Assembly (NCBI RefSeq): GCF_007748035.1
Contig: NZ_CP036278.1
Location: 1,364,001 to 1,428,000 of the forward strand
Direction of reading: 5' to 3'
Length of the DNA: 64,000 bases
DNA from: Aeoliella mucimassa
GTDB taxonomy: Bacteria > Planctomycetota > Planctomycetia > Pirellulales > Lacipirellulaceae
Part shown: in pieces, positions 1 through 64,000 of the stretch
Layout: every line of letters begins with the position of its first letter
Numbering within the stretch: the stretch's first letter is position 1
The notes under the pieces: generated by a model
What the model was told of the DNA's origin: nothing
Databases searched by the model: none
Seen by the model: the letters and a program-made list of their open reading frames with translations, nothing else
Position numbers and translations under genes: made by a program

Positions 1-83
1 GTCACAACTGGTTGCCAGCCGATGCTACTCTGCCTGACTTCAACCAAACCGTGTTCGGTATCGACGCGATCCTGACCTACTAA
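1..83 (+). CDS. C-terminal end of an unidentified protein (partial)
   Basis: The reading frame is open from the window edge to a TAA at 81-83 and gives 26 residues ending in DAILTY. A well-formed intrinsic terminator follows about 90 bases downstream, which supports this as a true gene end. Too little is present to name a family. Confidence 0.5.
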   Translation, partial: HNWLPADATLPDFNQTVFGIDAILTY

Positions 84-174
84 GGTTAATCGTCATCGGT
101 TGTCCTGACGGAGATACAGCCCACAGGACTTAGCATCAAAGCCGGCAACCGATCACAACATGAACCCCACAAAG

Positions 175-209
175 CCGGGGCTCCTCGAAAGGGGAGTCTC
201 GGTTTTTTT
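175..209 (+). terminator. Rho-independent terminator
   Basis: A 10-bp stem (175-184 with 193-202, two G-T pairs) around an 8-base loop is followed by seven T at 203-209. It ends the transcript of the partial gene at the left edge. Confidence 0.85.
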
Positions 210-428
210 GTGCGCGCAAGGATTGGTCGCAGGACGTTGTTACGTTGCCGGCTATTGGGCCGGTTCAGAGGATCGTAGCACGACACTCCGTGTCGTTTGC
301 CTTCGTGGGGGAATGGAGGCTCTGTCCGGCTCTCTATGGCTGACCTTCTTCCGCTTTCGACGGCTCGGTGTGTCGAGCTGCTTTCTGCAAGCGATGGCGA
401 AATGGGTTGTTTTTTCGCACAGTTTTCA

Positions 429-458
429 TTGGGAAATGGCCACTTCATCTGCTATAAA
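429..458 (+). promoter_or_regulatory. Candidate sigma70-type promoter of the HTH gene
   Basis: TTGGGA at 429-434 and TATAAA at 453-458 are separated by 18 bases, about 50 bases before the GTG start at 510. The block TTGG-AAATGGCCAC inside it recurs with small changes at about 55965-55990 and 63805-63830, where no HTH gene follows, so it belongs to a dispersed element. The rest of 210-509 holds no convincing gene. Confidence 0.45.
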
Positions 459-509
459 CGGGAGAGATACAAATGTATAGTTAGTTGCCTGTTAGAGAGG
501 AGTGTTTGT

Positions 510-1187
510 GTGGCTAGAAAACATGTGTTAGACGAAGTGAAACAGCGGGAAATCTGCGCGCTCATCACCGCCGGCATGAGCTTGCGGAAGGTCGCCCGCT
601 ACGTCGGTTGCGATCGCAAGACCATCTATCGCGAGCGGCAGGCCGACCCGGAGTTTGATCGCCGGGTGCGGCGGGCGGAGATGGCGGCCGACTTGACGCC
701 GCTCGAACTGATGCGGCGGGCAGCGGCCACGCACTGGCGGGCGGCCGCCTGGATGCTGGAACGCCGGGAACGTCGCGAAGCGGCCCGGCAGCACGTGGTC
801 GACAAGCGCGCAATGAGCGACGACGACCTCGATGGCATGGCCCGCGAGGTGCAGCGGATCGTCGATTCGGCGATGCTCGGACCGTACCAGGGACCGATCG
901 TGAAGCAGCAGATCTCGCTGTTATTCAATTGCGCGAAGACCGGGCGAGTCGATTTCCAGCAACCTCGGCAGCTTGTGGAGGAGAATCCTGGCGAGTCGGC
1001 TCCAATCCAGCCGGACCTCGAGCAATCGATCGCGTTCCTCGAACAGCGATTCGCCGAACGCGAGAGTCGGGAGCGTTTTGCCCCCACTCTCGAGCAGCCT
1101 GGGGCGAAACGCCAGGCGGGCGATTCGCGGCAACTTGAAAAAGTGCCAGTAAATCAAGGTTCGCAGCGAGAATCGCGGCCGGGGTAA
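510..1187 (+). CDS. Small helix-turn-helix protein carried by a dispersed repeat
   Basis: The predicted protein has 225 residues. Residues about 13-42 form a helix-turn-helix of the kind seen in resolvase-like and terminase-small-subunit DNA-binding domains (LRKVARYVGCDRKTIYRER). The rest is charged, helical and lacks a recognisable catalytic domain. The GTG at 510 is chosen because GAGAGG lies 9 bases upstream; the frame is open further upstream to 297 but without protein-like composition. The last about 36 codons lie in a 157-bp block (1076-1232) that is repeated without the gene at 56188-56344 and, cut by the window edge, at 63953-64000. It could be a regulator or the cargo of a small mobile unit. 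Function unknown. Confidence 0.7.
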   Translation: MARKHVLDEVKQREICALITAGMSLRKVARYVGCDRKTIYRERQADPEFDRRVRRAEMAADLTPLELMRRAAATHWRAAAWMLERRERREAARQHVVDKRAMSDDDLDGMAREVQRIVDSAMLGPYQGPIVKQQISLLFNCAKTGRVDFQQPRQLVEENPGESAPIQPDLEQSIAFLEQRFAERESRERFAPTLEQPGAKRQAGDSRQLEKVPVNQGSQRESRPG

Positions 1188-1232
1188 ACCAAGAATAAAG
1201 CCCCCACGAATCGATTTGCCGATTCTGGGGGC
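1076..1232 (+). repeat. Dispersed repeat, copy A, right end (with HTH gene)
   Basis: This 157-bp block covers the 3' end of the HTH gene and the hairpin after it. It aligns over its whole length with 56188-56344 (also 157 bp) and over the available 48 bases with 63953-64000. All copies begin TTGCCCCCACTC and contain TGGGGCGAAAC. Copies A and B end in a GCCCCCACGAATCG hairpin. Confidence 0.8.
1200..1232. terminator. Bidirectional hairpin between HTH and DUF1559 genes
   Basis: Arms 1200-1213 and 1220-1232 pair with one bulged base. The hairpin sits between converging genes. Read on the minus strand it is followed by CTTTATT, so it may end the DUF1559 transcript as well as the HTH transcript. 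Confidence 0.5.
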
Positions 1233-1319
1233 ATTAGAACCTCCGAGAGTTCGCTATTCGCTAAGAGGGGGTTCCCGCTTCCTCCCCCCGATCGCGGAAG
1301 GTTGAGAGCCTCGGTGCAA

Positions 1320-2402
1320 CTAATCAATCTCGGTAATCTGGCCGTCGGTTCGATGCCCGAAACGATTGAACAGGTCTTGGTCGACATCGTAGGCCAGGCC
1401 ATGCACCGAGCCATCGGAGAATAGCGCGTTAAAGCCACCTGGATGGGCAGATCCAAAGCAAAAGCCGTACTCCCGTGAGTCGAGTTTGCGTTCGTAGCCG
1501 TGGAAAGTAGCAGTCACTTGGAAACTCTCTACCGCACTGGCCAAGACATCAGGACCTACGGGGAACATCGTGGAGCGAATGTTGTCGGGGTCCCAGCCAT
1601 CGGACCATCCGCGATCGTCGTGCCATGCACCTCCCAGGTATTCGTCGCTGAGCAGTCGTTTTTCGGCAATGACCAACGTGTGACTCAAGCCGTCGGTGAT
1701 CTTCGCCGGTCGAGTGGGACGGGTGTTGCCAGGATTGTAGGAAGGTCTCGCTGAAGCACCGCGAGCCCCCCCCTCGCTGGGGACTGTCCAACTCGTACGC
1801 ACAATGACTCCCTGGAATTCCCAGCCTTTTTCGACATCCCAGATGCAGGAATAGTCGCCACATGACTGACTCCCCCAAAACTCTCCTTGATGGCAGAAGC
1901 TGCCGACCGCTCCGTCGACTAGTGGATAGTCGCCGGGAGTGGCCGCTGCATAGTCGCTCAAGTATCGCTGCGAAGAGGGGTGGCGAGTGACCCCTCGGCG
2001 GGTAGGACAGTTAAAGAGACCCACAGGAGTTTGCGAAATCTGCGAGGTACTTCCAAGCTCGTGAATCGCTCCCTGTTCCAAATAGGGAAGAAGCTGAAAA
2101 GCCCAACCTAGTCCCTGTTTATCAGGGCCGTTGATCGTGCCATTATTACTGTAGTCTTCGATGTCGGGATGAGGAACGTTTCCGCCAGTGGGGAATACTT
2201 TGCGACTATCTAAGTGATTATGGAGAGCCAATCCCATCTGTTTGAGCTGGTTGACGCACTGTGTGCGACGCGCCGACTCTCGAGCCGCTTGCACCGCAGG
2301 CAGCAATAAGGCGACCAGAATACCGATAATGGCAATGACTACCAGCAATTCAACCAGCGTGAAGGCCCGTGTTGGGGACACTTCGTATCGAAACCGTAAC
2401 AT
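1320..2402 (-). CDS. DUF1559 domain protein with prepilin-like N-terminus
   Basis: A 360-residue protein. Residues about 12-46 are a type IV pilin/pseudopilin N-terminal methylation signal and hydrophobic helix (FTLVELLVVIAIIGILVALL), followed by the DUF1559 region and the C-terminal HPGG-(x)n-FSDGSVH motif typical of the family. The family is strongly expanded in Planctomycetes; it is expected at the cell envelope and may be processed by a prepilin peptidase, but its role is unknown. The ATG at 2402 is preceded by AAAGGA about 8 bases upstream, so the 31-residue N-terminal extension of the open frame is not used. A paralogue lies at 14724-15662. The PEP-CTERM gene upstream on the same strand is separated by a hairpin and is probably a separate unit. 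Confidence 0.92.
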   Translation of the reverse strand: MLRFRYEVSPTRAFTLVELLVVIAIIGILVALLLPAVQAARESARRTQCVNQLKQMGLALHNHLDSRKVFPTGGNVPHPDIEDYSNNGTINGPDKQGLGWAFQLLPYLEQGAIHELGSTSQISQTPVGLFNCPTRRGVTRHPSSQRYLSDYAAATPGDYPLVDGAVGSFCHQGEFWGSQSCGDYSCIWDVEKGWEFQGVIVRTSWTVPSEGGARGASARPSYNPGNTRPTRPAKITDGLSHTLVIAEKRLLSDEYLGGAWHDDRGWSDGWDPDNIRSTMFPVGPDVLASAVESFQVTATFHGYERKLDSREYGFCFGSAHPGGFNALFSDGSVHGLAYDVDQDLFNRFGHRTDGQITEID

Positions 2403-2502
2403 AGGACAACATCCTTTACATATCCGGCAAGGTGAAGCGTGAGAAGAGGTTTCGTAGGTGTCTGGTCGAAGGTGCTTTGGGTTTAGAGCGAGCAATAAAG
2501 TA

Positions 2503-2538
2503 GAACGCGGCTACTTGCTGCCCAAGGTAGCCGCGTTC
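2503..2538 (-). terminator. Perfect 12-bp hairpin after the PEP-CTERM gene
   Basis: Arms 2503-2514 and 2527-2538 are perfectly complementary around a 12-base loop. It lies 38 bases past the PEP-CTERM stop. The following minus-strand bases (TACTTTATT) are only moderately T-rich. Confidence 0.6.
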
Positions 2539-2575
2539 ATGTTGGAAAAGGTAAGGTGTAATGAGTAGGCGAACG

Positions 2576-4216
2576 TTAGCCGTTGCAACGACGGGCGATC
2601 GTACCCGCACCAACCAATCCCAGAAGTGTCAATACAATCGTGCTCGGTTCGGGCACCGTGCTGGTCGAAAGCGATCCGCCGCCGAGCGAGGTGCCGAAGT
2701 TCTGTTTCCAGACCGTGTAGTCGTCCATGGTGACTTCACCTGGAGTAACTCCAGAACCTTCGTTGGGCAGCGAGATCGTCGCGCCCAGGTTGTCGCGCCA
2801 TACCGTGTAGTCGGCCAGGTCCACGAAGCCATCGTTGTTGTAGTCGCCCGACAAGTCGATCGCTTCACCCACTACCGACAACGTCACTGCGTTGTTCGTC
2901 GCGTAGTCGATTTCCCAACTCAAACCAGCGGTCAACGGAGCGAGCGAAAAATCGGTTGCTTCGAACTGCCCGATAATCGAACCCGAGGAGGCATTGATGT
3001 TGTGTTCGAGCACGTCGTTCGAATCGATCACCCCATCGAAAGTCAGGTCGAGATCCCCTTCGGCGGTTACCATTTCGTCGATGGCGGCCACGGCGTCGGT
3101 CAGATCCGCACCGGCTTGAATCAAGGTCCAGCTATCGCCAGATACTGGGGAGTAGCCATTGAGTTCGACTTGCAGTTGACCGTTGCCGATATCGGCATTG
3201 CGGCCCACGAGGATCGGGGTGTGCTCGGTACCGGTGATCTCGGTGATCAGAGTTGCCGATTGGAAAATGTCATTGGGATCGAACAGCAGATCCAAGCCAA
3301 CCGCAATTACCGCATCGCCGCCGGTGATGCGGAGTTCATGGCTGCCGGACACCGAGCTGGCATCGGCAACACTGCCCCAGTCCATGCCGCGGCCGACATA
3401 CAGGTTGTTGCCGCGAGCGTCGCCGGTTTCGTTGGTGCCGTCGCCGGTGATGGCGAGGCCACCGCCGCTGATGTTGATTTGCGAGCCGCCAATACGGTTG
3501 CCCATGGCAAAAGCGTTGCTGACTTGCACGACGCCGCCGGTGAAGTTCATGATGCCCATCCGGTCGCCGGAAATATCGCGATCGCTATTGGGTTTGCCAC
3601 CGTCGCCGATTTCGAAGTCGCCGCCACGTTGGTCGTAGACGCCCCCCGATTGATTCCAGATGCCGGTGCCAAACTTACCGATGACCGTGTAGACGCCTTC
3701 CATGTTACCACCAGTGAAATTCAACGTACCGGTACCGTTGCGACCGAGCTGAAAGTCGTCGCCGGAGCGAGTTGCACCACCGTTGACGTTATAGGTGCCA
3801 AGACCAGATGCTCCACCGGAGTTGTCGTGCCCACCGACGAAAATGCTCTGGCCCGAGAAGTTGTTGTCGAGATAACCATCTTCGATCGTAATGGTGCCGG
3901 TGCCCAATTTACCGATTTCGATCTGACGAGGTTGAACGTCAGATCCATCGATGATGAGCGTACCGCTACTGCCGGAGCCTTCGGCAATGATGAGGTTGTT
4001 CAGATCCACAACGTCATCAACGGTGAGTTGAGCGGTGCCGCCGTTGCTGATCGAGGCAACGGTGCCCGAATCGGGGACGCCGCTCGACCAGTTCGAACTT
4101 ACAGTAAAATCACCAGTGGTCCCAACCCACGAGGTTTGCGCAGTAGCAAACTGGGGGGTAAGAGTGACCATCGAGCAGCAGGTTGCCAACACAACAACCA
4201 AACAGTGAGTCTTCAT
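2576..4216 (-). CDS. PEP-CTERM sorted surface protein with dockerin-like repeats
   Basis: A 546-residue exported protein. Residues 1-26 are a signal peptide (cleavage after ATAQ or nearby). The central 350 residues are Gly/Asn/Thr-rich repeats of the parallel beta-helix type seen in autotransporter-like passenger domains (repeated G-T-G-x-x-N and GG turns). Residues about 455-515 hold two dockerin-like calcium segments (GDYNNDGFVDLADYTVWRDN and a second ending DDYTVWKQNFG). The C-terminus is a PEP-CTERM signal: VPEPST, a hydrophobic helix and a basic tail ending RRCNG. The protein should be exported and processed by an exosortase-type system. Its ligand is unknown. It is probably transcribed alone, with a 500-base upstream region and its own hairpin. 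Confidence 0.9.
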   Translation of the reverse strand: MKTHCLVVVLATCCSMVTLTPQFATAQTSWVGTTGDFTVSSNWSSGVPDSGTVASISNGGTAQLTVDDVVDLNNLIIAEGSGSSGTLIIDGSDVQPRQIEIGKLGTGTITIEDGYLDNNFSGQSIFVGGHDNSGGASGLGTYNVNGGATRSGDDFQLGRNGTGTLNFTGGNMEGVYTVIGKFGTGIWNQSGGVYDQRGGDFEIGDGGKPNSDRDISGDRMGIMNFTGGVVQVSNAFAMGNRIGGSQINISGGGLAITGDGTNETGDARGNNLYVGRGMDWGSVADASSVSGSHELRITGGDAVIAVGLDLLFDPNDIFQSATLITEITGTEHTPILVGRNADIGNGQLQVELNGYSPVSGDSWTLIQAGADLTDAVAAIDEMVTAEGDLDLTFDGVIDSNDVLEHNINASSGSIIGQFEATDFSLAPLTAGLSWEIDYATNNAVTLSVVGEAIDLSGDYNNDGFVDLADYTVWRDNLGATISLPNEGSGVTPGEVTMDDYTVWKQNFGTSLGGGSLSTSTVPEPSTIVLTLLGLVGAGTIARRCNG

Positions 4217-4733
4217 GATGAAGTTCTCCAGTTAGAAAATAGAACCAAGCTTGAAGGACGGTAAGTTACCCTACAATGATGAAGAGGTAATGAAGAGATT
4301 ATGCAAAAATACTAAACCGGGTCGCAATCTATTAATTGGACCTAGAGGGAAGAATTTGAATCTTTTCTACGAAGAGTCAACCATTCAAAAAAGTAAGGAT
4401 CACACCGAGACTTGTTAGCCAACCCCCCAACCGTTCGCGATTCGTCTTAAAAAGTTTATGGAGTTGTCGCTTGCCAAGCCGGAAGCTGAATAGCTGTGAG
4501 TTCCCCAGGCGAAGACGAAAAGGAGTGCATCATCATGGCCGCTCACCACTGTCGACAGAAGAGAAACCTTGGGCTATTTGGAGCGTCGAAAGCCCCTCAT
4601 GCAAGAGGAAAACCGGCGACTACTCCCCCCCGATCGTGGGTGCAGGGGCGCTTGTCTCGTTGCGATAATCCCCTTACGCTTGAAAGCTGGCACGCAAGTT
4701 GCTTAACTCCCACTTTTCAGGATGCCTATAACC
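4217..4733. other. Intergenic region between divergent PEP-CTERM and YceH-like genes
   Basis: No convincing gene is seen; open frames here are short or are out-of-frame extensions of the gene at 4734. The left part is A/T-rich and should hold the promoter of the PEP-CTERM gene; the right part should hold that of the YceH-like gene. Confidence 0.5.
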
Positions 4734-5588
4734 ATGGATGCAGAAGATTCTTCCCCCAAGTGGACTCAACTCGAAGCCAACGAACGGCGCGTACTCGGCG
4801 TACTGATCGAGAAAGCCAAAACCACGCCCGACGCGTACCCACTCACCCTCAAAGGCTTGGTGACCGGTTCGAATCAAAAGAGGAACCGGTTTCCGCAAAT
4901 GACTTTGGAGGAAGACCATGTGGAGGACGCGATCGACTCGCTTCGTACCAAGGGAGCGGTATCGATCATCCAAGGCGATGGTCGAGTCGAAAAGTACCGG
5001 CACTTGGCCTACGACTGGCTCGGCGTGAGCAAAGTCGAGCTGGCTATCATGGGCGAACTGTTGCTCCGCGGCGCGCAAACCATCGGCGAACTCCGTGGTC
5101 GCGCGGCTCGCATGGAGCCGATCAAAGGCATGGCCGAGTTGGGCCCGCTGCTGGAGAGTTTGCTGTCGAAGTCGCTGGTCGTGTATCTCACACCTCCCGG
5201 GCGAGGGGCAGTGGTCACGCACAACCTGTATCAGCCGCGCGAGATGGATAAGGTGCGCCGCGAGCATGGCGTAGCGATGCCTGGCGACACAAGCGACTCG
5301 GCCCCTTCGGTCACGCCGCCGGCGGCGAGTTCCGGATCGGATGCGGCGAGTCTGTCGTCGCCAGCGACGACGTCGTCGAATCCCGCAGCGGATAAACCAC
5401 CGGTTGTAGCGACTTCGCCACCCACGGCAGTGGCAGGCGGGCCTTCGGCGGCTGCCGAGTTGGCCGGACTCCGCGAAGAAGTCGCTCACCTGCGGAGCAC
5501 GCTGGCGGCGTTCCAGGACGAAGCCGAGCAGAGCATTGCCGATTTGCAGCAGCAATTGGCCGACTTACAGCGTCAGCTTGGCGTTTAA
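4734..5588 (+). CDS. YceH (DUF480/UPF0502) family protein with coiled-coil tail
   Basis: A 284-residue protein. The first about 175 residues match the YceH family: a tandem winged-helix fold recognisable by RRVLGVLIEKAKTTPDAYPL, QKRNR and QTIGELRGRAARM. The family is about 215 residues in enterobacteria and its function is poorly defined. Here a low-complexity Ser/Pro/Ala linker (about 190-245) leads to a C-terminal coiled coil rich in Gln and Leu. ATG 4734 is preferred because AGGA lies 11 bases upstream; an in-frame ATG at 4722 overlaps that AGGA. It is monocistronic as far as can be seen. Confidence 0.88.
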   Translation: MDAEDSSPKWTQLEANERRVLGVLIEKAKTTPDAYPLTLKGLVTGSNQKRNRFPQMTLEEDHVEDAIDSLRTKGAVSIIQGDGRVEKYRHLAYDWLGVSKVELAIMGELLLRGAQTIGELRGRAARMEPIKGMAELGPLLESLLSKSLVVYLTPPGRGAVVTHNLYQPREMDKVRREHGVAMPGDTSDSAPSVTPPAASSGSDAASLSSPATTSSNPAADKPPVVATSPPTAVAGGPSAAAELAGLREEVAHLRSTLAAFQDEAEQSIADLQQQLADLQRQLGV

Positions 5589-5751
5589 CGGATAGGAGTA
5601 AGGAGGGTGGTGCCAAAAAGTATCGTGTTTTATAGTTCGAAACCAAGGTGGCGGGCAAAGCTAGCTGGCTGCTAAACTGCTAGTTGTAGGCCGGAGCAAC
5701 CCTGAGCTGCCGGCACCTTTTGTGTCTGCAGCAGTGAACTGGCCTTCTGGA

Positions 5752-6822
5752 ATGGTGGAGCGGATTCTTCAGCGAGTGAGTCAAGCCATTCGGCACCGCC
5801 TGCCGCTGTTGCTGGTGGTTTGCTACGCGGTTGCGCTACTGGTTCCCGCGCCAGGGCAGTGGATTCATGATCTCAAGCTGCCGACTTCGTGGCCCGAACT
5901 CGCCCGCCCGAACGTTTCGCAGCTGATGGTAGCAGTGCTGCTGTTCCTCGCCGCGTTGGGGGTGGAGGTTCGGCGGTTACCGCTCGTGGGTCGACGCCCG
6001 CTACTGGTGGTGTTGATCCTGGCCGCAGTCTGGCTGGTGCCGGCGCTAGTGGTAATGCTCGTGTGGTGGGTCATGCCGCTGGTGATCGACGCCGGCATGG
6101 CAACCAAGCTGCTGATGGGATTTGTGCTGGTGGCCGCGATGCCGGTCGCCAACTCGGCGGCTGCCTGGACTCAGCAGTCGCGAGGCGAGTTGCCCTGGGC
6201 GCTCGCGATGGTCGTGCTATCGATCGTCGCCTGCCCTTGGATGATTCCGCTGGTGTTAAAACTGATGGGGCTCTCCTTCTCCGAGGGAGAAGCCGACGCG
6301 CTCAAGGCGCTGACTGCTAGCTTTACGGGGTTGCACTTTGTGGTCTGGGTGCTGCTACCAACCGCGGCAGGCATCGTGACTCGATGGATCGTCGGTCGCG
6401 AACGCGTGGCGAAGCATCGCCCCGAGGTGTTGCTCACCAGTGCGATTACCCTGCTGGTGCTCAACTACATCAACGCTGCGTGTGCTTTGCCTAAGATGGC
6501 CGACGACTTCCGCATCGGCTGGCTGGTGTTCTGCGTTGCTCTCGCGAGCGGGCAGTGCCTGGTTGGCCTGGGAGCTTCGCAGCTACTCGGCGAAGCCTTC
6601 CGCGTGCCGAGCGGAACGACCACCGCGCTCAACTACGCTCTGACCATGAAGAACACCGGCCTGGCGGTTGCCTTGGCCAGTCGGGTGCTCGAAGGACATG
6701 AGATCCTGTTGCTGCCGGTGTTCACCACCACGCTGGTGCAGCACCTGTTTGCCGGTGCGTTACATCGCCGGTCGATGGCCCGGGTCGAGAAGGAATTGGC
6801 CCAGCCGCCCGAGTCGGAATAG
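5752..6822 (+). CDS. Bile acid:sodium symporter (BASS) family membrane transporter
   Basis: About 356 residues with nine or ten hydrophobic segments spread over the whole length. The arrangement and the crossover regions (MPVANSAAAWTQQSRGE, and LNYALTMKNTGLAVALA near the C-terminus) fit the BASS superfamily, whose members carry bile acids, arsenite, pantothenate or other organic anions with sodium. The substrate cannot be read from the sequence. The start is uncertain: GTG 5722 and ATG 5752 are both in frame and neither has a strong ribosome binding site. It stands alone between the YceH-like gene and gltX. Confidence 0.75.
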   Translation: MVERILQRVSQAIRHRLPLLLVVCYAVALLVPAPGQWIHDLKLPTSWPELARPNVSQLMVAVLLFLAALGVEVRRLPLVGRRPLLVVLILAAVWLVPALVVMLVWWVMPLVIDAGMATKLLMGFVLVAAMPVANSAAAWTQQSRGELPWALAMVVLSIVACPWMIPLVLKLMGLSFSEGEADALKALTASFTGLHFVVWVLLPTAAGIVTRWIVGRERVAKHRPEVLLTSAITLLVLNYINAACALPKMADDFRIGWLVFCVALASGQCLVGLGASQLLGEAFRVPSGTTTALNYALTMKNTGLAVALASRVLEGHEILLLPVFTTTLVQHLFAGALHRRSMARVEKELAQPPESE

Positions 6823-6972
6823 CCACTGGCCGCCCGTTCGGCATCGTCAACTGGCGAGTTTACCCAGCCTACGCCGGCCGACTGGCATGGAGTAGAATGC
6901 GGTACTTTGCCCGTTTCATTGAATTCCACATAGCGCCAGGCCCAGAAGCCTGGTCGAATCCGTAGAGTTGCC

Positions 6973-8541
6973 ATGTCCGTTCGAACACGTTTTGCTCCTA
7001 GTCCCACCGGCTACTTGCACATCGGTGGAGTGCGTACCGCCTTGTTTAACTGGCTGTTTGCCAAAGGTCGGGAGGGAGAATACCTGCTGCGAATCGACGA
7101 TACCGATCAGATGCGCAACGTGGAGGAAGCGCTGGAGCCCATTCTGCATGGATTCCGTTGGTTGGGACTCGACTGGGATGAAGGACCAGGAGTCGACGGT
7201 CCTTACGCGCCGTACTTCCAATCGCAGCGGGCGGAGCGTTACAAAGCGGCGGTCGAGAAACTGCTGGAGGTCGGCGCAGCGTATCGCGACTTCGCCACGC
7301 CGGACGAGTTGGCCGCCGAGCGCGAAGCCGCCGAGAAGGCTGGCACCTCGGTGCGATACAGTCGAACCTGGATGGCCGAGACCGACGAGCAAGCGGCCAA
7401 GTATGCCGCCGAAGGTCGCGCGGGAGTCGTGCGGTTGAAGATGCCGACCGAGGGTACCTTGGAAATCAACGACCTGGTCCGTGGCAAAGTGAGCTTCGAT
7501 TGGGGCCGCGAGCAAGACCACGTGATTCAGCGCGCGGATGGTTCGTGCTTGTACCACCTGGCAACCGTGGTCGACGAGCATGACTTCAACATCTCGCACG
7601 TGATTCGCGCTGAAGAGCACCTGTCGAACACTCCGCGCCAGGTGTTCATCGCCCAGCAGTTGGGCTACGAGGTTCCTGCGTTCGCCCACGTGCCGTTTGT
7701 CGCCGAGCCTGGTAGTAAGAACAAACTGAGCAAGCGGAAGCTCGACAAGTACCTGAAGAATCGCGACTTCGCCGCGCTCAACGCGCACGGGCAGAAGATC
7801 GCCGAACGCTTAGGACTGGAGACCGCCGCCGAGACCTTCAATCCCGTGATTGTTGATTTCTACGAGCAGGTCGGCTTCCTGCCCGATGCGATTCTCAATT
7901 ATCTGGTGCTGCTCGGCTGGTCGCTCGACGATTCGACCGAAGAGTTCACCCGCGAAGAGATGATTCAGCACTTCTCGCTCGAACGCGTGAATCGCGCACC
8001 AGCGAGCTTCGATGCCCAGAAGCTGCTGGCGTTCCAGCAGCGGGCGATGAACGCGTTGCCGAAGAAGCAGAAGGTTTCGCGGTGCATCGATTTCCTGCAG
8101 CAAGCCAAGCTGGTCGCCGAACCGGCGCCGTGCGACATGGCCGACTACGTGGGGCAGATCGTCGACGCAGCCAGCGATCGTTTGACGGTGTTTGGCGATA
8201 TCCTGGATTTCGACGACTTCTTCACCGCTGACGATCAACTGGTCTACGACGAGAAGGCGTACGAAAAACGGCTCGTGAAACCCGATGATGCAGCGGAGTT
8301 GCTGCAGGCGTTTCGCACCGATCTGGCCGCTGTAGAGCCTTTTGATGCAGAAAGTCTCGACAAGGCTCTGCACGCGTTTGTCGAGGCCAAGGGCATCAAG
8401 ATCGGCCAAATCATCCACGCCTTGCGGGTCGCGGTCACGGGCAAGGGGGTTGGCTTCGGGATGTTCGAAACCCTGGCGATTCTCGGCCGCGAGCGAGTTT
8501 TGGCCCGAATCGATCATACGCTTCAGCGGCTGGCAGATTAG
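6973..8541 (+). CDS. gltX: Glutamate--tRNA ligase
   Basis: A 522-residue class I aminoacyl-tRNA synthetase that charges tRNA with glutamate in the cytosol. The ATP-binding HIGH-type motif is HIGG at residues 16-19 after [10 protein letters not shown], and the KMSKS-type motif is KLSKR at residues 251-255. The length is normal for a bacterial GluRS with its C-terminal anticodon-binding domain. Whether it is discriminating, or also charges tRNA(Gln) for the transamidation route, cannot be told here. It is followed 79 bases later by the VKOR-thioredoxin gene on the same strand. Confidence 0.97.
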
Positions 8542-8620
8542 TCGAACGGTGGAACCGCGGCGCCTGCTGGCATGCTACAATGGAGGACCTGGTTTCCTCG
8601 CTTCGAAAGTGGTATCCGCG

Positions 8621-9973
8621 GTGAATACGCCGACAAAAATACTTGCTGCGATCATGACGCTGGTAGCGTTGGCTGCCGCCGGTGTGGCTGCGTATTTGGC
8701 CTTCGAGTCGCTAACCGGTGGAGTGATCGCCGGATGCGATGGCAGTGCGACCTTCGACTGCGATAGCGTACTGGCTACCGCCTGGTCGCGATGGCTTGGC
8801 ATTCCCGTCGCACTACCTGGCGCACTGCTCTACCTAACCATTGCCGTAGTGGTGTGGTTCGCCGCCCGCGACCCGCTGGGCATGCCGATGCAGGTGCTGG
8901 TGGCCTTGGTCACCTTGGCGTTCGGCGCGGCTGCCTGGTTCGTGAGTTTGCAGACGTTTGTGATTGAGAGTTGGTGTCGCTACTGCCTGATGGTGCATAG
9001 CGGAGGAGTATTGATGGTACTGCTCACTGCAGTGCTGATCGTCGTCGCCCGCCGAGCACAGCGGTTGCCGCAGTCGCTAGTCGATAGCGGAGCAGCCATT
9101 CCCGCCATGATGGATAGTCGCTCGACGAATCTAATGGCATGGTTCGGTAGCATTGCTTTAGGATTGCTGGGAGTCGGCATGTTGGCGGTTGGGCAATGGC
9201 TGACCGCAACGGAGCTGAACGCTCCGCTCGAAGAGATCGCACTGACAAGCAACTCCGCAAGCACAACCGACAACGAGGAAACACCAACGACCGAAGCGCC
9301 CGACTTCATGGACAACGGCCCCAGTGAACCCGAGGAAGAGACTCCTGTTACTAACAGTGCCAAACCAAGTCGCCTCAAGGCGTTTACAGCCTTGGAGCGG
9401 CCGATCGATCTCTATGAGTATCCGATGCTGGGAGATCCCGAGGCTCCGCAGGTGCTGATCGAGATGCTCGATTACAACTGCAAGCATTGCCGACGACTGC
9501 ATCCTCGCTTGCTCGCCGCCCGCGAGCGATATGGCGACGATCTGGCGATCGTGCTGTGGTTCACTCCGCTGGAAAGTGCTTGTAACAGTCACCTGGCACC
9601 CGGGTTTAAAGGGCATCGCGATTCATGCGAGTACGCCCGCCTGTCGTACAGTGTCTGGCACCTAGCCCCTGAGAAGTTCGAGGAGTATCACAACTGGTTG
9701 ATGGAGGGCGTAGCCCCGCCCACGATGGCCAACGCCAGGAAAGAGGCTTTTCGTTTGGTTGGCGATCGCGTGTCGCTCGACAACGATCTGAAGCAATCGG
9801 TGCTCAAGCAAATCAGTTGGCAATGCGACCAATGGAGCAAGATTGAAACACACCTGCCCATCGTGGTGTTTCCCGATTCAGCGGTGCGCGGCGTCGGCGA
9901 GAGCGACGAGCAGGTATTTAAGCTGTTCGAGCAGAAACTCGACGTAACACCGCAGGCGACTGACGTTCCGTAG
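8621..9973 (+). CDS. Vitamin K epoxide reductase-thioredoxin fusion (disulfide bond formation)
   Basis: About 450 residues. The N-terminal half is a VKOR-type four- or five-helix membrane domain: loop cysteines C39 and C47, and a catalytic CxxC pair at C119/C122 (WCRYC) at a helix end. A soluble Ser/Thr/Glu-rich linker (about 205-245) leads to a DsbA/DsbG-like thioredoxin-fold domain with the redox motif CKHC at 287-290. VKOR-Trx fusions replace DsbB plus DsbA: the membrane part passes electrons from the periplasmic thiol partner to quinone. The GTG at 8621 is chosen because it starts just before the first membrane helix; an in-frame ATG at 8654 would cut into it. The long open frame upstream overlaps gltX and is not coding. 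Confidence 0.88.
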   Translation: MNTPTKILAAIMTLVALAAAGVAAYLAFESLTGGVIAGCDGSATFDCDSVLATAWSRWLGIPVALPGALLYLTIAVVVWFAARDPLGMPMQVLVALVTLAFGAAAWFVSLQTFVIESWCRYCLMVHSGGVLMVLLTAVLIVVARRAQRLPQSLVDSGAAIPAMMDSRSTNLMAWFGSIALGLLGVGMLAVGQWLTATELNAPLEEIALTSNSASTTDNEETPTTEAPDFMDNGPSEPEEETPVTNSAKPSRLKAFTALERPIDLYEYPMLGDPEAPQVLIEMLDYNCKHCRRLHPRLLAARERYGDDLAIVLWFTPLESACNSHLAPGFKGHRDSCEYARLSYSVWHLAPEKFEEYHNWLMEGVAPPTMANARKEAFRLVGDRVSLDNDLKQSVLKQISWQCDQWSKIETHLPIVVFPDSAVRGVGESDEQVFKLFEQKLDVTPQATDVP

Positions 9974-10071
9974 TCGGTTGCTTCCTATTCGATCAAACCG
10001 AGCCACCATCGCTGCAGGGCATCGGCTCGACAAGACAAACATTCAACGTTAGCAAGCGACCTTTTAGAGTT

Positions 10072-12894
10072 ATGGATCAGCCGACTTCCCACGATCAGGA
10101 CGATCAGCAACGCCCTAGCCGCTACGTGGTGGGCATCGACCTGGGCACAACGAACTCTGCGATGGCGTACGTCGATACGCACGAGCAGCCTTGGCAAGTC
10201 CGCACATTGGCAGTGCCTCAGTTGGTCGCCCCGTTCGAAGTCGCTTCGCGCGATACGCTTCCATCGTTTCACTATCAGGGTACCGCTGCCGAGGTGGAAG
10301 CTGGCGGGCTGCAGGTGCCGTGGGTGGAGTCCGATTCCGCGAACTGGGCGGTCGGGGTGCTCGCCCGCGATGAAGGGACCGCCAAGCCGGGGCGGCTAAT
10401 TGCCTCGGCCAAAAGCTGGTTGTGCCATGCCGGCGTAGATCGCACGAGCGAGCTGTTGCCATGGCAAGGCGACGCGGACGTCGAGCGATTGTCGCCGGTG
10501 GATGTGACCTCGCGGTACCTCGCTCACCTGCGTGAAGCATGGCAGCAAGCGTTCCCCAAGTTTCCACTCGCCGAGCAAGACGTGGTGGTCACGCTGCCGG
10601 CTTCGTTCGACGAAGTCGCCCGCGAACTAACCGTTGCCGCGGCGAAGCGGGCGGAGTTGCCGCGGGTGTTGTTGATCGAAGAACCTCAGGCGGCGTTTTA
10701 CGCCTGGGTGGATCGCCATGCCGAGTCGTGGCAACAACTCGTTACCGCGGGACAGAAGATCCTGGTGTGCGACGTTGGTGGAGGAACCTCCGACTTCACG
10801 CTAATCCGTGTACGGGGCCGCGAAGACTCCGGCGACGTGGAGTTCCATCGCGTCGCTGTTGGCGAGCACCTGATTCTCGGCGGCGACAATCTCGATCTCG
10901 CTCTCGCCCGTCATGTCGAGCAGCGACTCGCCGGCGATGGCAAGCTGCCGCCTGAGCAGTGGGAAGTATTGGTCCGCACGGCTCGCCGGGCCAAGGAGAC
11001 TTTGCTCGGCGACAACCCGCCTGAGTCGCTTACCATCAACCTGCCAGCGGCCGGCTCGAAGCTCATCGGCGGTGGGTTGCAAGTGGAGGTTACGCGGAGC
11101 GAGGTGGAGCAGTTGCTCGTCGATGGATTCTTGCCGCGCACCGAGCTTGGCGAACGACCCACCCGGCGGCAATCTGGTTTTCAGGACTTTGGACTTCCCT
11201 ACGCAGCCGACGCTGGCATCACTCGCTACCTGGCTGCGTTCCTCGAAGCCCACCGCACGACTGGCGACGACGAGCCGACAACGGAGCACGATCCCGCCCG
11301 ACCCGATTTGGTGTTGTTCAACGGCGGCTTCTTTGCCTCGCCGATGCTTCGCGAGCGGTTGATCGAAGTGGTCAGCAGCTGGTTTGATGATGGTAGCCAG
11401 TGGCAGCCGGTGGTGCTCGATCACGATCGGCTCGACTTGGCCGTCGCCCGCGGGGCTGCCTATTATGGGATGGTCCGACGCGGGGAAGGGGTCGGTATCA
11501 CCGCCAACCTGGCTCGAAGCTACTACATTGGGCTGGCGGGCGAAAAACCACAGGCGGTGTGCCTGGCTCCGGGCAGTGCCTCGGCTGGTCAGGATTTTGA
11601 ACTCCCCAGTACGTTTCAACTCACGCTGGCCGAGCCGGTGGAGTTCCCGTTGTACGTTTCCAGCACACGTCTCGTCGATCCACCTGGCACCATTGTTCCG
11701 GTCGACCAGGCAGAGCTGAAGCCGTTGCCGCCGATTCGCACGGTGCTCGATGCAGGGCGGAAACGCGATCCGCAAACCGTCGACGTGCACCTGCACGCCC
11801 ACCTGACCGAAATCGGAGCGCTCGAGCTTTCGTGCCGGGCGGTCGATAGCAATGCCAGCTGGCGGTTGCAGTTTGACGTTCGGTCGACCACCCAAACCGA
11901 CATGGCCGCCCATGAGTCGGCCGCCGAAGGAGAGGGCATTGTCGATGAACAACTCGTGGAGTCGTGCCGCGCGGCGATCGCCTCGGTGTTCGACAAACCC
12001 GCCGAGCTAAAGCCTTCGAAGCTGATGCCTAAGCTCTCCGACGTGCTCGAGGCTCCGCGCCATGAGTGGCCGACTTCGGTGCTGCGACGGATGTGGGAGC
12101 TATTGATGGAAGTCGAACCAGGACGTCGGCAGTCGCAGCAGCACGAATCGCGTTGGCTCAACCTAGTGGGATACTCGCTTCGCCCTGGCTATGGCTACGC
12201 GGTCGACGACTGGCGGGTGACTGAAACCTGGCGTACGGTTCGCAATCGCTTGGCGTTTCCCGCTTCGCAGGCGGAGTCGCTCATCCTCTGGCGGCGGATC
12301 GCAGGCGGGCTCACCGCGGGGCAGCAGCTCACCATCGCCGAACCGTTGCTGGCTGGCATTCGGGCGCTCGCTCGGCGATTCTCCGGTGGCAAGGCAGGCA
12401 ACACGACCGCGGCGTTCGATCCGGCTCAATCACCGGAAGTGTGGCGATTAGTCGGCTCGCTCGAGTTACTGCCGGTGCCGATCAAAACCGAAATCGGTAG
12501 CATCGTGGTCGACCTGCTTCCCAAGCGTAAGCTCGAAAAAGTAAAGCACGCGATGCTGTGGACTGTGGGCCGACTGGGCCAGCGAGTGCCGGTGCATGGG
12601 CCACTCAACACGCTGGTATCGGCCGCGCGAGCAGGCAAGTGGCTCGATGCAGTGCTCGAGCTGGCGGCCGACGACGCGATGACTCCGCTAGTCGTGATGC
12701 AACTCGCCCGCATGACCGGTGATCGCCATCGCGACCTGGAGCAGTCGAAACGCGAGCAGGCAGCCAACTGGCTAGAGCAACGCAATGCGGCCGCGCATCT
12801 GGTCGAGCTGGTTCGTCATGGCGGAACGCTCGATCACGAAGAGCAAAGCCAAGTGTTTGGGGAAGCCCTTCCGAGTGGACTTCGCCTGCGTTAG
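10072..12894 (+). CDS. Divergent Hsp70-family chaperone/ATPase
   Basis: A 940-residue protein. The N-terminal half is an Hsp70/actin-fold ATPase: phosphate-1 loop GIDLGTTNS at 21-29, a connect region VVVTLPASFDEVARELTVAAA, and phosphate-2 DVGGGTSDFTLI near residue 234. Instead of a DnaK substrate-binding domain it carries a long C-terminal region of helical segments, as in the Hsp70-like proteins with DUF3731-type extensions. These are cytosolic and of unknown client; some lie next to a DUF2760 gene, which is not seen here. It follows the VKOR-Trx gene by 98 bases and ends just before a hairpin shared with the converging gene. Confidence 0.9.
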   Translation: MDQPTSHDQDDQQRPSRYVVGIDLGTTNSAMAYVDTHEQPWQVRTLAVPQLVAPFEVASRDTLPSFHYQGTAAEVEAGGLQVPWVESDSANWAVGVLARDEGTAKPGRLIASAKSWLCHAGVDRTSELLPWQGDADVERLSPVDVTSRYLAHLREAWQQAFPKFPLAEQDVVVTLPASFDEVARELTVAAAKRAELPRVLLIEEPQAAFYAWVDRHAESWQQLVTAGQKILVCDVGGGTSDFTLIRVRGREDSGDVEFHRVAVGEHLILGGDNLDLALARHVEQRLAGDGKLPPEQWEVLVRTARRAKETLLGDNPPESLTINLPAAGSKLIGGGLQVEVTRSEVEQLLVDGFLPRTELGERPTRRQSGFQDFGLPYAADAGITRYLAAFLEAHRTTGDDEPTTEHDPARPDLVLFNGGFFASPMLRERLIEVVSSWFDDGSQWQPVVLDHDRLDLAVARGAAYYGMVRRGEGVGITANLARSYYIGLAGEKPQAVCLAPGSASAGQDFELPSTFQLTLAEPVEFPLYVSSTRLVDPPGTIVPVDQAELKPLPPIRTVLDAGRKRDPQTVDVHLHAHLTEIGALELSCRAVDSNASWRLQFDVRSTTQTDMAAHESAAEGEGIVDEQLVESCRAAIASVFDKPAELKPSKLMPKLSDVLEAPRHEWPTSVLRRMWELLMEVEPGRRQSQQHESRWLNLVGYSLRPGYGYAVDDWRVTETWRTVRNRLAFPASQAESLILWRRIAGGLTAGQQLTIAEPLLAGIRALARRFSGGKAGNTTAAFDPAQSPEVWRLVGSLELLPVPIKTEIGSIVVDLLPKRKLEKVKHAMLWTVGRLGQRVPVHGPLNTLVSAARAGKWLDAVLELAADDAMTPLVVMQLARMTGDRHRDLEQSKREQAANWLEQRNAAAHLVELVRHGGTLDHEEQSQVFGEALPSGLRLR

Positions 12895-12898
12895 GGTT

Positions 12899-12929
12899 CC
12901 GTGTGCTTCCTCGAACGAAGCTAGCACGG
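12899..12929. terminator. Hairpin between converging Hsp70 and methyltransferase genes
   Basis: CCGTGTGCTTC (12899-12909) pairs with GAAGC-TA-GCACGG (12917-12929) with a 2-base bulge. It fills the gap between the two stop codons. There is no T tract on either side, so the terminator role is tentative. Confidence 0.4.
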
Positions 12930-14570
12930 CTACATCCACAACCAGGCTTCGCTCGGCTCGGTCACCGCTGGCGGGAAGCCTTCGGGCCGCGAACGGAACC
13001 CGAACGCCCAGTTCGGCGCTTCGAGCAGCATGTCCTGATTGGCCGTGCCGCAAAAACGATGCCCGCAGCCGGGGAACTCCACGTACTCCCGCATGCCTGC
13101 CGAAAGTGCTTCCTGGTAATACCAGAATGCTTGCTGTGGCAGCACGGTTTCGTCGGAGTCGCCAATGAGCACATGCACGTTGCCGGTAAACTTGCGATAG
13201 TGTTCGGCAAAGCGGTCGAGCGGTACATCGCGCGACGGAGCGGCCAAGAGCAACGAGTCGATCTCAGGAAATTCCGAGGTGACTGCCGCAGCAGCACCAG
13301 CGCTCGACGAATAAGCTAGCAGGCGGATCTTGGGATTCTCGATGCCGCAGATGTGAGTCGCTTCCCGGCGGATGAGCAAGATCGCCGCGCGAAGTTTTTC
13401 GATCAGGAAATCAGCGTATTTACATTTGTTGTCGTACGGATCGTTGTACCGCACCACTGCACCGAGTCGTTCATCGGCAATACGACTGGCAAGTGCCCGA
13501 TAGGGGAATAGCTCGCCTGCTAGCGAATCGCAAGCACCGGGGCAGATGACAATCACGTTGTCGGCGGCAATCGCATGCACGGCCATATCGATTTCGTAGC
13601 CGTGCCCACCAACTTCGATATCGACGCTCGTAATGCGGTAGGGAGCGAAATCGGAACCTTCGGCAGGGCGGTGCACCAGGGCGCCGTTCGATTCCTCTTT
13701 TACCAGGTGGCACGACCCGTACGGCGAGCCAAACTGGAAGTCGAGCTTGTTCCCCTGCATGTCGTAATGCGGGTTCTTGCCGTAGTGCGACGCGATATAG
13801 ATGCGGTCGGAATTGTCCATGCTTTTGATCGTGAAGCCCTTGGAGAACATAGCGAACGCTTCCAGGCCGACCCCAAATCGAATGAGGTCGTTATTGGACT
13901 TCGTGAATCGTAGATGGCCAAACTCTCCAAGTAAAGCTCGATCGTCGTCGTCGCTGTAGTAGGGAACCACGTGGAAATCCATCGGGCAAATGTCACCCGC
14001 TCGCTGGCTTTCCTCCAGGAACTTCGCAAACTTGGCATTGCCGGCCGATTCGGTCTGCTTGATGTCTTCCGGCGACTCCTCGAAGCGGAGTAGATAGCCA
14101 GGGAAGTGCAGGTAAGCACGGCCGCCGACTGCTAGCAGTTCGTTGTGGATGCGCTCGACTGCTTCGAGCTTATGCCAGAAGTAGTGAAAGGCATAAACCG
14201 AGAGAATCAGATGGAACTTGGTGTCGCCGAAGTCGTAGCTGTTCAGGCCACCGTACAGCATCCGCTCTTCGGGAATATACATCTGCTCATAGCGATTGAG
14301 TCCCATGCCCCAGAACTCAAAGTCATCGATATCGGCGCCCGCTTGGTCTAAGCTTTGCGATAGTTGAGCAAGTGCTTTTCCACTACCACAGCCTACATCA
14401 AGAATACGAACCGGCCCATCGGTATTCGCGGCCAGTTCCTTGCAAACCGATACGAGATTCACATCGAGGATAGCGTTGTAGCCATAGTTCGAAATCAACC
14501 CGCGATCGTGAGTTGCGTTACGGTTGTACTCGACAACCCAGTTCCATAGTTCAGATTCTGTTTTAGGCAT
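12930..14570 (-). CDS. SAM-dependent methyltransferase fused to an alpha/beta-hydrolase-like domain
   Basis: A 546-residue protein. Residues about 1-200 are a class I methyltransferase with the SAM-binding glycine loop VLDVGCGSG-type (ILDVGCGSGKA, about 56-66). Residues about 320-546 look like an alpha/beta hydrolase: a strand and VICPGACDS loop, a serine elbow written SSSAG in place of GxSxG, a later GDSDE acid loop and a terminal GCGHRF histidine. A middle segment (about 240-310) joins them. Both partners are soluble. The pair suggests methylation and ester or acyl cleavage on the same substrate, but the substrate is unknown. It is transcribed leftward after the second DUF1559 gene, from which it is separated by a long hairpin. 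Confidence 0.8.
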   Translation of the reverse strand: MPKTESELWNWVVEYNRNATHDRGLISNYGYNAILDVNLVSVCKELAANTDGPVRILDVGCGSGKALAQLSQSLDQAGADIDDFEFWGMGLNRYEQMYIPEERMLYGGLNSYDFGDTKFHLILSVYAFHYFWHKLEAVERIHNELLAVGGRAYLHFPGYLLRFEESPEDIKQTESAGNAKFAKFLEESQRAGDICPMDFHVVPYYSDDDDRALLGEFGHLRFTKSNNDLIRFGVGLEAFAMFSKGFTIKSMDNSDRIYIASHYGKNPHYDMQGNKLDFQFGSPYGSCHLVKEESNGALVHRPAEGSDFAPYRITSVDIEVGGHGYEIDMAVHAIAADNVIVICPGACDSLAGELFPYRALASRIADERLGAVVRYNDPYDNKCKYADFLIEKLRAAILLIRREATHICGIENPKIRLLAYSSSAGAAAAVTSEFPEIDSLLLAAPSRDVPLDRFAEHYRKFTGNVHVLIGDSDETVLPQQAFWYYQEALSAGMREYVEFPGCGHRFCGTANQDMLLEAPNWAFGFRSRPEGFPPAVTEPSEAWLWM

Positions 14571-14649
14571 GCGGGCAGTATACAGGTGAGTAAGTTTACC
14601 TGCAATTCGGTGCCCGCTTGAGCAGTGCTGCTTTGCTCTGGGAAGAGAT

Positions 14650-14710
14650 GGTCATCGCGTTAGAGCAAGAAAAGTACATTGAAGACTTTTGTGTCTCTAA
14701 CGCGATGACC
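14650..14710. repeat. Long perfect inverted repeat (16-bp arms)
   Basis: Arms 14650-14665 and 14695-14710 are perfectly complementary, and the loop holds a second short stem (AAAAGT with ACTTTT). It lies just past the stop of the DUF1559 gene and 80 bases before the methyltransferase start. No T tract follows, so it is either an RNA-stabilising 3' hairpin or a site for a protein. Confidence 0.75.
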
Positions 14711-14723
14711 TGTGTTGAACACG

Positions 14724-15662
14724 CTAAAAATCAATAATGTTCCCGTCGGCAATCGCCGAGAGGTTGCCTAGCGTGGTGATATCGGTCTCGTTGTCGATCG
14801 CATCGACATGACCATCCACGTACACAAACATGGTGATGCCAGGATGTGGTCCACCGAACGATTCGCGAGCCGCATCGACTCCAGCATTATCCACTTCGGT
14901 ACCATCTTCGCGCAACCCACGCGTCGGCACACCCATGACGGTATGAGGATTGTCGCCCGCAAGAAACGCGGTATCACCTTGCCAGTAGTGCTCGCCGACT
15001 GAAGAGACATCCTCGGTGATTTCTGGAAGGTGACGCTCGCCGATTGCCAAGGTGTTGGAACTGCCGTCGGTGATACGACGCATCTTGATCTTCGAGTAGG
15101 TGAAGATCGGCCCCGCCTTGGTTAGATCCGTGTGACGATTGTAATGTTGCGAACTTTCGGTGTTGTTCTCCATGCCAATGCGAAGTTCGTGACCAGCATT
15201 CGCGGCGTAGTCGCCACGTGTGCCAGCGTTTGGAGTTTGCGTCGGCGAGTCGTCGTTGTCAAAGTCGCGATCGGCTGCCGGACGACGACGACTTGGGCAT
15301 GCAAACACTTCGATTGGCGTGCGCATAGCGGCCGCATTGTCGACACTATCAACGCGCTCGCCTTTGACGAACGAATCGTGCACCGCTTGCTCTTCGAGCA
15401 TCGGCAACAATTGAAACGCCCACGACTGACCGTAGGGGCTGGTGTCGTTGCGAGCGGAAGGGAAGACCTTCTTTTGGTCGTGATGCATCTGCAACGCCAA
15501 TCCGATTTGCTTGAGCTGATTCGTGCATTGCGAGCGACGCGCCGACTCGCGCGCGGCTTGTACCGCAGGTAGAAGAAGGGCAACTAGAATGCCAATGATC
15601 GCGATGACCACCAACAACTCAACAAGCGTGAATCCACGCCGCGCAGCATACTTGCTTCGCAT
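14724..15662 (-). CDS. DUF1559 domain protein with prepilin-like N-terminus (second copy)
   Basis: A 312-residue paralogue of the protein at 1320-2402. It has a short basic leader (RSKYAARRG), the pseudopilin helix FTLVELLVVIAIIGILVALL and an AARESARR stretch, then the DUF1559 domain, ending in a PHPGITMFVYVDGHV variant of the family's C-terminal H-x-DG motif. ATG 15662 has GAGG 7 bases upstream; in-frame ATGs further up have no binding site. It is an envelope protein of unknown role. An intrinsic terminator separates it from the oxidoreductase gene upstream, so it has its own promoter in 15663-15801. Confidence 0.92.
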   Translation of the reverse strand: MRSKYAARRGFTLVELLVVIAIIGILVALLLPAVQAARESARRSQCTNQLKQIGLALQMHHDQKKVFPSARNDTSPYGQSWAFQLLPMLEEQAVHDSFVKGERVDSVDNAAAMRTPIEVFACPSRRRPAADRDFDNDDSPTQTPNAGTRGDYAANAGHELRIGMENNTESSQHYNRHTDLTKAGPIFTYSKIKMRRITDGSSNTLAIGERHLPEITEDVSSVGEHYWQGDTAFLAGDNPHTVMGVPTRGLREDGTEVDNAGVDAARESFGGPHPGITMFVYVDGHVDAIDNETDITTLGNLSAIADGNIIDF

Positions 15663-15795
15663 AGCGAACCTCATTCGAACAGGAGGGAGGGGGGCCGCAG
15701 GAAGGAGCCTGCAGCGGAAGGATGGCGATATTTTAAGGAACCGCAAATCGGGATGCAACTTTTGGAAGTTGCGAGTTGCGAGGAATCTCGCGCAA

Positions 15796-15829
15796 CAGAA
15801 AAACCCAGGTAGTGCAGGCTACCTGGGTT
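15796..15829 (-). terminator. Rho-independent terminator of the oxidoreductase operon
   Basis: Arms 15802-15812 and 15819-15829 pair perfectly (11 bp) around a 6-base loop. On the minus strand the stem runs directly into TTTTTCTG. It lies downstream of the oxidoreductase gene at 16018. Confidence 0.85.
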
Positions 15830-16017
15830 CTAAAGAAGTGAGTACTCGTGTGGTCTGTGCGGGGGACGATTGATCCGGATCGTTTCGGCACTCCACATTC
15901 GAGTGGTTCGCAAACCCCCAACTTCGACTTGCAGACAACGTTCGCTAGATGTCTAGAAGAAACGCGATGCGAGGAGCATGGTGAGTGTTGCCGTCCAATA
16001 GCTGTGGAAGACCAATG

Positions 16018-17109
16018 CTATTGATAACGCTCGAGCCAGTGCGCGTAAGGAGCGGGCAGCACCCATGAGGGGGATTCGTCTTCAAGTATCTTCGCTGCTT
16101 GGAATGGCCAGTGGGGATTCGTTAGATGGGCGCGGCCGATCATTACCAGGTCGAGCTTGCCATCGGCAATCGCCGCGTTGGCGGTATGAGGATCGTCCAT
16201 GCCCCACGCGGTAGTGATTGGTACCTCGGCTTCGCGGCCGACGCGTTCGGCGTAGGGGAGTAGGAACGCGGGCGCCCAGGGAATGTTGGCTTCAGGAGTA
16301 GAGAAACCAATGCTCATGCTCAGCAGATCCATGCCGCCCTTGCGGAACGCGCGGACGAGTTCAATCGACTCGGCGAGCGTTTCTTCATCACGGCCGTCGA
16401 ACTCGATCACTCCAAAACGAATTGTCAGCGGCAACCGTTCGGGCCAGACTTCGCGAACTGCGGCTAACGTTTCGAGCAAGAATCGCGAACGTCCGGCGAA
16501 GTCGCCGCCGTAGGCATCGGTGCGATGATTCGAGTGCACCGAAAAGAAACTCTGCGCTAGATAGCCGTGGGCAAAGTGGAGTTCGAGCCACTCGAATCCA
16601 GCATCAAGAGCGCGACGTGCCGAGGCTACAAAGTCGGCCTTTACGCGCTCGATGTCTTCCAAGGTCATTTCTTGGGGAACCCTCGGCAGGTTCTTGCCAA
16701 AGGCAACCGCCGACGGGGCAATGGGTTGCCAGGCTTCGGGATCGTCTTCGGCCAGATGATTGTCTCCCGACCACGGGCGATTCGCGCTGGCCTTACGCCC
16801 CGCATGGGCAATCTGAATGCCCGGCACCGCGCCGTAGGTCTTCAGTTCCTTGGCAATCCAAGCCAGCCCTTCGGCTTGCTCATCGTTCCAGAGGCCCAAG
16901 CAGTTGGGCGTGATGCGTCCCTCGGGTGCTACGGCCGTCGCTTCCACAACGACCAACCCCGCACCGCCGCGGCCGATGCCATCGTAGTGGGTGCGATGCC
17001 AGTTGTTGGTGAGTCCATCCTCCGCACTGTACTGACACATCGGCGGCACCGCGATGCGATTACGCAGTGTTACATCCTTGAGCGAATAAGGAGAAAATAG
17101 CGCGGACAT
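16018..17109 (-). CDS. NADH:flavin oxidoreductase, Old Yellow Enzyme (YqjM-like)
   Basis: A 363-residue FMN-dependent ene-reductase that reduces activated C=C bonds with NAD(P)H in the cytosol. Features are the N-terminal ALFSPYSLKDVTLRNRIA strand, the YqjM-type cysteine in PPMCQYS, the substrate-binding HFAHGYLAQSF segment, NHRTDAYGG and the FMN-phosphate loop VMIGRAHL near the C-terminus. The ATG at 17109 matches the family start; the open frame continues upstream through the MFS gene in a different frame and is not used. It follows the MFS exporter by 53 bases, probably in one transcript that ends at 15796-15829. Confidence 0.93.
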   Translation of the reverse strand: MSALFSPYSLKDVTLRNRIAVPPMCQYSAEDGLTNNWHRTHYDGIGRGGAGLVVVEATAVAPEGRITPNCLGLWNDEQAEGLAWIAKELKTYGAVPGIQIAHAGRKASANRPWSGDNHLAEDDPEAWQPIAPSAVAFGKNLPRVPQEMTLEDIERVKADFVASARRALDAGFEWLELHFAHGYLAQSFFSVHSNHRTDAYGGDFAGRSRFLLETLAAVREVWPERLPLTIRFGVIEFDGRDEETLAESIELVRAFRKGGMDLLSMSIGFSTPEANIPWAPAFLLPYAERVGREAEVPITTAWGMDDPHTANAAIADGKLDLVMIGRAHLTNPHWPFQAAKILEDESPSWVLPAPYAHWLERYQ

Positions 17110-17162
17110 AGTTCGGTTCCAAAACGATGGGTGAAGCGGAAGGAATCGGATTGTGGCGTAGG

Positions 17163-18374
17163 TTAGCCTACCGGGGGAGGCTCGGGCTGCAGTATATCGG
17201 CTGCAGTATGTGGGGTGCGAATGCGGCGAAGGATCCACGGCCACAACAGCAGGGTAGCCAGCGGGCAAAGTGTGGCAAGGGCACCGAACACCAGGAACGG
17301 CGATTGCCAATGCTGGGTGGCAATGGCCATGCCGGCTGCACCGCAGAGGAACTGGCTGCAGATCACTGCCGACGAGGCCGCTCCGATGTCGTCGTTTACT
17401 TGTTCGAGGACCAGATGGTTCACCAGCGGGCGACTCATGCCGAAGAAATAGGTGAACATTGCGGCCGATAATAGGAACCAGATCCACGCGATGTGGCCAA
17501 TCAGTAGCACTAGGATTCCACCGACCAAAGAGCCGACTAGCGTTACTGTGAGCAGGTAGTGATCGCTGAAGCGATGGATCAGATGGGCGCACGAAGCCGA
17601 TCCGACGACCAGGGCCAAGGCGTTGACCGCAAACAACAATGCGAACTGCTGGCGACTCATGCCGAAGTGCTGAATGTATGCCAGTGGCGAAAAAGCCACA
17701 AACCCTAACAACGGGGCCGAGAGGATGCTCGTCGATGCGTTTGTCAGTACGTAGTTGGCGTTGCCCATCAACCGTCCGTAACGAGCGGCCATACCGAACA
17801 CGCCCGCCTTGTAGAGCGTGATGGCCGTTTCCTGATAAAGCATTAGCGACACAGCCAGCATCAAAGCAGCCGCCAGCCCCTGCGCGTAGAAGATCATTCG
17901 CCAATTGCCATACTGCATGATCGCCGCGCCGATCGAAGGGGCAATCATCGGGGCGAGTCCCAGGATCACTCCGATCCAGGCGAGCACCTGCTGACGGTCT
18001 TTGCCCTCGAAGCGATCGCGGGCGATTGCCATCACCATCGAGGCCCCACCCGCGCCGGCGATACCTTGTAGGATGCGGGTAGCAATCAACTGCCAGACGT
18101 TCTGCGACATCGCGCAAAACACCGACGACGCAGCAAACAACGCGAGCCCGATTAGCAGGATGGGGCGTCGCCCAAAGCGATCGGACAAGCTGCCCCACAC
18201 CAAAAGGGTAAAGCTGTATGCGACAAACCAAAGCACGAGCGAGAGATTCACCAGCGAGACATTGACTCCCCACATCTCTGCCAGTTGAGGGATGGCAGGC
18301 AAGTACATGTCGGTGGCTAACGGGGCCACGGCGGCCACGAATCCGAGAAAGAACTTGTAGTAACTTTGCGGCAT
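17163..18374 (-). CDS. Bcr/CflA-type multidrug MFS transporter
   Basis: A 403-residue membrane protein with 12 hydrophobic segments. The Bcr/CflA signature is seen at the N-terminus (APLATDMYLPAIPQLA), and the MFS loop motif between helices 2 and 3 is GSLSDRFGRRP. The helix 4-5 region has RILQGIAGAGGASMVMAIARD, typical of drug:proton antiporters of this group. It likely exports small hydrophobic compounds with proton import. It is the first gene of a two-gene unit with the Old Yellow Enzyme, a pairing that fits detoxification of electrophiles (inference). Confidence 0.93.
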   Translation of the reverse strand: MPQSYYKFFLGFVAAVAPLATDMYLPAIPQLAEMWGVNVSLVNLSLVLWFVAYSFTLLVWGSLSDRFGRRPILLIGLALFAASSVFCAMSQNVWQLIATRILQGIAGAGGASMVMAIARDRFEGKDRQQVLAWIGVILGLAPMIAPSIGAAIMQYGNWRMIFYAQGLAAALMLAVSLMLYQETAITLYKAGVFGMAARYGRLMGNANYVLTNASTSILSAPLLGFVAFSPLAYIQHFGMSRQQFALLFAVNALALVVGSASCAHLIHRFSDHYLLTVTLVGSLVGGILVLLIGHIAWIWFLLSAAMFTYFFGMSRPLVNHLVLEQVNDDIGAASSAVICSQFLCGAAGMAIATQHWQSPFLVFGALATLCPLATLLLWPWILRRIRTPHTAADILQPEPPPVG

Positions 18375-18673
18375 CGAATTACGTACTTACAGAACCGGTT
18401 CCAGTGCGGGGATCGATCGGCAGATCCAGCAGAGAGGGCAATGCATGGCCAAGCATAGCCAGCATGCCCAAGAGAGGCGGGAGCGACCTTAGCCGCTTAT
18501 ACCACCATTGTAGGCGGACGGGAATCCGATGGCAGTGCCCCTCCGCGTACGGTTATCTGATGACGACAGCGCTACGCCATCGGTACGCCGTATTCGCACG
18601 CGAGCGATAGCTTATCGGTGGCCGAACAGGTTTTTGCACCAGTAGTGCCGAATCACGCAGAAGCCGGCGGTGA

Positions 18674-20059
18674 TTACGAGTGAATCGCCCCGCTGGTCAC
18701 TGCCATCGCAGCTTCTTTCAGCACTTCGGACAGCGTGGGATGGGCATGGCACGTGCGAGCCAGGTCCTCGCTGCTCGCGTGGAACGTCATGGCCGCGGCT
18801 GCTTCGGCGATCAGATCGCCCGCGCGGGCGCCGAAGATGTGAACGCCGAGAATGCGATCGGTCTTGGCATCGGCCAGCACCTTGGCAAAGCCTTCGGTCT
18901 GGTTAAGAGCCTTGGCGCGGCCGTTGGCCATGAAGGCGAACTTGCCGGTCTTGTACTCGATGCCTTCGTCCTTGAGTTGCTCTTCGGTCTTGCCGACCGA
19001 GGCAATTTCGGGATGAGTGTAAGCGACGCTGGGAATCGCGTTATAGTCGACGTGTCCATAGCCGGTAGCAATCCGCTCGACGCAGGCAACCCCTTCTTCC
19101 TCGGCCTTATGGGCGAGCATGGGGCCTTCGATCACGTCGCCAATGGCGTAAACCCCTTCGGCGGCAGTTTGGAAACCAGCCGTTACGGGAATGCGACCAC
19201 GCTTGTCGACCGCAATGCCAATGGTGTCGAGGCCCAGGCCATCGGTCATCGGCACGCGACCCGTGCAAAGCAGCACCTGGCTGCACTCAATGGGATCTTG
19301 TCCGTCGATTTCGACGCGGGCGTGCTTCTTCTTGCTTTGGGCGCCGGTTACTCGGCAACCGAGTTTGAACTCAAGACCCTGCTTCTTGAACACTTTGAAC
19401 GCGGCATCGGCTACTTCGGCATCGATGCCTGGCAGGATGCGATCGAGATACTCAAGCACCGTGACGCGGGCACCGAGACGCCGCCAGACCGAGCCGAGTT
19501 CCAGGCCGATGACGCCGCCGCCGATCACCACCAGATGCTCGGGCACTTTGTCGTAGTTCAACGCTTCGGTGCTGGTGCCGATGCGCTGGCCATCGGGCTC
19601 GACGCCTGGCAGTTTGGCTACTTTGCTACCTGTGGCGATGATAATGTGCTTGGCTTCGACGGTTTGCTCGCCATCGGCCGAAGCGACGACCACCTTGCCA
19701 GGACCACTGAAGCGGGCTTGTCCCTGAAAATGGGTGATCTTGTTCTTCTTGAACAGGCCGGCAATGCCACGGGTGAGAGTGGTAACCACGCGGTCTTTGC
19801 GCGACAGCATTTTCTCGAGATCAAGCGACAGCCCATCGGCATCGATACCGTGGGCGGCAAACTCTTCGCGGGCGACTTCGTACAGTTCGCTCGATTCGAG
19901 TAGTGCTTTACTGGGGATACAACCAACCCGCAGGCAAGTGCCGCCGAGGGCCGATTCTTTTTCAACGCACGCGACGTTCAAGCCGAGTTGGGCACCGCGA
20001 AGGGCCGCAACGTATCCACCAGGGCCGGCCCCAATCACTAGTAAATCGAAATTGCTCAT
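18674..20059 (-). CDS. lpdA: Dihydrolipoyl dehydrogenase (E3)
   Basis: A 461-residue flavoprotein that reoxidises dihydrolipoamide of the 2-oxoacid dehydrogenase complexes with NAD. Evidence: FAD-binding VIGAGPGGYVAA at 8-19, the redox disulfide C42/C47 in GGTCLRVGCIPSK, the NAD-binding GGGVIGLELGS, the second FAD motif YAIGDV and the C-terminal HAHPTLSE catalytic His/Glu pair. ATG 20059 gives the family's normal start; the 14 extra residues of the open frame are not used. It is the last gene of sucA-sucB-lpd, 130 bases after sucB. Confidence 0.97.
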   Translation of the reverse strand: MSNFDLLVIGAGPGGYVAALRGAQLGLNVACVEKESALGGTCLRVGCIPSKALLESSELYEVAREEFAAHGIDADGLSLDLEKMLSRKDRVVTTLTRGIAGLFKKNKITHFQGQARFSGPGKVVVASADGEQTVEAKHIIIATGSKVAKLPGVEPDGQRIGTSTEALNYDKVPEHLVVIGGGVIGLELGSVWRRLGARVTVLEYLDRILPGIDAEVADAAFKVFKKQGLEFKLGCRVTGAQSKKKHARVEIDGQDPIECSQVLLCTGRVPMTDGLGLDTIGIAVDKRGRIPVTAGFQTAAEGVYAIGDVIEGPMLAHKAEEEGVACVERIATGYGHVDYNAIPSVAYTHPEIASVGKTEEQLKDEGIEYKTGKFAFMANGRAKALNQTEGFAKVLADAKTDRILGVHIFGARAGDLIAEAAAAMTFHASSEDLARTCHAHPTLSEVLKEAAMAVTSGAIHS

Positions 20060-20189
20060 GTGTTTTTGGCGAGTGGGTAAGTGAGTGAATCTGGTGAGCA
20101 AGTGTGCAGAACCTACTCACCTACTCGCTTGCTCACCAAATCGTGATTGGGAAGCGTCGGGGGGGCGTGCAAACACGCTCTTGCGCCGG
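20060..20189. repeat. sucB-lpd spacer with simple-sequence words and a hairpin
   Basis: The spacer is built from variants of GTGAGTGA/ACTCACC words. GGTGAGCAAG (20093-20102) pairs with CTTGCTCACC (20128-20137). In the transcript it lies between sucB and lpd, where it could stabilise or separate the two messages. Confidence 0.5.
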
Positions 20190-21527
20190 TTAGATCTCGA
20201 TGAGAATCCGGGCGGGTTCCTCGATCGCTTCTTTGATTTCCCGCAGGAAGGTCACAGCCTCGCGGCCGTCGACAATGCGGTGATCGTAAGTCAAAGCCAG
20301 GTACATCATCGGGCGGATCACCACTTGTCCGTCGATGGCGACCGGGCGTTCCTGAATGGAGTGCATGCCGAGCACCCCGCTTTGCGGCGGGTTCACGATG
20401 GGGGTCGAGAGCAGCGAGCCGTACACACCACCGTTGCTAATGGTGAAGGTGCCGCCCATCATTTCGTCGATCCCTAGCTTGCCAGCGCGGGCGCGGGTGC
20501 CGTAGTCGGCAATGGTGTTCTCGATCTCGGCAAAGCCCATGCGATCGGTATCGCGCAGGATCGGCACTACCAGACCACGTTCGGTGCCAATAGCAATACC
20601 GACGTCGTAGTAGTGGTGGTAAACCAATTCGTCGCCGTCGATGCTGGCATTTAGCTCGGGGCAGTTCTTCAGGGCTTCGACCACGGCTTTCACGAAGAAG
20701 GCCATGAAGCCGAGCTTCACGCCATGCTTCTTGTGGAACGCATCGCCATGCTCGGCGCGAAGCTTCTTGACCTCGGTCAGGTCGGCCTCGTTAAACGTGG
20801 TAAGCAGTGCAGCGTTGTGTTGGGCTTCGACCAAACGCGATGCGATCCGGCGACGCAGCGGCGACATCGGCTTGCGCTCTTCGCGTTCGCTGGTGTTACG
20901 CGATGCAGCAGCGGGAGAACTTGGGGCACTCGCCGGTGCGGGGCTGGAGGTGTGACGCTGAACGTCTTCCTTCAACAGTCGGCCACCAGGACCGCTGGCG
21001 GCGACTTCCGACGACGACAGCCCGCGTTCGTGCAACTCTCGAGCAGCAGCGGGCATAACGCGAGGTGCGGTTTCAACGATGCCAGGATCGTCTGACGCCG
21101 GCTGATCGCGAGGTGGCAATTGGACGTGCTTCTCGGGGGCTTTCGCCGGAGCCGAAGAGGCCACTGGGGCAGGGGGGGGCGTCGCCGGGGCGGCTGGCTT
21201 GGGTGGCTCGGGGGGAGCTGGTGCAGGTTCTGGCTGCTTCGCTTCCGGCATGCTGGCCGAACCGTTGCCAGTGGGATCAATATAGGCGATCACTTCTCCG
21301 ACTTCGGCAGTCGAGCCAGCCTTTTTCAGGATCTTCGCCAGGGTGCCAGCCACGGGAGCAGGTGCTTCGAACGTGGCCTTCTCCGATTCGAGTTCCACTA
21401 GTTCTTCGTCGCGGGCAACGGTGTCGCCCTCGTTCTTGTGCCATTGGCCAATAACGACTTCGGTAATGGACTCGCCGACGGAGGGGACGCGAAGTTCCTC
21501 CATTTCGACACCTGCGGTGTTAGACAT
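20190..21527 (-). CDS. sucB: 2-oxoglutarate dehydrogenase E2, dihydrolipoyl succinyltransferase
   Basis: A 445-residue core enzyme of the 2-oxoglutarate dehydrogenase complex. Residues about 10-85 are a single lipoyl domain with the lipoylated lysine K50 (ELESEKATF). A Pro/Ala-rich linker follows (about 95-150), then the E3-binding domain ([15 protein letters not shown] to GRLLKEDV), a second linker and the catalytic domain with YDHRIVDG near the C-terminus. The lipoyl and catalytic sequences favour the succinyltransferase over the acetyltransferase. It begins 48 bases after sucA, in the same operon. Confidence 0.95.
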
Positions 21528-21575
21528 GATGATTGCGTTTGGTTGTCGTAGTTGAGAGTGAATCGCTGCGTAAGG

Positions 21576-24512
21576 TTATTGACCTAGTGCGTCGGCGATC
21601 AGTTTGTTTTGTTCGGAGATGTGGGCCGAGCGGGAACCAGTGGCAGGGCTGGCCGATGCGGGCCGGCTAACCACACTCAAGGGGAACTTGCCAAGCAATG
21701 TGTCACCATAGTGGCAACGCAGGAATCGCCAAGCACCCATGTTTTCGGGCTCTTCCTGTACCCAAATCACATCCGCGCCAGGCTTTGCTGTGTCGAGCGC
21801 GGCCTTCAATGCCTTGGTCGGCAACGGGTAGAACTGTTCGACTCGCAGAATGGCGACGTCCTGCAAACCGAGCTCATCGCGGCGATCATAAAGCTCGTAG
21901 TACACCTTACCGGAGCAAAGCAAAATGCGATTCGCTTGGCTCAAGTCGGTAATCCGAGTATCGGGGATCACGCGTTGGAATTGACCGTTCGCCAGGTCCT
22001 CGATGTCCGACACGCACTCGCGATGGCGGAGCAGGCTCTTGGGGGTCATCACGATCAGCGGCTTGCGCCAGTGTCGCAACACCTGCCGGCGGAGCAAGTG
22101 GAAGTACTGGGCGGGGGTCGAGGGAGAGACCACCTGAATGTTGTCCTCGGCAGCGAGCAGCAGGAACCGCTCCAAGCGGGCGCTGGAGTGCTCGGGGCCT
22201 TGCCCTTCGAAACCGTGAGGCAATAGCAGCACCAAACCACTCAACCGACGCCATTTATCTTCGGCACTGGCGATGAACTGGTCGATCACCACCTGCGCGG
22301 CGTTGGCAAAGTCGCCGAACTGGGCTTCCCACATCACCAGTGCGTCGGGCGAATCGAGGCTGTAGCCGTATTCGTACGCCAGCACACCAGCTTCGGAGAG
22401 CGGGCTGTTGGCGATCTCGACGTGAGCCTGGTCCTTCGACAAATGGTTGAGCGGCATATAAACCGCGCCATTCGTATAGTCGTGTAGCACCGAGTGCCGA
22501 TGGCTAAACGTTCCGCGTTCGCAGTCCTGGCCTGTCAGGCGAATCGGATAGCCTTGGGTCGCCAGCGACGCAAAAGCCACGGCTTCGGCGGCCGCCCAGT
22601 CGAACGGGGCAGCACCGTCGGCCATTTCCATCCGTTTGTCCATGCCCCGTTGGATCTTCGGGTGCACGTTAAAGCCCTCAGGCATACGGGCTTGCACGGC
22701 CAGCAGTTGCGAAAGCCGATCGCGTTCCACACCGGTGTCGATGTCGGGAGCTTCGCTCTCGGGGCCACCACGGTAGCCTTTCCACACCTTGCTGAGCATG
22801 TCCTGCTGCGGCACGAAGTTGTCGCTGCGGGCCGAGGCGAGTTCTTGCTCGAGGTGGGCTTGCCGCTCTTCAGCAATCTGATCGGCCTCGTGACGGCTCA
22901 CGCCGCCGAGTTCGAGCAGGTGCTCCAGGTAACCAGCGCGAACGCTCTTGCGTTGTTCGATCGCCTGATACAGCAGCGGCTGGGTGAACGACGGTTCGTC
23001 CCCTTCGTTATGACCTCGCAAACGATAGCAATACATATCGATCACGATGTCACGCTGGAACTTGTAGCGGAAGTCCATCGCCAGTCGCAGCACTTGAGCG
23101 ACCGCTTCGGGATGCTCGCCGTTGACGTGGAAGATGGGAATCTGAAGCATCTTGGCCACGTCGGTGCAGTAAGTGCTCGAGCGACTTTCCTGCGGAGTCG
23201 TGGTAAAACCGATTTGGTTGTTCACGATCAGGTGGATCGTTCCGCCGACGGAGTAAGCGGGCAATTCGCTCAGGTTCAGCGTTTCCTGCACCACGCCTTC
23301 GCCGGCGAAAGCCGCATCGCCATGCACGATGAGCGCCATGCCGCGGCGGCGTTCGCGATCGCCCCGGCGATCTTGCTTCGCCCGCATGCGGCCCATGGCC
23401 ACGGTGTTCACGAACTCCAGATGGCTTGGATTGAAGCAGAGCGACAGGTGCACTTCGCGGCCGTTGGCCGTTTCGCGGTTGCTGGAGTACCCAAGGTGGT
23501 ACTTCACGTCGCCGCGGCCGATTTGCTTGTCGGCGTCGAGGTCCTCGAACTCGCGGAAGATCTGCCGCGGGTTCTTGCCAATCACGTTGGCCAGCACGTT
23601 CAACCGACCACGGTGGGCCATGGCCAGCACGATTTCTTCCACGCCGTCGGAGCCAGCGTCTTCCACCGCCATGTCGAGCAGCGGAATCAGGCTCTCTGCC
23701 CCTTCGAGCGAAAAGCTCTTCGCACCGAGGAACTTCTTCTGAATGAACTCTTCGAAAATGACCGCGTCGGTCAGCTTGCGAAGGATGCGAAGCTGCTCAT
23801 CGCGGCGCAGATGGATGCGGTTTTCGTTGCTCTCCATGCGATCCTGCAACCACTGGCGTACCGCCAGGTCGTCGATGTGCATGAATTGGGCACCGATGTA
23901 CCGGCAATACGTATTGCGGAGCCAGCCCACGATCTCGCGGAGCGAGCGTTCTTGCGGGCCGTAGGAGGTGCGAGTCGAGAAGACGCGATCGTAGTCTTCT
24001 TCGGAGAACCCGTAGTAAGCGGGATCGAGTTCCGGCGGTTGAGGCCGTGGCTGCTTCAGCGGGTCGAGTCGGGCGATGATATGCCCGCGGACACGGTGAT
24101 TGCGGATAAGTTGGTCGACACGTTCCTGCAGGGCGACCAGTTGCACGTCGCCGCGCATCGGGCGACCTTCGCCACCTACGCGGGGGGCACTGGCGGCCGG
24201 TGTGCTTGGCAGGCCGGGCGGGGGCAGCGGGTTCGGCGGGGCGTGCTCGCTGCGACGGGCCGACTCGCCATTGCCGCCGTAGTGGTCACCGTTTAGTCCT
24301 GCATGGGTGCCATCGGCCGACCCGTTGGAGGGGGCCTGAGACACCGCGGGAGGCTCTACTGCCGGCTCAGGGGGCGATACCGGGGGCATGGCCACCGCTT
24401 CTCGCCAACCATCTTCTTGGAAAAACTGCCGCCACTCAGGGGTGACCGTCTCAGGGTTAGCCAGATAGTCGGCGTAGATTTGCTCGATATAGTTGAGGCT
24501 TTGGCTATTCAT
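21576..24512 (-). CDS. sucA: 2-oxoglutarate dehydrogenase E1 component
   Basis: A 978-residue thiamine-diphosphate enzyme that decarboxylates 2-oxoglutarate in the TCA cycle. The N-terminus ([26 protein letters not shown]) is the conserved E2-contact segment. A Pro/Gly-rich stretch (about 45-105) is followed by the E1 domains: [18 protein letters not shown], the TPP region [14 protein letters not shown], and the C-terminal transketolase-like part with [12 protein letters not shown] and the [11 protein letters not shown] segment. ATG 24512 is chosen to match the family N-terminus; the 92 extra residues of the open frame have no similarity to it. It heads the sucA-sucB-lpd operon. Confidence 0.97.
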
Positions 24513-24830
24513 CGATAATGGCTTTGGGGCCAACTTATTATTTGCCAACGACTTATGTTCAAACGGGCGGCTCCGCTCACTTACCGCCCAATACGTTATT
24601 ATGCGCCTCGTCTTGCCGGTTAGGCAATCGCGGGAAAAGAAAACGGGGGAGTTTTCCCGTAGAATCAACTCCGAACGAGGTCGTGTATCGGCTAGTCCGT
24701 TTGCGGTGGCAGCAAACTTTTCGCTCAAGTGCGACCCACAAATCGTGATTGCGGGTGGTACGACTCCCATAGCGAACGCGATCCGCATAGTCGTTATAGT
24801 CGGCGAAACGCGTCGTCTGCTGGCGACTCG
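24513..24830. other. Upstream region of the sucA operon, 3' of the AraC-type gene
   Basis: No gene is seen. A short inverted repeat CGGGAAAA (24631-24638) with TTTTCCCG (24652-24659) lies 170 bases past the AraC-type stop and could be its terminator, but no T tract follows. The 120 bases before sucA are A/T-rich and should contain its promoter. Confidence 0.4.
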
Positions 24831-25619
24831 CTACGCTTGCTGATCGGCAGACGACCACTCGCGAAGCCGTTCGATATCGCGTTTCGGAGGCTCGCCGAAT
24901 TGCCGTTTGTAATCGCGGTTGAAATAGGAAGCGTCCTGATATCCCACGCGAAAACCAGCCTGCGCGGCGTCCAGGTCCTCGCTCAGCATTAACCGGCGAG
25001 CCTCCTGCAAGCGGAGCTGCTTCTGGAACTGCAACGGGCTCATGGCCGTGACTTCTTTGAAGTGGGCGTGCAGGCCCGAGACACTCATGTGCAGCTCCTG
25101 GGCGAGTTGCTCGATGCTCAGTGGCTGGTCGAAGTCGCGGCGAATGCGTTCCACCGCCCGCGCCATGCGGTGTACGTCGCCCCCCAGGGTGGCCAGGTGC
25201 AGCATGCGATCTCCTTGCGAGCCAGTGAGCAATCGAAAGACGATCTCGCGAATCACTAGCGGTGACAGCACCGCGTATTCCTCTGGCGACTCCGTGAGCC
25301 GCACCAAGCGGACGATCGCGTCGAGCAGATTCGCATCGAGTGGGCTGACGTTTACCGCTTTCACGCTGCGGTTGCGATTGGTGATCGCCCGGCCCGATTC
25401 AACCATCACGGCTGTTACCACGCTGGGGTCGAGCACCAAGCGAAAGCTCAGGTAAGGCTCTTCCGGTGAAGCCTGCACCACTTCGCTCGTGAGCGGTAGC
25501 TCCATCGTGGTGATCAGGTAATGGGCGGGGTCGTAGCGGAAGCGATCGTCGCCGAGCAGGACTTCTTTGCTCCCCTGAGCGATCACGCAGAACGAGGGAC
25601 CCACCAGGCTGTGGTTCAT
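24831..25619 (-). CDS. AraC-family regulator, main part (frameshifted at its N-terminus)
   Basis: This frame gives 262 residues: an AraC_N (PF06719-like) ligand-binding part ([27 protein letters not shown]) and a C-terminal AraC DNA-binding domain with two helix-turn-helix motifs ([20 protein letters not shown] and [21 protein letters not shown]). Family members start about 45-50 residues earlier. Those residues are present just upstream in another frame (25626-25770). The two parts join if one base is removed from the run of six C at 25622-25627. As written, only translation from ATG 25619 gives a protein. Such regulators are often divergent from the oxidoreductases they control, as here. 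Confidence 0.8.
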
Positions 25620-25770
25620 TACCCCCCGGCTCTGAGAAACGATTGAAGAACACCCCAGGGCGGACTTCCAGGATGCCGCTCGCGGGCAGCTGGCGAGTGA
25701 TCCGCCGGGTGAGTTCCTGCTGCGTGGTGCTCAGCCGGTCGCGTTCGTATTGGCTTTCTTCGTGGCTCAT
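25620..25770 (-). pseudogene. N-terminal fragment of the same AraC-family regulator
   Basis: From ATG 25770 the frame reads MSHEESQYERD and then [17 protein letters not shown] and [11 protein letters not shown], the normal N-terminal strands of the AraC_N family, then loses similarity at the poly-C run 25622-25627. Removing one base restores [14 protein letters not shown] continuous with the main part. It is either a real mutation, a phase-variable tract or a sequencing error. Confidence 0.75.
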
Positions 25771-25997
25771 GCGGTCCAAGTTAGTCGAAACCATCGGGAA
25801 CCGAGAATCGGTTTACTGAGGAATAGAGAATTGTACAACGATCGTCGACAATCGTTCTATCGCCATAAGAATCGAACGCTCTAGAATCAGTCATCGCACC
25901 CCTAACCCGATGACAGCCATTGCTAGAGCGTTTGGAGTACCGTTCAATAGAGGTTGCTCGCGGATCACCGAATCGAAGCTCTATAAGGAACCCAAGG

Positions 25998-27059
25998 ATG
26001 TATCAAACCAAAGCCTATTCCGCTGCTAGTGCCACCGCCCCGTTGGCGTCGGACGCCATTCCGCGTCGCAATCCCACCGAGCGCGACGTGAAGATCGAAA
26101 TCCTCTACTGCGGTGTGTGTCACTCCGACCTGCATCAGGTACGGGATGAGTGGAACGAGTTCGCGCCGACCGTTTATCCCGTGGTGCCAGGCCATGAGAT
26201 CGTTGGCAAGGTCACCGAAGTTGGTTCGGCGGTTACCAAGTTCAAAGTGGGCGATCTGGCGGCCGTGGGGTGCATGGTCGATTCCGATCTCGAATGCCCC
26301 CAGTGCAAGCAGAAGCACGAGAACCTCTGCCCAAATATGGTGCTCACCTACAACGGTCCCGATAAGCATGGCACCGCGCCGGTGACCTATGGTGGGTACT
26401 CCGACAGTATCGTGGTCGACGAACACTTTGTGCTCAGCGTGCCGACGAACCTCGACCTACCGGGCGTGGCTCCGCTGTTGTGTGCTGGCATTACGACCTA
26501 CTCGCCGCTACGGCGGTGGGGAGCCGGCAAAGGCAAAAAGGTCGGCATCGTCGGACTCGGCGGTCTCGGCCACATGGGCGTGAAGTTCGCCCACGCCTTT
26601 GGGGCTCACACGGTGCTGTTCACCCGCTCCGAAGCCAAAAAGGCCGACGCGCTAGAGCTTGGGGCCGACGAAGTGATTGTGTCGCGTAACGAAGATGAGA
26701 TGAAGCAGCACGCAGGCAGCTTCGACATCATTCTCGACACCGTTTCGGCCGAACACGATCTGAATGCCTACCTGAATCAGCTCGGGCCGCATGGCACGAT
26801 GATCCTGGTCGGTGCGCCAGAGAAACCATTGCCGATCGCGGTGATGAGCTTGATCTTCGGTATGCGACGGCTGGTCGGATCGATGATCGGCGACATCGCC
26901 GAAACGCAGGAAATGCTTGATTTCTGCGGCGAGCATCAAATTACCTCCGACGTGGAAGTGATCCCAATTCAGAAGGTCAATGAAGCGTACGAGCGGTTGC
27001 TCAAGTCGGACGTGAAGTATCGCTTCTGCATCGATATGGAATCGCTCAAAACCGAATAG
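25998..27059 (+). CDS. Zinc-dependent alcohol/aldehyde dehydrogenase (cinnamyl alcohol dehydrogenase type)
   Basis: A 353-residue medium-chain dehydrogenase that interconverts aldehydes and alcohols with NADP(H). Catalytic zinc ligands are in CGVCHSDLH and PGHE; the structural zinc cysteines lie in GCMVDSDLECPQC and LC. The nucleotide-binding loop is GLGGLGHMGVKF. Overall it resembles E. coli YahK. ATG 25998 is preceded by AAGGA in a good position. It is followed 42 bases later by an aldo/keto reductase, probably in one transcript, and is divergent from the AraC-type gene. Confidence 0.94.
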   Translation: MYQTKAYSAASATAPLASDAIPRRNPTERDVKIEILYCGVCHSDLHQVRDEWNEFAPTVYPVVPGHEIVGKVTEVGSAVTKFKVGDLAAVGCMVDSDLECPQCKQKHENLCPNMVLTYNGPDKHGTAPVTYGGYSDSIVVDEHFVLSVPTNLDLPGVAPLLCAGITTYSPLRRWGAGKGKKVGIVGLGGLGHMGVKFAHAFGAHTVLFTRSEAKKADALELGADEVIVSRNEDEMKQHAGSFDIILDTVSAEHDLNAYLNQLGPHGTMILVGAPEKPLPIAVMSLIFGMRRLVGSMIGDIAETQEMLDFCGEHQITSDVEVIPIQKVNEAYERLLKSDVKYRFCIDMESLKTE

Positions 27060-28094
<1,035 letters not shown>

Positions 28095-28163
28095 ATCTGA
28101 CGATCGGAGATTCCTCGCGAGGTTGCCAGGTACATTCCTTGCGAGTTAGCGAGAGATGCTATA

Positions 28164-28200
28164 ACGGAGGTCGGATGCACGCATCCGATCTCCGTTTTTT
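28164..28200 (+). terminator. Rho-independent terminator of the dehydrogenase/reductase unit
   Basis: Arms 28164-28177 and 28182-28195 form a 14-bp stem (one G-T pair) with a 4-base loop, followed by TTTTTT. Confidence 0.9.
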
Positions 28201-28228
28201 ATTCTCGTGAGCTACTTAAGCAGGTTGT

Positions 28229-29452
28229 ATGCATACGGAGCCGATCCCAACGAAACGCCGCGGCCGTTTCCGCTTTCGCTTGCGGACCATGCTGATTGCT
28301 ATGACATTGCTAGCGATGCTTTCGGGTTGGTACGGTCGGCACGCTTACCGTAAGAGTATCGAACGCCCGGTGGTCGAGCGAATCGTCGCCCGCGGAGGAC
28401 GCGTGGGGCACGACTACCAACGGGAAGACCGACGGGCGGAGCCCCCCGGCCCGGCGCTCGCACGGTCGGTATTCGGGGACGACTTCTTTGCAACGGTCGT
28501 ATCGGTCTGGTTTGCCGGCTATGGCTACACCGACGAAGACGTGCAAGCGATCACGCGGTTGCCAAACCTTCGCGAGCTGAATCTTCAAGGCGAGCTGATT
28601 ACCGACGCCAGCGTCGATTCGTTGCTGAAGATCGAGAAGCTAGAGTCGCTTGGGTTGGGCGAGACATCGATCACACCCAGTGCATTTGGGCGGCTACAGC
28701 AGTTGCCGAACCTCAAGCGACTGCGGATGACTCTCGAACGCTCCGACAAAGAGTATGTCGCAACACTAAAACACTTCAAGAGCTTGCAGTTCCTGCAATT
28801 GGTAGGTTCGGACGCCACGGATGCCGAGTTCGAGTCGCTCGCTGAACTGCGGGAATTGAGAGAGCTGCGAGTGCTCAACTGCGTGCACGTGAGCGATCAA
28901 GGAATCGCAGCCCTGCAATCGCTTCCCAAGCTGGAGTTACTAAATATCTTTGGCACCGAAGTCGAAGGAGACTGCCTGCAATCGCTGGCAACGATGCCAT
29001 CGCTCAAGCACTTGAGCTTGTTGAATTGTCCCGTTGACGACGAGGAACTCGCCGCGTTAGGGGCGGCGGTCTCTCTCGAAGAACTGATGCTGCGAAACAC
29101 TCAGATTGCCGACAAAGGCATTCAGTCTCTCGCGGCGCTTACTAATCTCCGCGTACTTAACGTGGAAGATACCGACCTGACCGACGAGGTGATTGAGACC
29201 TTGTTGGGGTTTAAGGAGCTGGTGAGGCTCGACATCGGCAAGACCGAAATCACCGACAAAGGACTGATGCAGCTGGTCGCGCTCCAGCAGCTAGAGTACT
29301 TGGACGTCTCACTTGGCGAAGGGATTAGCGTCGTGGGCGCGCGGACCTTCCAGAAAGCGGCTCCGCACTGCGAACTGCGGTGCATCGAGTGGTATCCCGA
29401 TGGCACCGCGGCCGCAATTAACGTGCTGACGGGCGAGCCCGAGATGGACTGA
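28229..29452 (+). CDS. Membrane-anchored leucine-rich-repeat protein
   Basis: A 407-residue protein. A basic N-terminus (RFRFRLRT) and one hydrophobic helix (about 20-40) anchor it in the membrane; then comes a YDYER-like spacer, here HDYQRED, and a PPGP motif before about a dozen LRRs of the ribonuclease-inhibitor-like type (L-x-x-L-x-x-L with DTDLTD and GKTEITDKG). The same layout recurs at 50397 and in the pseudogene at 61559. LRR proteins of this kind are numerous in Planctomycetes and have no assigned function. The ATG follows a short T-rich spacer after a terminator, so it has its own promoter. Confidence 0.88.
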   Translation: MHTEPIPTKRRGRFRFRLRTMLIAMTLLAMLSGWYGRHAYRKSIERPVVERIVARGGRVGHDYQREDRRAEPPGPALARSVFGDDFFATVVSVWFAGYGYTDEDVQAITRLPNLRELNLQGELITDASVDSLLKIEKLESLGLGETSITPSAFGRLQQLPNLKRLRMTLERSDKEYVATLKHFKSLQFLQLVGSDATDAEFESLAELRELRELRVLNCVHVSDQGIAALQSLPKLELLNIFGTEVEGDCLQSLATMPSLKHLSLLNCPVDDEELAALGAAVSLEELMLRNTQIADKGIQSLAALTNLRVLNVEDTDLTDEVIETLLGFKELVRLDIGKTEITDKGLMQLVALQQLEYLDVSLGEGISVVGARTFQKAAPHCELRCIEWYPDGTAAAINVLTGEPEMD

Positions 29453-29454
29453 CA

Positions 29455-31917
29455 TTACTCGCTGCTTGTCGGTAGCATGAGTTCTACCGGAGCCAGCCCT
29501 GCGGACTCGACGGTGATCGTCAATTCGCCCGCGGTGCGAGTGCTTTTAACGATGGCCAGCAGGCGACCGTCGCTCGTCTTCTTGGTGGGGCTCAGCAGGT
29601 TGGTGGTATCGTCCTGATCGCCGTTGTCGACACCTAACAGCTTGCCATGGCCGGTGACTTCGACGGTAACTTCAGTCGTCGCATCGGTAGCAAGCGTGCC
29701 GGCTTCGTCGACCACGCGGATTTCAACGTGGGCAACATCCTGCCCATCGGCGGCGAGAGCTTCGCGGTCGGCCACTAATTCCAACTTGGCTGCTGGGCCA
29801 GGGGTGACGAGCGAGTCGGTCGCTACCAGTTGGTCATCCTTGAAGCCACTCACCGCAAGCGTGCCAGCGGTGAATGGAACGCGAGCCCGAAAGTAGGGGC
29901 CAAACTTCTCGGTGCTGACTTCAAGCGGCTTGCCATTGAGCGTCAACTCAACGCGATCGCAGTTCGAGGCGATCAGCACCATTATCATCGTGCCTTCTTC
30001 CGTTTTCCACAGTCGTGGTGTTCGCGAAGTTGAGAAAAGACGTCGCGGTGCGTTACGCCGCTCTTGGTTGACGGTAAGGTGCACGATCGCTTCGTCGCTC
30101 CAATTCAAGCGATGCATCCACGCACGGGGCTTCAGGAAACCACGAGTGTCGAACACGCCTGACTTGCTGCCATGGTTGGGCCACTCGCCGGCTTCGCCAA
30201 GAAAGTCGAAACCCGACCACAAATAGATGGAGCTGATGTAATCGTTGTCGGCTACCGCTTGCCAGCTAGGTGGGCCTTGGCCGTTTTCACTGCCGTAGAT
30301 GACCCGACCGGGGAAGTCGCGGTGGTCCCGGCTATAGAACTGCTCCTGGTAGTTGTAACCAGCGACATCAAGCATGTTCGCCAGCCCAATGTCGTTGGAA
30401 GCCGGCACGTTCGACAGTGCCATTGTGACGGGTCGGGTCGGGTCGTGACGCTTCACCGCGGCGATGAGCGACGGCGCGACAACCGCCAGGCGGGTGGTTT
30501 TGGGCGATCCCGCATCGGCCGGCGGGGCTGCAGGATCGAAGAACTCCGGGTGCACGTAGGGATCGCCTGGGTAATCGATTTCGTTGCCGATACTCCAGAG
30601 GATGATCGAGGGATGATTACGGCCGCGACGCACCATCGCTTCAACATCCTGCTCGGCCCACTCTTCGAAGTGTTCGTTGTAGCCAAACCGTTCGGCGCGG
30701 CCGACATTGCGCCCTTTCACCCACTTGCGCTTGCCGAGTTCCCATTCGTCGAAGGCTTCGTCCATCACGAGCAGCCCGATCTCGTCGCACAGAGAGTACA
30801 GCTCCTTGGCCATTGGATTATGACTGCAACGCACCGCGTTGGCGCCAAGTTGCTTCACGATGCGCAGGCGTCGCTCGAGCACCTTGTCGGGTACGGCCGC
30901 TCCGACCACGCCGGCGTCGTGATGCAGGCAGACCCCTTTGATCTTCATCGCCTGACCGTTCAGGAAGAACCCATCGTCGGCATCGAAATAATAGGTGCGA
31001 ATCCCAAAGGGAGTGCGAACCACGTCGACCGTTTCGCCATTCTCCACGATGCGTGTTTCCATCGTGTAGAGCGTTGGCTCGTCTAAAGTCCACCGCTGAG
31101 GATCCTCGACCATGTGCCAATGAGCGAACGTGTATTTCGCGCCAGCGGCAAGCTCCGACTTGGTCGACTGCTCGCCGAGCCGGCTCCCATCGGGAGCAAG
31201 TACCGACGTTTCGACAAGAATCTCGGCAGGCTGTTCGCTGTGGTTGACCACTTCGTTGGTCACGTGGATGTCGGCCCGCTCGTCGGTCACGCGAGGAGTG
31301 GTGACAAACGTGCCCCAGGTATCGACGTGAACGGGGTTTGTCACGGTCAGCCAAACATGTCGGTAGATGCCAGTGCCGGTGTACCAACGCGAGTCAGCCA
31401 CCTGCTGGCGGGCGACGCGCACTGCCAGTACGTTGGTCTCGCCGGTCTTGAGGTAGGGAGTCAAACGAAAGTAGAAGGGAGCATATCCGTAGGGCCGCTC
31501 GCCAAGTCGCTGGCCGTTGAGCCAGACTTCGCTGTTGCGATACACCCCATCGAAGTGAAGGGTGACTTCGCGGCCTTGCCAGTCGGCGGGAACCTCAAAC
31601 GACTTGCGATACCAACCGATGCCGCCTGGCAGGTAGCCGGTGCCGCTGGCATGGTCGGGGCTGAACGAGTGCTCGATCGACCAATCGTGCGGCACCGAAA
31701 GTTGACGCCACTGCTGGTGGTCGAGACTCGGGTCGGGCCCTTGAGGGACATCGCCGAGGTGGAATCGCCAGTCGAAATCGAAGGTGAGTTGCTGCCGAGC
31801 GTTGTCGGCCGAGCTGAGCGAAGCAGGCAAGCTTAGAGCAACAGCTGCCAGTGTGAGCATCGAGAGAGACCGCAGCGATTGCGGCAGCTTCGCCAAACGA
31901 GAGAGCGCCTGAGACAT
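29455..31917 (-). CDS. Glycoside hydrolase family 2 (beta-galactosidase-like), secreted
   Basis: An 820-residue exported protein. Residues 1-36 form a signal peptide. It then has the GH2 sugar-binding jelly roll (DFDWRFHLGD, DWSIEHSF, YRNSEVWLNGQRL), the immunoglobulin-like domain and the TIM barrel. The acid/base is E446 in the SIGNEID motif and the likely nucleophile is E544 in IYGSENGQ. C-terminal DUF4982-like and beta-sandwich domains complete it. It removes beta-linked galactose, glucuronate or mannose from polysaccharide ends; the exact sugar cannot be read. ATG 31917 starts directly at the signal peptide. A 58-bp imperfect palindrome lies 17 bases upstream of the start. Confidence 0.92.
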   Translation of the reverse strand: MSQALSRLAKLPQSLRSLSMLTLAAVALSLPASLSSADNARQQLTFDFDWRFHLGDVPQGPDPSLDHQQWRQLSVPHDWSIEHSFSPDHASGTGYLPGGIGWYRKSFEVPADWQGREVTLHFDGVYRNSEVWLNGQRLGERPYGYAPFYFRLTPYLKTGETNVLAVRVARQQVADSRWYTGTGIYRHVWLTVTNPVHVDTWGTFVTTPRVTDERADIHVTNEVVNHSEQPAEILVETSVLAPDGSRLGEQSTKSELAAGAKYTFAHWHMVEDPQRWTLDEPTLYTMETRIVENGETVDVVRTPFGIRTYYFDADDGFFLNGQAMKIKGVCLHHDAGVVGAAVPDKVLERRLRIVKQLGANAVRCSHNPMAKELYSLCDEIGLLVMDEAFDEWELGKRKWVKGRNVGRAERFGYNEHFEEWAEQDVEAMVRRGRNHPSIILWSIGNEIDYPGDPYVHPEFFDPAAPPADAGSPKTTRLAVVAPSLIAAVKRHDPTRPVTMALSNVPASNDIGLANMLDVAGYNYQEQFYSRDHRDFPGRVIYGSENGQGPPSWQAVADNDYISSIYLWSGFDFLGEAGEWPNHGSKSGVFDTRGFLKPRAWMHRLNWSDEAIVHLTVNQERRNAPRRLFSTSRTPRLWKTEEGTMIMVLIASNCDRVELTLNGKPLEVSTEKFGPYFRARVPFTAGTLAVSGFKDDQLVATDSLVTPGPAAKLELVADREALAADGQDVAHVEIRVVDEAGTLATDATTEVTVEVTGHGKLLGVDNGDQDDTTNLLSPTKKTSDGRLLAIVKSTRTAGELTITVESAGLAPVELMLPTSSE

Positions 31918-31933
31918 GGGAAAGCCTGAAGAC

Positions 31934-31991
31934 TGCAGGAGGGAGGTATCACAATAAAATGTAGGATTATTGTAACACCTGCCCTCCTGCA
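31934..31991. promoter_or_regulatory. Large imperfect palindrome before the GH2 gene
   Basis: The arms (31934-31957 and 31967-31991) match over about 21 of 24 positions with one gap; each starts or ends in TGCAGGAGGG or its complement and the inner arms are CAATAA/TTATTG. It begins 17 bases before the GH2 start codon and 87 bases after the pgsW stop. It could be an operator, a 5'-UTR hairpin or a 3' hairpin of pgsW; no T tract follows. Confidence 0.6.
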
Positions 31992-32077
31992 ATGCAGCGA
32001 CCAGTCCCTGAATCGCACTTTCCACTGCGATCACAGCTCCCAAGAGCGATGACCGCGACTCCTGTTATCAAAACGTA

Positions 32078-33256
32078 CTAGACCATCAACTCCACACCCT
32101 TGGGCGATTCCTCCATTCGGAGGACATCGGGGTGAGTCGAGTCGAAGTAGGTGAACTTCGCCCGCAGGCGGGCCCACAGGTCGGTCCACACGTAAACGCG
32201 TACCATTCCCAGCACGGCAATCAGCAGCAGGGTGGCCACCAGGCGGTTGGGCCGCGAGCTAAAGTAGACCGGGCCGTCGCCAATGGTTGGCATTTCTTGC
32301 GGAGCGGTGGGCAGACCGAACTCTTTGGCCAACGAGATGGTGTTCCCAAGATTGATGACTGGCACTCCTTGCTTGGAGAAACGTGTCGCGACACAGTCGA
32401 TCGAATCGGCTCCTGCTGGCATGTTCTCGGTGAGTCCACCGCCGAAGGCCTCGCGGCCATCTTCGCCATGAATCGAAGCAGCACCACCACCGACGTTCAC
32501 GTAGGCCTTGATGGGGCGATTGCCTGCCGCGGTACGGTAGATATCCATCCGCTGGTCAATCGATTCGCGTAGTAAGTTTGGTTCGAGGGCCGGAATGTTG
32601 CTGCGGGTGAGCGATGCCTTGAGCAAAGCTACCGAGTCGGCATCCATTCCGCGGGCGCGATCGCCGAAGCCACCCAGCGTTGCTGCGTTGGAGCGGAACG
32701 AGATGATGCCTTCGTCGTACAGCACTTGTTCCATATCGAGCCAGAGCATGTCGGGCATGTTGGCACCGAATTGCGACGACGCAACCGAGTGGACGATCAC
32801 CGGTTCGGCACCAATGGCTTCGATGGCCGCGAACAAGCAGGTGTTCAAGGCTGGCAGCGAGCCGGTGCAGCCGACGGCCACCAGGTCGCCTTTGCCGACG
32901 CCGGCCTTCTGTAGCAGTTCGACCGACACGGCCGCAAAGTTTGGATTCACACTAGTTTGCTTGGCTTCCAAGTGACCAGGCAAGCTGGTCACCGGCGACA
33001 TGGCGGTGCCGATCATCCCCGACTGCATGGGGTCGAACACGCGGTCGAAGTCGTGGCCTCGTTGCTGCCGGGCTTCGCGGACCGCGTTCATGCCTCGGCT
33101 GGCAAGCTGCGCGGCGACGATTTTGGTTTGCAAGTCGCCTTGGTGATGGTGGGTGGGGAAGCGTTCGAGCAGCAGGGTGCCGCCAACTGCTACCAAGCCG
33201 ATGGCAAACAGGGCCGCTTTCGAGATCTTTTGGGGTCGCCAGTAGACGCGTTTCAT
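32078..33256 (-). CDS. pgsW: Poly-gamma-glutamate system protein PgsW
   Basis: About 392 residues. It has an N-terminal basic segment (KRVYWRPQKISK), one membrane helix (about 13-30), a periplasmic domain and a second helix near the C-terminus (RLVATLLLIAVLGMVRVYVW). This is the layout of the poly-gamma-glutamate system protein family found with pgsB and pgsC; its role is unassigned but it likely acts in polymer export or processing. ATG 33256 is used because GGAA lies upstream and it leaves 5 bases after pgsC; an in-frame ATG at 33271 would overlap pgsC by 10 bases. Confidence 0.85.
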   Translation of the reverse strand: MKRVYWRPQKISKAALFAIGLVAVGGTLLLERFPTHHHQGDLQTKIVAAQLASRGMNAVREARQQRGHDFDRVFDPMQSGMIGTAMSPVTSLPGHLEAKQTSVNPNFAAVSVELLQKAGVGKGDLVAVGCTGSLPALNTCLFAAIEAIGAEPVIVHSVASSQFGANMPDMLWLDMEQVLYDEGIISFRSNAATLGGFGDRARGMDADSVALLKASLTRSNIPALEPNLLRESIDQRMDIYRTAAGNRPIKAYVNVGGGAASIHGEDGREAFGGGLTENMPAGADSIDCVATRFSKQGVPVINLGNTISLAKEFGLPTAPQEMPTIGDGPVYFSSRPNRLVATLLLIAVLGMVRVYVWTDLWARLRAKFTYFDSTHPDVLRMEESPKGVELMV

Positions 33257-33261
33257 CGTGT

Positions 33262-33747
33262 TTAGTTCCATGCTGAAGTTATGAAGGTTTCCATTCCCAA
33301 GACAATCAAGGCGAGTCGCACCACGGCCGAGGCAGTGAGCACGGTGCCTAGCGTCTCGAACAACCCTTGCCGATCAAACCACAAGGCGATCAGGCCGGGA
33401 ACGATATAGCCAATCACACCGATGGCGGTGTCGACCGTGGCCGAGTCGGTGTTGCCCATCGCGGGAAGGGCGAGCAGCGTACGAACCAGGTGGCCAATCA
33501 CAAAACCCATCAGCAACATCAGCACGATGCGCCGTCGTCCGTAGATGACGGCAAAGTTCGAAATGCAGCGGACCACCAGGTAGGCAGCCAGCGAGACGGT
33601 AAGCGTCAGTACGATATCGAGCGGACGCTGGAAGCTCAAAGCAAAGTAGCCCGGCACAATCATGCCGCCGGCCGCCAGGCCAAACGCTTCGGTAAATAAC
33701 AGGCTGACAATCAGCCCTAAACCAATCGCAACGGTAAGTGGATCCAT
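33262..33747 (-). CDS. pgsC: Poly-gamma-glutamate biosynthesis protein PgsC/CapC
   Basis: A 161-residue membrane protein with five hydrophobic segments. It matches PgsC/CapC by its start (IGLGLIVSLLFTEAFGLAAGGMIVPGYFAL) and its even hydrophobic layout. With PgsB it forms the membrane-bound ligase that joins glutamate residues through gamma-carboxyl bonds. It follows pgsB with only two bases between stop and start, so the two are translationally coupled, and pgsW follows directly. Confidence 0.92.
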   Translation of the reverse strand: MDPLTVAIGLGLIVSLLFTEAFGLAAGGMIVPGYFALSFQRPLDIVLTLTVSLAAYLVVRCISNFAVIYGRRRIVLMLLMGFVIGHLVRTLLALPAMGNTDSATVDTAIGVIGYIVPGLIALWFDRQGLFETLGTVLTASAVVRLALIVLGMETFITSAWN

Positions 33748-33749
33748 AA

Positions 33750-35009
33750 TTAAACTGCCCCCGCATATTCGAGTGTTGGCGAAGCGGTACCGTCGGTGGT
33801 GTCCCGGTTGGGGAGCGTGGAGAGGTAACGGGTTCCGCGTTGATTGAAGTAATCGATCATTTGCATGCCGGGTCCGTAGATGTTGCCCATGCCCATGATC
33901 ATGGCAGCACGGCCCGAGTGTTGACGAATGTTGTTCACGACGTTTTCGGTCGGCAGCCGCTCCGCATTCAATAGCTGCGAGGGGTGCATGCCGTTGGCCA
34001 GGGCCCGCTTGGCGAATACCTCGGTGCCGGAACCGATCAGCACGTAGCGATCGGCTGGTTGCCACTTCAGGCAGGCGTCGGCCAGTTGCACCGAACGCTC
34101 CGAACGGTCCGCACGGCAGTTGAACAGTGCGATGCGTTGGTCGAAGCTCTTGAAGCGACCGACCACCATGTTCCAGTTCTGACCGGTCGATTCAGGATCG
34201 TTCGCGGCAAAGCCGTTGACGAATGCCAGTTCCTTTTCGGTTTCGCGAATCGAGTACATTTGCAGCACGCCTGCGTCGGGAGCGGCCGACCACATGCCAG
34301 CCAAGGCAACCCGGCGAGGTACGCCGAGATCCTGGCAAACCTTCAAGGCGAGTGCCACGTTATCGGGGTGCTCGATATGGGCGAACCCGCTGAGGTCGTC
34401 CCACGAGATGTTTGCGACGTCGTCGACGGTCACCGCGTTCACACTGCTTCCGCGGTCTTTGGCCGCTTCAGCAAAAATGCCCAGGTGATCCTGCTCGGCC
34501 GTGAAGAACTTGCCATTTACCGGCATCGTGCCAGCCATCGCCCGAGCGACGTCTTGTTCGGTGGGGCCCATCACTTCCAGGTGATCCGCACGAGCATTGG
34601 TCAGAACCCCATGCGTGCTTTTTACGATGCTCAGTTCACAGACACTTTGAAGCTGTGGGTTAAGCGCCATGCATTCGATCACCAGCGCTTCGGCATTGGC
34701 CGCTGCGGCTGCGCGAATCACACGAACCTGTTCGATGATGTTCGATCGCGAAGGGCGATACACCGGATACTCGCTGCCGTCGGGGAAGATCATCCGCGGC
34801 AAGGTGCCAGTGGTCTTCGCACAAGTCGAAATGCCACCAGCACGCAGGCCAGCAGCAATCAAGCGAGTAACGCTGCTCTTGCCCCGCGTTCCATTCACAT
34901 GGATACGGTAAGGAATGCGCCGAAGCAGGCGATTGTGGTAATACGATTCGAGGGCTCCCAAGGCAGAGAGCATAGCGGCCCCGCCCGCTAGTAAGAGAGT
35001 GCCATCCAT
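33750..35009 (-). CDS. pgsB: Poly-gamma-glutamate synthase PgsB/CapB
   Basis: A 419-residue Mur-ligase-like ATP-dependent amide ligase. After one N-terminal membrane helix it has the ATP-binding loop NGTRGKSSVTRL at 39-50, the TTGTLPRMIFPDG segment, a conserved VIECMALNPQLQ stretch and THGVLTNARADHLEVMG. These are the CapB/PgsB hallmarks. It makes poly-gamma-glutamate at the inner membrane with PgsC. The start has a good binding site (AAGGAAG). It is the first gene of pgsB-pgsC-pgsW; a pgsA/capA exporter gene is not seen in the window. Confidence 0.95.
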   Translation of the reverse strand: MDGTLLLAGGAAMLSALGALESYYHNRLLRRIPYRIHVNGTRGKSSVTRLIAAGLRAGGISTCAKTTGTLPRMIFPDGSEYPVYRPSRSNIIEQVRVIRAAAAANAEALVIECMALNPQLQSVCELSIVKSTHGVLTNARADHLEVMGPTEQDVARAMAGTMPVNGKFFTAEQDHLGIFAEAAKDRGSSVNAVTVDDVANISWDDLSGFAHIEHPDNVALALKVCQDLGVPRRVALAGMWSAAPDAGVLQMYSIRETEKELAFVNGFAANDPESTGQNWNMVVGRFKSFDQRIALFNCRADRSERSVQLADACLKWQPADRYVLIGSGTEVFAKRALANGMHPSQLLNAERLPTENVVNNIRQHSGRAAMIMGMGNIYGPGMQMIDYFNQRGTRYLSTLPNRDTTDGTASPTLEYAGAV

Positions 35010-35690
35010 TGTGCTTCCTTCTTGAAGCTACCGCGTGTGCTGCGGTGTACCGGTGAAAGGTGGTGAAAAACGATAACCCGGCGATGTCGCCTACATGAAC
35101 CAAGCTGAGAGCAGTGGAATAGACACTGCTCAGGTCGCGGTGCTTTCAAGCGTATGGCTTCCGTTTACTCGAAGCTTTGAGAGTCGCGGGAGTCGTGCGC
35201 TCGAGAGCGGACTGATTGGTAGGCTAGACCCCTCCTGGGTCGGTTTCTTCAATAAGCAATTGAAATACCAATAGCGCTAGGTGCAGGTTAAAAAACCTGG
35301 CTTTGTGAGCAGCGATGAGGTGGGAAATGCGCGGAAGCATTGCTGGGGACTGGGTTTAGCGAGATCTTAACGTGAACCGAGGGCGGCAATGATTGCTAGA
35401 GTGCTAGCAGTCACAGAGGTAACTCTTTGCGTACCGATGGTAGGAATTGCAATACGGTGAAACCGTTTACAAGTTCACGGAAGAGGGAACTCGACGACTG
35501 CGGTTTCGGGGCGGGTTGCGGGCATCGGCGAAGCGATCGACCTGGAGGTTCGATCTCGGCTTCCCGGTGCAACGCACGCGGTTCGGCTATCGTGTGCCGT
35601 GACTGGCCAGCAGCGCCTTGTAAATGCTTTGGTATTCCTCAAACGGTAAAGTTAAGAAACGGGGCAACCGCAGCAGCGGACTGGCGCACC
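35010..35690. other. Long intergenic region before pgsB
   Basis: This 681-base stretch separates the acyltransferase stop from the pgsB start, both on the minus strand. No protein-like frame is seen on either strand, and no clear terminator. It should hold the pgs promoter and leader; its length is unusual for this window. Confidence 0.4.
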
Positions 35691-37028
35691 TTAAGCCACG
35701 ATGTCGGGCGAGGTGGGGGCCTGCTCTGCGATTGATTCGCTCTTGGCCTGGGAAGAGTGGTCAGGCCGTTGCTCAGCGACTGGTGCTCGTTCGGCAGCCA
35801 GAGCATCGAGCATTTGCTGAAGCTGCTGGGCTACTTGCGCCATCGCCGGATCTTGCTTAGCCGAGCGATCCCGCTCGGCGGAGACTTCTATTGGTTCTCC
35901 GACATCAATTGTAGCATGTAATGGACCGTGTGGAACGGCCTCGTCGGTAAAATCTTCCTCTAATCTTTCCACGGTCTCCAGGATTCGCTCCGGTAGGTTC
36001 CGGCCTTCGCGAACGTACTTCCGCGGGTAGTGGGCCATCTGCTGGGCATAATAAAGCTTGCCCAGGTCACGCCACCGCGAAGCCCGTTCGGCGGCGTCGC
36101 ATTTTCCTTCGATCATATCGGGCATGATTGCGGTGCGGACGTTCTTAACCCTCGAAACCACGCCTCCCGAACGGTCCTTGATATGCCACTTGTCTTCCAT
36201 TTCGGCCAGCGACTCCATCGCGAGTCGCTCCACGCGTTCAAAGGGATCTCCTTCGCGAACGCAGCCCAGGTATTCCACTTCTTTTACGGCCAAAATGGCC
36301 TCGCCTAGTTTCTTCATCCGCTGCACGGTGGAGAGGTGGGTCTGCGGTTCCCAGGTGAAGTTTCGCTCCATCCGGGCTAGGTCCTCGGCCACTGCTGCGT
36401 ACGGATCTCCATCATAGGAATATCGTACCGCTACCGGGTGTACCATCACCGGTTTCTTGCCTAGTTTCAAACGTCGCTTCGTTGCCTGGCGGGCGATGAA
36501 GCCTGGGCCGTCCATCAGGTCCATCAGCACGTCGCAATGACGCGATACGGCCCCCTCGGCAAAGATCACCAGCGGGCGTTTGCCGCTCACCAGAGTGTCG
36601 ATGGCAAAATTCACGCTCGCCCGGTCGGTTCCTTCCCGGTACACGCTGAAGGCCCCTAGCCGCCGAAGAATGAACTGTTGGTACCAGCCCTCCTGGAATA
36701 GGTGCCAACTGGCCATCGTTAGAGTGTTGGTTCCCAGCTCGCCGGATAGCAGCCCCAGCACCATCGGATCGGCGATCCGAGCGTGATTTGGGGCGATCAG
36801 CACGCTGTACCCCTCATCGATAGTCTTCCGCATCCGCTCTACATGGCGGCATTCGTAGGTTTCCACCTGATACTGTTTTTTTAGATAGCCTTTCAGCAGA
36901 AATCGCAGCAGCCATACCCAGGCATCCGATTCCACTGGGGGGATAAACTCGTAAGACTCCTCATGAATAATGCACTGCATGGCGTCGAGCGGGCAGAAAA
37001 AGCGGGGTGCAAGAAAATCGTCCGGCAA
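35691..37028 (-). CDS. Lysophospholipid acyltransferase (PlsC-like) family protein
   Basis: A 445-residue protein. The PlsC acyltransferase motifs are present: NHx4D at 81-87 (NHARIAD), a conserved Tyr-Arg in FSVYREGTDRAS and FAEGAVSR in place of FPEGTRS. An acyl chain is probably transferred from acyl-CoA or acyl-ACP to a lysophospholipid or other hydroxyl acceptor at the membrane. The C-terminal 200 residues, including a Gln/Ala-rich end, are longer than in PlsC and unassigned. It is divergent from the DUF58 cluster. Confidence 0.82.
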   Translation of the reverse strand: MPDDFLAPRFFCPLDAMQCIIHEESYEFIPPVESDAWVWLLRFLLKGYLKKQYQVETYECRHVERMRKTIDEGYSVLIAPNHARIADPMVLGLLSGELGTNTLTMASWHLFQEGWYQQFILRRLGAFSVYREGTDRASVNFAIDTLVSGKRPLVIFAEGAVSRHCDVLMDLMDGPGFIARQATKRRLKLGKKPVMVHPVAVRYSYDGDPYAAVAEDLARMERNFTWEPQTHLSTVQRMKKLGEAILAVKEVEYLGCVREGDPFERVERLAMESLAEMEDKWHIKDRSGGVVSRVKNVRTAIMPDMIEGKCDAAERASRWRDLGKLYYAQQMAHYPRKYVREGRNLPERILETVERLEEDFTDEAVPHGPLHATIDVGEPIEVSAERDRSAKQDPAMAQVAQQLQQMLDALAAERAPVAEQRPDHSSQAKSESIAEQAPTSPDIVA

Positions 37029-37143
37029 AGATGGGGTTTGGCGTGCGGCTTAACGCCGCTCGCGACCGGCTGTATCTTATACTAAAACACTTTGTGCTGC
37101 GACGTCTTAGCGAAACTAGCGACCGACACCCCGTGCCCTAAAC

Positions 37144-38046
37144 ATGGCCGACGCCCCTAACTACCTCGATCCGGCCGTGCTGGCCCAACTCGAAGGCCTG
37201 CAACTACGAGCAGCCCGGATTGTCGAGGGGTACGTCTCGGGCCTGCATCGCAGCCCTTATCAGGGGTTCTCGGTCGAATTTGCCGAGCATCGCGAGTACG
37301 CCCCGGGCGACGACCTGCGGTACGTCGATTGGAAGGTATTCGGCAAAACCGACAAGGTTTACCTAAAGCAATACGAAGAGGAAACCAACCTCATTTGCTA
37401 CCTGGTGCTCGACATTAGCGAGAGCATGCAGTACCGCAGCGAACTGGCGCCGCTCAGCAAGTTGGAGTATGCCCAGAGTGCGGCCGCAGCGTTGGCCTAC
37501 CTGGTAATCCGTCAGCAAGATAGCGTTGGTTTGGTGACCTTCGACGACGCGGTGCGGCAGATCGCCCGCCCGAGCTCCAGCGCATCGCACCTGTCGCAGT
37601 TGGTGCGGCTGATGGAAATGACCTCGGCCGAGAAGAAAACCCGCACCGGGCCGATCTTCCACGAGCTGGCCGAGCGGTTTACCCGCCGGGGCATCGTGTT
37701 CGTATTGTCCGACCTGTTCGACGACCCCGAAGAGCTGCTGGCCGGGCTCAAGCACTTCCGCCACCGTCGGCACGACGTGGTGGTGCTGCACACCTTTGAC
37801 CCCGCGGAGCTCGATTTTCCGTTTCAGCACGCGACGATGTTCCACGGACTCGAAGGCACCGGCGACCTGCTGGTCGAACCAGCCCAACTGCGTCGCGCCT
37901 ACCAGCAGGAGATCAACCGCTTCGCCAACCAGGTGCGAACCGGCTGCCTGGCCCAAGGGGCCGACTACGTACAGCTACGAACCGATATGCCGCTGAGCGT
38001 TGCGCTGTCGACCTACCTATCGCACCGCCGCCGACGCGTGCGGTGA
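37144..38046 (+). CDS. DUF58 domain protein (MoxR-associated type)
   Basis: A 300-residue soluble protein. The DUF58 signature REYAPGDDLRYVDWK is at 50-64 and it overlaps a von Willebrand A fold with MIDAS-like D90-I-S-E-S94. DUF58 proteins are usually encoded beside a MoxR AAA+ ATPase and Bat proteins and are thought to help assemble or activate envelope or metallo-enzyme complexes. No moxR gene is adjacent here: the gene upstream is the divergent acyltransferase. It is the first gene of the cluster running to 50318. Confidence 0.92.
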   Translation: MADAPNYLDPAVLAQLEGLQLRAARIVEGYVSGLHRSPYQGFSVEFAEHREYAPGDDLRYVDWKVFGKTDKVYLKQYEEETNLICYLVLDISESMQYRSELAPLSKLEYAQSAAAALAYLVIRQQDSVGLVTFDDAVRQIARPSSSASHLSQLVRLMEMTSAEKKTRTGPIFHELAERFTRRGIVFVLSDLFDDPEELLAGLKHFRHRRHDVVVLHTFDPAELDFPFQHATMFHGLEGTGDLLVEPAQLRRAYQQEINRFANQVRTGCLAQGADYVQLRTDMPLSVALSTYLSHRRRRVR

Positions 38047-38072
38047 GCTTTTACTACTACTTATGTTTTACT

Positions 38073-38232
38073 AACCACAGAGTTCACGGAGGACACCGAG
38101 GGGCGAGGCCAAAGCAAACGCGGTACAACTTGTTTCTGATGAACTTGCCCTCAAAGGATGAATCGTTTCCTGCATCGCTTTGTCAACTGACTCGCCAACG
38201 CCCTCCATATACTCCGTGCTCTCCGTGATTTA
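38073..38232. repeat. Inverted-repeat spacer (CACAGAG/CTCCGTG type)
   Basis: The left part 38073-38100 (ACCACAGAGTTCACGGAGG and on) is imperfectly complementary to 38201-38232 (CTCCGTGCTCTCCGTGATTT). The 211-base gap between the DUF58 and BatA genes is mainly this element, which looks like a dispersed intergenic repeat inserted in the operon. Confidence 0.5.
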
Positions 38233-38257
38233 TTCCTTCTTGCTCCATCCCTGATTC

Positions 38258-40486
38258 GTGATCTCAATCCCGCTCGCCTTTGGATTCGGAAACCTGGCCA
38301 TGCTCGGCTGGCTTGGGGCGGCGGCTGCGCCGATTCTGATTCACTTATGGATGCGGCACACCCATCGCGACACTCCGTGGGCGGCCATGGAGTTCCTGCG
38401 GCAAGCCATCCAGCGCAATTCACGGCGGCTGAAGCTTCAGCAATGGCTGCTGCTGGCGATTCGCACCTTGTTGCTGGTGCTGCTGGCGCTGGCCGCGACC
38501 AAGCCTTACTTGAGTAACTGGAACTTGCTCACCGGCGGACCGCAAATGCATCGCGTGCTGGTGATTGATGCGACGATGTCGATGCAGTACGCCGAGGGAG
38601 AGCAGTCGAGCTTTGCCCGGGCCAAGCAGCTTGCGACCGAGATGCTCGACAGCGGCCGCCCTGGCGATGTCTACTCGCTATGCGTGCTAGCCGAGACGTC
38701 GGCCGACATCGTGGCCGGCCCCTCGGCCGACCCGCGCCGCATCGCTGCCCAGGTGGGCTCGCTCGAAGCCACCTACGCCTCGGGGCGGCTAGGGGACGTG
38801 CTCCCTACGATCGCCGACTTGATGGACCAGGCCGAGACCAATCATCGCTCCCTGTCCGGGCACGAGGTGCTGTTCTTTAGCGACGCGGCCAAGCATACCT
38901 GGCAGTCGGCCACCGCAGGGCAGGCCGACCAGAGTACTTTGGCCGAGCTAACTGAACGGGCGCAGGTGACGCTGGTGGACGTGGGTCCCGCGGAGCCAAC
39001 CGGCGTTTCCATTCATCATTTGCGTGTCGCCAGCGGACTTTCGACTACGGCCGAACCGTTGCATCTGGTGGCCGACGTTACCAACTATGGCGATACCCCG
39101 GTGAGCGACTTGCCAGTGCAGTTGCTAGTGCAGGGAACCAGTATCGACGAGCAGGTGCTCACGCTGCCGGCCAACAGCACGTTGCCAGTGGAGTTCGACG
39201 CCCGCTTCACCGAGTCGGCCTGGCAGAGCCTTTCGGTCCGCACGCGGGGCGATGCCCTGGCGGCCGACGACCAAGCGTGGCTAGCGCTCGACGTCCGGCC
39301 TAGCGTACGAACGCTGGTGGTCGAAGGCACCCCCCGCGCGGCCAGGTACCTGCGGCACGCCCTCGACCCCGGCGGCGGCACCGCTTCGCCGGTACAGGTG
39401 GTGGTCGCTGCTGAAGGGGCATTGGTCGATCAGCCGCTGGTGGACTTCGACTGCATCTTCCTCTGCAACATCGCCCAATTCACTCCCGCCGAACGCACGT
39501 TGCTCGAACGGTACGTGCTGCAGGGGGGGAGCTTGATCTTCGTGCTCGGCGATCGCGTAATGGCCGATAGCTATAACCAACCGCTGGCTGCCTCTCCACT
39601 AGGCTGGGGCGACTGGGCCTTGGCTTCGGCCGCCGGTGATTGGGGGCTCACACTGCAATTGCCGCCAGTTGAATCTCCTGCAGCAGCGAATGCAGGGTGG
39701 TTGCCGGCCGGCGTCGGACCGCTCAAAGCCAACCAGCAGCCAGGCATCGATCCGTTGGAGTATCGTCATCCTATCGCCGCGGCGTTTCTCGATCACGAGC
39801 GGGCGGGATTGCTCTCGACTCCTGTCTCGCGGTACTTCCAGCTTCAGCCCACTAGCACTGCGCAGGTGGCTTTGGCCTTGCCCAACGGCGACCCGCTGCT
39901 GGTGACCAGCAAGCATGGGCAAGGCATGGTAGCCATGCTGGCGACGACCGCTACGCTCGACACGGTCGACCCCAATACCAATCAGCCTTGGACCCTGATG
40001 CCTGCCTGGCCGAGCTTCCTACCGATTGTTCGCGAACTGGTCGCTTTCGGGCTGGCGGCAACGTGGGCCGACGACCAAGCCGAGATCGGTCAGGCGATCG
40101 CCGGGCCGGTGCCAGCGAGCTTTTCGGCAACCACGCTCAAAGTCGAGCGTCCCGATCAGCAAACGGCCGAGGTGCCGATTATTCGCGAGGATGCGACCGC
40201 CAATTGGCAGTACGTGTCGACCAACCTGCCAGGCATCTACACGGCCGGCGACTCGCTCGCTCGCGTTGCGGTGAATGTACCCGCGATGGAAAGCGATCTG
40301 ACTCGCGTCGACCAATCGTTACTCCCCGAAGCAGTACAGGTGCAATCGGCCCCGCCCGATGCCTCGGTCGCTGGGGAGTCGCTGGCTACGAACACATCGC
40401 TCCATCGCACGTTCCTTTATTTCGTGCTGGTGTTGCTGTTGATCGAGCCGCTCATGGCGTGGTGGTTCGCAGGGAGGGCTGTGTAG
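38258..40486 (+). CDS. BatA-like membrane protein with von Willebrand A domain
   Basis: A 742-residue protein. It starts with the BatA/aerotolerance N-terminal helix (GWLGAAAAPILIHLWMRH) and a second helix (WLLLAIRTLLLVLLALAAT), then a vWA domain with a MIDAS variant D104-A-T-M-S108, a large beta-rich middle part and a glutamine-amidotransferase-like segment (FDCIFLCNIAQFTPAERTLL), and ends with a C-terminal helix (LYFVLVLLLIEPLMAWWFAG). The GTG at 38258 is preferred because family members begin just before the first helix; ATG 38300 would lie within it. The next gene starts 3 bases after its stop. Confidence 0.85.
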   Translation: MISIPLAFGFGNLAMLGWLGAAAAPILIHLWMRHTHRDTPWAAMEFLRQAIQRNSRRLKLQQWLLLAIRTLLLVLLALAATKPYLSNWNLLTGGPQMHRVLVIDATMSMQYAEGEQSSFARAKQLATEMLDSGRPGDVYSLCVLAETSADIVAGPSADPRRIAAQVGSLEATYASGRLGDVLPTIADLMDQAETNHRSLSGHEVLFFSDAAKHTWQSATAGQADQSTLAELTERAQVTLVDVGPAEPTGVSIHHLRVASGLSTTAEPLHLVADVTNYGDTPVSDLPVQLLVQGTSIDEQVLTLPANSTLPVEFDARFTESAWQSLSVRTRGDALAADDQAWLALDVRPSVRTLVVEGTPRAARYLRHALDPGGGTASPVQVVVAAEGALVDQPLVDFDCIFLCNIAQFTPAERTLLERYVLQGGSLIFVLGDRVMADSYNQPLAASPLGWGDWALASAAGDWGLTLQLPPVESPAAANAGWLPAGVGPLKANQQPGIDPLEYRHPIAAAFLDHERAGLLSTPVSRYFQLQPTSTAQVALALPNGDPLLVTSKHGQGMVAMLATTATLDTVDPNTNQPWTLMPAWPSFLPIVRELVAFGLAATWADDQAEIGQAIAGPVPASFSATTLKVERPDQQTAEVPIIREDATANWQYVSTNLPGIYTAGDSLARVAVNVPAMESDLTRVDQSLLPEAVQVQSAPPDASVAGESLATNTSLHRTFLYFVLVLLLIEPLMAWWFAGRAV

Positions 40487-40488
40487 CC

Positions 40489-42798
40489 ATGCCGAATCTC
40501 TGGCCATTGCTCGCCCAAGCCGCCTCGCAAACCGAACGCGAGATCTTCACCCATTGGACCTGGGCTCCGTGGGCCACGGTGCTATTCGCAGTGCTGGTGA
40601 TCGTCGGAATCGGCTACCTGTACTCTCGCGAGACCTCGCCGGCGGGCCGGGCTTATCGCGTGTTGCTGGCCACGCTACGCTTGGTGGCCATTGCGTTGGT
40701 GCTGGTGATGATCAGCGAGCTGATGGTTTCCACTTCGCAAACCGGTTTGCCGCGACTTGTGGTGCTGCTCGACCGCTCGGCTAGCATGAATCTGCCAGCT
40801 GCGAATGCGTCGAACGAAAGCCGACTCGACCTCGCCCGACAGTTGCTCGTGGCCGATCAGGCGGAGTGGATTCGGCAGCTCGAATCGCGGTACGAGATCG
40901 ACCTCCGTCTCGTCGGCGATGGCACCCAACCGATCGACTCCCTGGCGGACGATCAGCTGACAGGCGAACTCGAGACCCTCGATGCCGACGAGGCCGCCGC
41001 TCGCACTTCGCGACTCGGCGATGCATTATCGGCTGCCATCGATCAACGAGGCGATGTGCTACCGGCCGCGGTGGTGCTGCTGAGTGATGGTCGGACCACC
41101 GCTGGGCGTTCGCTCGACGAAGCCCGCCAGGTGGCTCGCCGCCGCGGGGTGCCGGTCTATGCGGTCGGTTACGGAACGGTCGACGAGCCAGCCGATTTGC
41201 GGATCGCCAACTTGTTGGCCCAGACCAATGCTTTTAAGGACGACCTGCTGGCCATCAACGTAACGCTCGAATCCACTTCGGCCGCAGGGCAAACCGCCCA
41301 ACTGCAAGTGCGCGACGTTGCCGAGAACAAGATTGTCGCCAGTAAGTCGGTGGAGATCGATACTGCCCGCTTCAGCAAGACCGTGCAACTCGTGGTCGAG
41401 CCTAACCGCTCGGGCGAAATCACTTACGTGGTCGAGGTAGCGCCGGTCGCCGACGAAACCGATCTGGCAAATAACCGAAAGCAGCACGTGGTCACGGTTC
41501 GTGACCAGGCGGTGCGGGTGTTGCTCGCGGCCGGCTATCCCAACTATGAGTATCGATACTTAAAGAACCTGCTCGACCGCGATCGCTCGTTCGAACTCAC
41601 CAGCTACTTGCAGGAAGCCGATCTCGATTCCGCATCGCAGGACGAAACGACCATTCGTCAGCTGCCGCTCGAGGAAGACGGCCTCGATCCGTTCGAGGTC
41701 ATCGTGCTGATCGATCTCAACCCGCGGTTGCTCCCCCCTCGGTGGTGGCAAAGCGTCGAGCGGCATGTGGTCGACCAAGGGGGCGGATTGGTGCTCGTTG
41801 CCGGGCCACGTTATTTCCCCTGGGCGTACACCAATACTTCGTCGGTAGCGACGCTCTCGCCGATCGTAGTCGGTGGGGCAGGGCGGTCTGGCGGCCAGAC
41901 CGACACTGGCTATCAACCGCAGCTTACTCCGCTGGCCGAAGAAACCACCTCGTTGCAGCTTGGTCCGACCGCGAGCGACTCGCAAACCATCTGGCGGCAG
42001 TTGCCTCCATTGTATTGGTACGTGGCTGCCGATACGCCGAAGCCGGCCGCCCGCGTGCTGGCGACGCATCCCACTGCCCGCACGACGACGGGGGCCCCGG
42101 TTCCGCTGATGGCCGAACAATACGTTGGTGCTGGTCGCGTGCTGTATCACGGGTTCGACTCCACCTGGCGTTGGCGTTTTCGCGTCGGCGATGTTTACTT
42201 CGCCCGCTACTGGGGGCAAACCCTGCGGCAGCTCGCCCGCTCCAAAGCGTTGAACCAGCAAACTCCGTTGCAACTGGTGCTCGACCGACCTCGCTACGAA
42301 CTGGGACAGCCGGTTCGCTTTCGGATGCGAGTCGATAGCAAACAGCTCGCGTCGCTCTCTGGTGGGCTGCAGGTGCTGCTAACTGCCGACGATCAACCGA
42401 ATCGCCGGGTGACGCTCAACCCCAGCAAGGCGATGCCGGAAGAATGGCAGGCGGTGCTCAGCGACTTGCCGCCTGGACAGTATCGGGCGACTGTGGCTGA
42501 CTCGCGACTGGAGTCGCCCCCCGAAGCGGTGGAGTTCCAAGTGATGACTCCGCCTGGGGAGTTCGCCGATACCACGATGAACCAGACCGGGCTCGAGCAG
42601 CTCGCCGAGCAAACCTACGGCAAGTTTTACATGGCCGATTCCTCCAATCAGTTGGCCGACGACCTGCCGAAGGCCCAGCGAGTGCCGCTCGAAACGTTGC
42701 CGCCGGTCGAGTTATGGAACCAATGGTGGATGCTGGCCGCGATTACCGGTTGTTTAAGCCTGGAATGGATTTTGCGAAAACGCCGGGCGATGTTGTAG
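40489..42798 (+). CDS. Membrane protein with vWA and glutamine-amidotransferase-like domains
   Basis: A 769-residue protein. Two membrane helices (about 28-44 and 62-80) precede a vWA domain with a full MIDAS D95-R-S97-A-S99, then a beta-rich region and a class I GATase-like domain (VRVLLAAGYPNYEYRYLKNL, VIVLIDLNPRLLP, GGGLVLVAG) without an obvious catalytic cysteine, and a C-terminal helix. ATG 40489 has AGGGAGG about 11 bases upstream; the open frame before it overlaps the BatA gene. It is the partner of the preceding gene and probably forms a membrane complex with it. Confidence 0.85.
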   Translation: MPNLWPLLAQAASQTEREIFTHWTWAPWATVLFAVLVIVGIGYLYSRETSPAGRAYRVLLATLRLVAIALVLVMISELMVSTSQTGLPRLVVLLDRSASMNLPAANASNESRLDLARQLLVADQAEWIRQLESRYEIDLRLVGDGTQPIDSLADDQLTGELETLDADEAAARTSRLGDALSAAIDQRGDVLPAAVVLLSDGRTTAGRSLDEARQVARRRGVPVYAVGYGTVDEPADLRIANLLAQTNAFKDDLLAINVTLESTSAAGQTAQLQVRDVAENKIVASKSVEIDTARFSKTVQLVVEPNRSGEITYVVEVAPVADETDLANNRKQHVVTVRDQAVRVLLAAGYPNYEYRYLKNLLDRDRSFELTSYLQEADLDSASQDETTIRQLPLEEDGLDPFEVIVLIDLNPRLLPPRWWQSVERHVVDQGGGLVLVAGPRYFPWAYTNTSSVATLSPIVVGGAGRSGGQTDTGYQPQLTPLAEETTSLQLGPTASDSQTIWRQLPPLYWYVAADTPKPAARVLATHPTARTTTGAPVPLMAEQYVGAGRVLYHGFDSTWRWRFRVGDVYFARYWGQTLRQLARSKALNQQTPLQLVLDRPRYELGQPVRFRMRVDSKQLASLSGGLQVLLTADDQPNRRVTLNPSKAMPEEWQAVLSDLPPGQYRATVADSRLESPPEAVEFQVMTPPGEFADTTMNQTGLEQLAEQTYGKFYMADSSNQLADDLPKAQRVPLETLPPVELWNQWWMLAAITGCLSLEWILRKRRAML

Positions 42799-42904
42799 GC
42801 CCGATCATGCTGTAGGACAGACCATGCTGTAGAATAGTACTCAGGCGACTGAGTGTCGCGGCCGTTACCTTTTATTACTCCCTTAACCCTTTCCCGATCG
42901 CAAG

Positions 42905-45900
42905 TTGACCCATCCCCTTCAGCAACGTGTTCACGAGGTGCGCCAACGATGGAATCGTCGGGCGACTATCGAGCTTGTCTGCTGGTTGCTGGTAGCAGTC
43001 ATTGCATTGTTTTTGGTGATCGGACTGGTGGACTTTGCGATCCGCCCCGTCGACCGCGGCATTCGCGTGCTGCTGTCGCTGGTGTTCGTCCTGGGGCTGG
43101 CGGCCGTTGCGGTGCGACTGGCCCGGTGGTGGCAACGCCGGCAGTGGAGCGATCTGTCGGCCGCTCAGCATTTGCAACAAGCTTTCCCGCAACTCGGCGA
43201 TCGCCTGGCGAGCGCGCTGGAGTTTCTGCGACAAGAAGAGGACGATCCCACGGCTGGTTCGGCACCGATGCGTCGGGCGGTGGTCGCCGATGCGACCGCC
43301 TTGCTCGAGATGGTCTCCACCAAGCAGGTGCTGGACAACCCCACGCATCGCCGGGCTTTGACCGTCGTTTGCTCGGCTGGCGTGGTGGCCTTGGCCATTG
43401 CCGTGCTGGCTCCTGCGAGCACGCAAACATCCCTCGCTCGGCTCTTGGCCCCTTGGAACAACCTGGAGTGGCCCCGGCAGCACAATCTTGAGTTCAGCGA
43501 TCCTCCCACGTTGCTCGCGCGAGGCGAAGCGTTCGAGGTCGCGCTGATCGACACTTCGGGCCACCTGCCCGAGGAGGTCGCAATCGAGTATCGGTATCAC
43601 GACGACGATCGCTGGCGGACCGAGCAAACCTGGATGCAGCAGGTCGGCGACGCCATGGTGGCCCGCCGCGAGAATGTTCGCCGCGACTTCGAGTTCCGCG
43701 CCATGGGGGGCGATCACCACTCGATGCCGTGGACCAAAGTCGAAGTGGTCGATCCTCCTTCGGTGACCGATCTGCAAGTCACGGTTCACCCACCTGCTTA
43801 CAGCGGGCTCTCCCCGCTGCCGCTGGGGCGTGGCAACCGCGTGCTTTCCGGCTCGCAATTGGAACTGTCGGCCATGGCGACCGAACCGCTCGCGACCGCC
43901 GAACTGGTGGGAGCATTCCCCGAGCCGCTGGCAATCTCCGTTGCCAAGTCGTCGGACCCAAAACAGCCAGTGGACCCGAAGCTGTCGATACCCCCCGAAG
44001 CGTGGAAGGTAGCGGTCGAATCGGGCAGCCAGTTGCTCCGACCAAACTTGCATTTAAAGTCATCGCGAGGACTAACCGGCGAGGTCGAACTACCTTCGCT
44101 CGAAGTGGTGATGGACAACCCGCCTGAGGTTCGTTGGCTATCGAGCGCGGCCGAACTGTTCGTCGTGCCGGATGCTGTGGTGCCAGTACGGCTCGAAGCC
44201 AGCGACAACCTGGCGCTATCGGAAGTGCACCTCGAACTCCGCGCACCTGGCATGGCTGAAACCGGAGGCATGCCAGCGACCATCGAACTTTACAACGCGG
44301 GGGCGACTCCCCCCATTCGACCGTCGCTTCCTCCCGCTGGCGAAACGCTCGAGCAGCGGTCGCTTACCACCGAGCTGCAGGTGAGTGCCTGGCAACTGGA
44401 GGTCGGAAGCGTGGTCGAACTGCACGGGGTCGCTAGCGACTACCGCCCGCAATCGACGCGCACGAACGTGGCCTACCGATTAACGCTGATCACGCCGGCC
44501 GAATTGCAGTCGCGACTCGCAGGCGATCAGGCCGAGATCCTCCGCTTGCTCGAACAAGCCCTGGCCGAACAACGTGCCTCGCAAGAGCAAGCGTCGCGAG
44601 TCGCCAGTCAGCTGGAGCCCTCGCGGCAAACGCTCGACGAACTACTGGCCGCGCGACTGTCGCAGCAGGCCGTGGGGCGTACCTTGCTGGAGCCCGAAGC
44701 TGGCGTGGTGGCAGCCATTCAGCACTTGCTGGAGCAATTGCAGATCAATCGTCAGGCCCAGCCCGAGTTGGTGCAGCAGCTGCAAGGCATCGTGCAAACG
44801 GTCGTAGACCTGGGCCAAACTACGTTGCCAGCGGCTGAGCAAACATTGACCACCGCCCGCAAGCAGTTGGAAACTCAGCTCGGGCAGTCGCTCTCCGACG
44901 CGAGTCGCCAGCAGTTAGCTACCACGTTTGGCCAACTCAACCAGGAGCAGCAATCAGTCATCGACACGCTCGAGTCGCTCATCGATCGGGCGAACGCTTG
45001 GAGCGACGCGGAACGGTTCATTCGCGAGCTGCTGCGTCTCGAACAGCAGCAACGCGACGCTCGGCAAGCCTCGCTCGACGCGGTGCGTCAGAACTTGCAA
45101 GCAGCCACCGATCGAAGCATCGAGCCGGTCGCCAAGGCTGAGTACGCCCGGTTGTCGAATCAGCAGAGTGAGCTAGGGCGACGATTTGAGAAGGTCGTGC
45201 AGTCGATGCGGCAGATGGCCGAGGGGCAATCGGTGAGCGACGACTTTGCCTCGCGTTTGTCGAACGCTCTGGCTGCGGCCGATGGCCAATGCATCTCGGC
45301 CATGCTCTCGGCTGCCTCGCAAGAGCTGTTTAGCGAACAAGTTGGTCGGGCAGCCGAAACCCAGTTGTCGGCTGCCGATGCGTTGCGGGAACTCATCGAC
45401 CGGCTTCGCGATCACACGCCAACCGATCCGGCCGAGCTTGCTGCGCGTTTGCGACAGATGCAAAAGCAGCTGGCCGCAACCAAGCAGCAAGCATCTAGCG
45501 CACAGAACGACGACGAAGAGCGAAAGCTGGCCGACGACTTGCAGAACTTGTCGCGAGAACTCAATCGCATGACTGCAGAGCAGGCGAGCCAATCCACGCA
45601 GCAAGCGAGTTCCACCGCTGGACCTCGTCGCGGTGAGACACCCGAGCAGCAAAAAGAGCGGATGCAACAAACCCGCCGCAAAATCGAACAAGCCGAACGC
45701 GAGTTGGGGCAGCGCATCGCGGAACTCGAAGGGGAACAGCAGCAGAAGATTCTCGATCAGCTGGCCGAAGTGCTCGACGAGTTGATTCCTTCGCAGCAAC
45801 AAGCACTCGAGCAAACCGTCGCCTTGCAAGTGTTCCGCGAGAGCACCGGGCGGTTCGACGACGGAGCGACCAAGCGAATCGCTGAACTCTCGAAGCGCGA

Positions 45901-46414
45901 AACCGATCTCGCTGATCAACTCGACCAGGCGATGACCGACGTGAAGAACAAGCCTATCTTCCAGTTGGCCCTCGGCGGGGCTGCCGACGACATGCGCCAG
46001 GCGTCTACCGCCTTGGCGGACAAGCAAACCGGTCGGCCGACGCAGAACCTGGAGCTAGCTGCCCTCACTCGGATGCGTCACGTGCTCGAGATCCTCCGCG
46101 AGCCTCCCCCCGCACCCCCCGAGGAGGAACAAGACGATTCTGACGGCGGCGGAGGTGGCGAGGGGGGCGGCAATCAGCCTCAGCGTCCACCCCTTATCGA
46201 ATTGGCCGAAGTAAAGATGTTAAGATGGTTACAGGCCGACTTGAACGGCCGCACCCGGATGTTCGAGGCCGATGTGACCGACAATGTGTCGGATAGCCAG
46301 GTAAAACGCGAAGCGGCCAATCGCCTGTCGAACGAGCAAAATGAGCTCGCCAGGCTGGTTCGCGAACTACTTGAGCGCAATAATAAAGCTGCCAATCGTC
46401 CTGTCGACCTTTAG
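42905..46414 (+). CDS. Large DUF4175-like membrane protein with coiled-coil region
   Basis: An about 1169-residue protein. Three membrane helices lie at about 22-45, 52-75 and 155-175. A beta-rich periplasmic part follows (about 200-520), then a long Gln/Glu/Ala-rich helical region predicted as coiled coil (about 530-1000) and a Gly/Asp-rich segment (EEEQDDSDGGGGGEGGG) near 1075. It resembles the DUF4175 family. The start is TTG 42905: it is the only codon that keeps the basic N-terminus before the first helix, but no binding site is seen. Its position after the vWA genes is typical of planctomycete clusters of this kind. Function unknown. Confidence 0.75.
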   Translation: MTHPLQQRVHEVRQRWNRRATIELVCWLLVAVIALFLVIGLVDFAIRPVDRGIRVLLSLVFVLGLAAVAVRLARWWQRRQWSDLSAAQHLQQAFPQLGDRLASALEFLRQEEDDPTAGSAPMRRAVVADATALLEMVSTKQVLDNPTHRRALTVVCSAGVVALAIAVLAPASTQTSLARLLAPWNNLEWPRQHNLEFSDPPTLLARGEAFEVALIDTSGHLPEEVAIEYRYHDDDRWRTEQTWMQQVGDAMVARRENVRRDFEFRAMGGDHHSMPWTKVEVVDPPSVTDLQVTVHPPAYSGLSPLPLGRGNRVLSGSQLELSAMATEPLATAELVGAFPEPLAISVAKSSDPKQPVDPKLSIPPEAWKVAVESGSQLLRPNLHLKSSRGLTGEVELPSLEVVMDNPPEVRWLSSAAELFVVPDAVVPVRLEASDNLALSEVHLELRAPGMAETGGMPATIELYNAGATPPIRPSLPPAGETLEQRSLTTELQVSAWQLEVGSVVELHGVASDYRPQSTRTNVAYRLTLITPAELQSRLAGDQAEILRLLEQALAEQRASQEQASRVASQLEPSRQTLDELLAARLSQQAVGRTLLEPEAGVVAAIQHLLEQLQINRQAQPELVQQLQGIVQTVVDLGQTTLPAAEQTLTTARKQLETQLGQSLSDASRQQLATTFGQLNQEQQSVIDTLESLIDRANAWSDAERFIRELLRLEQQQRDARQASLDAVRQNLQAATDRSIEPVAKAEYARLSNQQSELGRRFEKVVQSMRQMAEGQSVSDDFASRLSNALAAADGQCISAMLSAASQELFSEQVGRAAETQLSAADALRELIDRLRDHTPTDPAELAARLRQMQKQLAATKQQASSAQNDDEERKLADDLQNLSRELNRMTAEQASQSTQQASSTAGPRRGETPEQQKERMQQTRRKIEQAERELGQRIAELEGEQQQKILDQLAEVLDELIPSQQQALEQTVALQVFRESTGRFDDGATKRIAELSKRETDLADQLDQAMTDVKNKPIFQLALGGAADDMRQASTALADKQTGRPTQNLELAALTRMRHVLEILREPPPAPPEEEQDDSDGGGGGEGGGNQPQRPPLIELAEVKMLRWLQADLNGRTRMFEADVTDNVSDSQVKREAANRLSNEQNELARLVRELLERNNKAANRPVDL

Positions 46415-46460
46415 AATAGTGACAGGCAATTTTACAAACCCCTTAACCCACCCAATCGCC

Positions 46461-47177
46461 ATGCTTTTACTCGAAGCCCGCCGACTCGCGTTGTTCCTGG
46501 TGGTCGCCATTGCTACGTGGAGCGTTCCGTCGCTCAGCCAGGCGGTGCCCGGGGAAGCGAAAGACAGCGCGCTCGAAGGCCTCGGCGATCAACTGCTCGA
46601 CGATAGCTTGCTCGAGGAGCTGATGAAGCAGCCCCCCGCGGTGCCTGCTCCCGCTCCGGAAGAAAGCGACGGAGAAGACTTCGGCCCGCAGGAATCGCCG
46701 CTCGAACGAATTGGCGACAAGATGAATGCTGCTGGGGAATTGATTCAATCGCAGAACACCTCCGGCGAGACCAAGGTGGTGCAGCAGCAGATCATCAGCG
46801 AACTGGATCAACTGATTGAGAAGCTCAATAAACAATGCAAGAACTGCAAAGGTGGGCAGTGCAACAAACCGGGCCAGCAGCAAACGCAGAAGAACTCCCC
46901 GAAGCCCGGCAGCAAAGGCAAGCCCACCTCGGCTTCGTCGGCCCAGTCGGCCGCTGCCGAGTCGCAAGCCACGAACTCTGGTGAGTCGCAAGGCACCCCG
47001 GGCGAGGCCACCGACGGCGAAGTGGTCAAGCAACTCTGGGGACAATTGCCCGAGCGGCTCCGTCAGCAATTGCTGCAATCGTCGGCCGATGAGTTCCTGC
47101 CAAAGTATCGTGAGCAGCTCCAGCAGTACTTCCGACGTCTGGCGGAAGAGCAAGCCGACACCCCGCCCGCCAACTAA
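46461..47177 (+). CDS. Small secreted protein of the vWA cluster
   Basis: A 238-residue protein. Residues 1-28 are a signal peptide ending SQA. A short acidic part (LLDDSLLEELMKQ and on) is followed by helices with a cysteine cluster (CKNCKGGQC near 132) and a Gln/Ser/Lys-rich low-complexity stretch, then a C-terminal helical part (LWGQLPERLRQQLLQS). No family name can be given. The cysteine cluster may bind a metal or form disulfides. It lies 46 bases after the DUF4175-like gene and 34 before the next gene. Confidence 0.7.
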   Translation: MLLLEARRLALFLVVAIATWSVPSLSQAVPGEAKDSALEGLGDQLLDDSLLEELMKQPPAVPAPAPEESDGEDFGPQESPLERIGDKMNAAGELIQSQNTSGETKVVQQQIISELDQLIEKLNKQCKNCKGGQCNKPGQQQTQKNSPKPGSKGKPTSASSAQSAAAESQATNSGESQGTPGEATDGEVVKQLWGQLPERLRQQLLQSSADEFLPKYREQLQQYFRRLAEEQADTPPAN

Positions 47178-47211
47178 GCACTCGACGAACGACCCAGGAG
47201 CATCCCCCCCT

Positions 47212-48234
47212 ATGAAGCCGCTCGTCTGCACCGTGGTCTTGCTATGCCTGTTGTCGCAACCGGTCATGGCTCAAGAGGGCGATACGGAACTCTCGGCGGC
47301 CGATATGATGGAGCCGGCCATCGACTCCATCGATCGTGGACTGGCCTACCTGGCGGCGAATCAGAACGAAGATGGCTCGTTTCGCTCCAGTAACATGGGA
47401 CGCAACCCGGCCGTGGTTGCGCTTGGCGGCATGGCCTTTCTCGCCGGAGGCAACACCCCCGGACGCGGCAAGTATGGCGAAGAGGTCAATCGCACGGTCG
47501 ACTTTCTGATCGCGAATACCCGCGCGGATGGATTCATCACCAACGCCGAAGGGGCAGGGCACGGGCCGATGTATGGGCATGGCTTTGCCACGCTGTTCCT
47601 CGGCGAAGTCTACGGCATGACTCCCCGCGAAGACCTTCGCGACAGCCTGGCCCGTTCGGTCGACTTGATCGTCCGCTGCCAGAACGAAGAGGGAGGCTGG
47701 CGCTACAATCCCGAACCGCTCGACGCCGATATCTCGGTCACTATTTGCCAGATCATGGCCTTGCGGGCAGCACGCAACGCTGGCTTGCACGTGCCGAAGG
47801 AAACCGTCGACAAATGCGAAGCCTACGTCAAGCAATGCCAGGAACCCGATGGCGGGTTTAGCTACATGCTGCAGAACCGCGGGAGCATGTTCCCCCGCTC
47901 GGCGGCCGGCGTCGTCGCCCTCTATAGCGCTGGCGTGTACGAAGGACCCGAGATCGAGAAGGGGCTGGTGTACGTCGACCGCTTCCTGCCCGACCCGCGG
48001 CAGATGTCGCGCGAGTCGCACTACTTCTATGGCCATTACTACGCGGTGCAAGCCATGTGGCACGCCGGCGGGCCTCGGTGGCAACGCTGGTACCCGGCTA
48101 TTCGCGAAACCCTGGTCAAGTCGCAACGCCCCGATGGCTCGTGGCAAGACTCCGTCGGGGCCGACTATGCCACGGCGATGTCGTGCATCATTCTGCAGAT
48201 TCCGAACAACGCCTTACCGATTTTTCAACGATGA
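47212..48234 (+). CDS. Secreted squalene-cyclase-like (prenyltransferase repeat) protein
   Basis: A 340-residue exported protein. Residues 1-21 are a signal peptide (cut after VMA-Q). The rest has four QW-like repeats (QNEDGSF, QNEEGGW, QEPDGGF, QRPDGSW), the sign of the alpha6/alpha6 toroid found in terpene cyclases, prenyltransferases and complement-like proteins. The DxDD catalytic motif of cyclases is not seen, so a binding or structural role is more likely than cyclisation. AGGAG precedes the ATG by 12 bases. Its stop overlaps the next gene's start (ATGA at 48231-48234), so the two are translationally coupled. Confidence 0.85.
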   Translation: MKPLVCTVVLLCLLSQPVMAQEGDTELSAADMMEPAIDSIDRGLAYLAANQNEDGSFRSSNMGRNPAVVALGGMAFLAGGNTPGRGKYGEEVNRTVDFLIANTRADGFITNAEGAGHGPMYGHGFATLFLGEVYGMTPREDLRDSLARSVDLIVRCQNEEGGWRYNPEPLDADISVTICQIMALRAARNAGLHVPKETVDKCEAYVKQCQEPDGGFSYMLQNRGSMFPRSAAGVVALYSAGVYEGPEIEKGLVYVDRFLPDPRQMSRESHYFYGHYYAVQAMWHAGGPRWQRWYPAIRETLVKSQRPDGSWQDSVGADYATAMSCIILQIPNNALPIFQR

Positions 48235-50318
48235 GTTTTGCTATTCGCGCGCTGGCCTGCACGATCGCACTCGGCGCAATGCTCGCGACGACCGCCCAGG
48301 CTGCGAATCAACTGGTGCTCACTTCCGGCGCTCGCACTGCTGGTCAGGTCGTATCGCTCAACGCCGGCACGCTTGTCGTCAACTCCGGCGACAACACCAG
48401 CAGCTACGGCCCCGGGGAGTGGCTCCGCTGGCAACATCCGGCCGACTGCGAACCTCGCCCGCAACTCTGGCTGCAAGGGCGAACCCATTTGGTCGCCAAA
48501 CGCGACTGGACCGGCAAGGTGCCGATCACCCTCAACCAGCAGACTGCAACCATCGATACCGCTTCGCTCGGCAAGATCACCATTCCCCGCAAGCAGTTGA
48601 ATTGTTTGTTGATCGAAGCCGCGAAGGAACCGCTCCGCAGCCAGCAGATTCTCGCTCAGGCGCAACAACCCGCGGATACCGATCGCGTCTGGCTGGCCGC
48701 TGGCGATCAACTCAGCGGCAAAGTGCTCTCGTTCAACGGTGTTACGCTCGAGTTCGAGTTCGCCGGCGGCAAAGTGCCGCTGTTGGCGAAAGACATCGCC
48801 GCGGTCGCGCTGGCATCGACTCCGCAGGCTCCCCAGGGCAGCCGCTATTTGGTCGGCATGGCCGATGGATCGCTCGTAGAATCCACCGAGGTCACGCTCG
48901 ATAGCGAACAACTGGTGCTCACCGCGCTTGGCGAATGGCGCACGCGCAAGATCGACCAGTTGGTCTTCGTGCAGTCGCTCGACGAGTCGATCGATTACCT
49001 CAGCGATCTGCAGCCGGTCGACTTTCGCCACACGCCCTACTTCACTGGTACCTGGCCGCTGGCGCGCGACCGAGCGCTCGCTGGTTCGCCGCTTCGTGCG
49101 GGGGGCAAGTCGTACGCCAAGGGGCTGGCCATGCACTCGGCCGCCCGCGCGGTGTATCGGGTGCCGGCCGGGGCGAAGCAGTTGCTCGCCGACGTGGCCA
49201 TCGACGACTCCACCCACCGCGGCGGTAGCGCCCTGTTTGCGGTGTATCGTGTGAACGCCGAAGGGGTGAAGCCCGCGTACAGTTCCGGCGTCGTCCGCGG
49301 CGGCGATGCTCCTCGTTCGGTTGCCGTCGATGTCGCCGGTGCAACGGCCGTGGTACTGGTGGTCGACTACGCCGAGGATGGCGACCAGCAGGATCACGCC
49401 AACTGGCTCGACGCGAGGTTCGTGCAAGTCGCAGCGAGCGAGCCGCCGCCAGCCGAACCCACGCCCGAGCCCACGCCCGACGCGACCAGCAAGCACGAAC
49501 CCCAACCGCTCGAACTGGCCGGGCTCGAGAACGTGTTTCAACTCACTCCCCGAGTCACCAGCGGTAGCGGACCAGCGACCGACCAGGCGTTTGCCTCGCT
49601 GGCCGAGCAGGGGATCACAACCGTGGTGAGTGTCGACGGGGCGAAGCCCGACATCGACCTCGCCCACAAGCATGGGCTGCGTTACCTCCACATTCCGATC
49701 GGCTACGACGGGCTCTCGCGCGAGGCCGAGCTGGCCCTCGCCCGCGTGATGCAGGAGACCGAGGGCCGCGTGTACATTCATTGCCATCATGGCAAGCATC
49801 GCGGGCCAGCGGCGGCGGCGATTGCCTGCCTTGCCGATGGTGCGCTCGACCCGGCGGCCGCCGCCCATGTGCTCGAGGTCGCCGGCACCAGCGAGAAGTA
49901 CCGCGGGCTCTGGCGCGATGTGGCCGAGTTCGCCCCGCCGAAGCCGGAGGAACAACTCCCCGAACTGGTCGAAACTGCCAGCGTCACCGGGCGCGTCGCG
50001 GCGATGTCGCAAATCGACATGGCCTTCGAGCACCTGACCGCGCTCGAGTCGAACGAGTGGCAAGCCCCGGCCGACCACCCCGACCTTGACCGCGCCGAAC
50101 AAGCCACGCTGCTCTGGGAAGGCTACCGCGAGTCGCAACGCTTCAGCGAGCAACAAGGCGAAGCCGACCTCGCGAAGCTCTTCGACCCATCGATCACCCA
50201 AGCCGAACAACTCCGCCAGGCCCTCGAACAAGGCGACGTCGCCAAAGCCAGCACGCTGATGACCGAACTAAAACAATCGTGCGCGACGTGTCACGAGGGG
50301 TATCGGAATAATCGGTAG
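48231..50318 (+). CDS. Exported NPCBM, tyrosine-phosphatase-like and cytochrome c fusion protein
   Basis: A 695-residue protein with a signal peptide (about 1-24). Residues 25-260 are beta-rich and unassigned. Residues about 263-401 are an NPCBM-type carbohydrate-binding domain (KSYAKGLAMHSAARAVYRV, ANWLDARFV). A Pro/Thr linker (404-426) leads to a dual-specificity-phosphatase-like domain with the full Cx5R loop H517-C518-HHGKH-R524 preceded by VYIHC and a possible general acid in LHIPIGYDG. The last about 110 residues are helical and end in the haem-binding CATCH at 684-688, seven residues from the C-terminus, as in cytochrome c'. All three parts would be periplasmic. It is coupled to the toroid gene. 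No known protein with this combination comes to mind. Confidence 0.82.
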   Translation: MSFAIRALACTIALGAMLATTAQAANQLVLTSGARTAGQVVSLNAGTLVVNSGDNTSSYGPGEWLRWQHPADCEPRPQLWLQGRTHLVAKRDWTGKVPITLNQQTATIDTASLGKITIPRKQLNCLLIEAAKEPLRSQQILAQAQQPADTDRVWLAAGDQLSGKVLSFNGVTLEFEFAGGKVPLLAKDIAAVALASTPQAPQGSRYLVGMADGSLVESTEVTLDSEQLVLTALGEWRTRKIDQLVFVQSLDESIDYLSDLQPVDFRHTPYFTGTWPLARDRALAGSPLRAGGKSYAKGLAMHSAARAVYRVPAGAKQLLADVAIDDSTHRGGSALFAVYRVNAEGVKPAYSSGVVRGGDAPRSVAVDVAGATAVVLVVDYAEDGDQQDHANWLDARFVQVAASEPPPAEPTPEPTPDATSKHEPQPLELAGLENVFQLTPRVTSGSGPATDQAFASLAEQGITTVVSVDGAKPDIDLAHKHGLRYLHIPIGYDGLSREAELALARVMQETEGRVYIHCHHGKHRGPAAAAIACLADGALDPAAAAHVLEVAGTSEKYRGLWRDVAEFAPPKPEEQLPELVETASVTGRVAAMSQIDMAFEHLTALESNEWQAPADHPDLDRAEQATLLWEGYRESQRFSEQQGEADLAKLFDPSITQAEQLRQALEQGDVAKASTLMTELKQSCATCHEGYRNNR

Positions 50319-50333
50319 AGGGGCGGCGGTACT
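50291..50333 (+). repeat. Direct repeat, copy 1 (gene tail)
   Basis: These 43 bases cover the last codons and the stop of the phosphatase/cytochrome gene. They recur with one mismatch at 51462-51504. Confidence 0.85.
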
Positions 50334-50396
50334 ATTCGTAAATGCTCGCATTAACAAGCACTGCATTGGACTCAGTAGTCGTGTATGGAGTCTGCC

Positions 50397-51191
50397 ATGC
50401 CTAAACTGCAATTCTCCATGCGATGGCTTCTTTTGGCCATGACGATTGCTGCAGTCACTGTAGCTTACATCAGCTTGGAACGGTCCAAGTATATCTACCA
50501 AGATCGTGCCTTACAGGAATTGCAGAGGCTCACCGATTGTAGAGTTGCAGATGAGGTAGAAGCGGGAAGTCCTAGCGTTCTAGGTTGGTTTGTCTCCAAG
50601 GATAAGTTTCATCGTGTGCTGACCGCTCGGATTGGCAATGTGGGAGAACCGATTTACCCACCCGGTTTTTTAGAACAGCATCTCAAAGAGATGCCGTGGC
50701 TGAGAGCGGTTGATGCTAGATGGACGGACTTAGACGACCGCCATGTACAGGAGATCGTAAAGGCGGTACCTCAGGTAGAGCATCTTTTGCTGTTCGATGT
50801 AGACGTCTCCGATGCTGGTTGTAGAGAGCTCAGTAAACTGGATAGTCTGCTAACGCTGGGGATTGGGGAGGGGGTAAGGAGTGGGCCCCCTCCGCACTTG
50901 ACTCCTCAATGCGTGATTGAAGTTGCTAAGGTGCGGTCGCTGCGAAAACTGATTATTAGTCTTCCCGATCTTACTTCAAAAGAATTATCACCGCTCGCAG
51001 GCTTAACCCATTTGGAAGTCTTGGATGTATCATGGAGTCGTGTCGACGATCTTGCGATCCCGACGCTGACCCAATTGAGGCGTCTGAAGAGATTAGACAT
51101 TTCGGAAACTGATGTCACAGCGGAAGGGCTCCATCGTCTAAAGCAGCAGATGCCTGGCGTTGAGATCGTTTGGGGGCGAATGTCGTCTTGA
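50397..51191 (+). CDS. Membrane-anchored short LRR-like protein
   Basis: A 264-residue protein with a short basic N-terminus (KLQFSMRW), one membrane helix (about 8-27) and a C-terminal half with four or five degenerate LRRs (LTHLEVLDVSWSRVDD, LRRLKRLDISETDVT). This is the same layout as the protein at 28229 and the pseudogene at 61559, although it lacks the PPGP spacer. ATG 50397 has GGAG 6 bases upstream; ATG 50385 is also in frame but sits before that site. Its codon use is less GC-rich than the cluster before it. Function unknown. Confidence 0.75.
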   Translation: MPKLQFSMRWLLLAMTIAAVTVAYISLERSKYIYQDRALQELQRLTDCRVADEVEAGSPSVLGWFVSKDKFHRVLTARIGNVGEPIYPPGFLEQHLKEMPWLRAVDARWTDLDDRHVQEIVKAVPQVEHLLLFDVDVSDAGCRELSKLDSLLTLGIGEGVRSGPPPHLTPQCVIEVAKVRSLRKLIISLPDLTSKELSPLAGLTHLEVLDVSWSRVDDLAIPTLTQLRRLKRLDISETDVTAEGLHRLKQQMPGVEIVWGRMSS

Positions 51192-51371
51192 AAGGTGAAC
51201 CGGTTAAAGAATTGCTGGCGACACCCTCGCTTATTTCTGAGATCACAGGTCTGGTAGCAAGTCCAGCCGACCTGGGGTAGAATAACGATGGTGCTTCGGC
51301 ACCGGTGTTTCCACTAGCGTAAGGTCTGTTGGTGGTGATCCTTGTCGAGATTCCTTGTCGGAGAGCATTGC

Positions 51372-51467
51372 ATGCCCAGTTTCCGTTGGTTGATTCTGGT
51401 TCTTGTCGCAACTGGCTCTTGCTGGTCGTTCTCGTCGGCAGCGGTGATCGAACGCGACGAATCATGA
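51372..51467 (+). pseudogene. Orphan signal peptide, likely remnant of a truncated gene
   Basis: A 31-codon frame reads MPSFRWLILVLVATGSCW, then FSSAAVIERDES, and stops. This is a full signal peptide with a cleavage site (SSA-A) followed by only a few mature residues. Its stop TGA at 51465-51467 lies in the second copy of the 43-bp gene-tail repeat, so the original gene body seems to have been deleted and the tail joined to it. It could also be expressed as a short membrane peptide. Confidence 0.5.
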
Positions 51468-51504
51468 GGGGTATCGGAATAATCGGTAGAGGGGCGGCGG
51501 TACT
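51462..51504 (+). repeat. Direct repeat, copy 2 (duplicated gene tail)
   Basis: It matches 50291-50333 over 43 bases with one mismatch (TCAT for TCAC). It carries the last codons and stop of the phosphatase/cytochrome gene out of context, 1.1 kb downstream of the original. Confidence 0.85.
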
Positions 51505-51572
51505 AAGGAGGTGGAATAGTGTGCTCGCACTTATCGCATAATCCGATTCCAGGGGAATAGCGGGGAATAGCC

Positions 51573-52727
51573 ATGCACAGCTGGCGACACGCGATTTTGG
51601 TTTCCATCGCAGCGTTAGGCTGCGTCGTTATCTTGGCAGTCCGGGCAGTTGCCGAAGAGCCCGCTGCCGGAGAGCCGCCATTGGACAAAGAGCAAGAGCA
51701 GATCGAGCGGTACTTTGAGAGTGCTCGCACGAAGGTTGGGCTTTTCTACAAATATCTTGATAAAGCTTCGTCAATGAGCAGGCTTGCTGCTCGGAGAATG
51801 GGGATTCAACGCAGATGCGATTTATTCATGCTGCCGGGCGTATTCGAACTCAACAGGCGCGTGAATACCAATTCTCAGGAGTGCAGTGCTGAGGTTCAGA
51901 AAGCGGTCCTGAAGTTGTTTCCGCCCACCGGAGGAACTTGGCATGACGTCCGCACTGCTGTTCGCCACGCTCAAGACCTTGCCGCATCGCTCTACAAACG
52001 AAAACTCGATCCTTGTGCCTATATTGAAAAATTGAGAGAAGCCCACCAGGCAAGCCATCTTGAGACCCTCTGTTTGCTATTCTACTACGAGCAACTCTAT
52101 CTGGATGGTCATGAAGAGAAAGCCATCGATCTACTGACGCAGGAGTTGAATGCGAATGTCGAAAGTATGCTTCCTGCGTCTTATCTATCCAAGCCGTTGC
52201 TCCGGGATTCTTTAGAAAGGATCATCGATAAACCTGAAAAGGACTCAGCGTTCGCAATGGCACCGCAACTGTTGGGCGTCGTCGGTGATGCGGAGTCGCT
52301 TTCGATTTTCGAGAGCACCCGCAAGCGTTACGATTATCCTCCTCGCGGCTACGAAGAAGCGATCGAGGTGCTAAAGTACCGATTTCAATTGCAGGCTCCC
52401 GAAGAACGGGCAAAGTGGGATGAGCAAGAACTGCTATTCTACCAGATAGAAATTCTGGAAGACATGTCCGTTGGAGGAGACTGCCAAGAGGACTATCTTC
52501 TGGCTGGAGTATTGCGAGCCCGCTTCCACGGAACCGAGTTTTCCAATGCGTTTCTCTACCATAAACTCCCCGACCCGGTAGCCATCACTTATCTTGGCAT
52601 TCAGGGAGATCTCGAATCCATTCCCAGGTTGGAGCAGTTGTACAAAACCCCTGGTATCCCTCCCAAGTTAATCGACTGGTCGATCAACACCATCAAGGAC
52701 GGGGGGATTCCAACGCAGGGTTTCTAG
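51573..52727 (+). CDS. Secreted or membrane-anchored helical protein of unknown function
   Basis: A 384-residue protein. Residues 1-27 are a signal peptide or anchor (HAILVSIAALGCVVILAVRAVA). The rest is alpha-helical and rich in charged residues, with short helical pairs suggesting HEAT- or TPR-like repeats (LCLLFYYEQLYLDGHEEKAI, PEERAKWDEQELLFYQIE). No family was recognised. GGGGAATAGC occurs twice in a row just before the ATG and supplies a binding site. It lies in the accessory region of single hypothetical genes. Confidence 0.7.
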   Translation: MHSWRHAILVSIAALGCVVILAVRAVAEEPAAGEPPLDKEQEQIERYFESARTKVGLFYKYLDKASSMSRLAARRMGIQRRCDLFMLPGVFELNRRVNTNSQECSAEVQKAVLKLFPPTGGTWHDVRTAVRHAQDLAASLYKRKLDPCAYIEKLREAHQASHLETLCLLFYYEQLYLDGHEEKAIDLLTQELNANVESMLPASYLSKPLLRDSLERIIDKPEKDSAFAMAPQLLGVVGDAESLSIFESTRKRYDYPPRGYEEAIEVLKYRFQLQAPEERAKWDEQELLFYQIEILEDMSVGGDCQEDYLLAGVLRARFHGTEFSNAFLYHKLPDPVAITYLGIQGDLESIPRLEQLYKTPGIPPKLIDWSINTIKDGGIPTQGF

Positions 52728-52941
52728 TCTCGTAGAACGTGAGCCTCGCACCCATCCTGCCAGTGCCTTGTGGCAATGGGGAAGGCTCTTTTCTGGGGCG
52801 ATCCTCCATCGACGTGAAGCCAGTGGTTCGCCTGGGCGACACCCTGTGCAGAGTGCTCAGACGCTTCACTGGCGAGAATCTCAGAGACCGTTGCCAGTGT
52901 TTTGCGTCTGCCTTACGAAATCTTAATAGGGGACAGATCCG

Positions 52942-53469
52942 ATGGATCACGATTCGCCCAAAGGGCAGCTAAAAGCGTATGGTGGTCCAGTTGCGGCGAT
53001 GGCGTGGCTATTACTGGTTTCGGTCGGGTGTGATCCAGTTCAGCGCGTGGAGCAAACGGTGGTACTCAAGGTGTCGGAGTTCGCTGTGGAATCCGAACTT
53101 GGGGCGAATCCTCTCACTGTAACGATATCCGAGTACTATGAACTCTCTGACAGGGAACGGGAATTGGAGAGCTACAACCCAGAGCGGGGGAAGCAGCTTT
53201 ATCCATGGACACCGCGAGTTGAAGTGGATGACTCCGGTTCCGCAAGCATCACCTATGGTGTGACAGCCATTGACTCAACCAGTGGGAGTACCCCACCAGA
53301 ATCCAGGTATCCCATAACCAACAAGACCTTCCGGGTGAAAGTGCAAAGTAAGGATGGCAAGAGCGAGGAACTGCTGCTGCCGATGAAGGTGGGAGAGTCG
53401 GTAACAGGCAAGACGTTTCAAGTCGTGGTGGAATCCCTATCGAAAGCAAAATACGTCGATCCGAAGTGA
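52942..53469 (+). CDS. Predicted lipoprotein of unknown function
   Basis: A 175-residue protein. After an unusually long leader the hydrophobic segment (AAMAWLLLVSVGC) ends in a lipobox-like LVSVGC with the cysteine near residue 30. The mature part looks beta-rich and acidic (TVVLKVSEFAVESEL, TYGVTAIDSTSG). No family was recognised. The ATG at 52942 lies 214 bases past the previous gene; a start nearer the helix is possible. The spacer 52728-52941 contains short CACTGGC/GCCAGTG inverted words but no gene. Confidence 0.6.
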   Translation: MDHDSPKGQLKAYGGPVAAMAWLLLVSVGCDPVQRVEQTVVLKVSEFAVESELGANPLTVTISEYYELSDRERELESYNPERGKQLYPWTPRVEVDDSGSASITYGVTAIDSTSGSTPPESRYPITNKTFRVKVQSKDGKSEELLLPMKVGESVTGKTFQVVVESLSKAKYVDPK

Positions 53470-53654
53470 CCGGTGGAATGGTCTTGTCCGTTAGTCCCTT
53501 TGGTGGATGTAGGGAACATCCTGGTTTCCTGCCCTAGCCGATTCGGAGCGTGCATTCCACCAGCGAAACATCTCTAGAAGGCGGAGGGGGCCCTTCAGCG
53601 ACCTTCTTCCATTCGCCCTGCTCGCTCTAGACGTTGGTCGATGCGCGAGCGATA

Positions 53655-53978
53655 ATGATCGTTATGCGGAACGTGATCGTTACTGTCGTGGTGCTGGTCG
53701 CTATGGGCTGTAGTAGCCCTGGGGGCCTTTTGTTGCCTGTGACTCAGGCAGGTGCCCGCGACGATTCCACTCGCCCGCTTTCTTCGGGGGCCTGCGAACT
53801 GCGGCTGGCCACGTTTGCCAGTCAGCCGGCCGACACCACCCCTACCGCAGGTGGCATCTGCTTCCGCCTGGTGAGCCTCGCTTACGATTGGCCCTTGGTC
53901 GACCAGCGAGTGCGATTCGCGGTTCCGTTTCTCAAGTGCCGTACCTTGCTATCCCAGCATGTGTTGTTGCGACTTTGA
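53655..53978 (+). CDS. Small predicted lipoprotein
   Basis: About 107 residues. MRNVIVTVVVLVAMGCSS is a lipoprotein signal with the cysteine near residue 19. The mature part has no recognised family and ends in basic/leucine residues. ATG 53655 or 53664 fits the signal peptide better than the TTG at 53634. The weak composition after residue 60 makes a decayed or frameshifted gene possible. Confidence 0.4.
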   Translation: MIVMRNVIVTVVVLVAMGCSSPGGLLLPVTQAGARDDSTRPLSSGACELRLATFASQPADTTPTAGGICFRLVSLAYDWPLVDQRVRFAVPFLKCRTLLSQHVLLRL

Positions 53979-54078
53979 TTCAACGTTCGATGCGTTTAGC
54001 ACCTTCGACCGTTTGAATCCCTTCGCAAGCTAGCGCGAACTGTGCGCGCGGCTTAGGCTCCTTTTGTAGGAACATGCT

Positions 54079-54213
54079 ATGAGTACCGAAAGCAAAGGCC
54101 CCGCTTCCCCCACCCCCGAGGCCAGCCCCGGCGAGGGCAAAGGCTGCCTGATCGCCATCTTGTTTTTGTTCGGCCCGATTCTGATCGGAGTGATCTATAG
54201 TCTCTTGAAGTAA
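54079..54213 (+). CDS. 44-residue single-helix membrane peptide
   Basis: The frame has a Pro/Ser/Gly-rich start (GPASPTPEASPGEGKG) and one clean membrane helix (CLIAILFLFGPILIGVIYSL) ending LK. AGGA lies 8 bases before the ATG. A soluble proline-rich tail plus one helix is a believable small membrane protein. No family was recognised. Confidence 0.5.
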   Translation: MSTESKGPASPTPEASPGEGKGCLIAILFLFGPILIGVIYSLLK

Positions 54214-54240
54214 TCGACTGTGAGTCGATCGTACGCGAAA

Positions 54241-54340
54241 TGCCCCGCCCACCCGGGAAGGCCTGGATTGAGGCCTGGCTTTCCAGCTTTCCCCGGGCGA
54301 TGCCCCGGGCTGGTCTGTGGTTGTCCCTTCGGGGCGTGGA
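54241..54340. repeat. GC-rich hairpin-rich intergenic sequence
   Basis: AGGCCTGG occurs twice (about 54258-54279) and CCCCGGG twice (54291-54297, 54303-54309). It has the look of a dispersed planctomycete intergenic repeat; only one copy is in this window. Confidence 0.35.
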
Positions 54341-54355
54341 TATTCGATGTGGCCA

Positions 54356-55892
54356 GGGTGCCACTGGCTCCGCCCATTACTGTCCGGAATTAATCTTAAC
54401 CGATTCTGAACTTGCGCGGTGGGGAGTGGTGTGGTACGACATAGTCCATGCCTTCCCAGCGAGTTGCTAAAGACGAGCTACCAGTGTGGCCCGAGCAGGT
54501 CATTGGGGGGAAGTATGTCCGGCTTTTGGAGAAGTTTCTCAAACAACTCCGCTCGGAAGACGCCCACGGTAATCGCAAGTTATTTCTCGATGACGTGTTC
54601 GTAGCCTACCTGCTGGCGTTCTTCAATCCCACCATCCGCAGTTTGCGAACCATCGAAGATTTCAGCCAAACGGTACAGGCTCAGAAACACCTTTCGATTC
54701 GCAAGATCACTAGAAGTACGCTCTCAGACTTCAATCAACTGGCCGACCCCGAGCGATTGCAGCCGATTCTCGATGCCCTCCGCCGGCAACTTGCCCGCAA
54801 GTCAAAACGGCAATCGATAGGTGACGACGATCTCGACGAACTGCTCCAGCAGACCGTGGCCGTCGATGGCACGTTTCTCCCGGCCGTGGCCGAAGTCGCC
54901 TGGGCCATGTGCAATACGAACAATCATGGGGCGAAGAAGCATCGAGCGCGGGTGGATGTCCATTTGCCGGTGAGCACGTGGCTTCCCGAGGCAATCGTCA
55001 TTCCATCCCCTGGCCAGAGCGAGGCCGATTCAGCCATCGAACGGTTGCAGCCCGGTCGTATCTATCTGTACGACCGCGGCTTCATGAGTTTCGCGCTCTT
55101 GGCAGCGCACTACGACGACACACACGCGTTGCAATCGCACTTCGTGGCTCGTTATCGCCCAGCGGGGGGCAATTCGCCCACGCTGCGGGAAGTGAAAAGT
55201 CGCGAACTCACCGAAAAAGACAAAGCGGCCGGCGTGCTCAGCGATGGAGTGGGACATTTCAAGTCTTCGAATCCGAGCCGACATCGAGTTCCCCGAGTGC
55301 AGCTTCGCGAAGTCATCGTCGCTTGCGAAGAAAAGGGAAAACCGTCGCAACTGCGGTTGATCACCAACCTGCTCGATGTACCGGCGCACGTGATTGCCAT
55401 GCTGTATCGCTATCGTTGGCAAGTAGAACTGTTCTTTCGGTGGCTGAAGAGCTCTGCGAACTTCGGACACTTGATCAGCCACGCAAGCGAAGGGGTGCAA
55501 ACGCACTTCTACGTGGCGGTCATTGCCGTGTTGCTGATGTACCTGCACACCGGTTATCGACCGAGCAAGTACCTGTTCGCCCTAATGGGACAGGTCGGCC
55601 GCGGGGCGGCAACCCTGGAAGAGATCCTGCCGATCCTCCGCGAGCGAGAACGTCAGAACGAACTGGCCCGGCAGTCGGCCGCGCGGCGGAGCGAGAAAAA
55701 GAAACAGCAATCGACTTAGAGACGCTGCCACTCGGCCGCGATTCTCACGCTGCCGCCTGCGCAATGTGAAAGGAAAAAGGCGGCGAGTCTTGATCGCGTA
55801 AGCCAATCCATGCAATCATAAGACGCCGCGCAACACTCCCGGAATGCAAAGAACCGAACTCCGGACAGTAATGGGCAAAGCCAGTGGCACCC
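54356..55892 (+). mobile_element. IS4-family insertion sequence with 36-bp terminal inverted repeats
   Basis: The 1537-bp element is bounded by inverted repeats 54356-54391 and 55857-55892, which match at about 33 of 36 positions and start GGGTGCCACTGGCT. It contains one intact transposase gene. No target-site duplication is visible: the ten bases left (GATGTGGCCA) and right (GGCGATCCGC) differ. Confidence 0.88.
54448..55719 (+). CDS. IS4-family transposase
   Basis: A 423-residue DDE transposase. The first Asp is in AVDGTF (about residue 133), the second in YLYDRGF (about 209) and the Glu in YRYRWQVELFFRWLK (about 328), the Y-(2)-R-(3)-E-(6)-K signature of IS4. The length is normal for the family and the frame is intact, so it may be active. 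A basic tail rich in Arg, Lys and Gln ends the protein. Confidence 0.95.
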   Translation: MPSQRVAKDELPVWPEQVIGGKYVRLLEKFLKQLRSEDAHGNRKLFLDDVFVAYLLAFFNPTIRSLRTIEDFSQTVQAQKHLSIRKITRSTLSDFNQLADPERLQPILDALRRQLARKSKRQSIGDDDLDELLQQTVAVDGTFLPAVAEVAWAMCNTNNHGAKKHRARVDVHLPVSTWLPEAIVIPSPGQSEADSAIERLQPGRIYLYDRGFMSFALLAAHYDDTHALQSHFVARYRPAGGNSPTLREVKSRELTEKDKAAGVLSDGVGHFKSSNPSRHRVPRVQLREVIVACEEKGKPSQLRLITNLLDVPAHVIAMLYRYRWQVELFFRWLKSSANFGHLISHASEGVQTHFYVAVIAVLLMYLHTGYRPSKYLFALMGQVGRGAATLEEILPILRERERQNELARQSAARRSEKKKQQST

Positions 55893-55967
55893 GGCGATCC
55901 GCATACCACTCGGAGAGTGGTGCTGCATTCTTTTGCGACCTGTTTTATCTCTCCACTTTTCGCTTGG

Positions 55968-56040
55968 AATTGGCCACCTATGGTGTTCTAATGATCAGTG
56001 CATCACCACGCGATCGGTGCGGCGCTGTTTGACAATTTGG
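55968..56040 (+). repeat. Dispersed element, copy B, left end
   Basis: This block aligns with 63805-63876 over about 70 bases (AATTGGCCACCT, TAATGA-CAGT, GGTGCG, TTTGACAA). Its first 25 bases also resemble the promoter block 429-458 before the HTH gene. Confidence 0.65.
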
Positions 56041-56109
56041 TTGCTGACTGTAAGCGGTAGGCTCGCTGCTGCGCGGTGCTGGCATCAAGAAATCTCCCCG
56101 CCGATGGCA

Positions 56110-56182
56110 ACGAACCACAAACCACGAACCACGAACCACAAACGACGGACGACTGACGACTGACGACTGACAACTGACAACG
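56110..56182. repeat. Short tandem repeats (AACCACR)n and (GACGACT/GACAACT)n
   Basis: AACCAC units recur about five times from 56112, followed by ACTGACGACTGAC units to 56182. It is low-complexity sequence inside copy B of the dispersed element. No gene is seen from 55893 to 56542. Confidence 0.85.
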
Positions 56183-56187
56183 AATCG

Positions 56188-56344
56188 TTTTGCCCCCACT
56201 CACGAGCAGGGTGGGGCGAAACTCCCGGCGGGTGATTTTTGGGGAAGGCAAAAAATGCCGCAAAACAAAGGGGAAAGGCGAATCTGGCCGCCCGTGGAAG
56301 GAGAGAATAAAGCCCCCACGAATCGATTTTCGGCTTTTGGGGGC
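56188..56344 (+). repeat. Dispersed repeat, copy B, right end (no HTH gene)
   Basis: The block has the same 157-base length as copy A at 1076-1232 and ends in the same GCCCCCACGAATCG hairpin. Read in copy A's frame it stays open and keeps the FAPT-EQ-GAK-AGD residues, so it looks like the 3' end of a lost HTH-type gene. Confidence 0.8.
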
Positions 56345-56542
56345 AAAATGCTTCACGCTAGCCCCAGCAAAGGCCCTCATCCTAGCCCTCCATCGGAGGG
56401 GGAGGGGATTGTTTGGTGGTGGGGCAGCGCGGAGCTCGACGCCATCCAACACCCCGCAACCGGCGCATGAAAAACCCCCGTTCTCGCGTGGGGCGAAAAC
56501 GGGGGCTGGGTCGCTTTATGCGTGCGGGACGCGAGCGTTGTG

Positions 56543-57748
56543 TTAGGCGCCGAACTTGCCCATACGGCCAGCGTTGGCCAGGGCGAGCGACATCAGGTAC
56601 TTGGCTTCGAACTGACCAAGGCCCCCCTTCAGGCATTCGGCTTCGCCGAACGACTGGCACGGGTCGGTGCGGCAGTTCTTTGCCCACAGCAGCGTCGGTA
56701 CTGGGTGCCAGCTATGGCTAGCAAGCATCGACGGCGTGGAGTGGTCGCCGGTGCAGATGAAGACGTCGGGCTTGAGCTCCATGATCTTCGGCACGCAGGT
56801 GTCGAGTTCCTCGGTCCGCTTGGTCTTGGCTTCGAAGTTGCCGTCTTCGCCGGTCGAGTCGGTGTACTTGAAGTGGATGAAGAAGAAGTCGTAGTCGTTC
56901 CAGCTCGACTTCAGCACTTCCATTTGTTCGTCGAGGGTCTTCGCGTCGCCGATGATGTCCATGCCGACGAGTCGGGCGAGGCCTTTGTACATCGGATAGA
57001 CCGCAATCGCAGCGGCCTTGAGCCCGTAGACTTCCTCGTAGCTGGGGAGCGACGGCTTGCCGGCGATGCCACGCAGGGTGCAGCAGTTGGCCTTGGTTTC
57101 GTCTTTGAGCAATTGCTTGGCTTGCTTGACGAACTCGGCACAAACCTCGGCGGTTTTCTTGCTGGCTTCGTCGTTGGCCTTCGGCTCGAGCGGCGGAACG
57201 CCAGTGGCCTGCGGGTCGGTGTCGTCGACGTTGTCCGACAGGCCTTCGCCACGGAGAACGATGACAAAGCGGTGTTCCTTCACTGGCTCGACAAAGACTT
57301 CGATGCCAGGGATGGAGACCTCACGCAGCTTGATCGCCAGCGGGGCACTCTCTTCCGAAGGGATGCGGCCCGCGCGACGATCGGTGATCTTGCCATCGGC
57401 GTCGATCGTGCAGAAGTTCGCCCGAATGGCAACGTCGCCTGGTTGCAGCTCGAAGCCGATGCCGGTGGCTTCCAGGGCACCGCGGCCGATCAGGTACTTG
57501 ATGGGATCGTAACCGAACAGTCCCAAGTGGCCAGGGCCGCTACCGGGAGCAATGCCGGGGAACACCGGAATGCTGCTACCGAGTACGCCTTCGCTGGCGA
57601 GTTTGTCGAGGTTCGGCGTGGCGGCGGTTTCGAGCTCGGTCCGGCCGCCCGGCTGCTGCGGCAGGCCCCCCAGGCCATCGCCGACGAGCATCACTATCTT
57701 CGAATCGTTTTTTACGTGGAGGTCGCGGATCAGGTCGTGAATATCCAT
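56543..57748 (-). CDS. apgM: 2,3-bisphosphoglycerate-independent phosphoglycerate mutase, archaeal type
   Basis: A 401-residue metalloenzyme of the alkaline-phosphatase superfamily that interconverts 3- and 2-phosphoglycerate. The metal site is recognisable in VGDGLGGL (D24), TPNLDKLA, APGSGPGHLGLFGYDP (with the nucleophile Ser), HFKYTDSTGEDG and CTGDHSTPS. These are features of the archaeal ApgM type, not of the bacterial GpmI. It is cytosolic and glycolytic. The ATG is preceded by a 174-base spacer after pyrB on the same strand. Confidence 0.93.
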   Translation of the reverse strand: MDIHDLIRDLHVKNDSKIVMLVGDGLGGLPQQPGGRTELETAATPNLDKLASEGVLGSSIPVFPGIAPGSGPGHLGLFGYDPIKYLIGRGALEATGIGFELQPGDVAIRANFCTIDADGKITDRRAGRIPSEESAPLAIKLREVSIPGIEVFVEPVKEHRFVIVLRGEGLSDNVDDTDPQATGVPPLEPKANDEASKKTAEVCAEFVKQAKQLLKDETKANCCTLRGIAGKPSLPSYEEVYGLKAAAIAVYPMYKGLARLVGMDIIGDAKTLDEQMEVLKSSWNDYDFFFIHFKYTDSTGEDGNFEAKTKRTEELDTCVPKIMELKPDVFICTGDHSTPSMLASHSWHPVPTLLWAKNCRTDPCQSFGEAECLKGGLGQFEAKYLMSLALANAGRMGKFGA

Positions 57749-57922
57749 GGCTCGTGGGCGGGGTTGGAGTTGAGTGAAGGGTCGCCAGGCGAAGCGGTCG
57801 CCGTGAGTTCGATTTTACCGCTACCTGCCGATTTGCGGCAGGGCGGGGCAGACCGCCGCCGCTGCCAGCAGGCGGCGATTCGGCGCTACGCTACACGACT
57901 GGAAACCGCGCGTGCGGATTTG

Positions 57923-59176
57923 TCACACACTAAAATCGTTATGGAAGAATCGCATAATATGCCCGTCGACGTCGAACACGTGAGCCAAGAGCGCCGCGCG
58001 GGCCCACATGCCGTTGCGCGCCTGGCGAAAGTACATGGCTCGGGGGTCGTTATCGATCTCGGTCGGGATTTCGCCGAAGTGCTGATCGCGGGGGAACGGG
58101 TGCAGAATCGGGGCGTAGGGCTTCATCCGCGAAACGAGTTGCGGGGTCAGGCAGTACTGCGTGAGGTCGAGCGCTGCGTAGCCGGCCGCATCGTCCGACG
58201 TATCGTGCTCGCGTTGCACACGGGTCATGTACAACGCGTCGAGTGTCTCGATGATCGGCTTGCCGTCGAGCGTTTGTTCGAACGAGTCGAACTCGTAGAA
58301 CTGGGCCCCGCGGGCGGTGAGTCGCTCGCGGAGATCCTCACGCATCTGCAGCGACTGGTGATTCGGCGAAATGAACGCCAGCCGCACGTTTTCGTAGTTG
58401 GCCAGCAGCATGGCCAGCGACCGCACGGTGCGCCCACGGCCGATATCGCCGCAGAATGCGTAGGTTTTGTTCGACAGACCCTTGGTCAGGTTTTCGCAAC
58501 CAGGCGTGGTGCGGAGCGTTTCGAATCGCGACGAGTAGGACGAATCGTTGGGGCTCGTGAAGTTGAACGTACGCTGCAGGGTGTAGATGTCGAGCAGCGC
58601 CTGGGTCGGGTGCTCGTCGGCCCCGGAGCCAGCGTTGACGATCGGCACGCTACGGTTGCCGCTCCGCTCGAGGTCGTTCATCAGGTACGCGCAGCTTTCG
58701 GCCAGCCGAGCCATCGGCGACCGCATGACGATCAAATCGAAGTAGCTGCTGAACATCCGCAGCGAGTCGAATCGCGTTTCGCCCTTGGTTTCGCTCGACG
58801 TTTGCGGGTCGCGGACCTCGTTGCAGGTAATGCCGAGGATCTGGCAGGCGGCCATGAACGACAGGAACGTACGCGTCGAAGGCTGCGTGAAGTACAGCAT
58901 CGCCCGCTTGTGGTGCAGCAGGCTGATCAGGAAATCTTGCCCGGCGCGGTGCTTCGAAAGTTGGCGGATGACGTCGGCCACGCCGGCCAGTTCGTCGAGC
59001 AACGCGGGATTGAACTGGCCCGAGAAAATCACGTGCCGCAGGCGACCGTTGCGGGCCAATTCCGGGGTTTTGGCCATTTGAGGCCGCTGAAGTCGGCCTT
59101 CGTAAAGCAGTAAATCGCGTTCGTCTTGAGTTTTGGGAGCAGAATCGGAAGCAGGCGAAGACATAACCACAGACAT
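57923..59176 (-). CDS. pyrB: Aspartate carbamoyltransferase, catalytic chain (long form)
   Basis: A 417-residue enzyme of pyrimidine synthesis that joins carbamoyl phosphate and aspartate. The carbamoyl-phosphate motif is STRT at 100-103, HPTQ is at 189-192 and the C-terminal HPFPRDQHFGEIP and DNDPRAMYFRQARNGMWAR segment is typical. It is about 100 residues longer than the usual 310: an N-terminal extension of about 45 and an insertion near 203-236 (Ser/Thr-rich). A regulatory pyrI gene is not seen. It precedes apgM on the same strand. Confidence 0.9.
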   Translation of the reverse strand: MSVVMSSPASDSAPKTQDERDLLLYEGRLQRPQMAKTPELARNGRLRHVIFSGQFNPALLDELAGVADVIRQLSKHRAGQDFLISLLHHKRAMLYFTQPSTRTFLSFMAACQILGITCNEVRDPQTSSETKGETRFDSLRMFSSYFDLIVMRSPMARLAESCAYLMNDLERSGNRSVPIVNAGSGADEHPTQALLDIYTLQRTFNFTSPNDSSYSSRFETLRTTPGCENLTKGLSNKTYAFCGDIGRGRTVRSLAMLLANYENVRLAFISPNHQSLQMREDLRERLTARGAQFYEFDSFEQTLDGKPIIETLDALYMTRVQREHDTSDDAAGYAALDLTQYCLTPQLVSRMKPYAPILHPFPRDQHFGEIPTEIDNDPRAMYFRQARNGMWARAALLAHVFDVDGHIMRFFHNDFSV

Positions 59177-59354
59177 TGCGCGAACCTGGGGGAGGAAGGG
59201 GGCGAAGCGCTTCGCCAGTTATCGCACAACGAGAAGCCGATCGTCAACACCTGCGTTTTGGAAACCGCGAGAACTTTATCCACAAATCACCATCGAACCC
59301 ACGAGCAATGCGATGAGCGACGACGTGCAACTTGCTTCACCCGCCCGCCGAACG

Positions 59355-60260
59355 CTACGGCTGCGCGACTTCCGCTTCTTTGGAGGGAGCCGGTTCCGCG
59401 TGGCCGAACTTCTCGCGCATGTAGGCTTCGGCCCGCTCGCCACCTTCACCGCCGGCGCCGGCCACGCCGTGCGAGCCCCCTTTCACCACGTACAGCTCCA
59501 CTTCGACTTCGGCTTTCTCGAGCGCGGCTTCCAACACCGCTGCGTGTTCGAACGGCACAATCTTATCCGCATCGCCATGCACGATGAGCATCGGAGGATC
59601 GTCGTCGCTCGCAAAGCTCGCCGGCGAGACATCCTTCACCCGCTCGGCCTCCAGCTGGTCGGCCGGGGTTCCAGGAGCCACGCCGAGCAACCGAAAGTAA
59701 CCAGGGTGCGTATGTTCGATCTTGCTCAGCAGCCCCCAGTCGGTGGGACCGGCGAACGGAATCGCAAACGCGACGCGGGAACTCTGCCGGGCGACGGGAT
59801 CGTCGGAGTCGGGATTCGCCTCGTCGTCTTGCAGCGCCATGTACGCAGTGAGATGCCCGCCGGCCGAACCGCCGGTCACGCCGATACGGTGCGGGGCGAT
59901 GTTCCACTCCTCCGCGTGCTGGCGAACGTACTGAATCGCCCGCGCGCAGTCGTCGACCTGAGCCGGATGCACGGCCACGTTGGTAAAGCGATACTCCACC
60001 GAGACCACCGCCAGCCAGCCCTCGTTGTTCGCCTTGCGCAGGAAGTAAGGCACGTCCGCTTTCGACCCCGCCTCCCAACCACCCCCATGAATGAACACCA
60101 TGACCGGCGCGGGCTCCTGGGTGTCCGCCAGATACACGTCGAGCTTCTGCGACTCGTGCTGATCGTCGTAAGCAATGTCGCGAAGCACCTGCTCTTCGCC
60201 ATGAGCCCAACCGACCAACAACATCGACCACACCAACGCACTAGCGACCACCTTACGCAT
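59355..60260 (-). CDS. Secreted alpha/beta hydrolase (carboxylesterase/HSL-like)
   Basis: A 301-residue protein. Residues 1-22 are a signal peptide (KVVASALVWSMLLVGWAHG). The oxyanion loop is HGGGW, the nucleophile Ser is in GGSAGG, the acid is in VHGDADKIVP and the His is in GGSHGV. This is the layout of esterases of the hormone-sensitive-lipase/BD-FAE group, which cut acetyl or other esters from small molecules or polysaccharides. ATG 60260 has AGGAG 6 bases upstream; the 17 extra residues of the open frame are not used. Confidence 0.92.
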   Translation of the reverse strand: MRKVVASALVWSMLLVGWAHGEEQVLRDIAYDDQHESQKLDVYLADTQEPAPVMVFIHGGGWEAGSKADVPYFLRKANNEGWLAVVSVEYRFTNVAVHPAQVDDCARAIQYVRQHAEEWNIAPHRIGVTGGSAGGHLTAYMALQDDEANPDSDDPVARQSSRVAFAIPFAGPTDWGLLSKIEHTHPGYFRLLGVAPGTPADQLEAERVKDVSPASFASDDDPPMLIVHGDADKIVPFEHAAVLEAALEKAEVEVELYVVKGGSHGVAGAGGEGGERAEAYMREKFGHAEPAPSKEAEVAQP

Positions 60261-60377
60261 CGTCGTCTCCTTCGCAGTACCGAAGTGAATGATTGTTTCA
60301 AGCGGACCCATTCTACCGAGGGGACGCGGGGGGAGACAATCAATTCAGCGGTTCAGGAGGAGGGTCGCATTGTTGGC

Positions 60378-60656
60378 TTACTTACGCCCACGTATGCAGT
60401 ATGGAGACTCCGGGGGTTGCGGCAGTTCACTCGCAGACCGCGACGACTTCGATACGGAGATGAGACGATATGGCATCGGCTTTATCATGAGTTGCGGAGT
60501 CGTGTAGAACACGGCAAATACCCAACGACTGGGTTCGTCCGCTCGGAGGCTAGCACCGTATACACTCGCATCCGGTGCGGTATCCGCAACATACTGAAGT
60601 GCCAGCTTGCGGGCTTCGCGACTTTCCTTGTCGAGACCAATCAGCCACCTAAACAT
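60378..60656 (-). CDS. Small conserved-looking soluble protein, function unknown
   Basis: A 92-residue protein with protein-like composition throughout: an Arg/Lys/Glu helix (GLDKESREARKLALQYVA), then beta strands (WVFAVFYTT, PMPYRLISVSK) and a Pro-rich end (ELPQPPESPYCIRGRK). GGAAA lies upstream of ATG 60656. No family was recognised. Confidence 0.55.
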   Translation of the reverse strand: MFRWLIGLDKESREARKLALQYVADTAPDASVYGASLRADEPSRWVFAVFYTTPQLMIKPMPYRLISVSKSSRSASELPQPPESPYCIRGRK

Positions 60657-60804
60657 CACATCGTTTCCACTAAATCGAGTCTCTGCTGGAATGATTTATT
60701 ACCGGTTCACTTAAGTATATGTCTCATCGAAGGCTCACAACAACCTCGCTCGGCGCAAGGCACCTCGGCACTTTTTCTGGACCATCGAGCGTTTGAGGCT
60801 TATT

Positions 60805-61281
60805 ATGAGAAACCTTCACTTGGTTGTTCTGGGAAACCCCAACGAACAGGGGGTCTGCTACCAATCGGAATCAGCTCTGAAGTTTACCGTGTACGCTGAA
60901 TCTAGTTTTGAGCTTGTTGAGGATGCCACATTTACTGGCACTGCTTCGGTTCAACTGAAAGGCAACCACATTAAGTTCCGCGGAACCGATGAACTTGAAT
61001 GGTACGAGCCAGACAACCCAATGCCTCGCGAACAATGTCCTTGCTGTGACTACATTTCTCTCCCGGAGCGAAACAATTATCTAATATGCCCCATTTGCTT
61101 TTGGGAAGACGATGGCATTGATGTCGATCGCCTGGACGTTCATTCTGGGCCCAATCAAATGACGCTTCGAACAGGGCGGGCTAACTTTCAACGAATCGGA
61201 GCATGTGATGAGGAGATGCTGGTAAACGTTTTGCCTGCTGCTGAAAGAGATGCTTTCGAGCACCGATCACGGTCCCTGTGA
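60805..61281 (+). CDS. CPCC-type zinc-ribbon-like protein
   Basis: A 158-residue protein. The C-terminal half has the cysteine-rich CPCC domain: CPCC near residue 75, then CPICFWEDDG, HSGPNQMTLRTGRANF and an acidic end. The four cysteines probably bind one metal ion. The N-terminal half is beta-rich and unassigned. CPCC-domain proteins are often small, accessory and found near toxin-immunity or mobile DNA. ATG 60805 is preferred over TTG 60793. The stretch 61282-61558 after it holds no gene. Confidence 0.75.
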   Translation: MRNLHLVVLGNPNEQGVCYQSESALKFTVYAESSFELVEDATFTGTASVQLKGNHIKFRGTDELEWYEPDNPMPREQCPCCDYISLPERNNYLICPICFWEDDGIDVDRLDVHSGPNQMTLRTGRANFQRIGACDEEMLVNVLPAAERDAFEHRSRSL

Positions 61282-61558
61282 AAGCTGGATTCGACGAACC
61301 CGTCAAATATGGATTGTCACCGGGTGGGGCCTGCGAAGTCGATTGCCTCTATGGTGCCCAAGCGTGATACGGAGTTAAGTCACTGCTCGCCGCTCTTCTG
61401 CAGCGTGCTTTACGACGGTAACCTCAGCAGCAAGAAACATAGTCGACCAAAGACCTTCACACCGAAGCTCATCTCATGAAAAACTGCTAGGCAGCAAGTC
61501 CATCGCCTGTTAGCCTGAGGTTTGTCCTCAACCAAGTCCTTTAGCCACTTAACTCAAC

Positions 61559-62044
61559 ATGCATCGACCGACCTGGCGTTTCTCGCTGCGTGCGTTTCTT
61601 CTGGCGTTTACGCTTCTGGCGATACTCATGGGGTGGTGGGTGCATTCCGCGCGTCGCCAAGCGTAAGCAGCCGAGTGGGTTGCTTCGCAAGGGGGACACC
61701 TTACGTTCGCCTACGAACGTCCCACGGAGAACGGCTCTTATCCCCAAGGGGCGAGCCCGCCGGGACCGGAGTGGCTGCGAGACATCGTCGGTATTCACTA
61801 TTTCTCATCGGTCATCGGAGTGACTCTCGACCGCGATGAAATCGATAACCTTCAGCCGCTGGGTGATCTCGCACAGATAGAGAGCCTGGCCTTGATGAAT
61901 TATGTCTCGCCCGAAACCGATTGGTCCTGCCTGACCGAGTTGAAGCATCTCAAGAAGCTCCACTTGGGTTACACGGGACTCGATACCGAGGCAATCAAGA
62001 GACTTAAAGAAACACTGCCCGAGTGCGAAGTTATAGAACACTAA
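61559..62044 (+). pseudogene. LRR protein pseudogene with one in-frame stop
   Basis: One reading frame runs from ATG 61559 to TAA 62042-62044 and is broken only by TAA at 61664-61666 (codon 36). It encodes a basic start (RPTWRFSLRAF), a membrane helix (LLAFTLLAILMGWWV), then after the stop EWVASQGGHLTFAYERP, PPGPEWLRDIVG and two LRRs ending LPECEVIEH. The layout matches the intact protein at 28229. A single base change from CAA or GAA would explain the stop. The part after the stop could be translated from an internal ATG at 61820 or elsewhere, but it lacks the anchor. Confidence 0.8.
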
Positions 62045-62238
62045 AGCCTCGCAACCTATTTGTCGTTATGCGCTAGATTGTGGCGAATTTTTGTAGTGAA
62101 GGCCGGTGCACCATGACTGGCATATAAAAGTGTCACGCTGATGGCGTAGAAATTGCACGACTACTCAAATTGCCTTGAAGTCCCCGTTGCAGAAAAGTAA
62201 CTTGTCATGTTCTGGGAAAACAGTTTGTTCTTGGAGAA

Positions 62239-62613
62239 ATGGGTCTCGTGAAATCGTTCCGCCTCGATAATGGTGTCATCGACAGTTGGCCAGCGATTCT
62301 GTTTGCGCTCGGGGTGACTGCCTTTCTCGCATACCTGGGGTGGTTAGATGCCGTTTGGCGAGCGACGTTTATTCTATTTGGCGCGTCCTATTTCGGCTAT
62401 GCAGCGCGGGGCTCTCTGACGAGTCGCCTACGTTCGAAGTACCCTAACGCTACGCATATCTGGTTGGTTTCAATTGGACTGACCAGTGCCAGTCTTGGAG
62501 TGGTCACAAGAATGCTCTTTCCATCTCTTCAAGGCGGATTGACGGACTACGTATGGATCTCCATTTCCTTCTCTACCATTTTACTATTTGTCATGGCCTT
62601 GTTGAACAATTAG
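62239..62613 (+). CDS. Small membrane protein truncated by an IS5 insertion
   Basis: As present it has 124 residues with three or four hydrophobic segments (WPAILFALGVTAFLAYLGW, ATFILFGASYFGYAA, IWLVSIGLTSASLGVV, WISISFSTILLFVM). The last six codons (MALLNN) come from the left end of an IS5-family element inserted at 62595. Removing the element and one 9-bp duplication restores a frame that ends 17 codons past ILLFV as IVNRRDPDVLN. The loss is therefore only the short C-terminal tail, and the protein may still fold. No family was recognised. Confidence 0.7.
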   Translation: MGLVKSFRLDNGVIDSWPAILFALGVTAFLAYLGWLDAVWRATFILFGASYFGYAARGSLTSRLRSKYPNATHIWLVSIGLTSASLGVVTRMLFPSLQGGLTDYVWISISFSTILLFVMALLNN

Positions 62614-63629
62614 TCACAAACCTCCGTAAAAACTAACGTGGAATGGAACCACGTACCTTTTTTACGGAGATCGAACATGGCTACGAAAGAAAAACGAACC
62701 TACAAAGTCACGAACTGGAAGGAGTATAACAAGTCGCTCATCGAGCGTGGAAACATCACTATTTGGTTTAGCGACGAGGCGTTGGAGAACTGGGAACATC
62801 CTAACGACCAGACAAAAGTCGGTCGCCCTTTTGTCTTCAGCGATACGGCGATCGAGTGCTTGCTGACGATTCGCGAACTGCTGAAACTTCCCTATCGGCA
62901 GACTGAGGGATTCGGCCGCTCGCTGGTGGCGATGTTGGGCGTCGAGGCAGCGATTCCCAATTATTCTTCGCTCGCCAAGCGAGCCAGCAAGCTGAATGTT
63001 TCGCTCGATATCGCTAACAAGAGGGGCGACATCGATATCGTGGTGGATAGCACCGGCATGAAAGTGTTTGGCGAGGGCGAATGGAAGATGCGGACGCATG
63101 GCAAGTCGAAGCGGCGGACATGGCGGAAGCTGCATTTGTCGGTGAATCCTGACACCCGCGAGATTGTGGCGGAGATTTTGACCGAGAACAGTTGCCACGA
63201 TGCCGATGCGGTTCCCGAAATGCTGGAGCAGGTGGAGCAGCCCGTAAAAAAGTTTCACGGCGACGGTAGTTACGACAAGTGGAAGGTTTATGAAGGGCTG
63301 GAATCCGAAGGCATTGAGCCGGTGATTCCGCCGCAGCACAACGCCAAGATCAAACAACATGGCAACTCTGCGGAGGAGCCTTTGCCCCGGGACGAGGCAA
63401 TTCGTCAGATTCGACGCAAGGGGCGTAGGAGTTGGAAAGAGGAAGTGGGCTATCATCGTAGAAGCTTGGCGGAAACGACCATGTACCGAGTGAAACAAAG
63501 CTTTGGGAGCCATCTCAAAAACCGAGTATTCGAAAACCAACAAACGGAAGCCCGCTTGCGCTGTAAAATCATCAATCAATTCACCCAACTCGGGCTTCCA
63601 CAGTTCGAGTGGAGTTAGTCAACAAGGCC
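62595..63629 (+). mobile_element. IS5-family (IS903-like) insertion sequence with 9-bp target duplication
   Basis: The 1035-bp element starts GGCCTTGTTGA and ends with its complement TCAACAAGGCC. The bases ATTTGTCAT flank it on both sides (62586-62594 and 63630-63638), the 9-bp duplication expected for IS903-like members. It contains one intact transposase gene. The intact duplication marks a recent insertion. Confidence 0.95.
62677..63618 (+). CDS. IS5-family transposase
   Basis: A 313-residue DDE transposase. Asp residues are in VVDSTGMKVFGEGEW (about 129) and HGDGSYD (about 200), and the Glu lies in YHRRSLAETTMYRVKQ near 268, an IS903-like pattern. GGAG lies 8 bases before ATG 62677; an earlier GTG at 62638 lacks support. 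The frame is intact, so the element may still be mobile. Confidence 0.95.
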   Translation: MATKEKRTYKVTNWKEYNKSLIERGNITIWFSDEALENWEHPNDQTKVGRPFVFSDTAIECLLTIRELLKLPYRQTEGFGRSLVAMLGVEAAIPNYSSLAKRASKLNVSLDIANKRGDIDIVVDSTGMKVFGEGEWKMRTHGKSKRRTWRKLHLSVNPDTREIVAEILTENSCHDADAVPEMLEQVEQPVKKFHGDGSYDKWKVYEGLESEGIEPVIPPQHNAKIKQHGNSAEEPLPRDEAIRQIRRKGRRSWKEEVGYHRRSLAETTMYRVKQSFGSHLKNRVFENQQTEARLRCKIINQFTQLGLPQFEWS

Positions 63630-63804
63630 ATTTGTCATTGTTAATCGTCGCGATCCCGACGTGCTCAATTAAGGACACGGAATGCCGCTGACAAGTCTCA
63701 ATGGCCCGAACAGGAGTCATAGTTCTACGCCAGTTATCTCGGTTAGCTAGCAGGCTCCAAGCCCTCCCCAAACGACTCCAGAATTCTCCCCAGTTTCTTG
63801 TAGT

Positions 63805-63876
63805 AATTGGCCACCTGGTGTGCATTAATGAACAGTACACTCTCTTGTGATGGGTGCGTCGATCTTTGACAACTCG
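63805..63876 (+). repeat. Dispersed element, copy C, left end
   Basis: It aligns with 55968-56040 over about 70 bases. Between it and the right-end block at 63953 only about 75 bases remain and no HTH gene is present. Confidence 0.65.
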
Positions 63877-63952
63877 AACCTCAAGGCAGCACTTGGGCTA
63901 CGCAGTGCTCCGGACCGTGAGTCGCCTGGGCACTCAGCGGGCAAATGTCCCC

Positions 63953-64000
63953 AATTGCCCCCACTCAGCAGCGGGGTGGGGCGAAACTCCCTGCGGGCGT
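63953..64000 (+). repeat. Dispersed repeat, copy C, right end (cut by window)
   Basis: The last 48 bases match the start of copies A (1076) and B (56188), including TTGCCCCCACTC and GGTGGGGCGAAACTCCC. The rest lies outside the window. The stretch 63673-63804 holds nothing recognisable. Confidence 0.75.

Follow-up and report, generated by a model that had tools for sequence, protein, structure and literature searches.

A predicted exported phosphatase-fold protein with a C-terminal c-type haem domain, recently fused to an NPCBM domain in Aeoliella mucimassa

Cys-based phosphatases are sensitive to thiol oxidation, and we know of no such phosphatase with a covalent redox cofactor of its own. 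PRL (PTP4A) phosphatases, which are intracellular eukaryotic proteins, possess a Cx5R loop without Thr/Ser after the Arg, and the haem of cytochrome b562 is Met/His ligated. The periplasmic dual-specificity phosphatase (DSP) TpbA of Pseudomonas aeruginosa has been described with the loop HCKHGNNR and with Asp105 as proposed general acid (PMC4409338). For the DUF442 domain of Blh, sulfur transferase activity has been measured (PMC5823870).

The gene analyzed here lies in the window, i.e., the whole 64,000-nucleotide stretch of A. mucimassa DNA that was studied, and its features are compiled in Table 1. A preliminary description of this DNA had proposed an exported protein with an NPCBM-like domain, an HCx5RG loop containing C518 and R524, and CATCH at residues 684-688. 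The translation agrees with both motifs, the loop reading HCHHGKHRG within a DSP-type fold and CATCH being located in a cytochrome c'/b562-type four-helix bundle at the C-terminus, and an apparent Sec signal peptide is in line with export. The NPCBM domain was likewise found, scoring 105.4 bits against a Pfam cut-off of 23.9, with its limits corrected from residues 263-401 to 256-397. No description of such a protein was found in the open-access full-text literature searched.

Table 1. Features of the 695-residue protein gene and its upstream neighbour (positions in the window).
Feature	Residues	Position	Strand	Basis
Whole gene, 695 aa (signal peptide, NPCBM, DSP-type phosphatase-fold domain, cytochrome c'-like domain)	1-695	48231..50318	+	Translation, Pfam
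Apparent Sec signal peptide (...TTAQA)	1-24	48231..48302	+	Sequence; cleavage site by eye
NPCBM domain	256-397	48996..49421	+	Pfam PF08305, E 3e-30; genome search gave the same place
Pro-rich fusion linker	~401-430	49431..49520	+	Comparison with two congeners
DSP/PTP-fold domain	~434-566	49530..49928	+	Pfam, AlphaFold model, Foldseek, PDB profile matches
P-loop HCHHGKHRGP (C518, R524)	517-526	49779..49808	+	Sequence, homologue alignments
Four-helix cytochrome c'/b562-like domain	574-695	49950..50315	+	Profile, Pfam, structure model
Met592, helix A, invariant; candidate distal haem ligand	592	50004..50006	+	Homologue alignments; helix place from models
CATCH, haem c attachment motif, last helix	684-688	50280..50294	+	Sequence, homologue alignments
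Upstream neighbour; weak squalene-hopene-cyclase/prenyltransferase-repeat matches		46969..48234	+	Its stop overlaps the ATG of the 695-aa gene

With the whole protein as query, the Pfam matches to the DSP-type phosphatase family Tc-R-P at residues 449-533 (E 1e-5, 26.5 bits, cut-off 27) and to Cytochrom_C_2 at residues 644-692 (E 2e-5, 26.0 bits, cut-off 26.5) lay slightly below the cut-offs; both just exceeded them when the C-terminal half was scanned alone (28.5 and 28.0 bits, respectively). Since family profiles also matched the PDB structures 2m3v (E 8.5e-10), TpbA 4r0s (E 3.8e-9) and cytochrome c' (E 1.6e-6), the matches of the phosphatase and haem domains are beyond chance. Structure prediction, named in the preliminary description as a check together with profile searches, yielded a phosphatase fold: the haem-free AlphaFold model of residues 403-695, covering both domains, has a mean pLDDT of 95.8 and a pTM of 0.89, and its best Foldseek match is TpbA (E 2.8e-6; TM 0.74-0.75 to the target 4r0s). 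The haem domain was modeled as four helices (pLDDT 94.9) with CxxCH in helix 4; Foldseek matched it to b562 and c' cytochromes, although with E above 0.001 and TM of about 0.5-0.75. Similar to TpbA, the protein thus combines a DSP fold and apparent export with an HC-x-HG-x-x-R loop, whereas TpbA has TG after the loop Arg in the alignment and its solved chain contains no haem domain. The haem part shares the four helices of the cytochrome c'/b562 bundles and, as in cytochrome c', CxxCH in the last helix; it differs from them by an invariant helix-A Met and by being joined to a phosphatase fold. We give an even chance to the reading of this protein as an exported Cys-x5-Arg DSP-fold enzyme with a c-type haem redox partner, to which an NPCBM domain was recently fused in the window.

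Of 196 genomes of the order searched, only the window genome contains a single match spanning the NPCBM and the phosphatase-haem halves. In two congeners, one of them Aeoliella straminimaris, the two halves are separate neighbouring genes, each with a signal peptide; at the linker position these genomes have a stop, 107-120 bp and the second signal peptide, and a gene resembling (by eye) the upstream neighbour precedes the NPCBM gene. Other relatives with both matches listed carry the NPCBM gene elsewhere in the genome. The N-terminal part (about residues 1-400) matches NPCBM genes of many Pirellulales genomes, with 27-53% identity among the matches listed. Because the spanning match is confined to the window genome and congeners have separate adjacent genes, the NPCBM half is a recent addition to the phosphatase-haem unit. 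The congeners' separate genes also rule out the three-way fusion as the ancestral unit.

Through fusion with the protein encoded by the adjacent NPCBM gene, the unit has gained its present signal peptide and possibly a cell-wall or glycan anchor. The three-domain fusion is not supported as a functional unit, and we consider it most improbable that the whole protein is the working form, in which NPCBM would target the phosphatase-haem enzyme to a glycan. Such a role would agree with the loss of the second signal peptide from the fused gene, so that the parts should be exported together, and with fusions in other family members, which involve a sulfatase in L161 and L162 and a 3-keto-disaccharide hydrolase plus a GDSL lipase in L062, but it is at odds with the occurrence of the spanning match in one genome of the order and with further members being fused to a nucleoside transporter (L160) or a Na/Ca exchanger (L165), from which it follows that fusion partners vary. 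Several of the very long open frames (e.g., L157 and L164) resemble unstopped GC-rich frames; a frame was therefore accepted as a fusion only if its extension had a Pfam match (L161, L062, L160, L165), with L162 added owing to its similar sulfatase-like sequence.

Unlike the NPCBM addition, the phosphatase-haem pair is old. The statement that such folds normally occur in separate proteins holds for NPCBM, whereas the phosphatase and haem domains are joined throughout this family, which has relatives in Planctomycetota, Verrucomicrobiota and three other phyla; two-domain homologues occur, for instance, in Blastopirellula marina and Lacipirellula limnantheis. C518, R524, M592 and CxxCH are each present in all of 160 distinct homologues that were collected without seeding the search with a motif, the presence of CxxCH being partly due to selection, as two-domain rows were picked for spanning both domains. 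Conservation of the motifs, which the preliminary description had left to homologues to decide, is hence confirmed for C518, R524 and CxxCH, but does not extend to the three-way fusion. The loop Gly is also invariant (160/160), and the His before the Cys (159/160) and H523 (157/160) nearly so; position 519 contains Phe in 37 rows, Tyr in 3 and Glu in 1. In an earlier set (A2), M592 was invariant as well (115/115), and the HCHHG conservation of its 115 rows stems partly from the seed of the search, which found 437 relatives. By a simple rule, 112 of 119 distinct homologues possess a hydrophobic N-terminus, in line with export. Matches to the phosphatase part that end before the haem domain, running into a contig end (G335, G404) or lying at a contig start (G385, G178), were not scored as haem-less. 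In 80 loci, no fixed gene partner was found beyond close relatives; the commonest neighbour family occurred in 15 of them, with scattered spacing and on either strand, and these unconserved neighbourhoods do not indicate a pathway.

The invariant Met592 in the distal helix suggests a six-coordinate haem, with His688 and Met592 as putative ligands. This bears on the proposal in the preliminary description that the state of the protein is linked to haem redox or gas binding. As a gas sensor, the cytochrome c' part would take up NO or CO at a five-coordinate haem and thereby switch the phosphatase. Profile matches to cytochrome c' structures, several of which bind NO judging from the titles of the entries, would fit such a sensor; however, gas binding is disfavoured by the invariance of Met592 in all 160 homologues, and the profile also aligns to cytochrome b562 over nearly its full length, so that a gas sensor appears very unlikely.

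At the phosphatase site, the residue following the loop Arg is Gly in 125 of the 160 homologues, Ser in 30, Ala in 5 and never Thr, and the window protein has Gly where phosphatases would have Ser/Thr. Asp occupies the general-acid position D493 in only 99 of these homologues, the window protein among them, with Lys in 18, Ser in 17 and Arg in 9. Since Asp is found in only part of the family and Thr never follows the Arg, ordinary phosphatase turnover is in doubt. The missing Ser/Thr would rather weigh on turnover and less on membership of the fold, as it is absent from PRL as well, a haem-free phosphatase type which the family profile matched in the PDB (E 7.9e-5). The variable general acid and the frequent Gly could also point to an electron carrier whose loop binds a phospho-ligand without turnover, the haem merely carrying electrons. 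The loop Cys, Arg and Gly are, however, present in every one of the 160 homologues, which is more than a mere binding site would demand, and we regard this explanation as quite unlikely.

Sulfur chemistry might likewise account for the altered site. In this case, the Cys would bear a persulfide or thiosulfonate whose electrons are taken up by the haem, making the protein a periplasmic sulfur transferase or oxidase related to DUF442 of Blh. The overall fold and weak profile matches are consistent with such a relationship, with 83 of 115 homologues weakly matching NCBIfam Blh (ST/SDO), 24 of 115 matching the sulfur transferase TIGR01244 at E 1e-3, and the DUF442 protein 3gxg/3gxh being among the best PDB matches; the lost Thr and the variable general-acid position would also fit non-hydrolytic chemistry. 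The partner of this domain in Blh is an ETHE1-type dioxygenase, not a haem domain. However, TpbA is matched more closely, and the Pfam phosphatase families Tc-R-P (79/115) and PTP-SAK (75/115) are matched about as often as Blh. Six-residue loops go together with sulfur and seven-residue loops with phosphate, a rule separating rhodaneses from phosphatases that was not found stated in the literature examined. The loop of 3gxg is one residue shorter in the alignment (Cx4R), but the window protein and the aligned columns of all 160 homologues show Cx5R spacing. Taken together, the sulfur reading seems unlikely.

The reading as a Cys-x5-Arg enzyme with a haem partner can be further considered in the light of relatives in which the two parts are not fused. 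In three distant relatives, a phosphatase gene is followed by a separate, adjacent gene for a cytochrome c'-like protein matching the A3 profile, with a stop/start overlap in L152 (E 4.7e-10), a gap of 83 nt in L151 (E 3.3e-11) and one of about 80 nt in L176 (E 8.7e-6). No cytochrome of this type was found within 1.5 kb of any of 28 relatives with an ordinary DRTG loop. Judging from these comparisons, the altered loop (HR[G/S/A] vs. DRTG) and the haem travel together, with two counter-cases: L193 has an altered loop (HCHGGNHRAG) and no cytochrome in the 19.5 kb searched, and L165 has kept the haem next to a degenerate loop (TCETGRDRAA). In a tree of 90 rows, which leaves out the two longest, L193 and L165, one branch (support 100/100) sets the 28 DRTG rows apart and a second (99/92) the 59 fused rows. 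The split pairs are placed between these two groups, L151 and L176 on long branches. A quick tree of 92 rows grouped L193 with the DRTG rows, the DRTG support being inconsistent there (96 in the table, 28 in the Newick file). Near one DRTG phosphatase (L188), an 89-aa frame with CGGCH was observed, which does not match the haem-domain profile.

The core family of PVC bacteria and neighbours may accordingly be described as a putative Cys-x5-Arg DSP-fold catalytic domain with a C-terminal four-helix c-type haem domain. Haem c would be attached in the periplasm, where it may gate or serve the catalytic Cys as a redox partner; electrons would pass between the haem and Cys518 or the Cys518 adduct, making turnover or activity dependent on redox conditions in the periplasm. 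A molecule at the cell envelope that carries a phosphate or another oxyanion is the probable substrate. Tentatively, and with some doubt on our part, these proteins could represent a hitherto undescribed class of exported haem enzymes whose PTP-type Cys-x5-Arg loop was re-tooled from DRTG to HR[G/S/A] while a Met/His c-type haem was recruited, the thiolate performing electron-coupled oxyanion chemistry instead of plain hydrolysis. With both active sites invariant across several phyla, the family would allow a direct test of whether the phosphatase fold is redox-controlled, or re-used for redox purposes, outside the cytoplasm, and it offers a clear evolutionary series from the lone DRTG phosphatase via the gene pair and the fusion to further fusion.

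The open frame of the gene under study encodes 695 residues, its ATG overlapping the stop codon of the upstream gene. Translation and Pfam bore out the preliminary description of an NPCBM domain, an HCx5R loop (C518, R524) and a CATCH motif in a single protein; the NPCBM domain, placed there at about residues 263-401, was present with shifted limits (see table). With residues 403-695 alone, the Tc-R-P and Cytochrom_C_2 matches were both above the Pfam cut-off (28.5 and 28.0 bits). Among the 115 members of the family alignment A2, Cytochrom_C_2 was recognized in 86, Tc-R-P in 79 and PTP-SAK in 75 at E 1e-3.

Features of the window protein, its surroundings and homologue loci (L numbers) with further arrangements of the phosphatase-haem unit
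Feature	Position	Strand	Basis or remark
Gene under study	48231-50318	+	translation
NPCBM	residues 256-397		Pfam, E 3e-30
DSP-type phosphatase (Tc-R-P)	residues 449-533		Pfam, E 1e-5, slightly below cut-off in whole-protein scan
Cytochrome c' (Cytochrom_C_2)	residues 644-692		Pfam, E 2e-5, slightly below cut-off in whole-protein scan
Loop HCHHGKHRG	contains C518 and R524		sequence
Haem motif CATCH	residues 684-688		sequence
DUF58, BatA and VWA genes in series, upstream	37144-42798	+	Bat-type (aerotolerance) operon
DDE transposase gene, few kb downstream	54448-55719		
L161, sulfatase N-terminal to unit	1608-3911	-	Pfam sulfatase match
L162, sulfatase N-terminal to unit	1007-3250	-	judged by sequence similar to L161
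L062, 3-keto-disaccharide hydrolase and GDSL lipase N-terminal to unit	8099-10798	+	
L160, Na-dependent nucleoside transporter and unit	1915-4272	+	one frame
L165, Na/Ca exchanger and unit	982-2973	-	one frame; loop degenerate (TCETGRDRAA), haem motif and Met retained
L176, second, degenerate-looking phosphatase-like domain after the phosphatase	19-972	-	same frame; N-terminus at contig end, possible assembly artefact

An AlphaFold model of residues 403-695, computed on A2, reached a pLDDT of 95.8 and a pTM of 0.89. Its best Foldseek match in the PDB was a phosphatase, TpbA (E 2.8e-6; TM 0.74-0.75 to target for 4r0s); the DUF442 protein 3gxh came after it, and Cdc14, VHR, Tk-PTP and PRL-1 ranked lower. 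The phosphatase-domain profile likewise matched 2m3v (E 8.5e-10) and TpbA 4r0s (E 3.8e-9). TpbA has the loop HCKHGNNR, a proposed general acid Asp105 and a periplasmic substrate (PMC4409338). Sulfur transfer is a serious rival reading, since 83 of the 115 A2 rows weakly matched the Blh model, whose DUF442 domain acts as a sulfur transferase in Blh itself (PMC5823870); however, the Cx5R loop found here is one residue longer than that of the DUF442 protein 3gxg.

Modeled alone, the haem domain formed a four-helix bundle (pLDDT 94.9), for which Foldseek returned cytochrome b562 variants, the Kuenenia Kusta0087/0088 complex and cytochrome c' (probability 1.00, TM about 0.5-0.75, all E >0.001). The haem-domain profile matched cytochrome c' at E 1.6e-6, covering the haem half only, and aligned with b562 variants across nearly its full length. 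In both models Met592 is residue 6 of helix A, and helix 4 ends four residues past His688. These are the same bundle ends as those occupied by Met7 and His102 in b562, and from this placement we infer a Met/His-ligated haem; the HMMER matches to b562 begin at profile position 22 at the earliest, at least three residues past the Met, and leave the Met592/Met7 pairing without alignment proof. Gas sensing by the haem domain is less likely, as M592 speaks against it.

Phosphatase and haem domains together make up an old family of wide distribution. No paper on a protein combining a phosphatase fold with a c-type haem was found in the open-access literature searched. At E 1e-3, a profile built from 20 homologues (A1) had matches in 226 of the 392 genomes searched from the phylum, a count that takes in partial and phosphatase-only matches. 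A genome contig scan, seeded with part of the loop, yielded 437 relatives. The 80 best of them, retained for analysis, comprised by NCBI taxonomy 53 Planctomycetota, 18 Verrucomicrobiota, 2 Lentisphaerota, 2 Sumerlaeota, 1 Hydrogenedentota and 4 not assigned to a phylum; many are metagenome bins and may be mislabeled. No constant gene neighbor was present among these best 80 of 437, the commonest neighbor family occurring at 15 of 80 loci in scattered positions. By a simple rule, 112 of 119 distinct homologues carry a hydrophobic N-terminal stretch after a possible start, 23 of these 112 with a lipobox-like motif as well.

A strict constraint is shared by the nucleophile Cys, the Arg and the haem site. 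In A2, C518, R524 and M592 were each present in all 115 rows and CxxCH in 114 of 114 (L073, truncated by its contig, was left out). Because of the loop-part seed of the contig scan, a recount was restricted to homologues found by BLAST or profile: 169 loci gave 167 rows, an NPCBM-only locus (L028) and one with a useless 100 bases (L169) being dropped, and 160 of the rows were distinct. C518, G521, R524, P489, Y492, M592 and C684/C687/H688 were invariant in all 160. Most of these rows are matches spanning both domains, so that the presence of CxxCH partly reflects how they were chosen; this does not apply to the constancy of M592 and the loop residues. Of the loop histidines, H523 was conserved in 157, H520 in 156 and H519 in 119 (otherwise Phe 37, Tyr 3, Glu 1). 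The loop Arg is followed by Gly (125), Ser (30) or Ala (5), never by Thr. At D493, which would be the general acid if the protein follows other DSPs, 99 rows have Asp, 18 Lys, 17 Ser, 9 Arg and 17 another residue; position 469 is Asp in 158.

To find phosphatase-only relatives, 75 genomes were taken from those whose best match in the A1 phylum search was weak (60 of the 75 had a match at E 1e-6), and the best 30 of 64 listed loci were scanned. Twenty-eight of these 30 have the canonical DRTG loop, and at none of the 28 did a CxxCH frame within 1.5 kb on either side (less at some contig ends) match the haem-domain profile; an 89-aa frame with CGGCH near one of them (L188) gave no match either. 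Of the other two, L176 (loop HCHHGKHRGG) has a separate cytochrome c'-like lipoprotein gene about 80 nt downstream, and for L193 (HCHGGNHRAG) no such gene was found in 19.5 kb. L151 (HCHAGRHRAS) and L152 (HCKNGKHRSA) have a separate cytochrome c'-like gene directly downstream, with overlapping start and stop in L152. Searched among four sequences, these split cytochromes matched the haem-domain profile at E 3.3e-11 (L151), 4.7e-10 (L152) and 8.7e-6 (L176); L151 and L176 each have a Met aligned with Met592, the first helix of L152 being unaligned. In a quick tree of 92 rows, one change separates haem-linked from other rows. In a careful tree, reduced to 90 rows by removal of the two longest (L193, L165), one branch (bootstrap/SH-aLRT 100/100) set apart the 28 DRTG rows and another (99/92) the 59 fused rows, the split pairs falling between them; L151, L176 and L159 form long branches in it and the bootstrap had not settled. 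Judged from these sequences, altered loop and haem travel together.

Carbohydrate- or polymer-related modules occur in three of the five fusion architectures, the window's included; as genes for such modules are common in these bacteria, this allows no firm conclusion. When 196 genomes from the order were searched with the whole protein, a match covering both halves was found, among the matches listed, in the window genome only; the listing was sorted by score, and any such match would be expected at its top. The set holds four Aeoliella genomes. In Aeoliella straminimaris ICT_H6.2 (G095) and in G119 the halves are neighboring genes, the NPCBM gene stopping directly after the domain and 120 or 107 bp preceding the phosphatase-haem gene, which begins with its own signal peptide; in A. 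straminimaris both share one frame, separated by a single stop. The third congener (G131) gave one weak match only (E 2.7e-7), and other relatives with both matches listed carry the two at different genome places. The window protein has a Pro-rich linker where the congeners have the stop and second signal peptide. These arrangements together indicate that the three-way fusion is lineage-specific and the NPCBM part a recent addition. Since the linker replaces the second signal peptide, the predicted export of the phosphatase-haem half now relies on the NPCBM half.

Given the strict common constraint and genes that are fused or side by side, the phosphatase-fold and haem domains probably work together. 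Most likely, the haem would exchange electrons with the catalytic site or gate it by its redox state.
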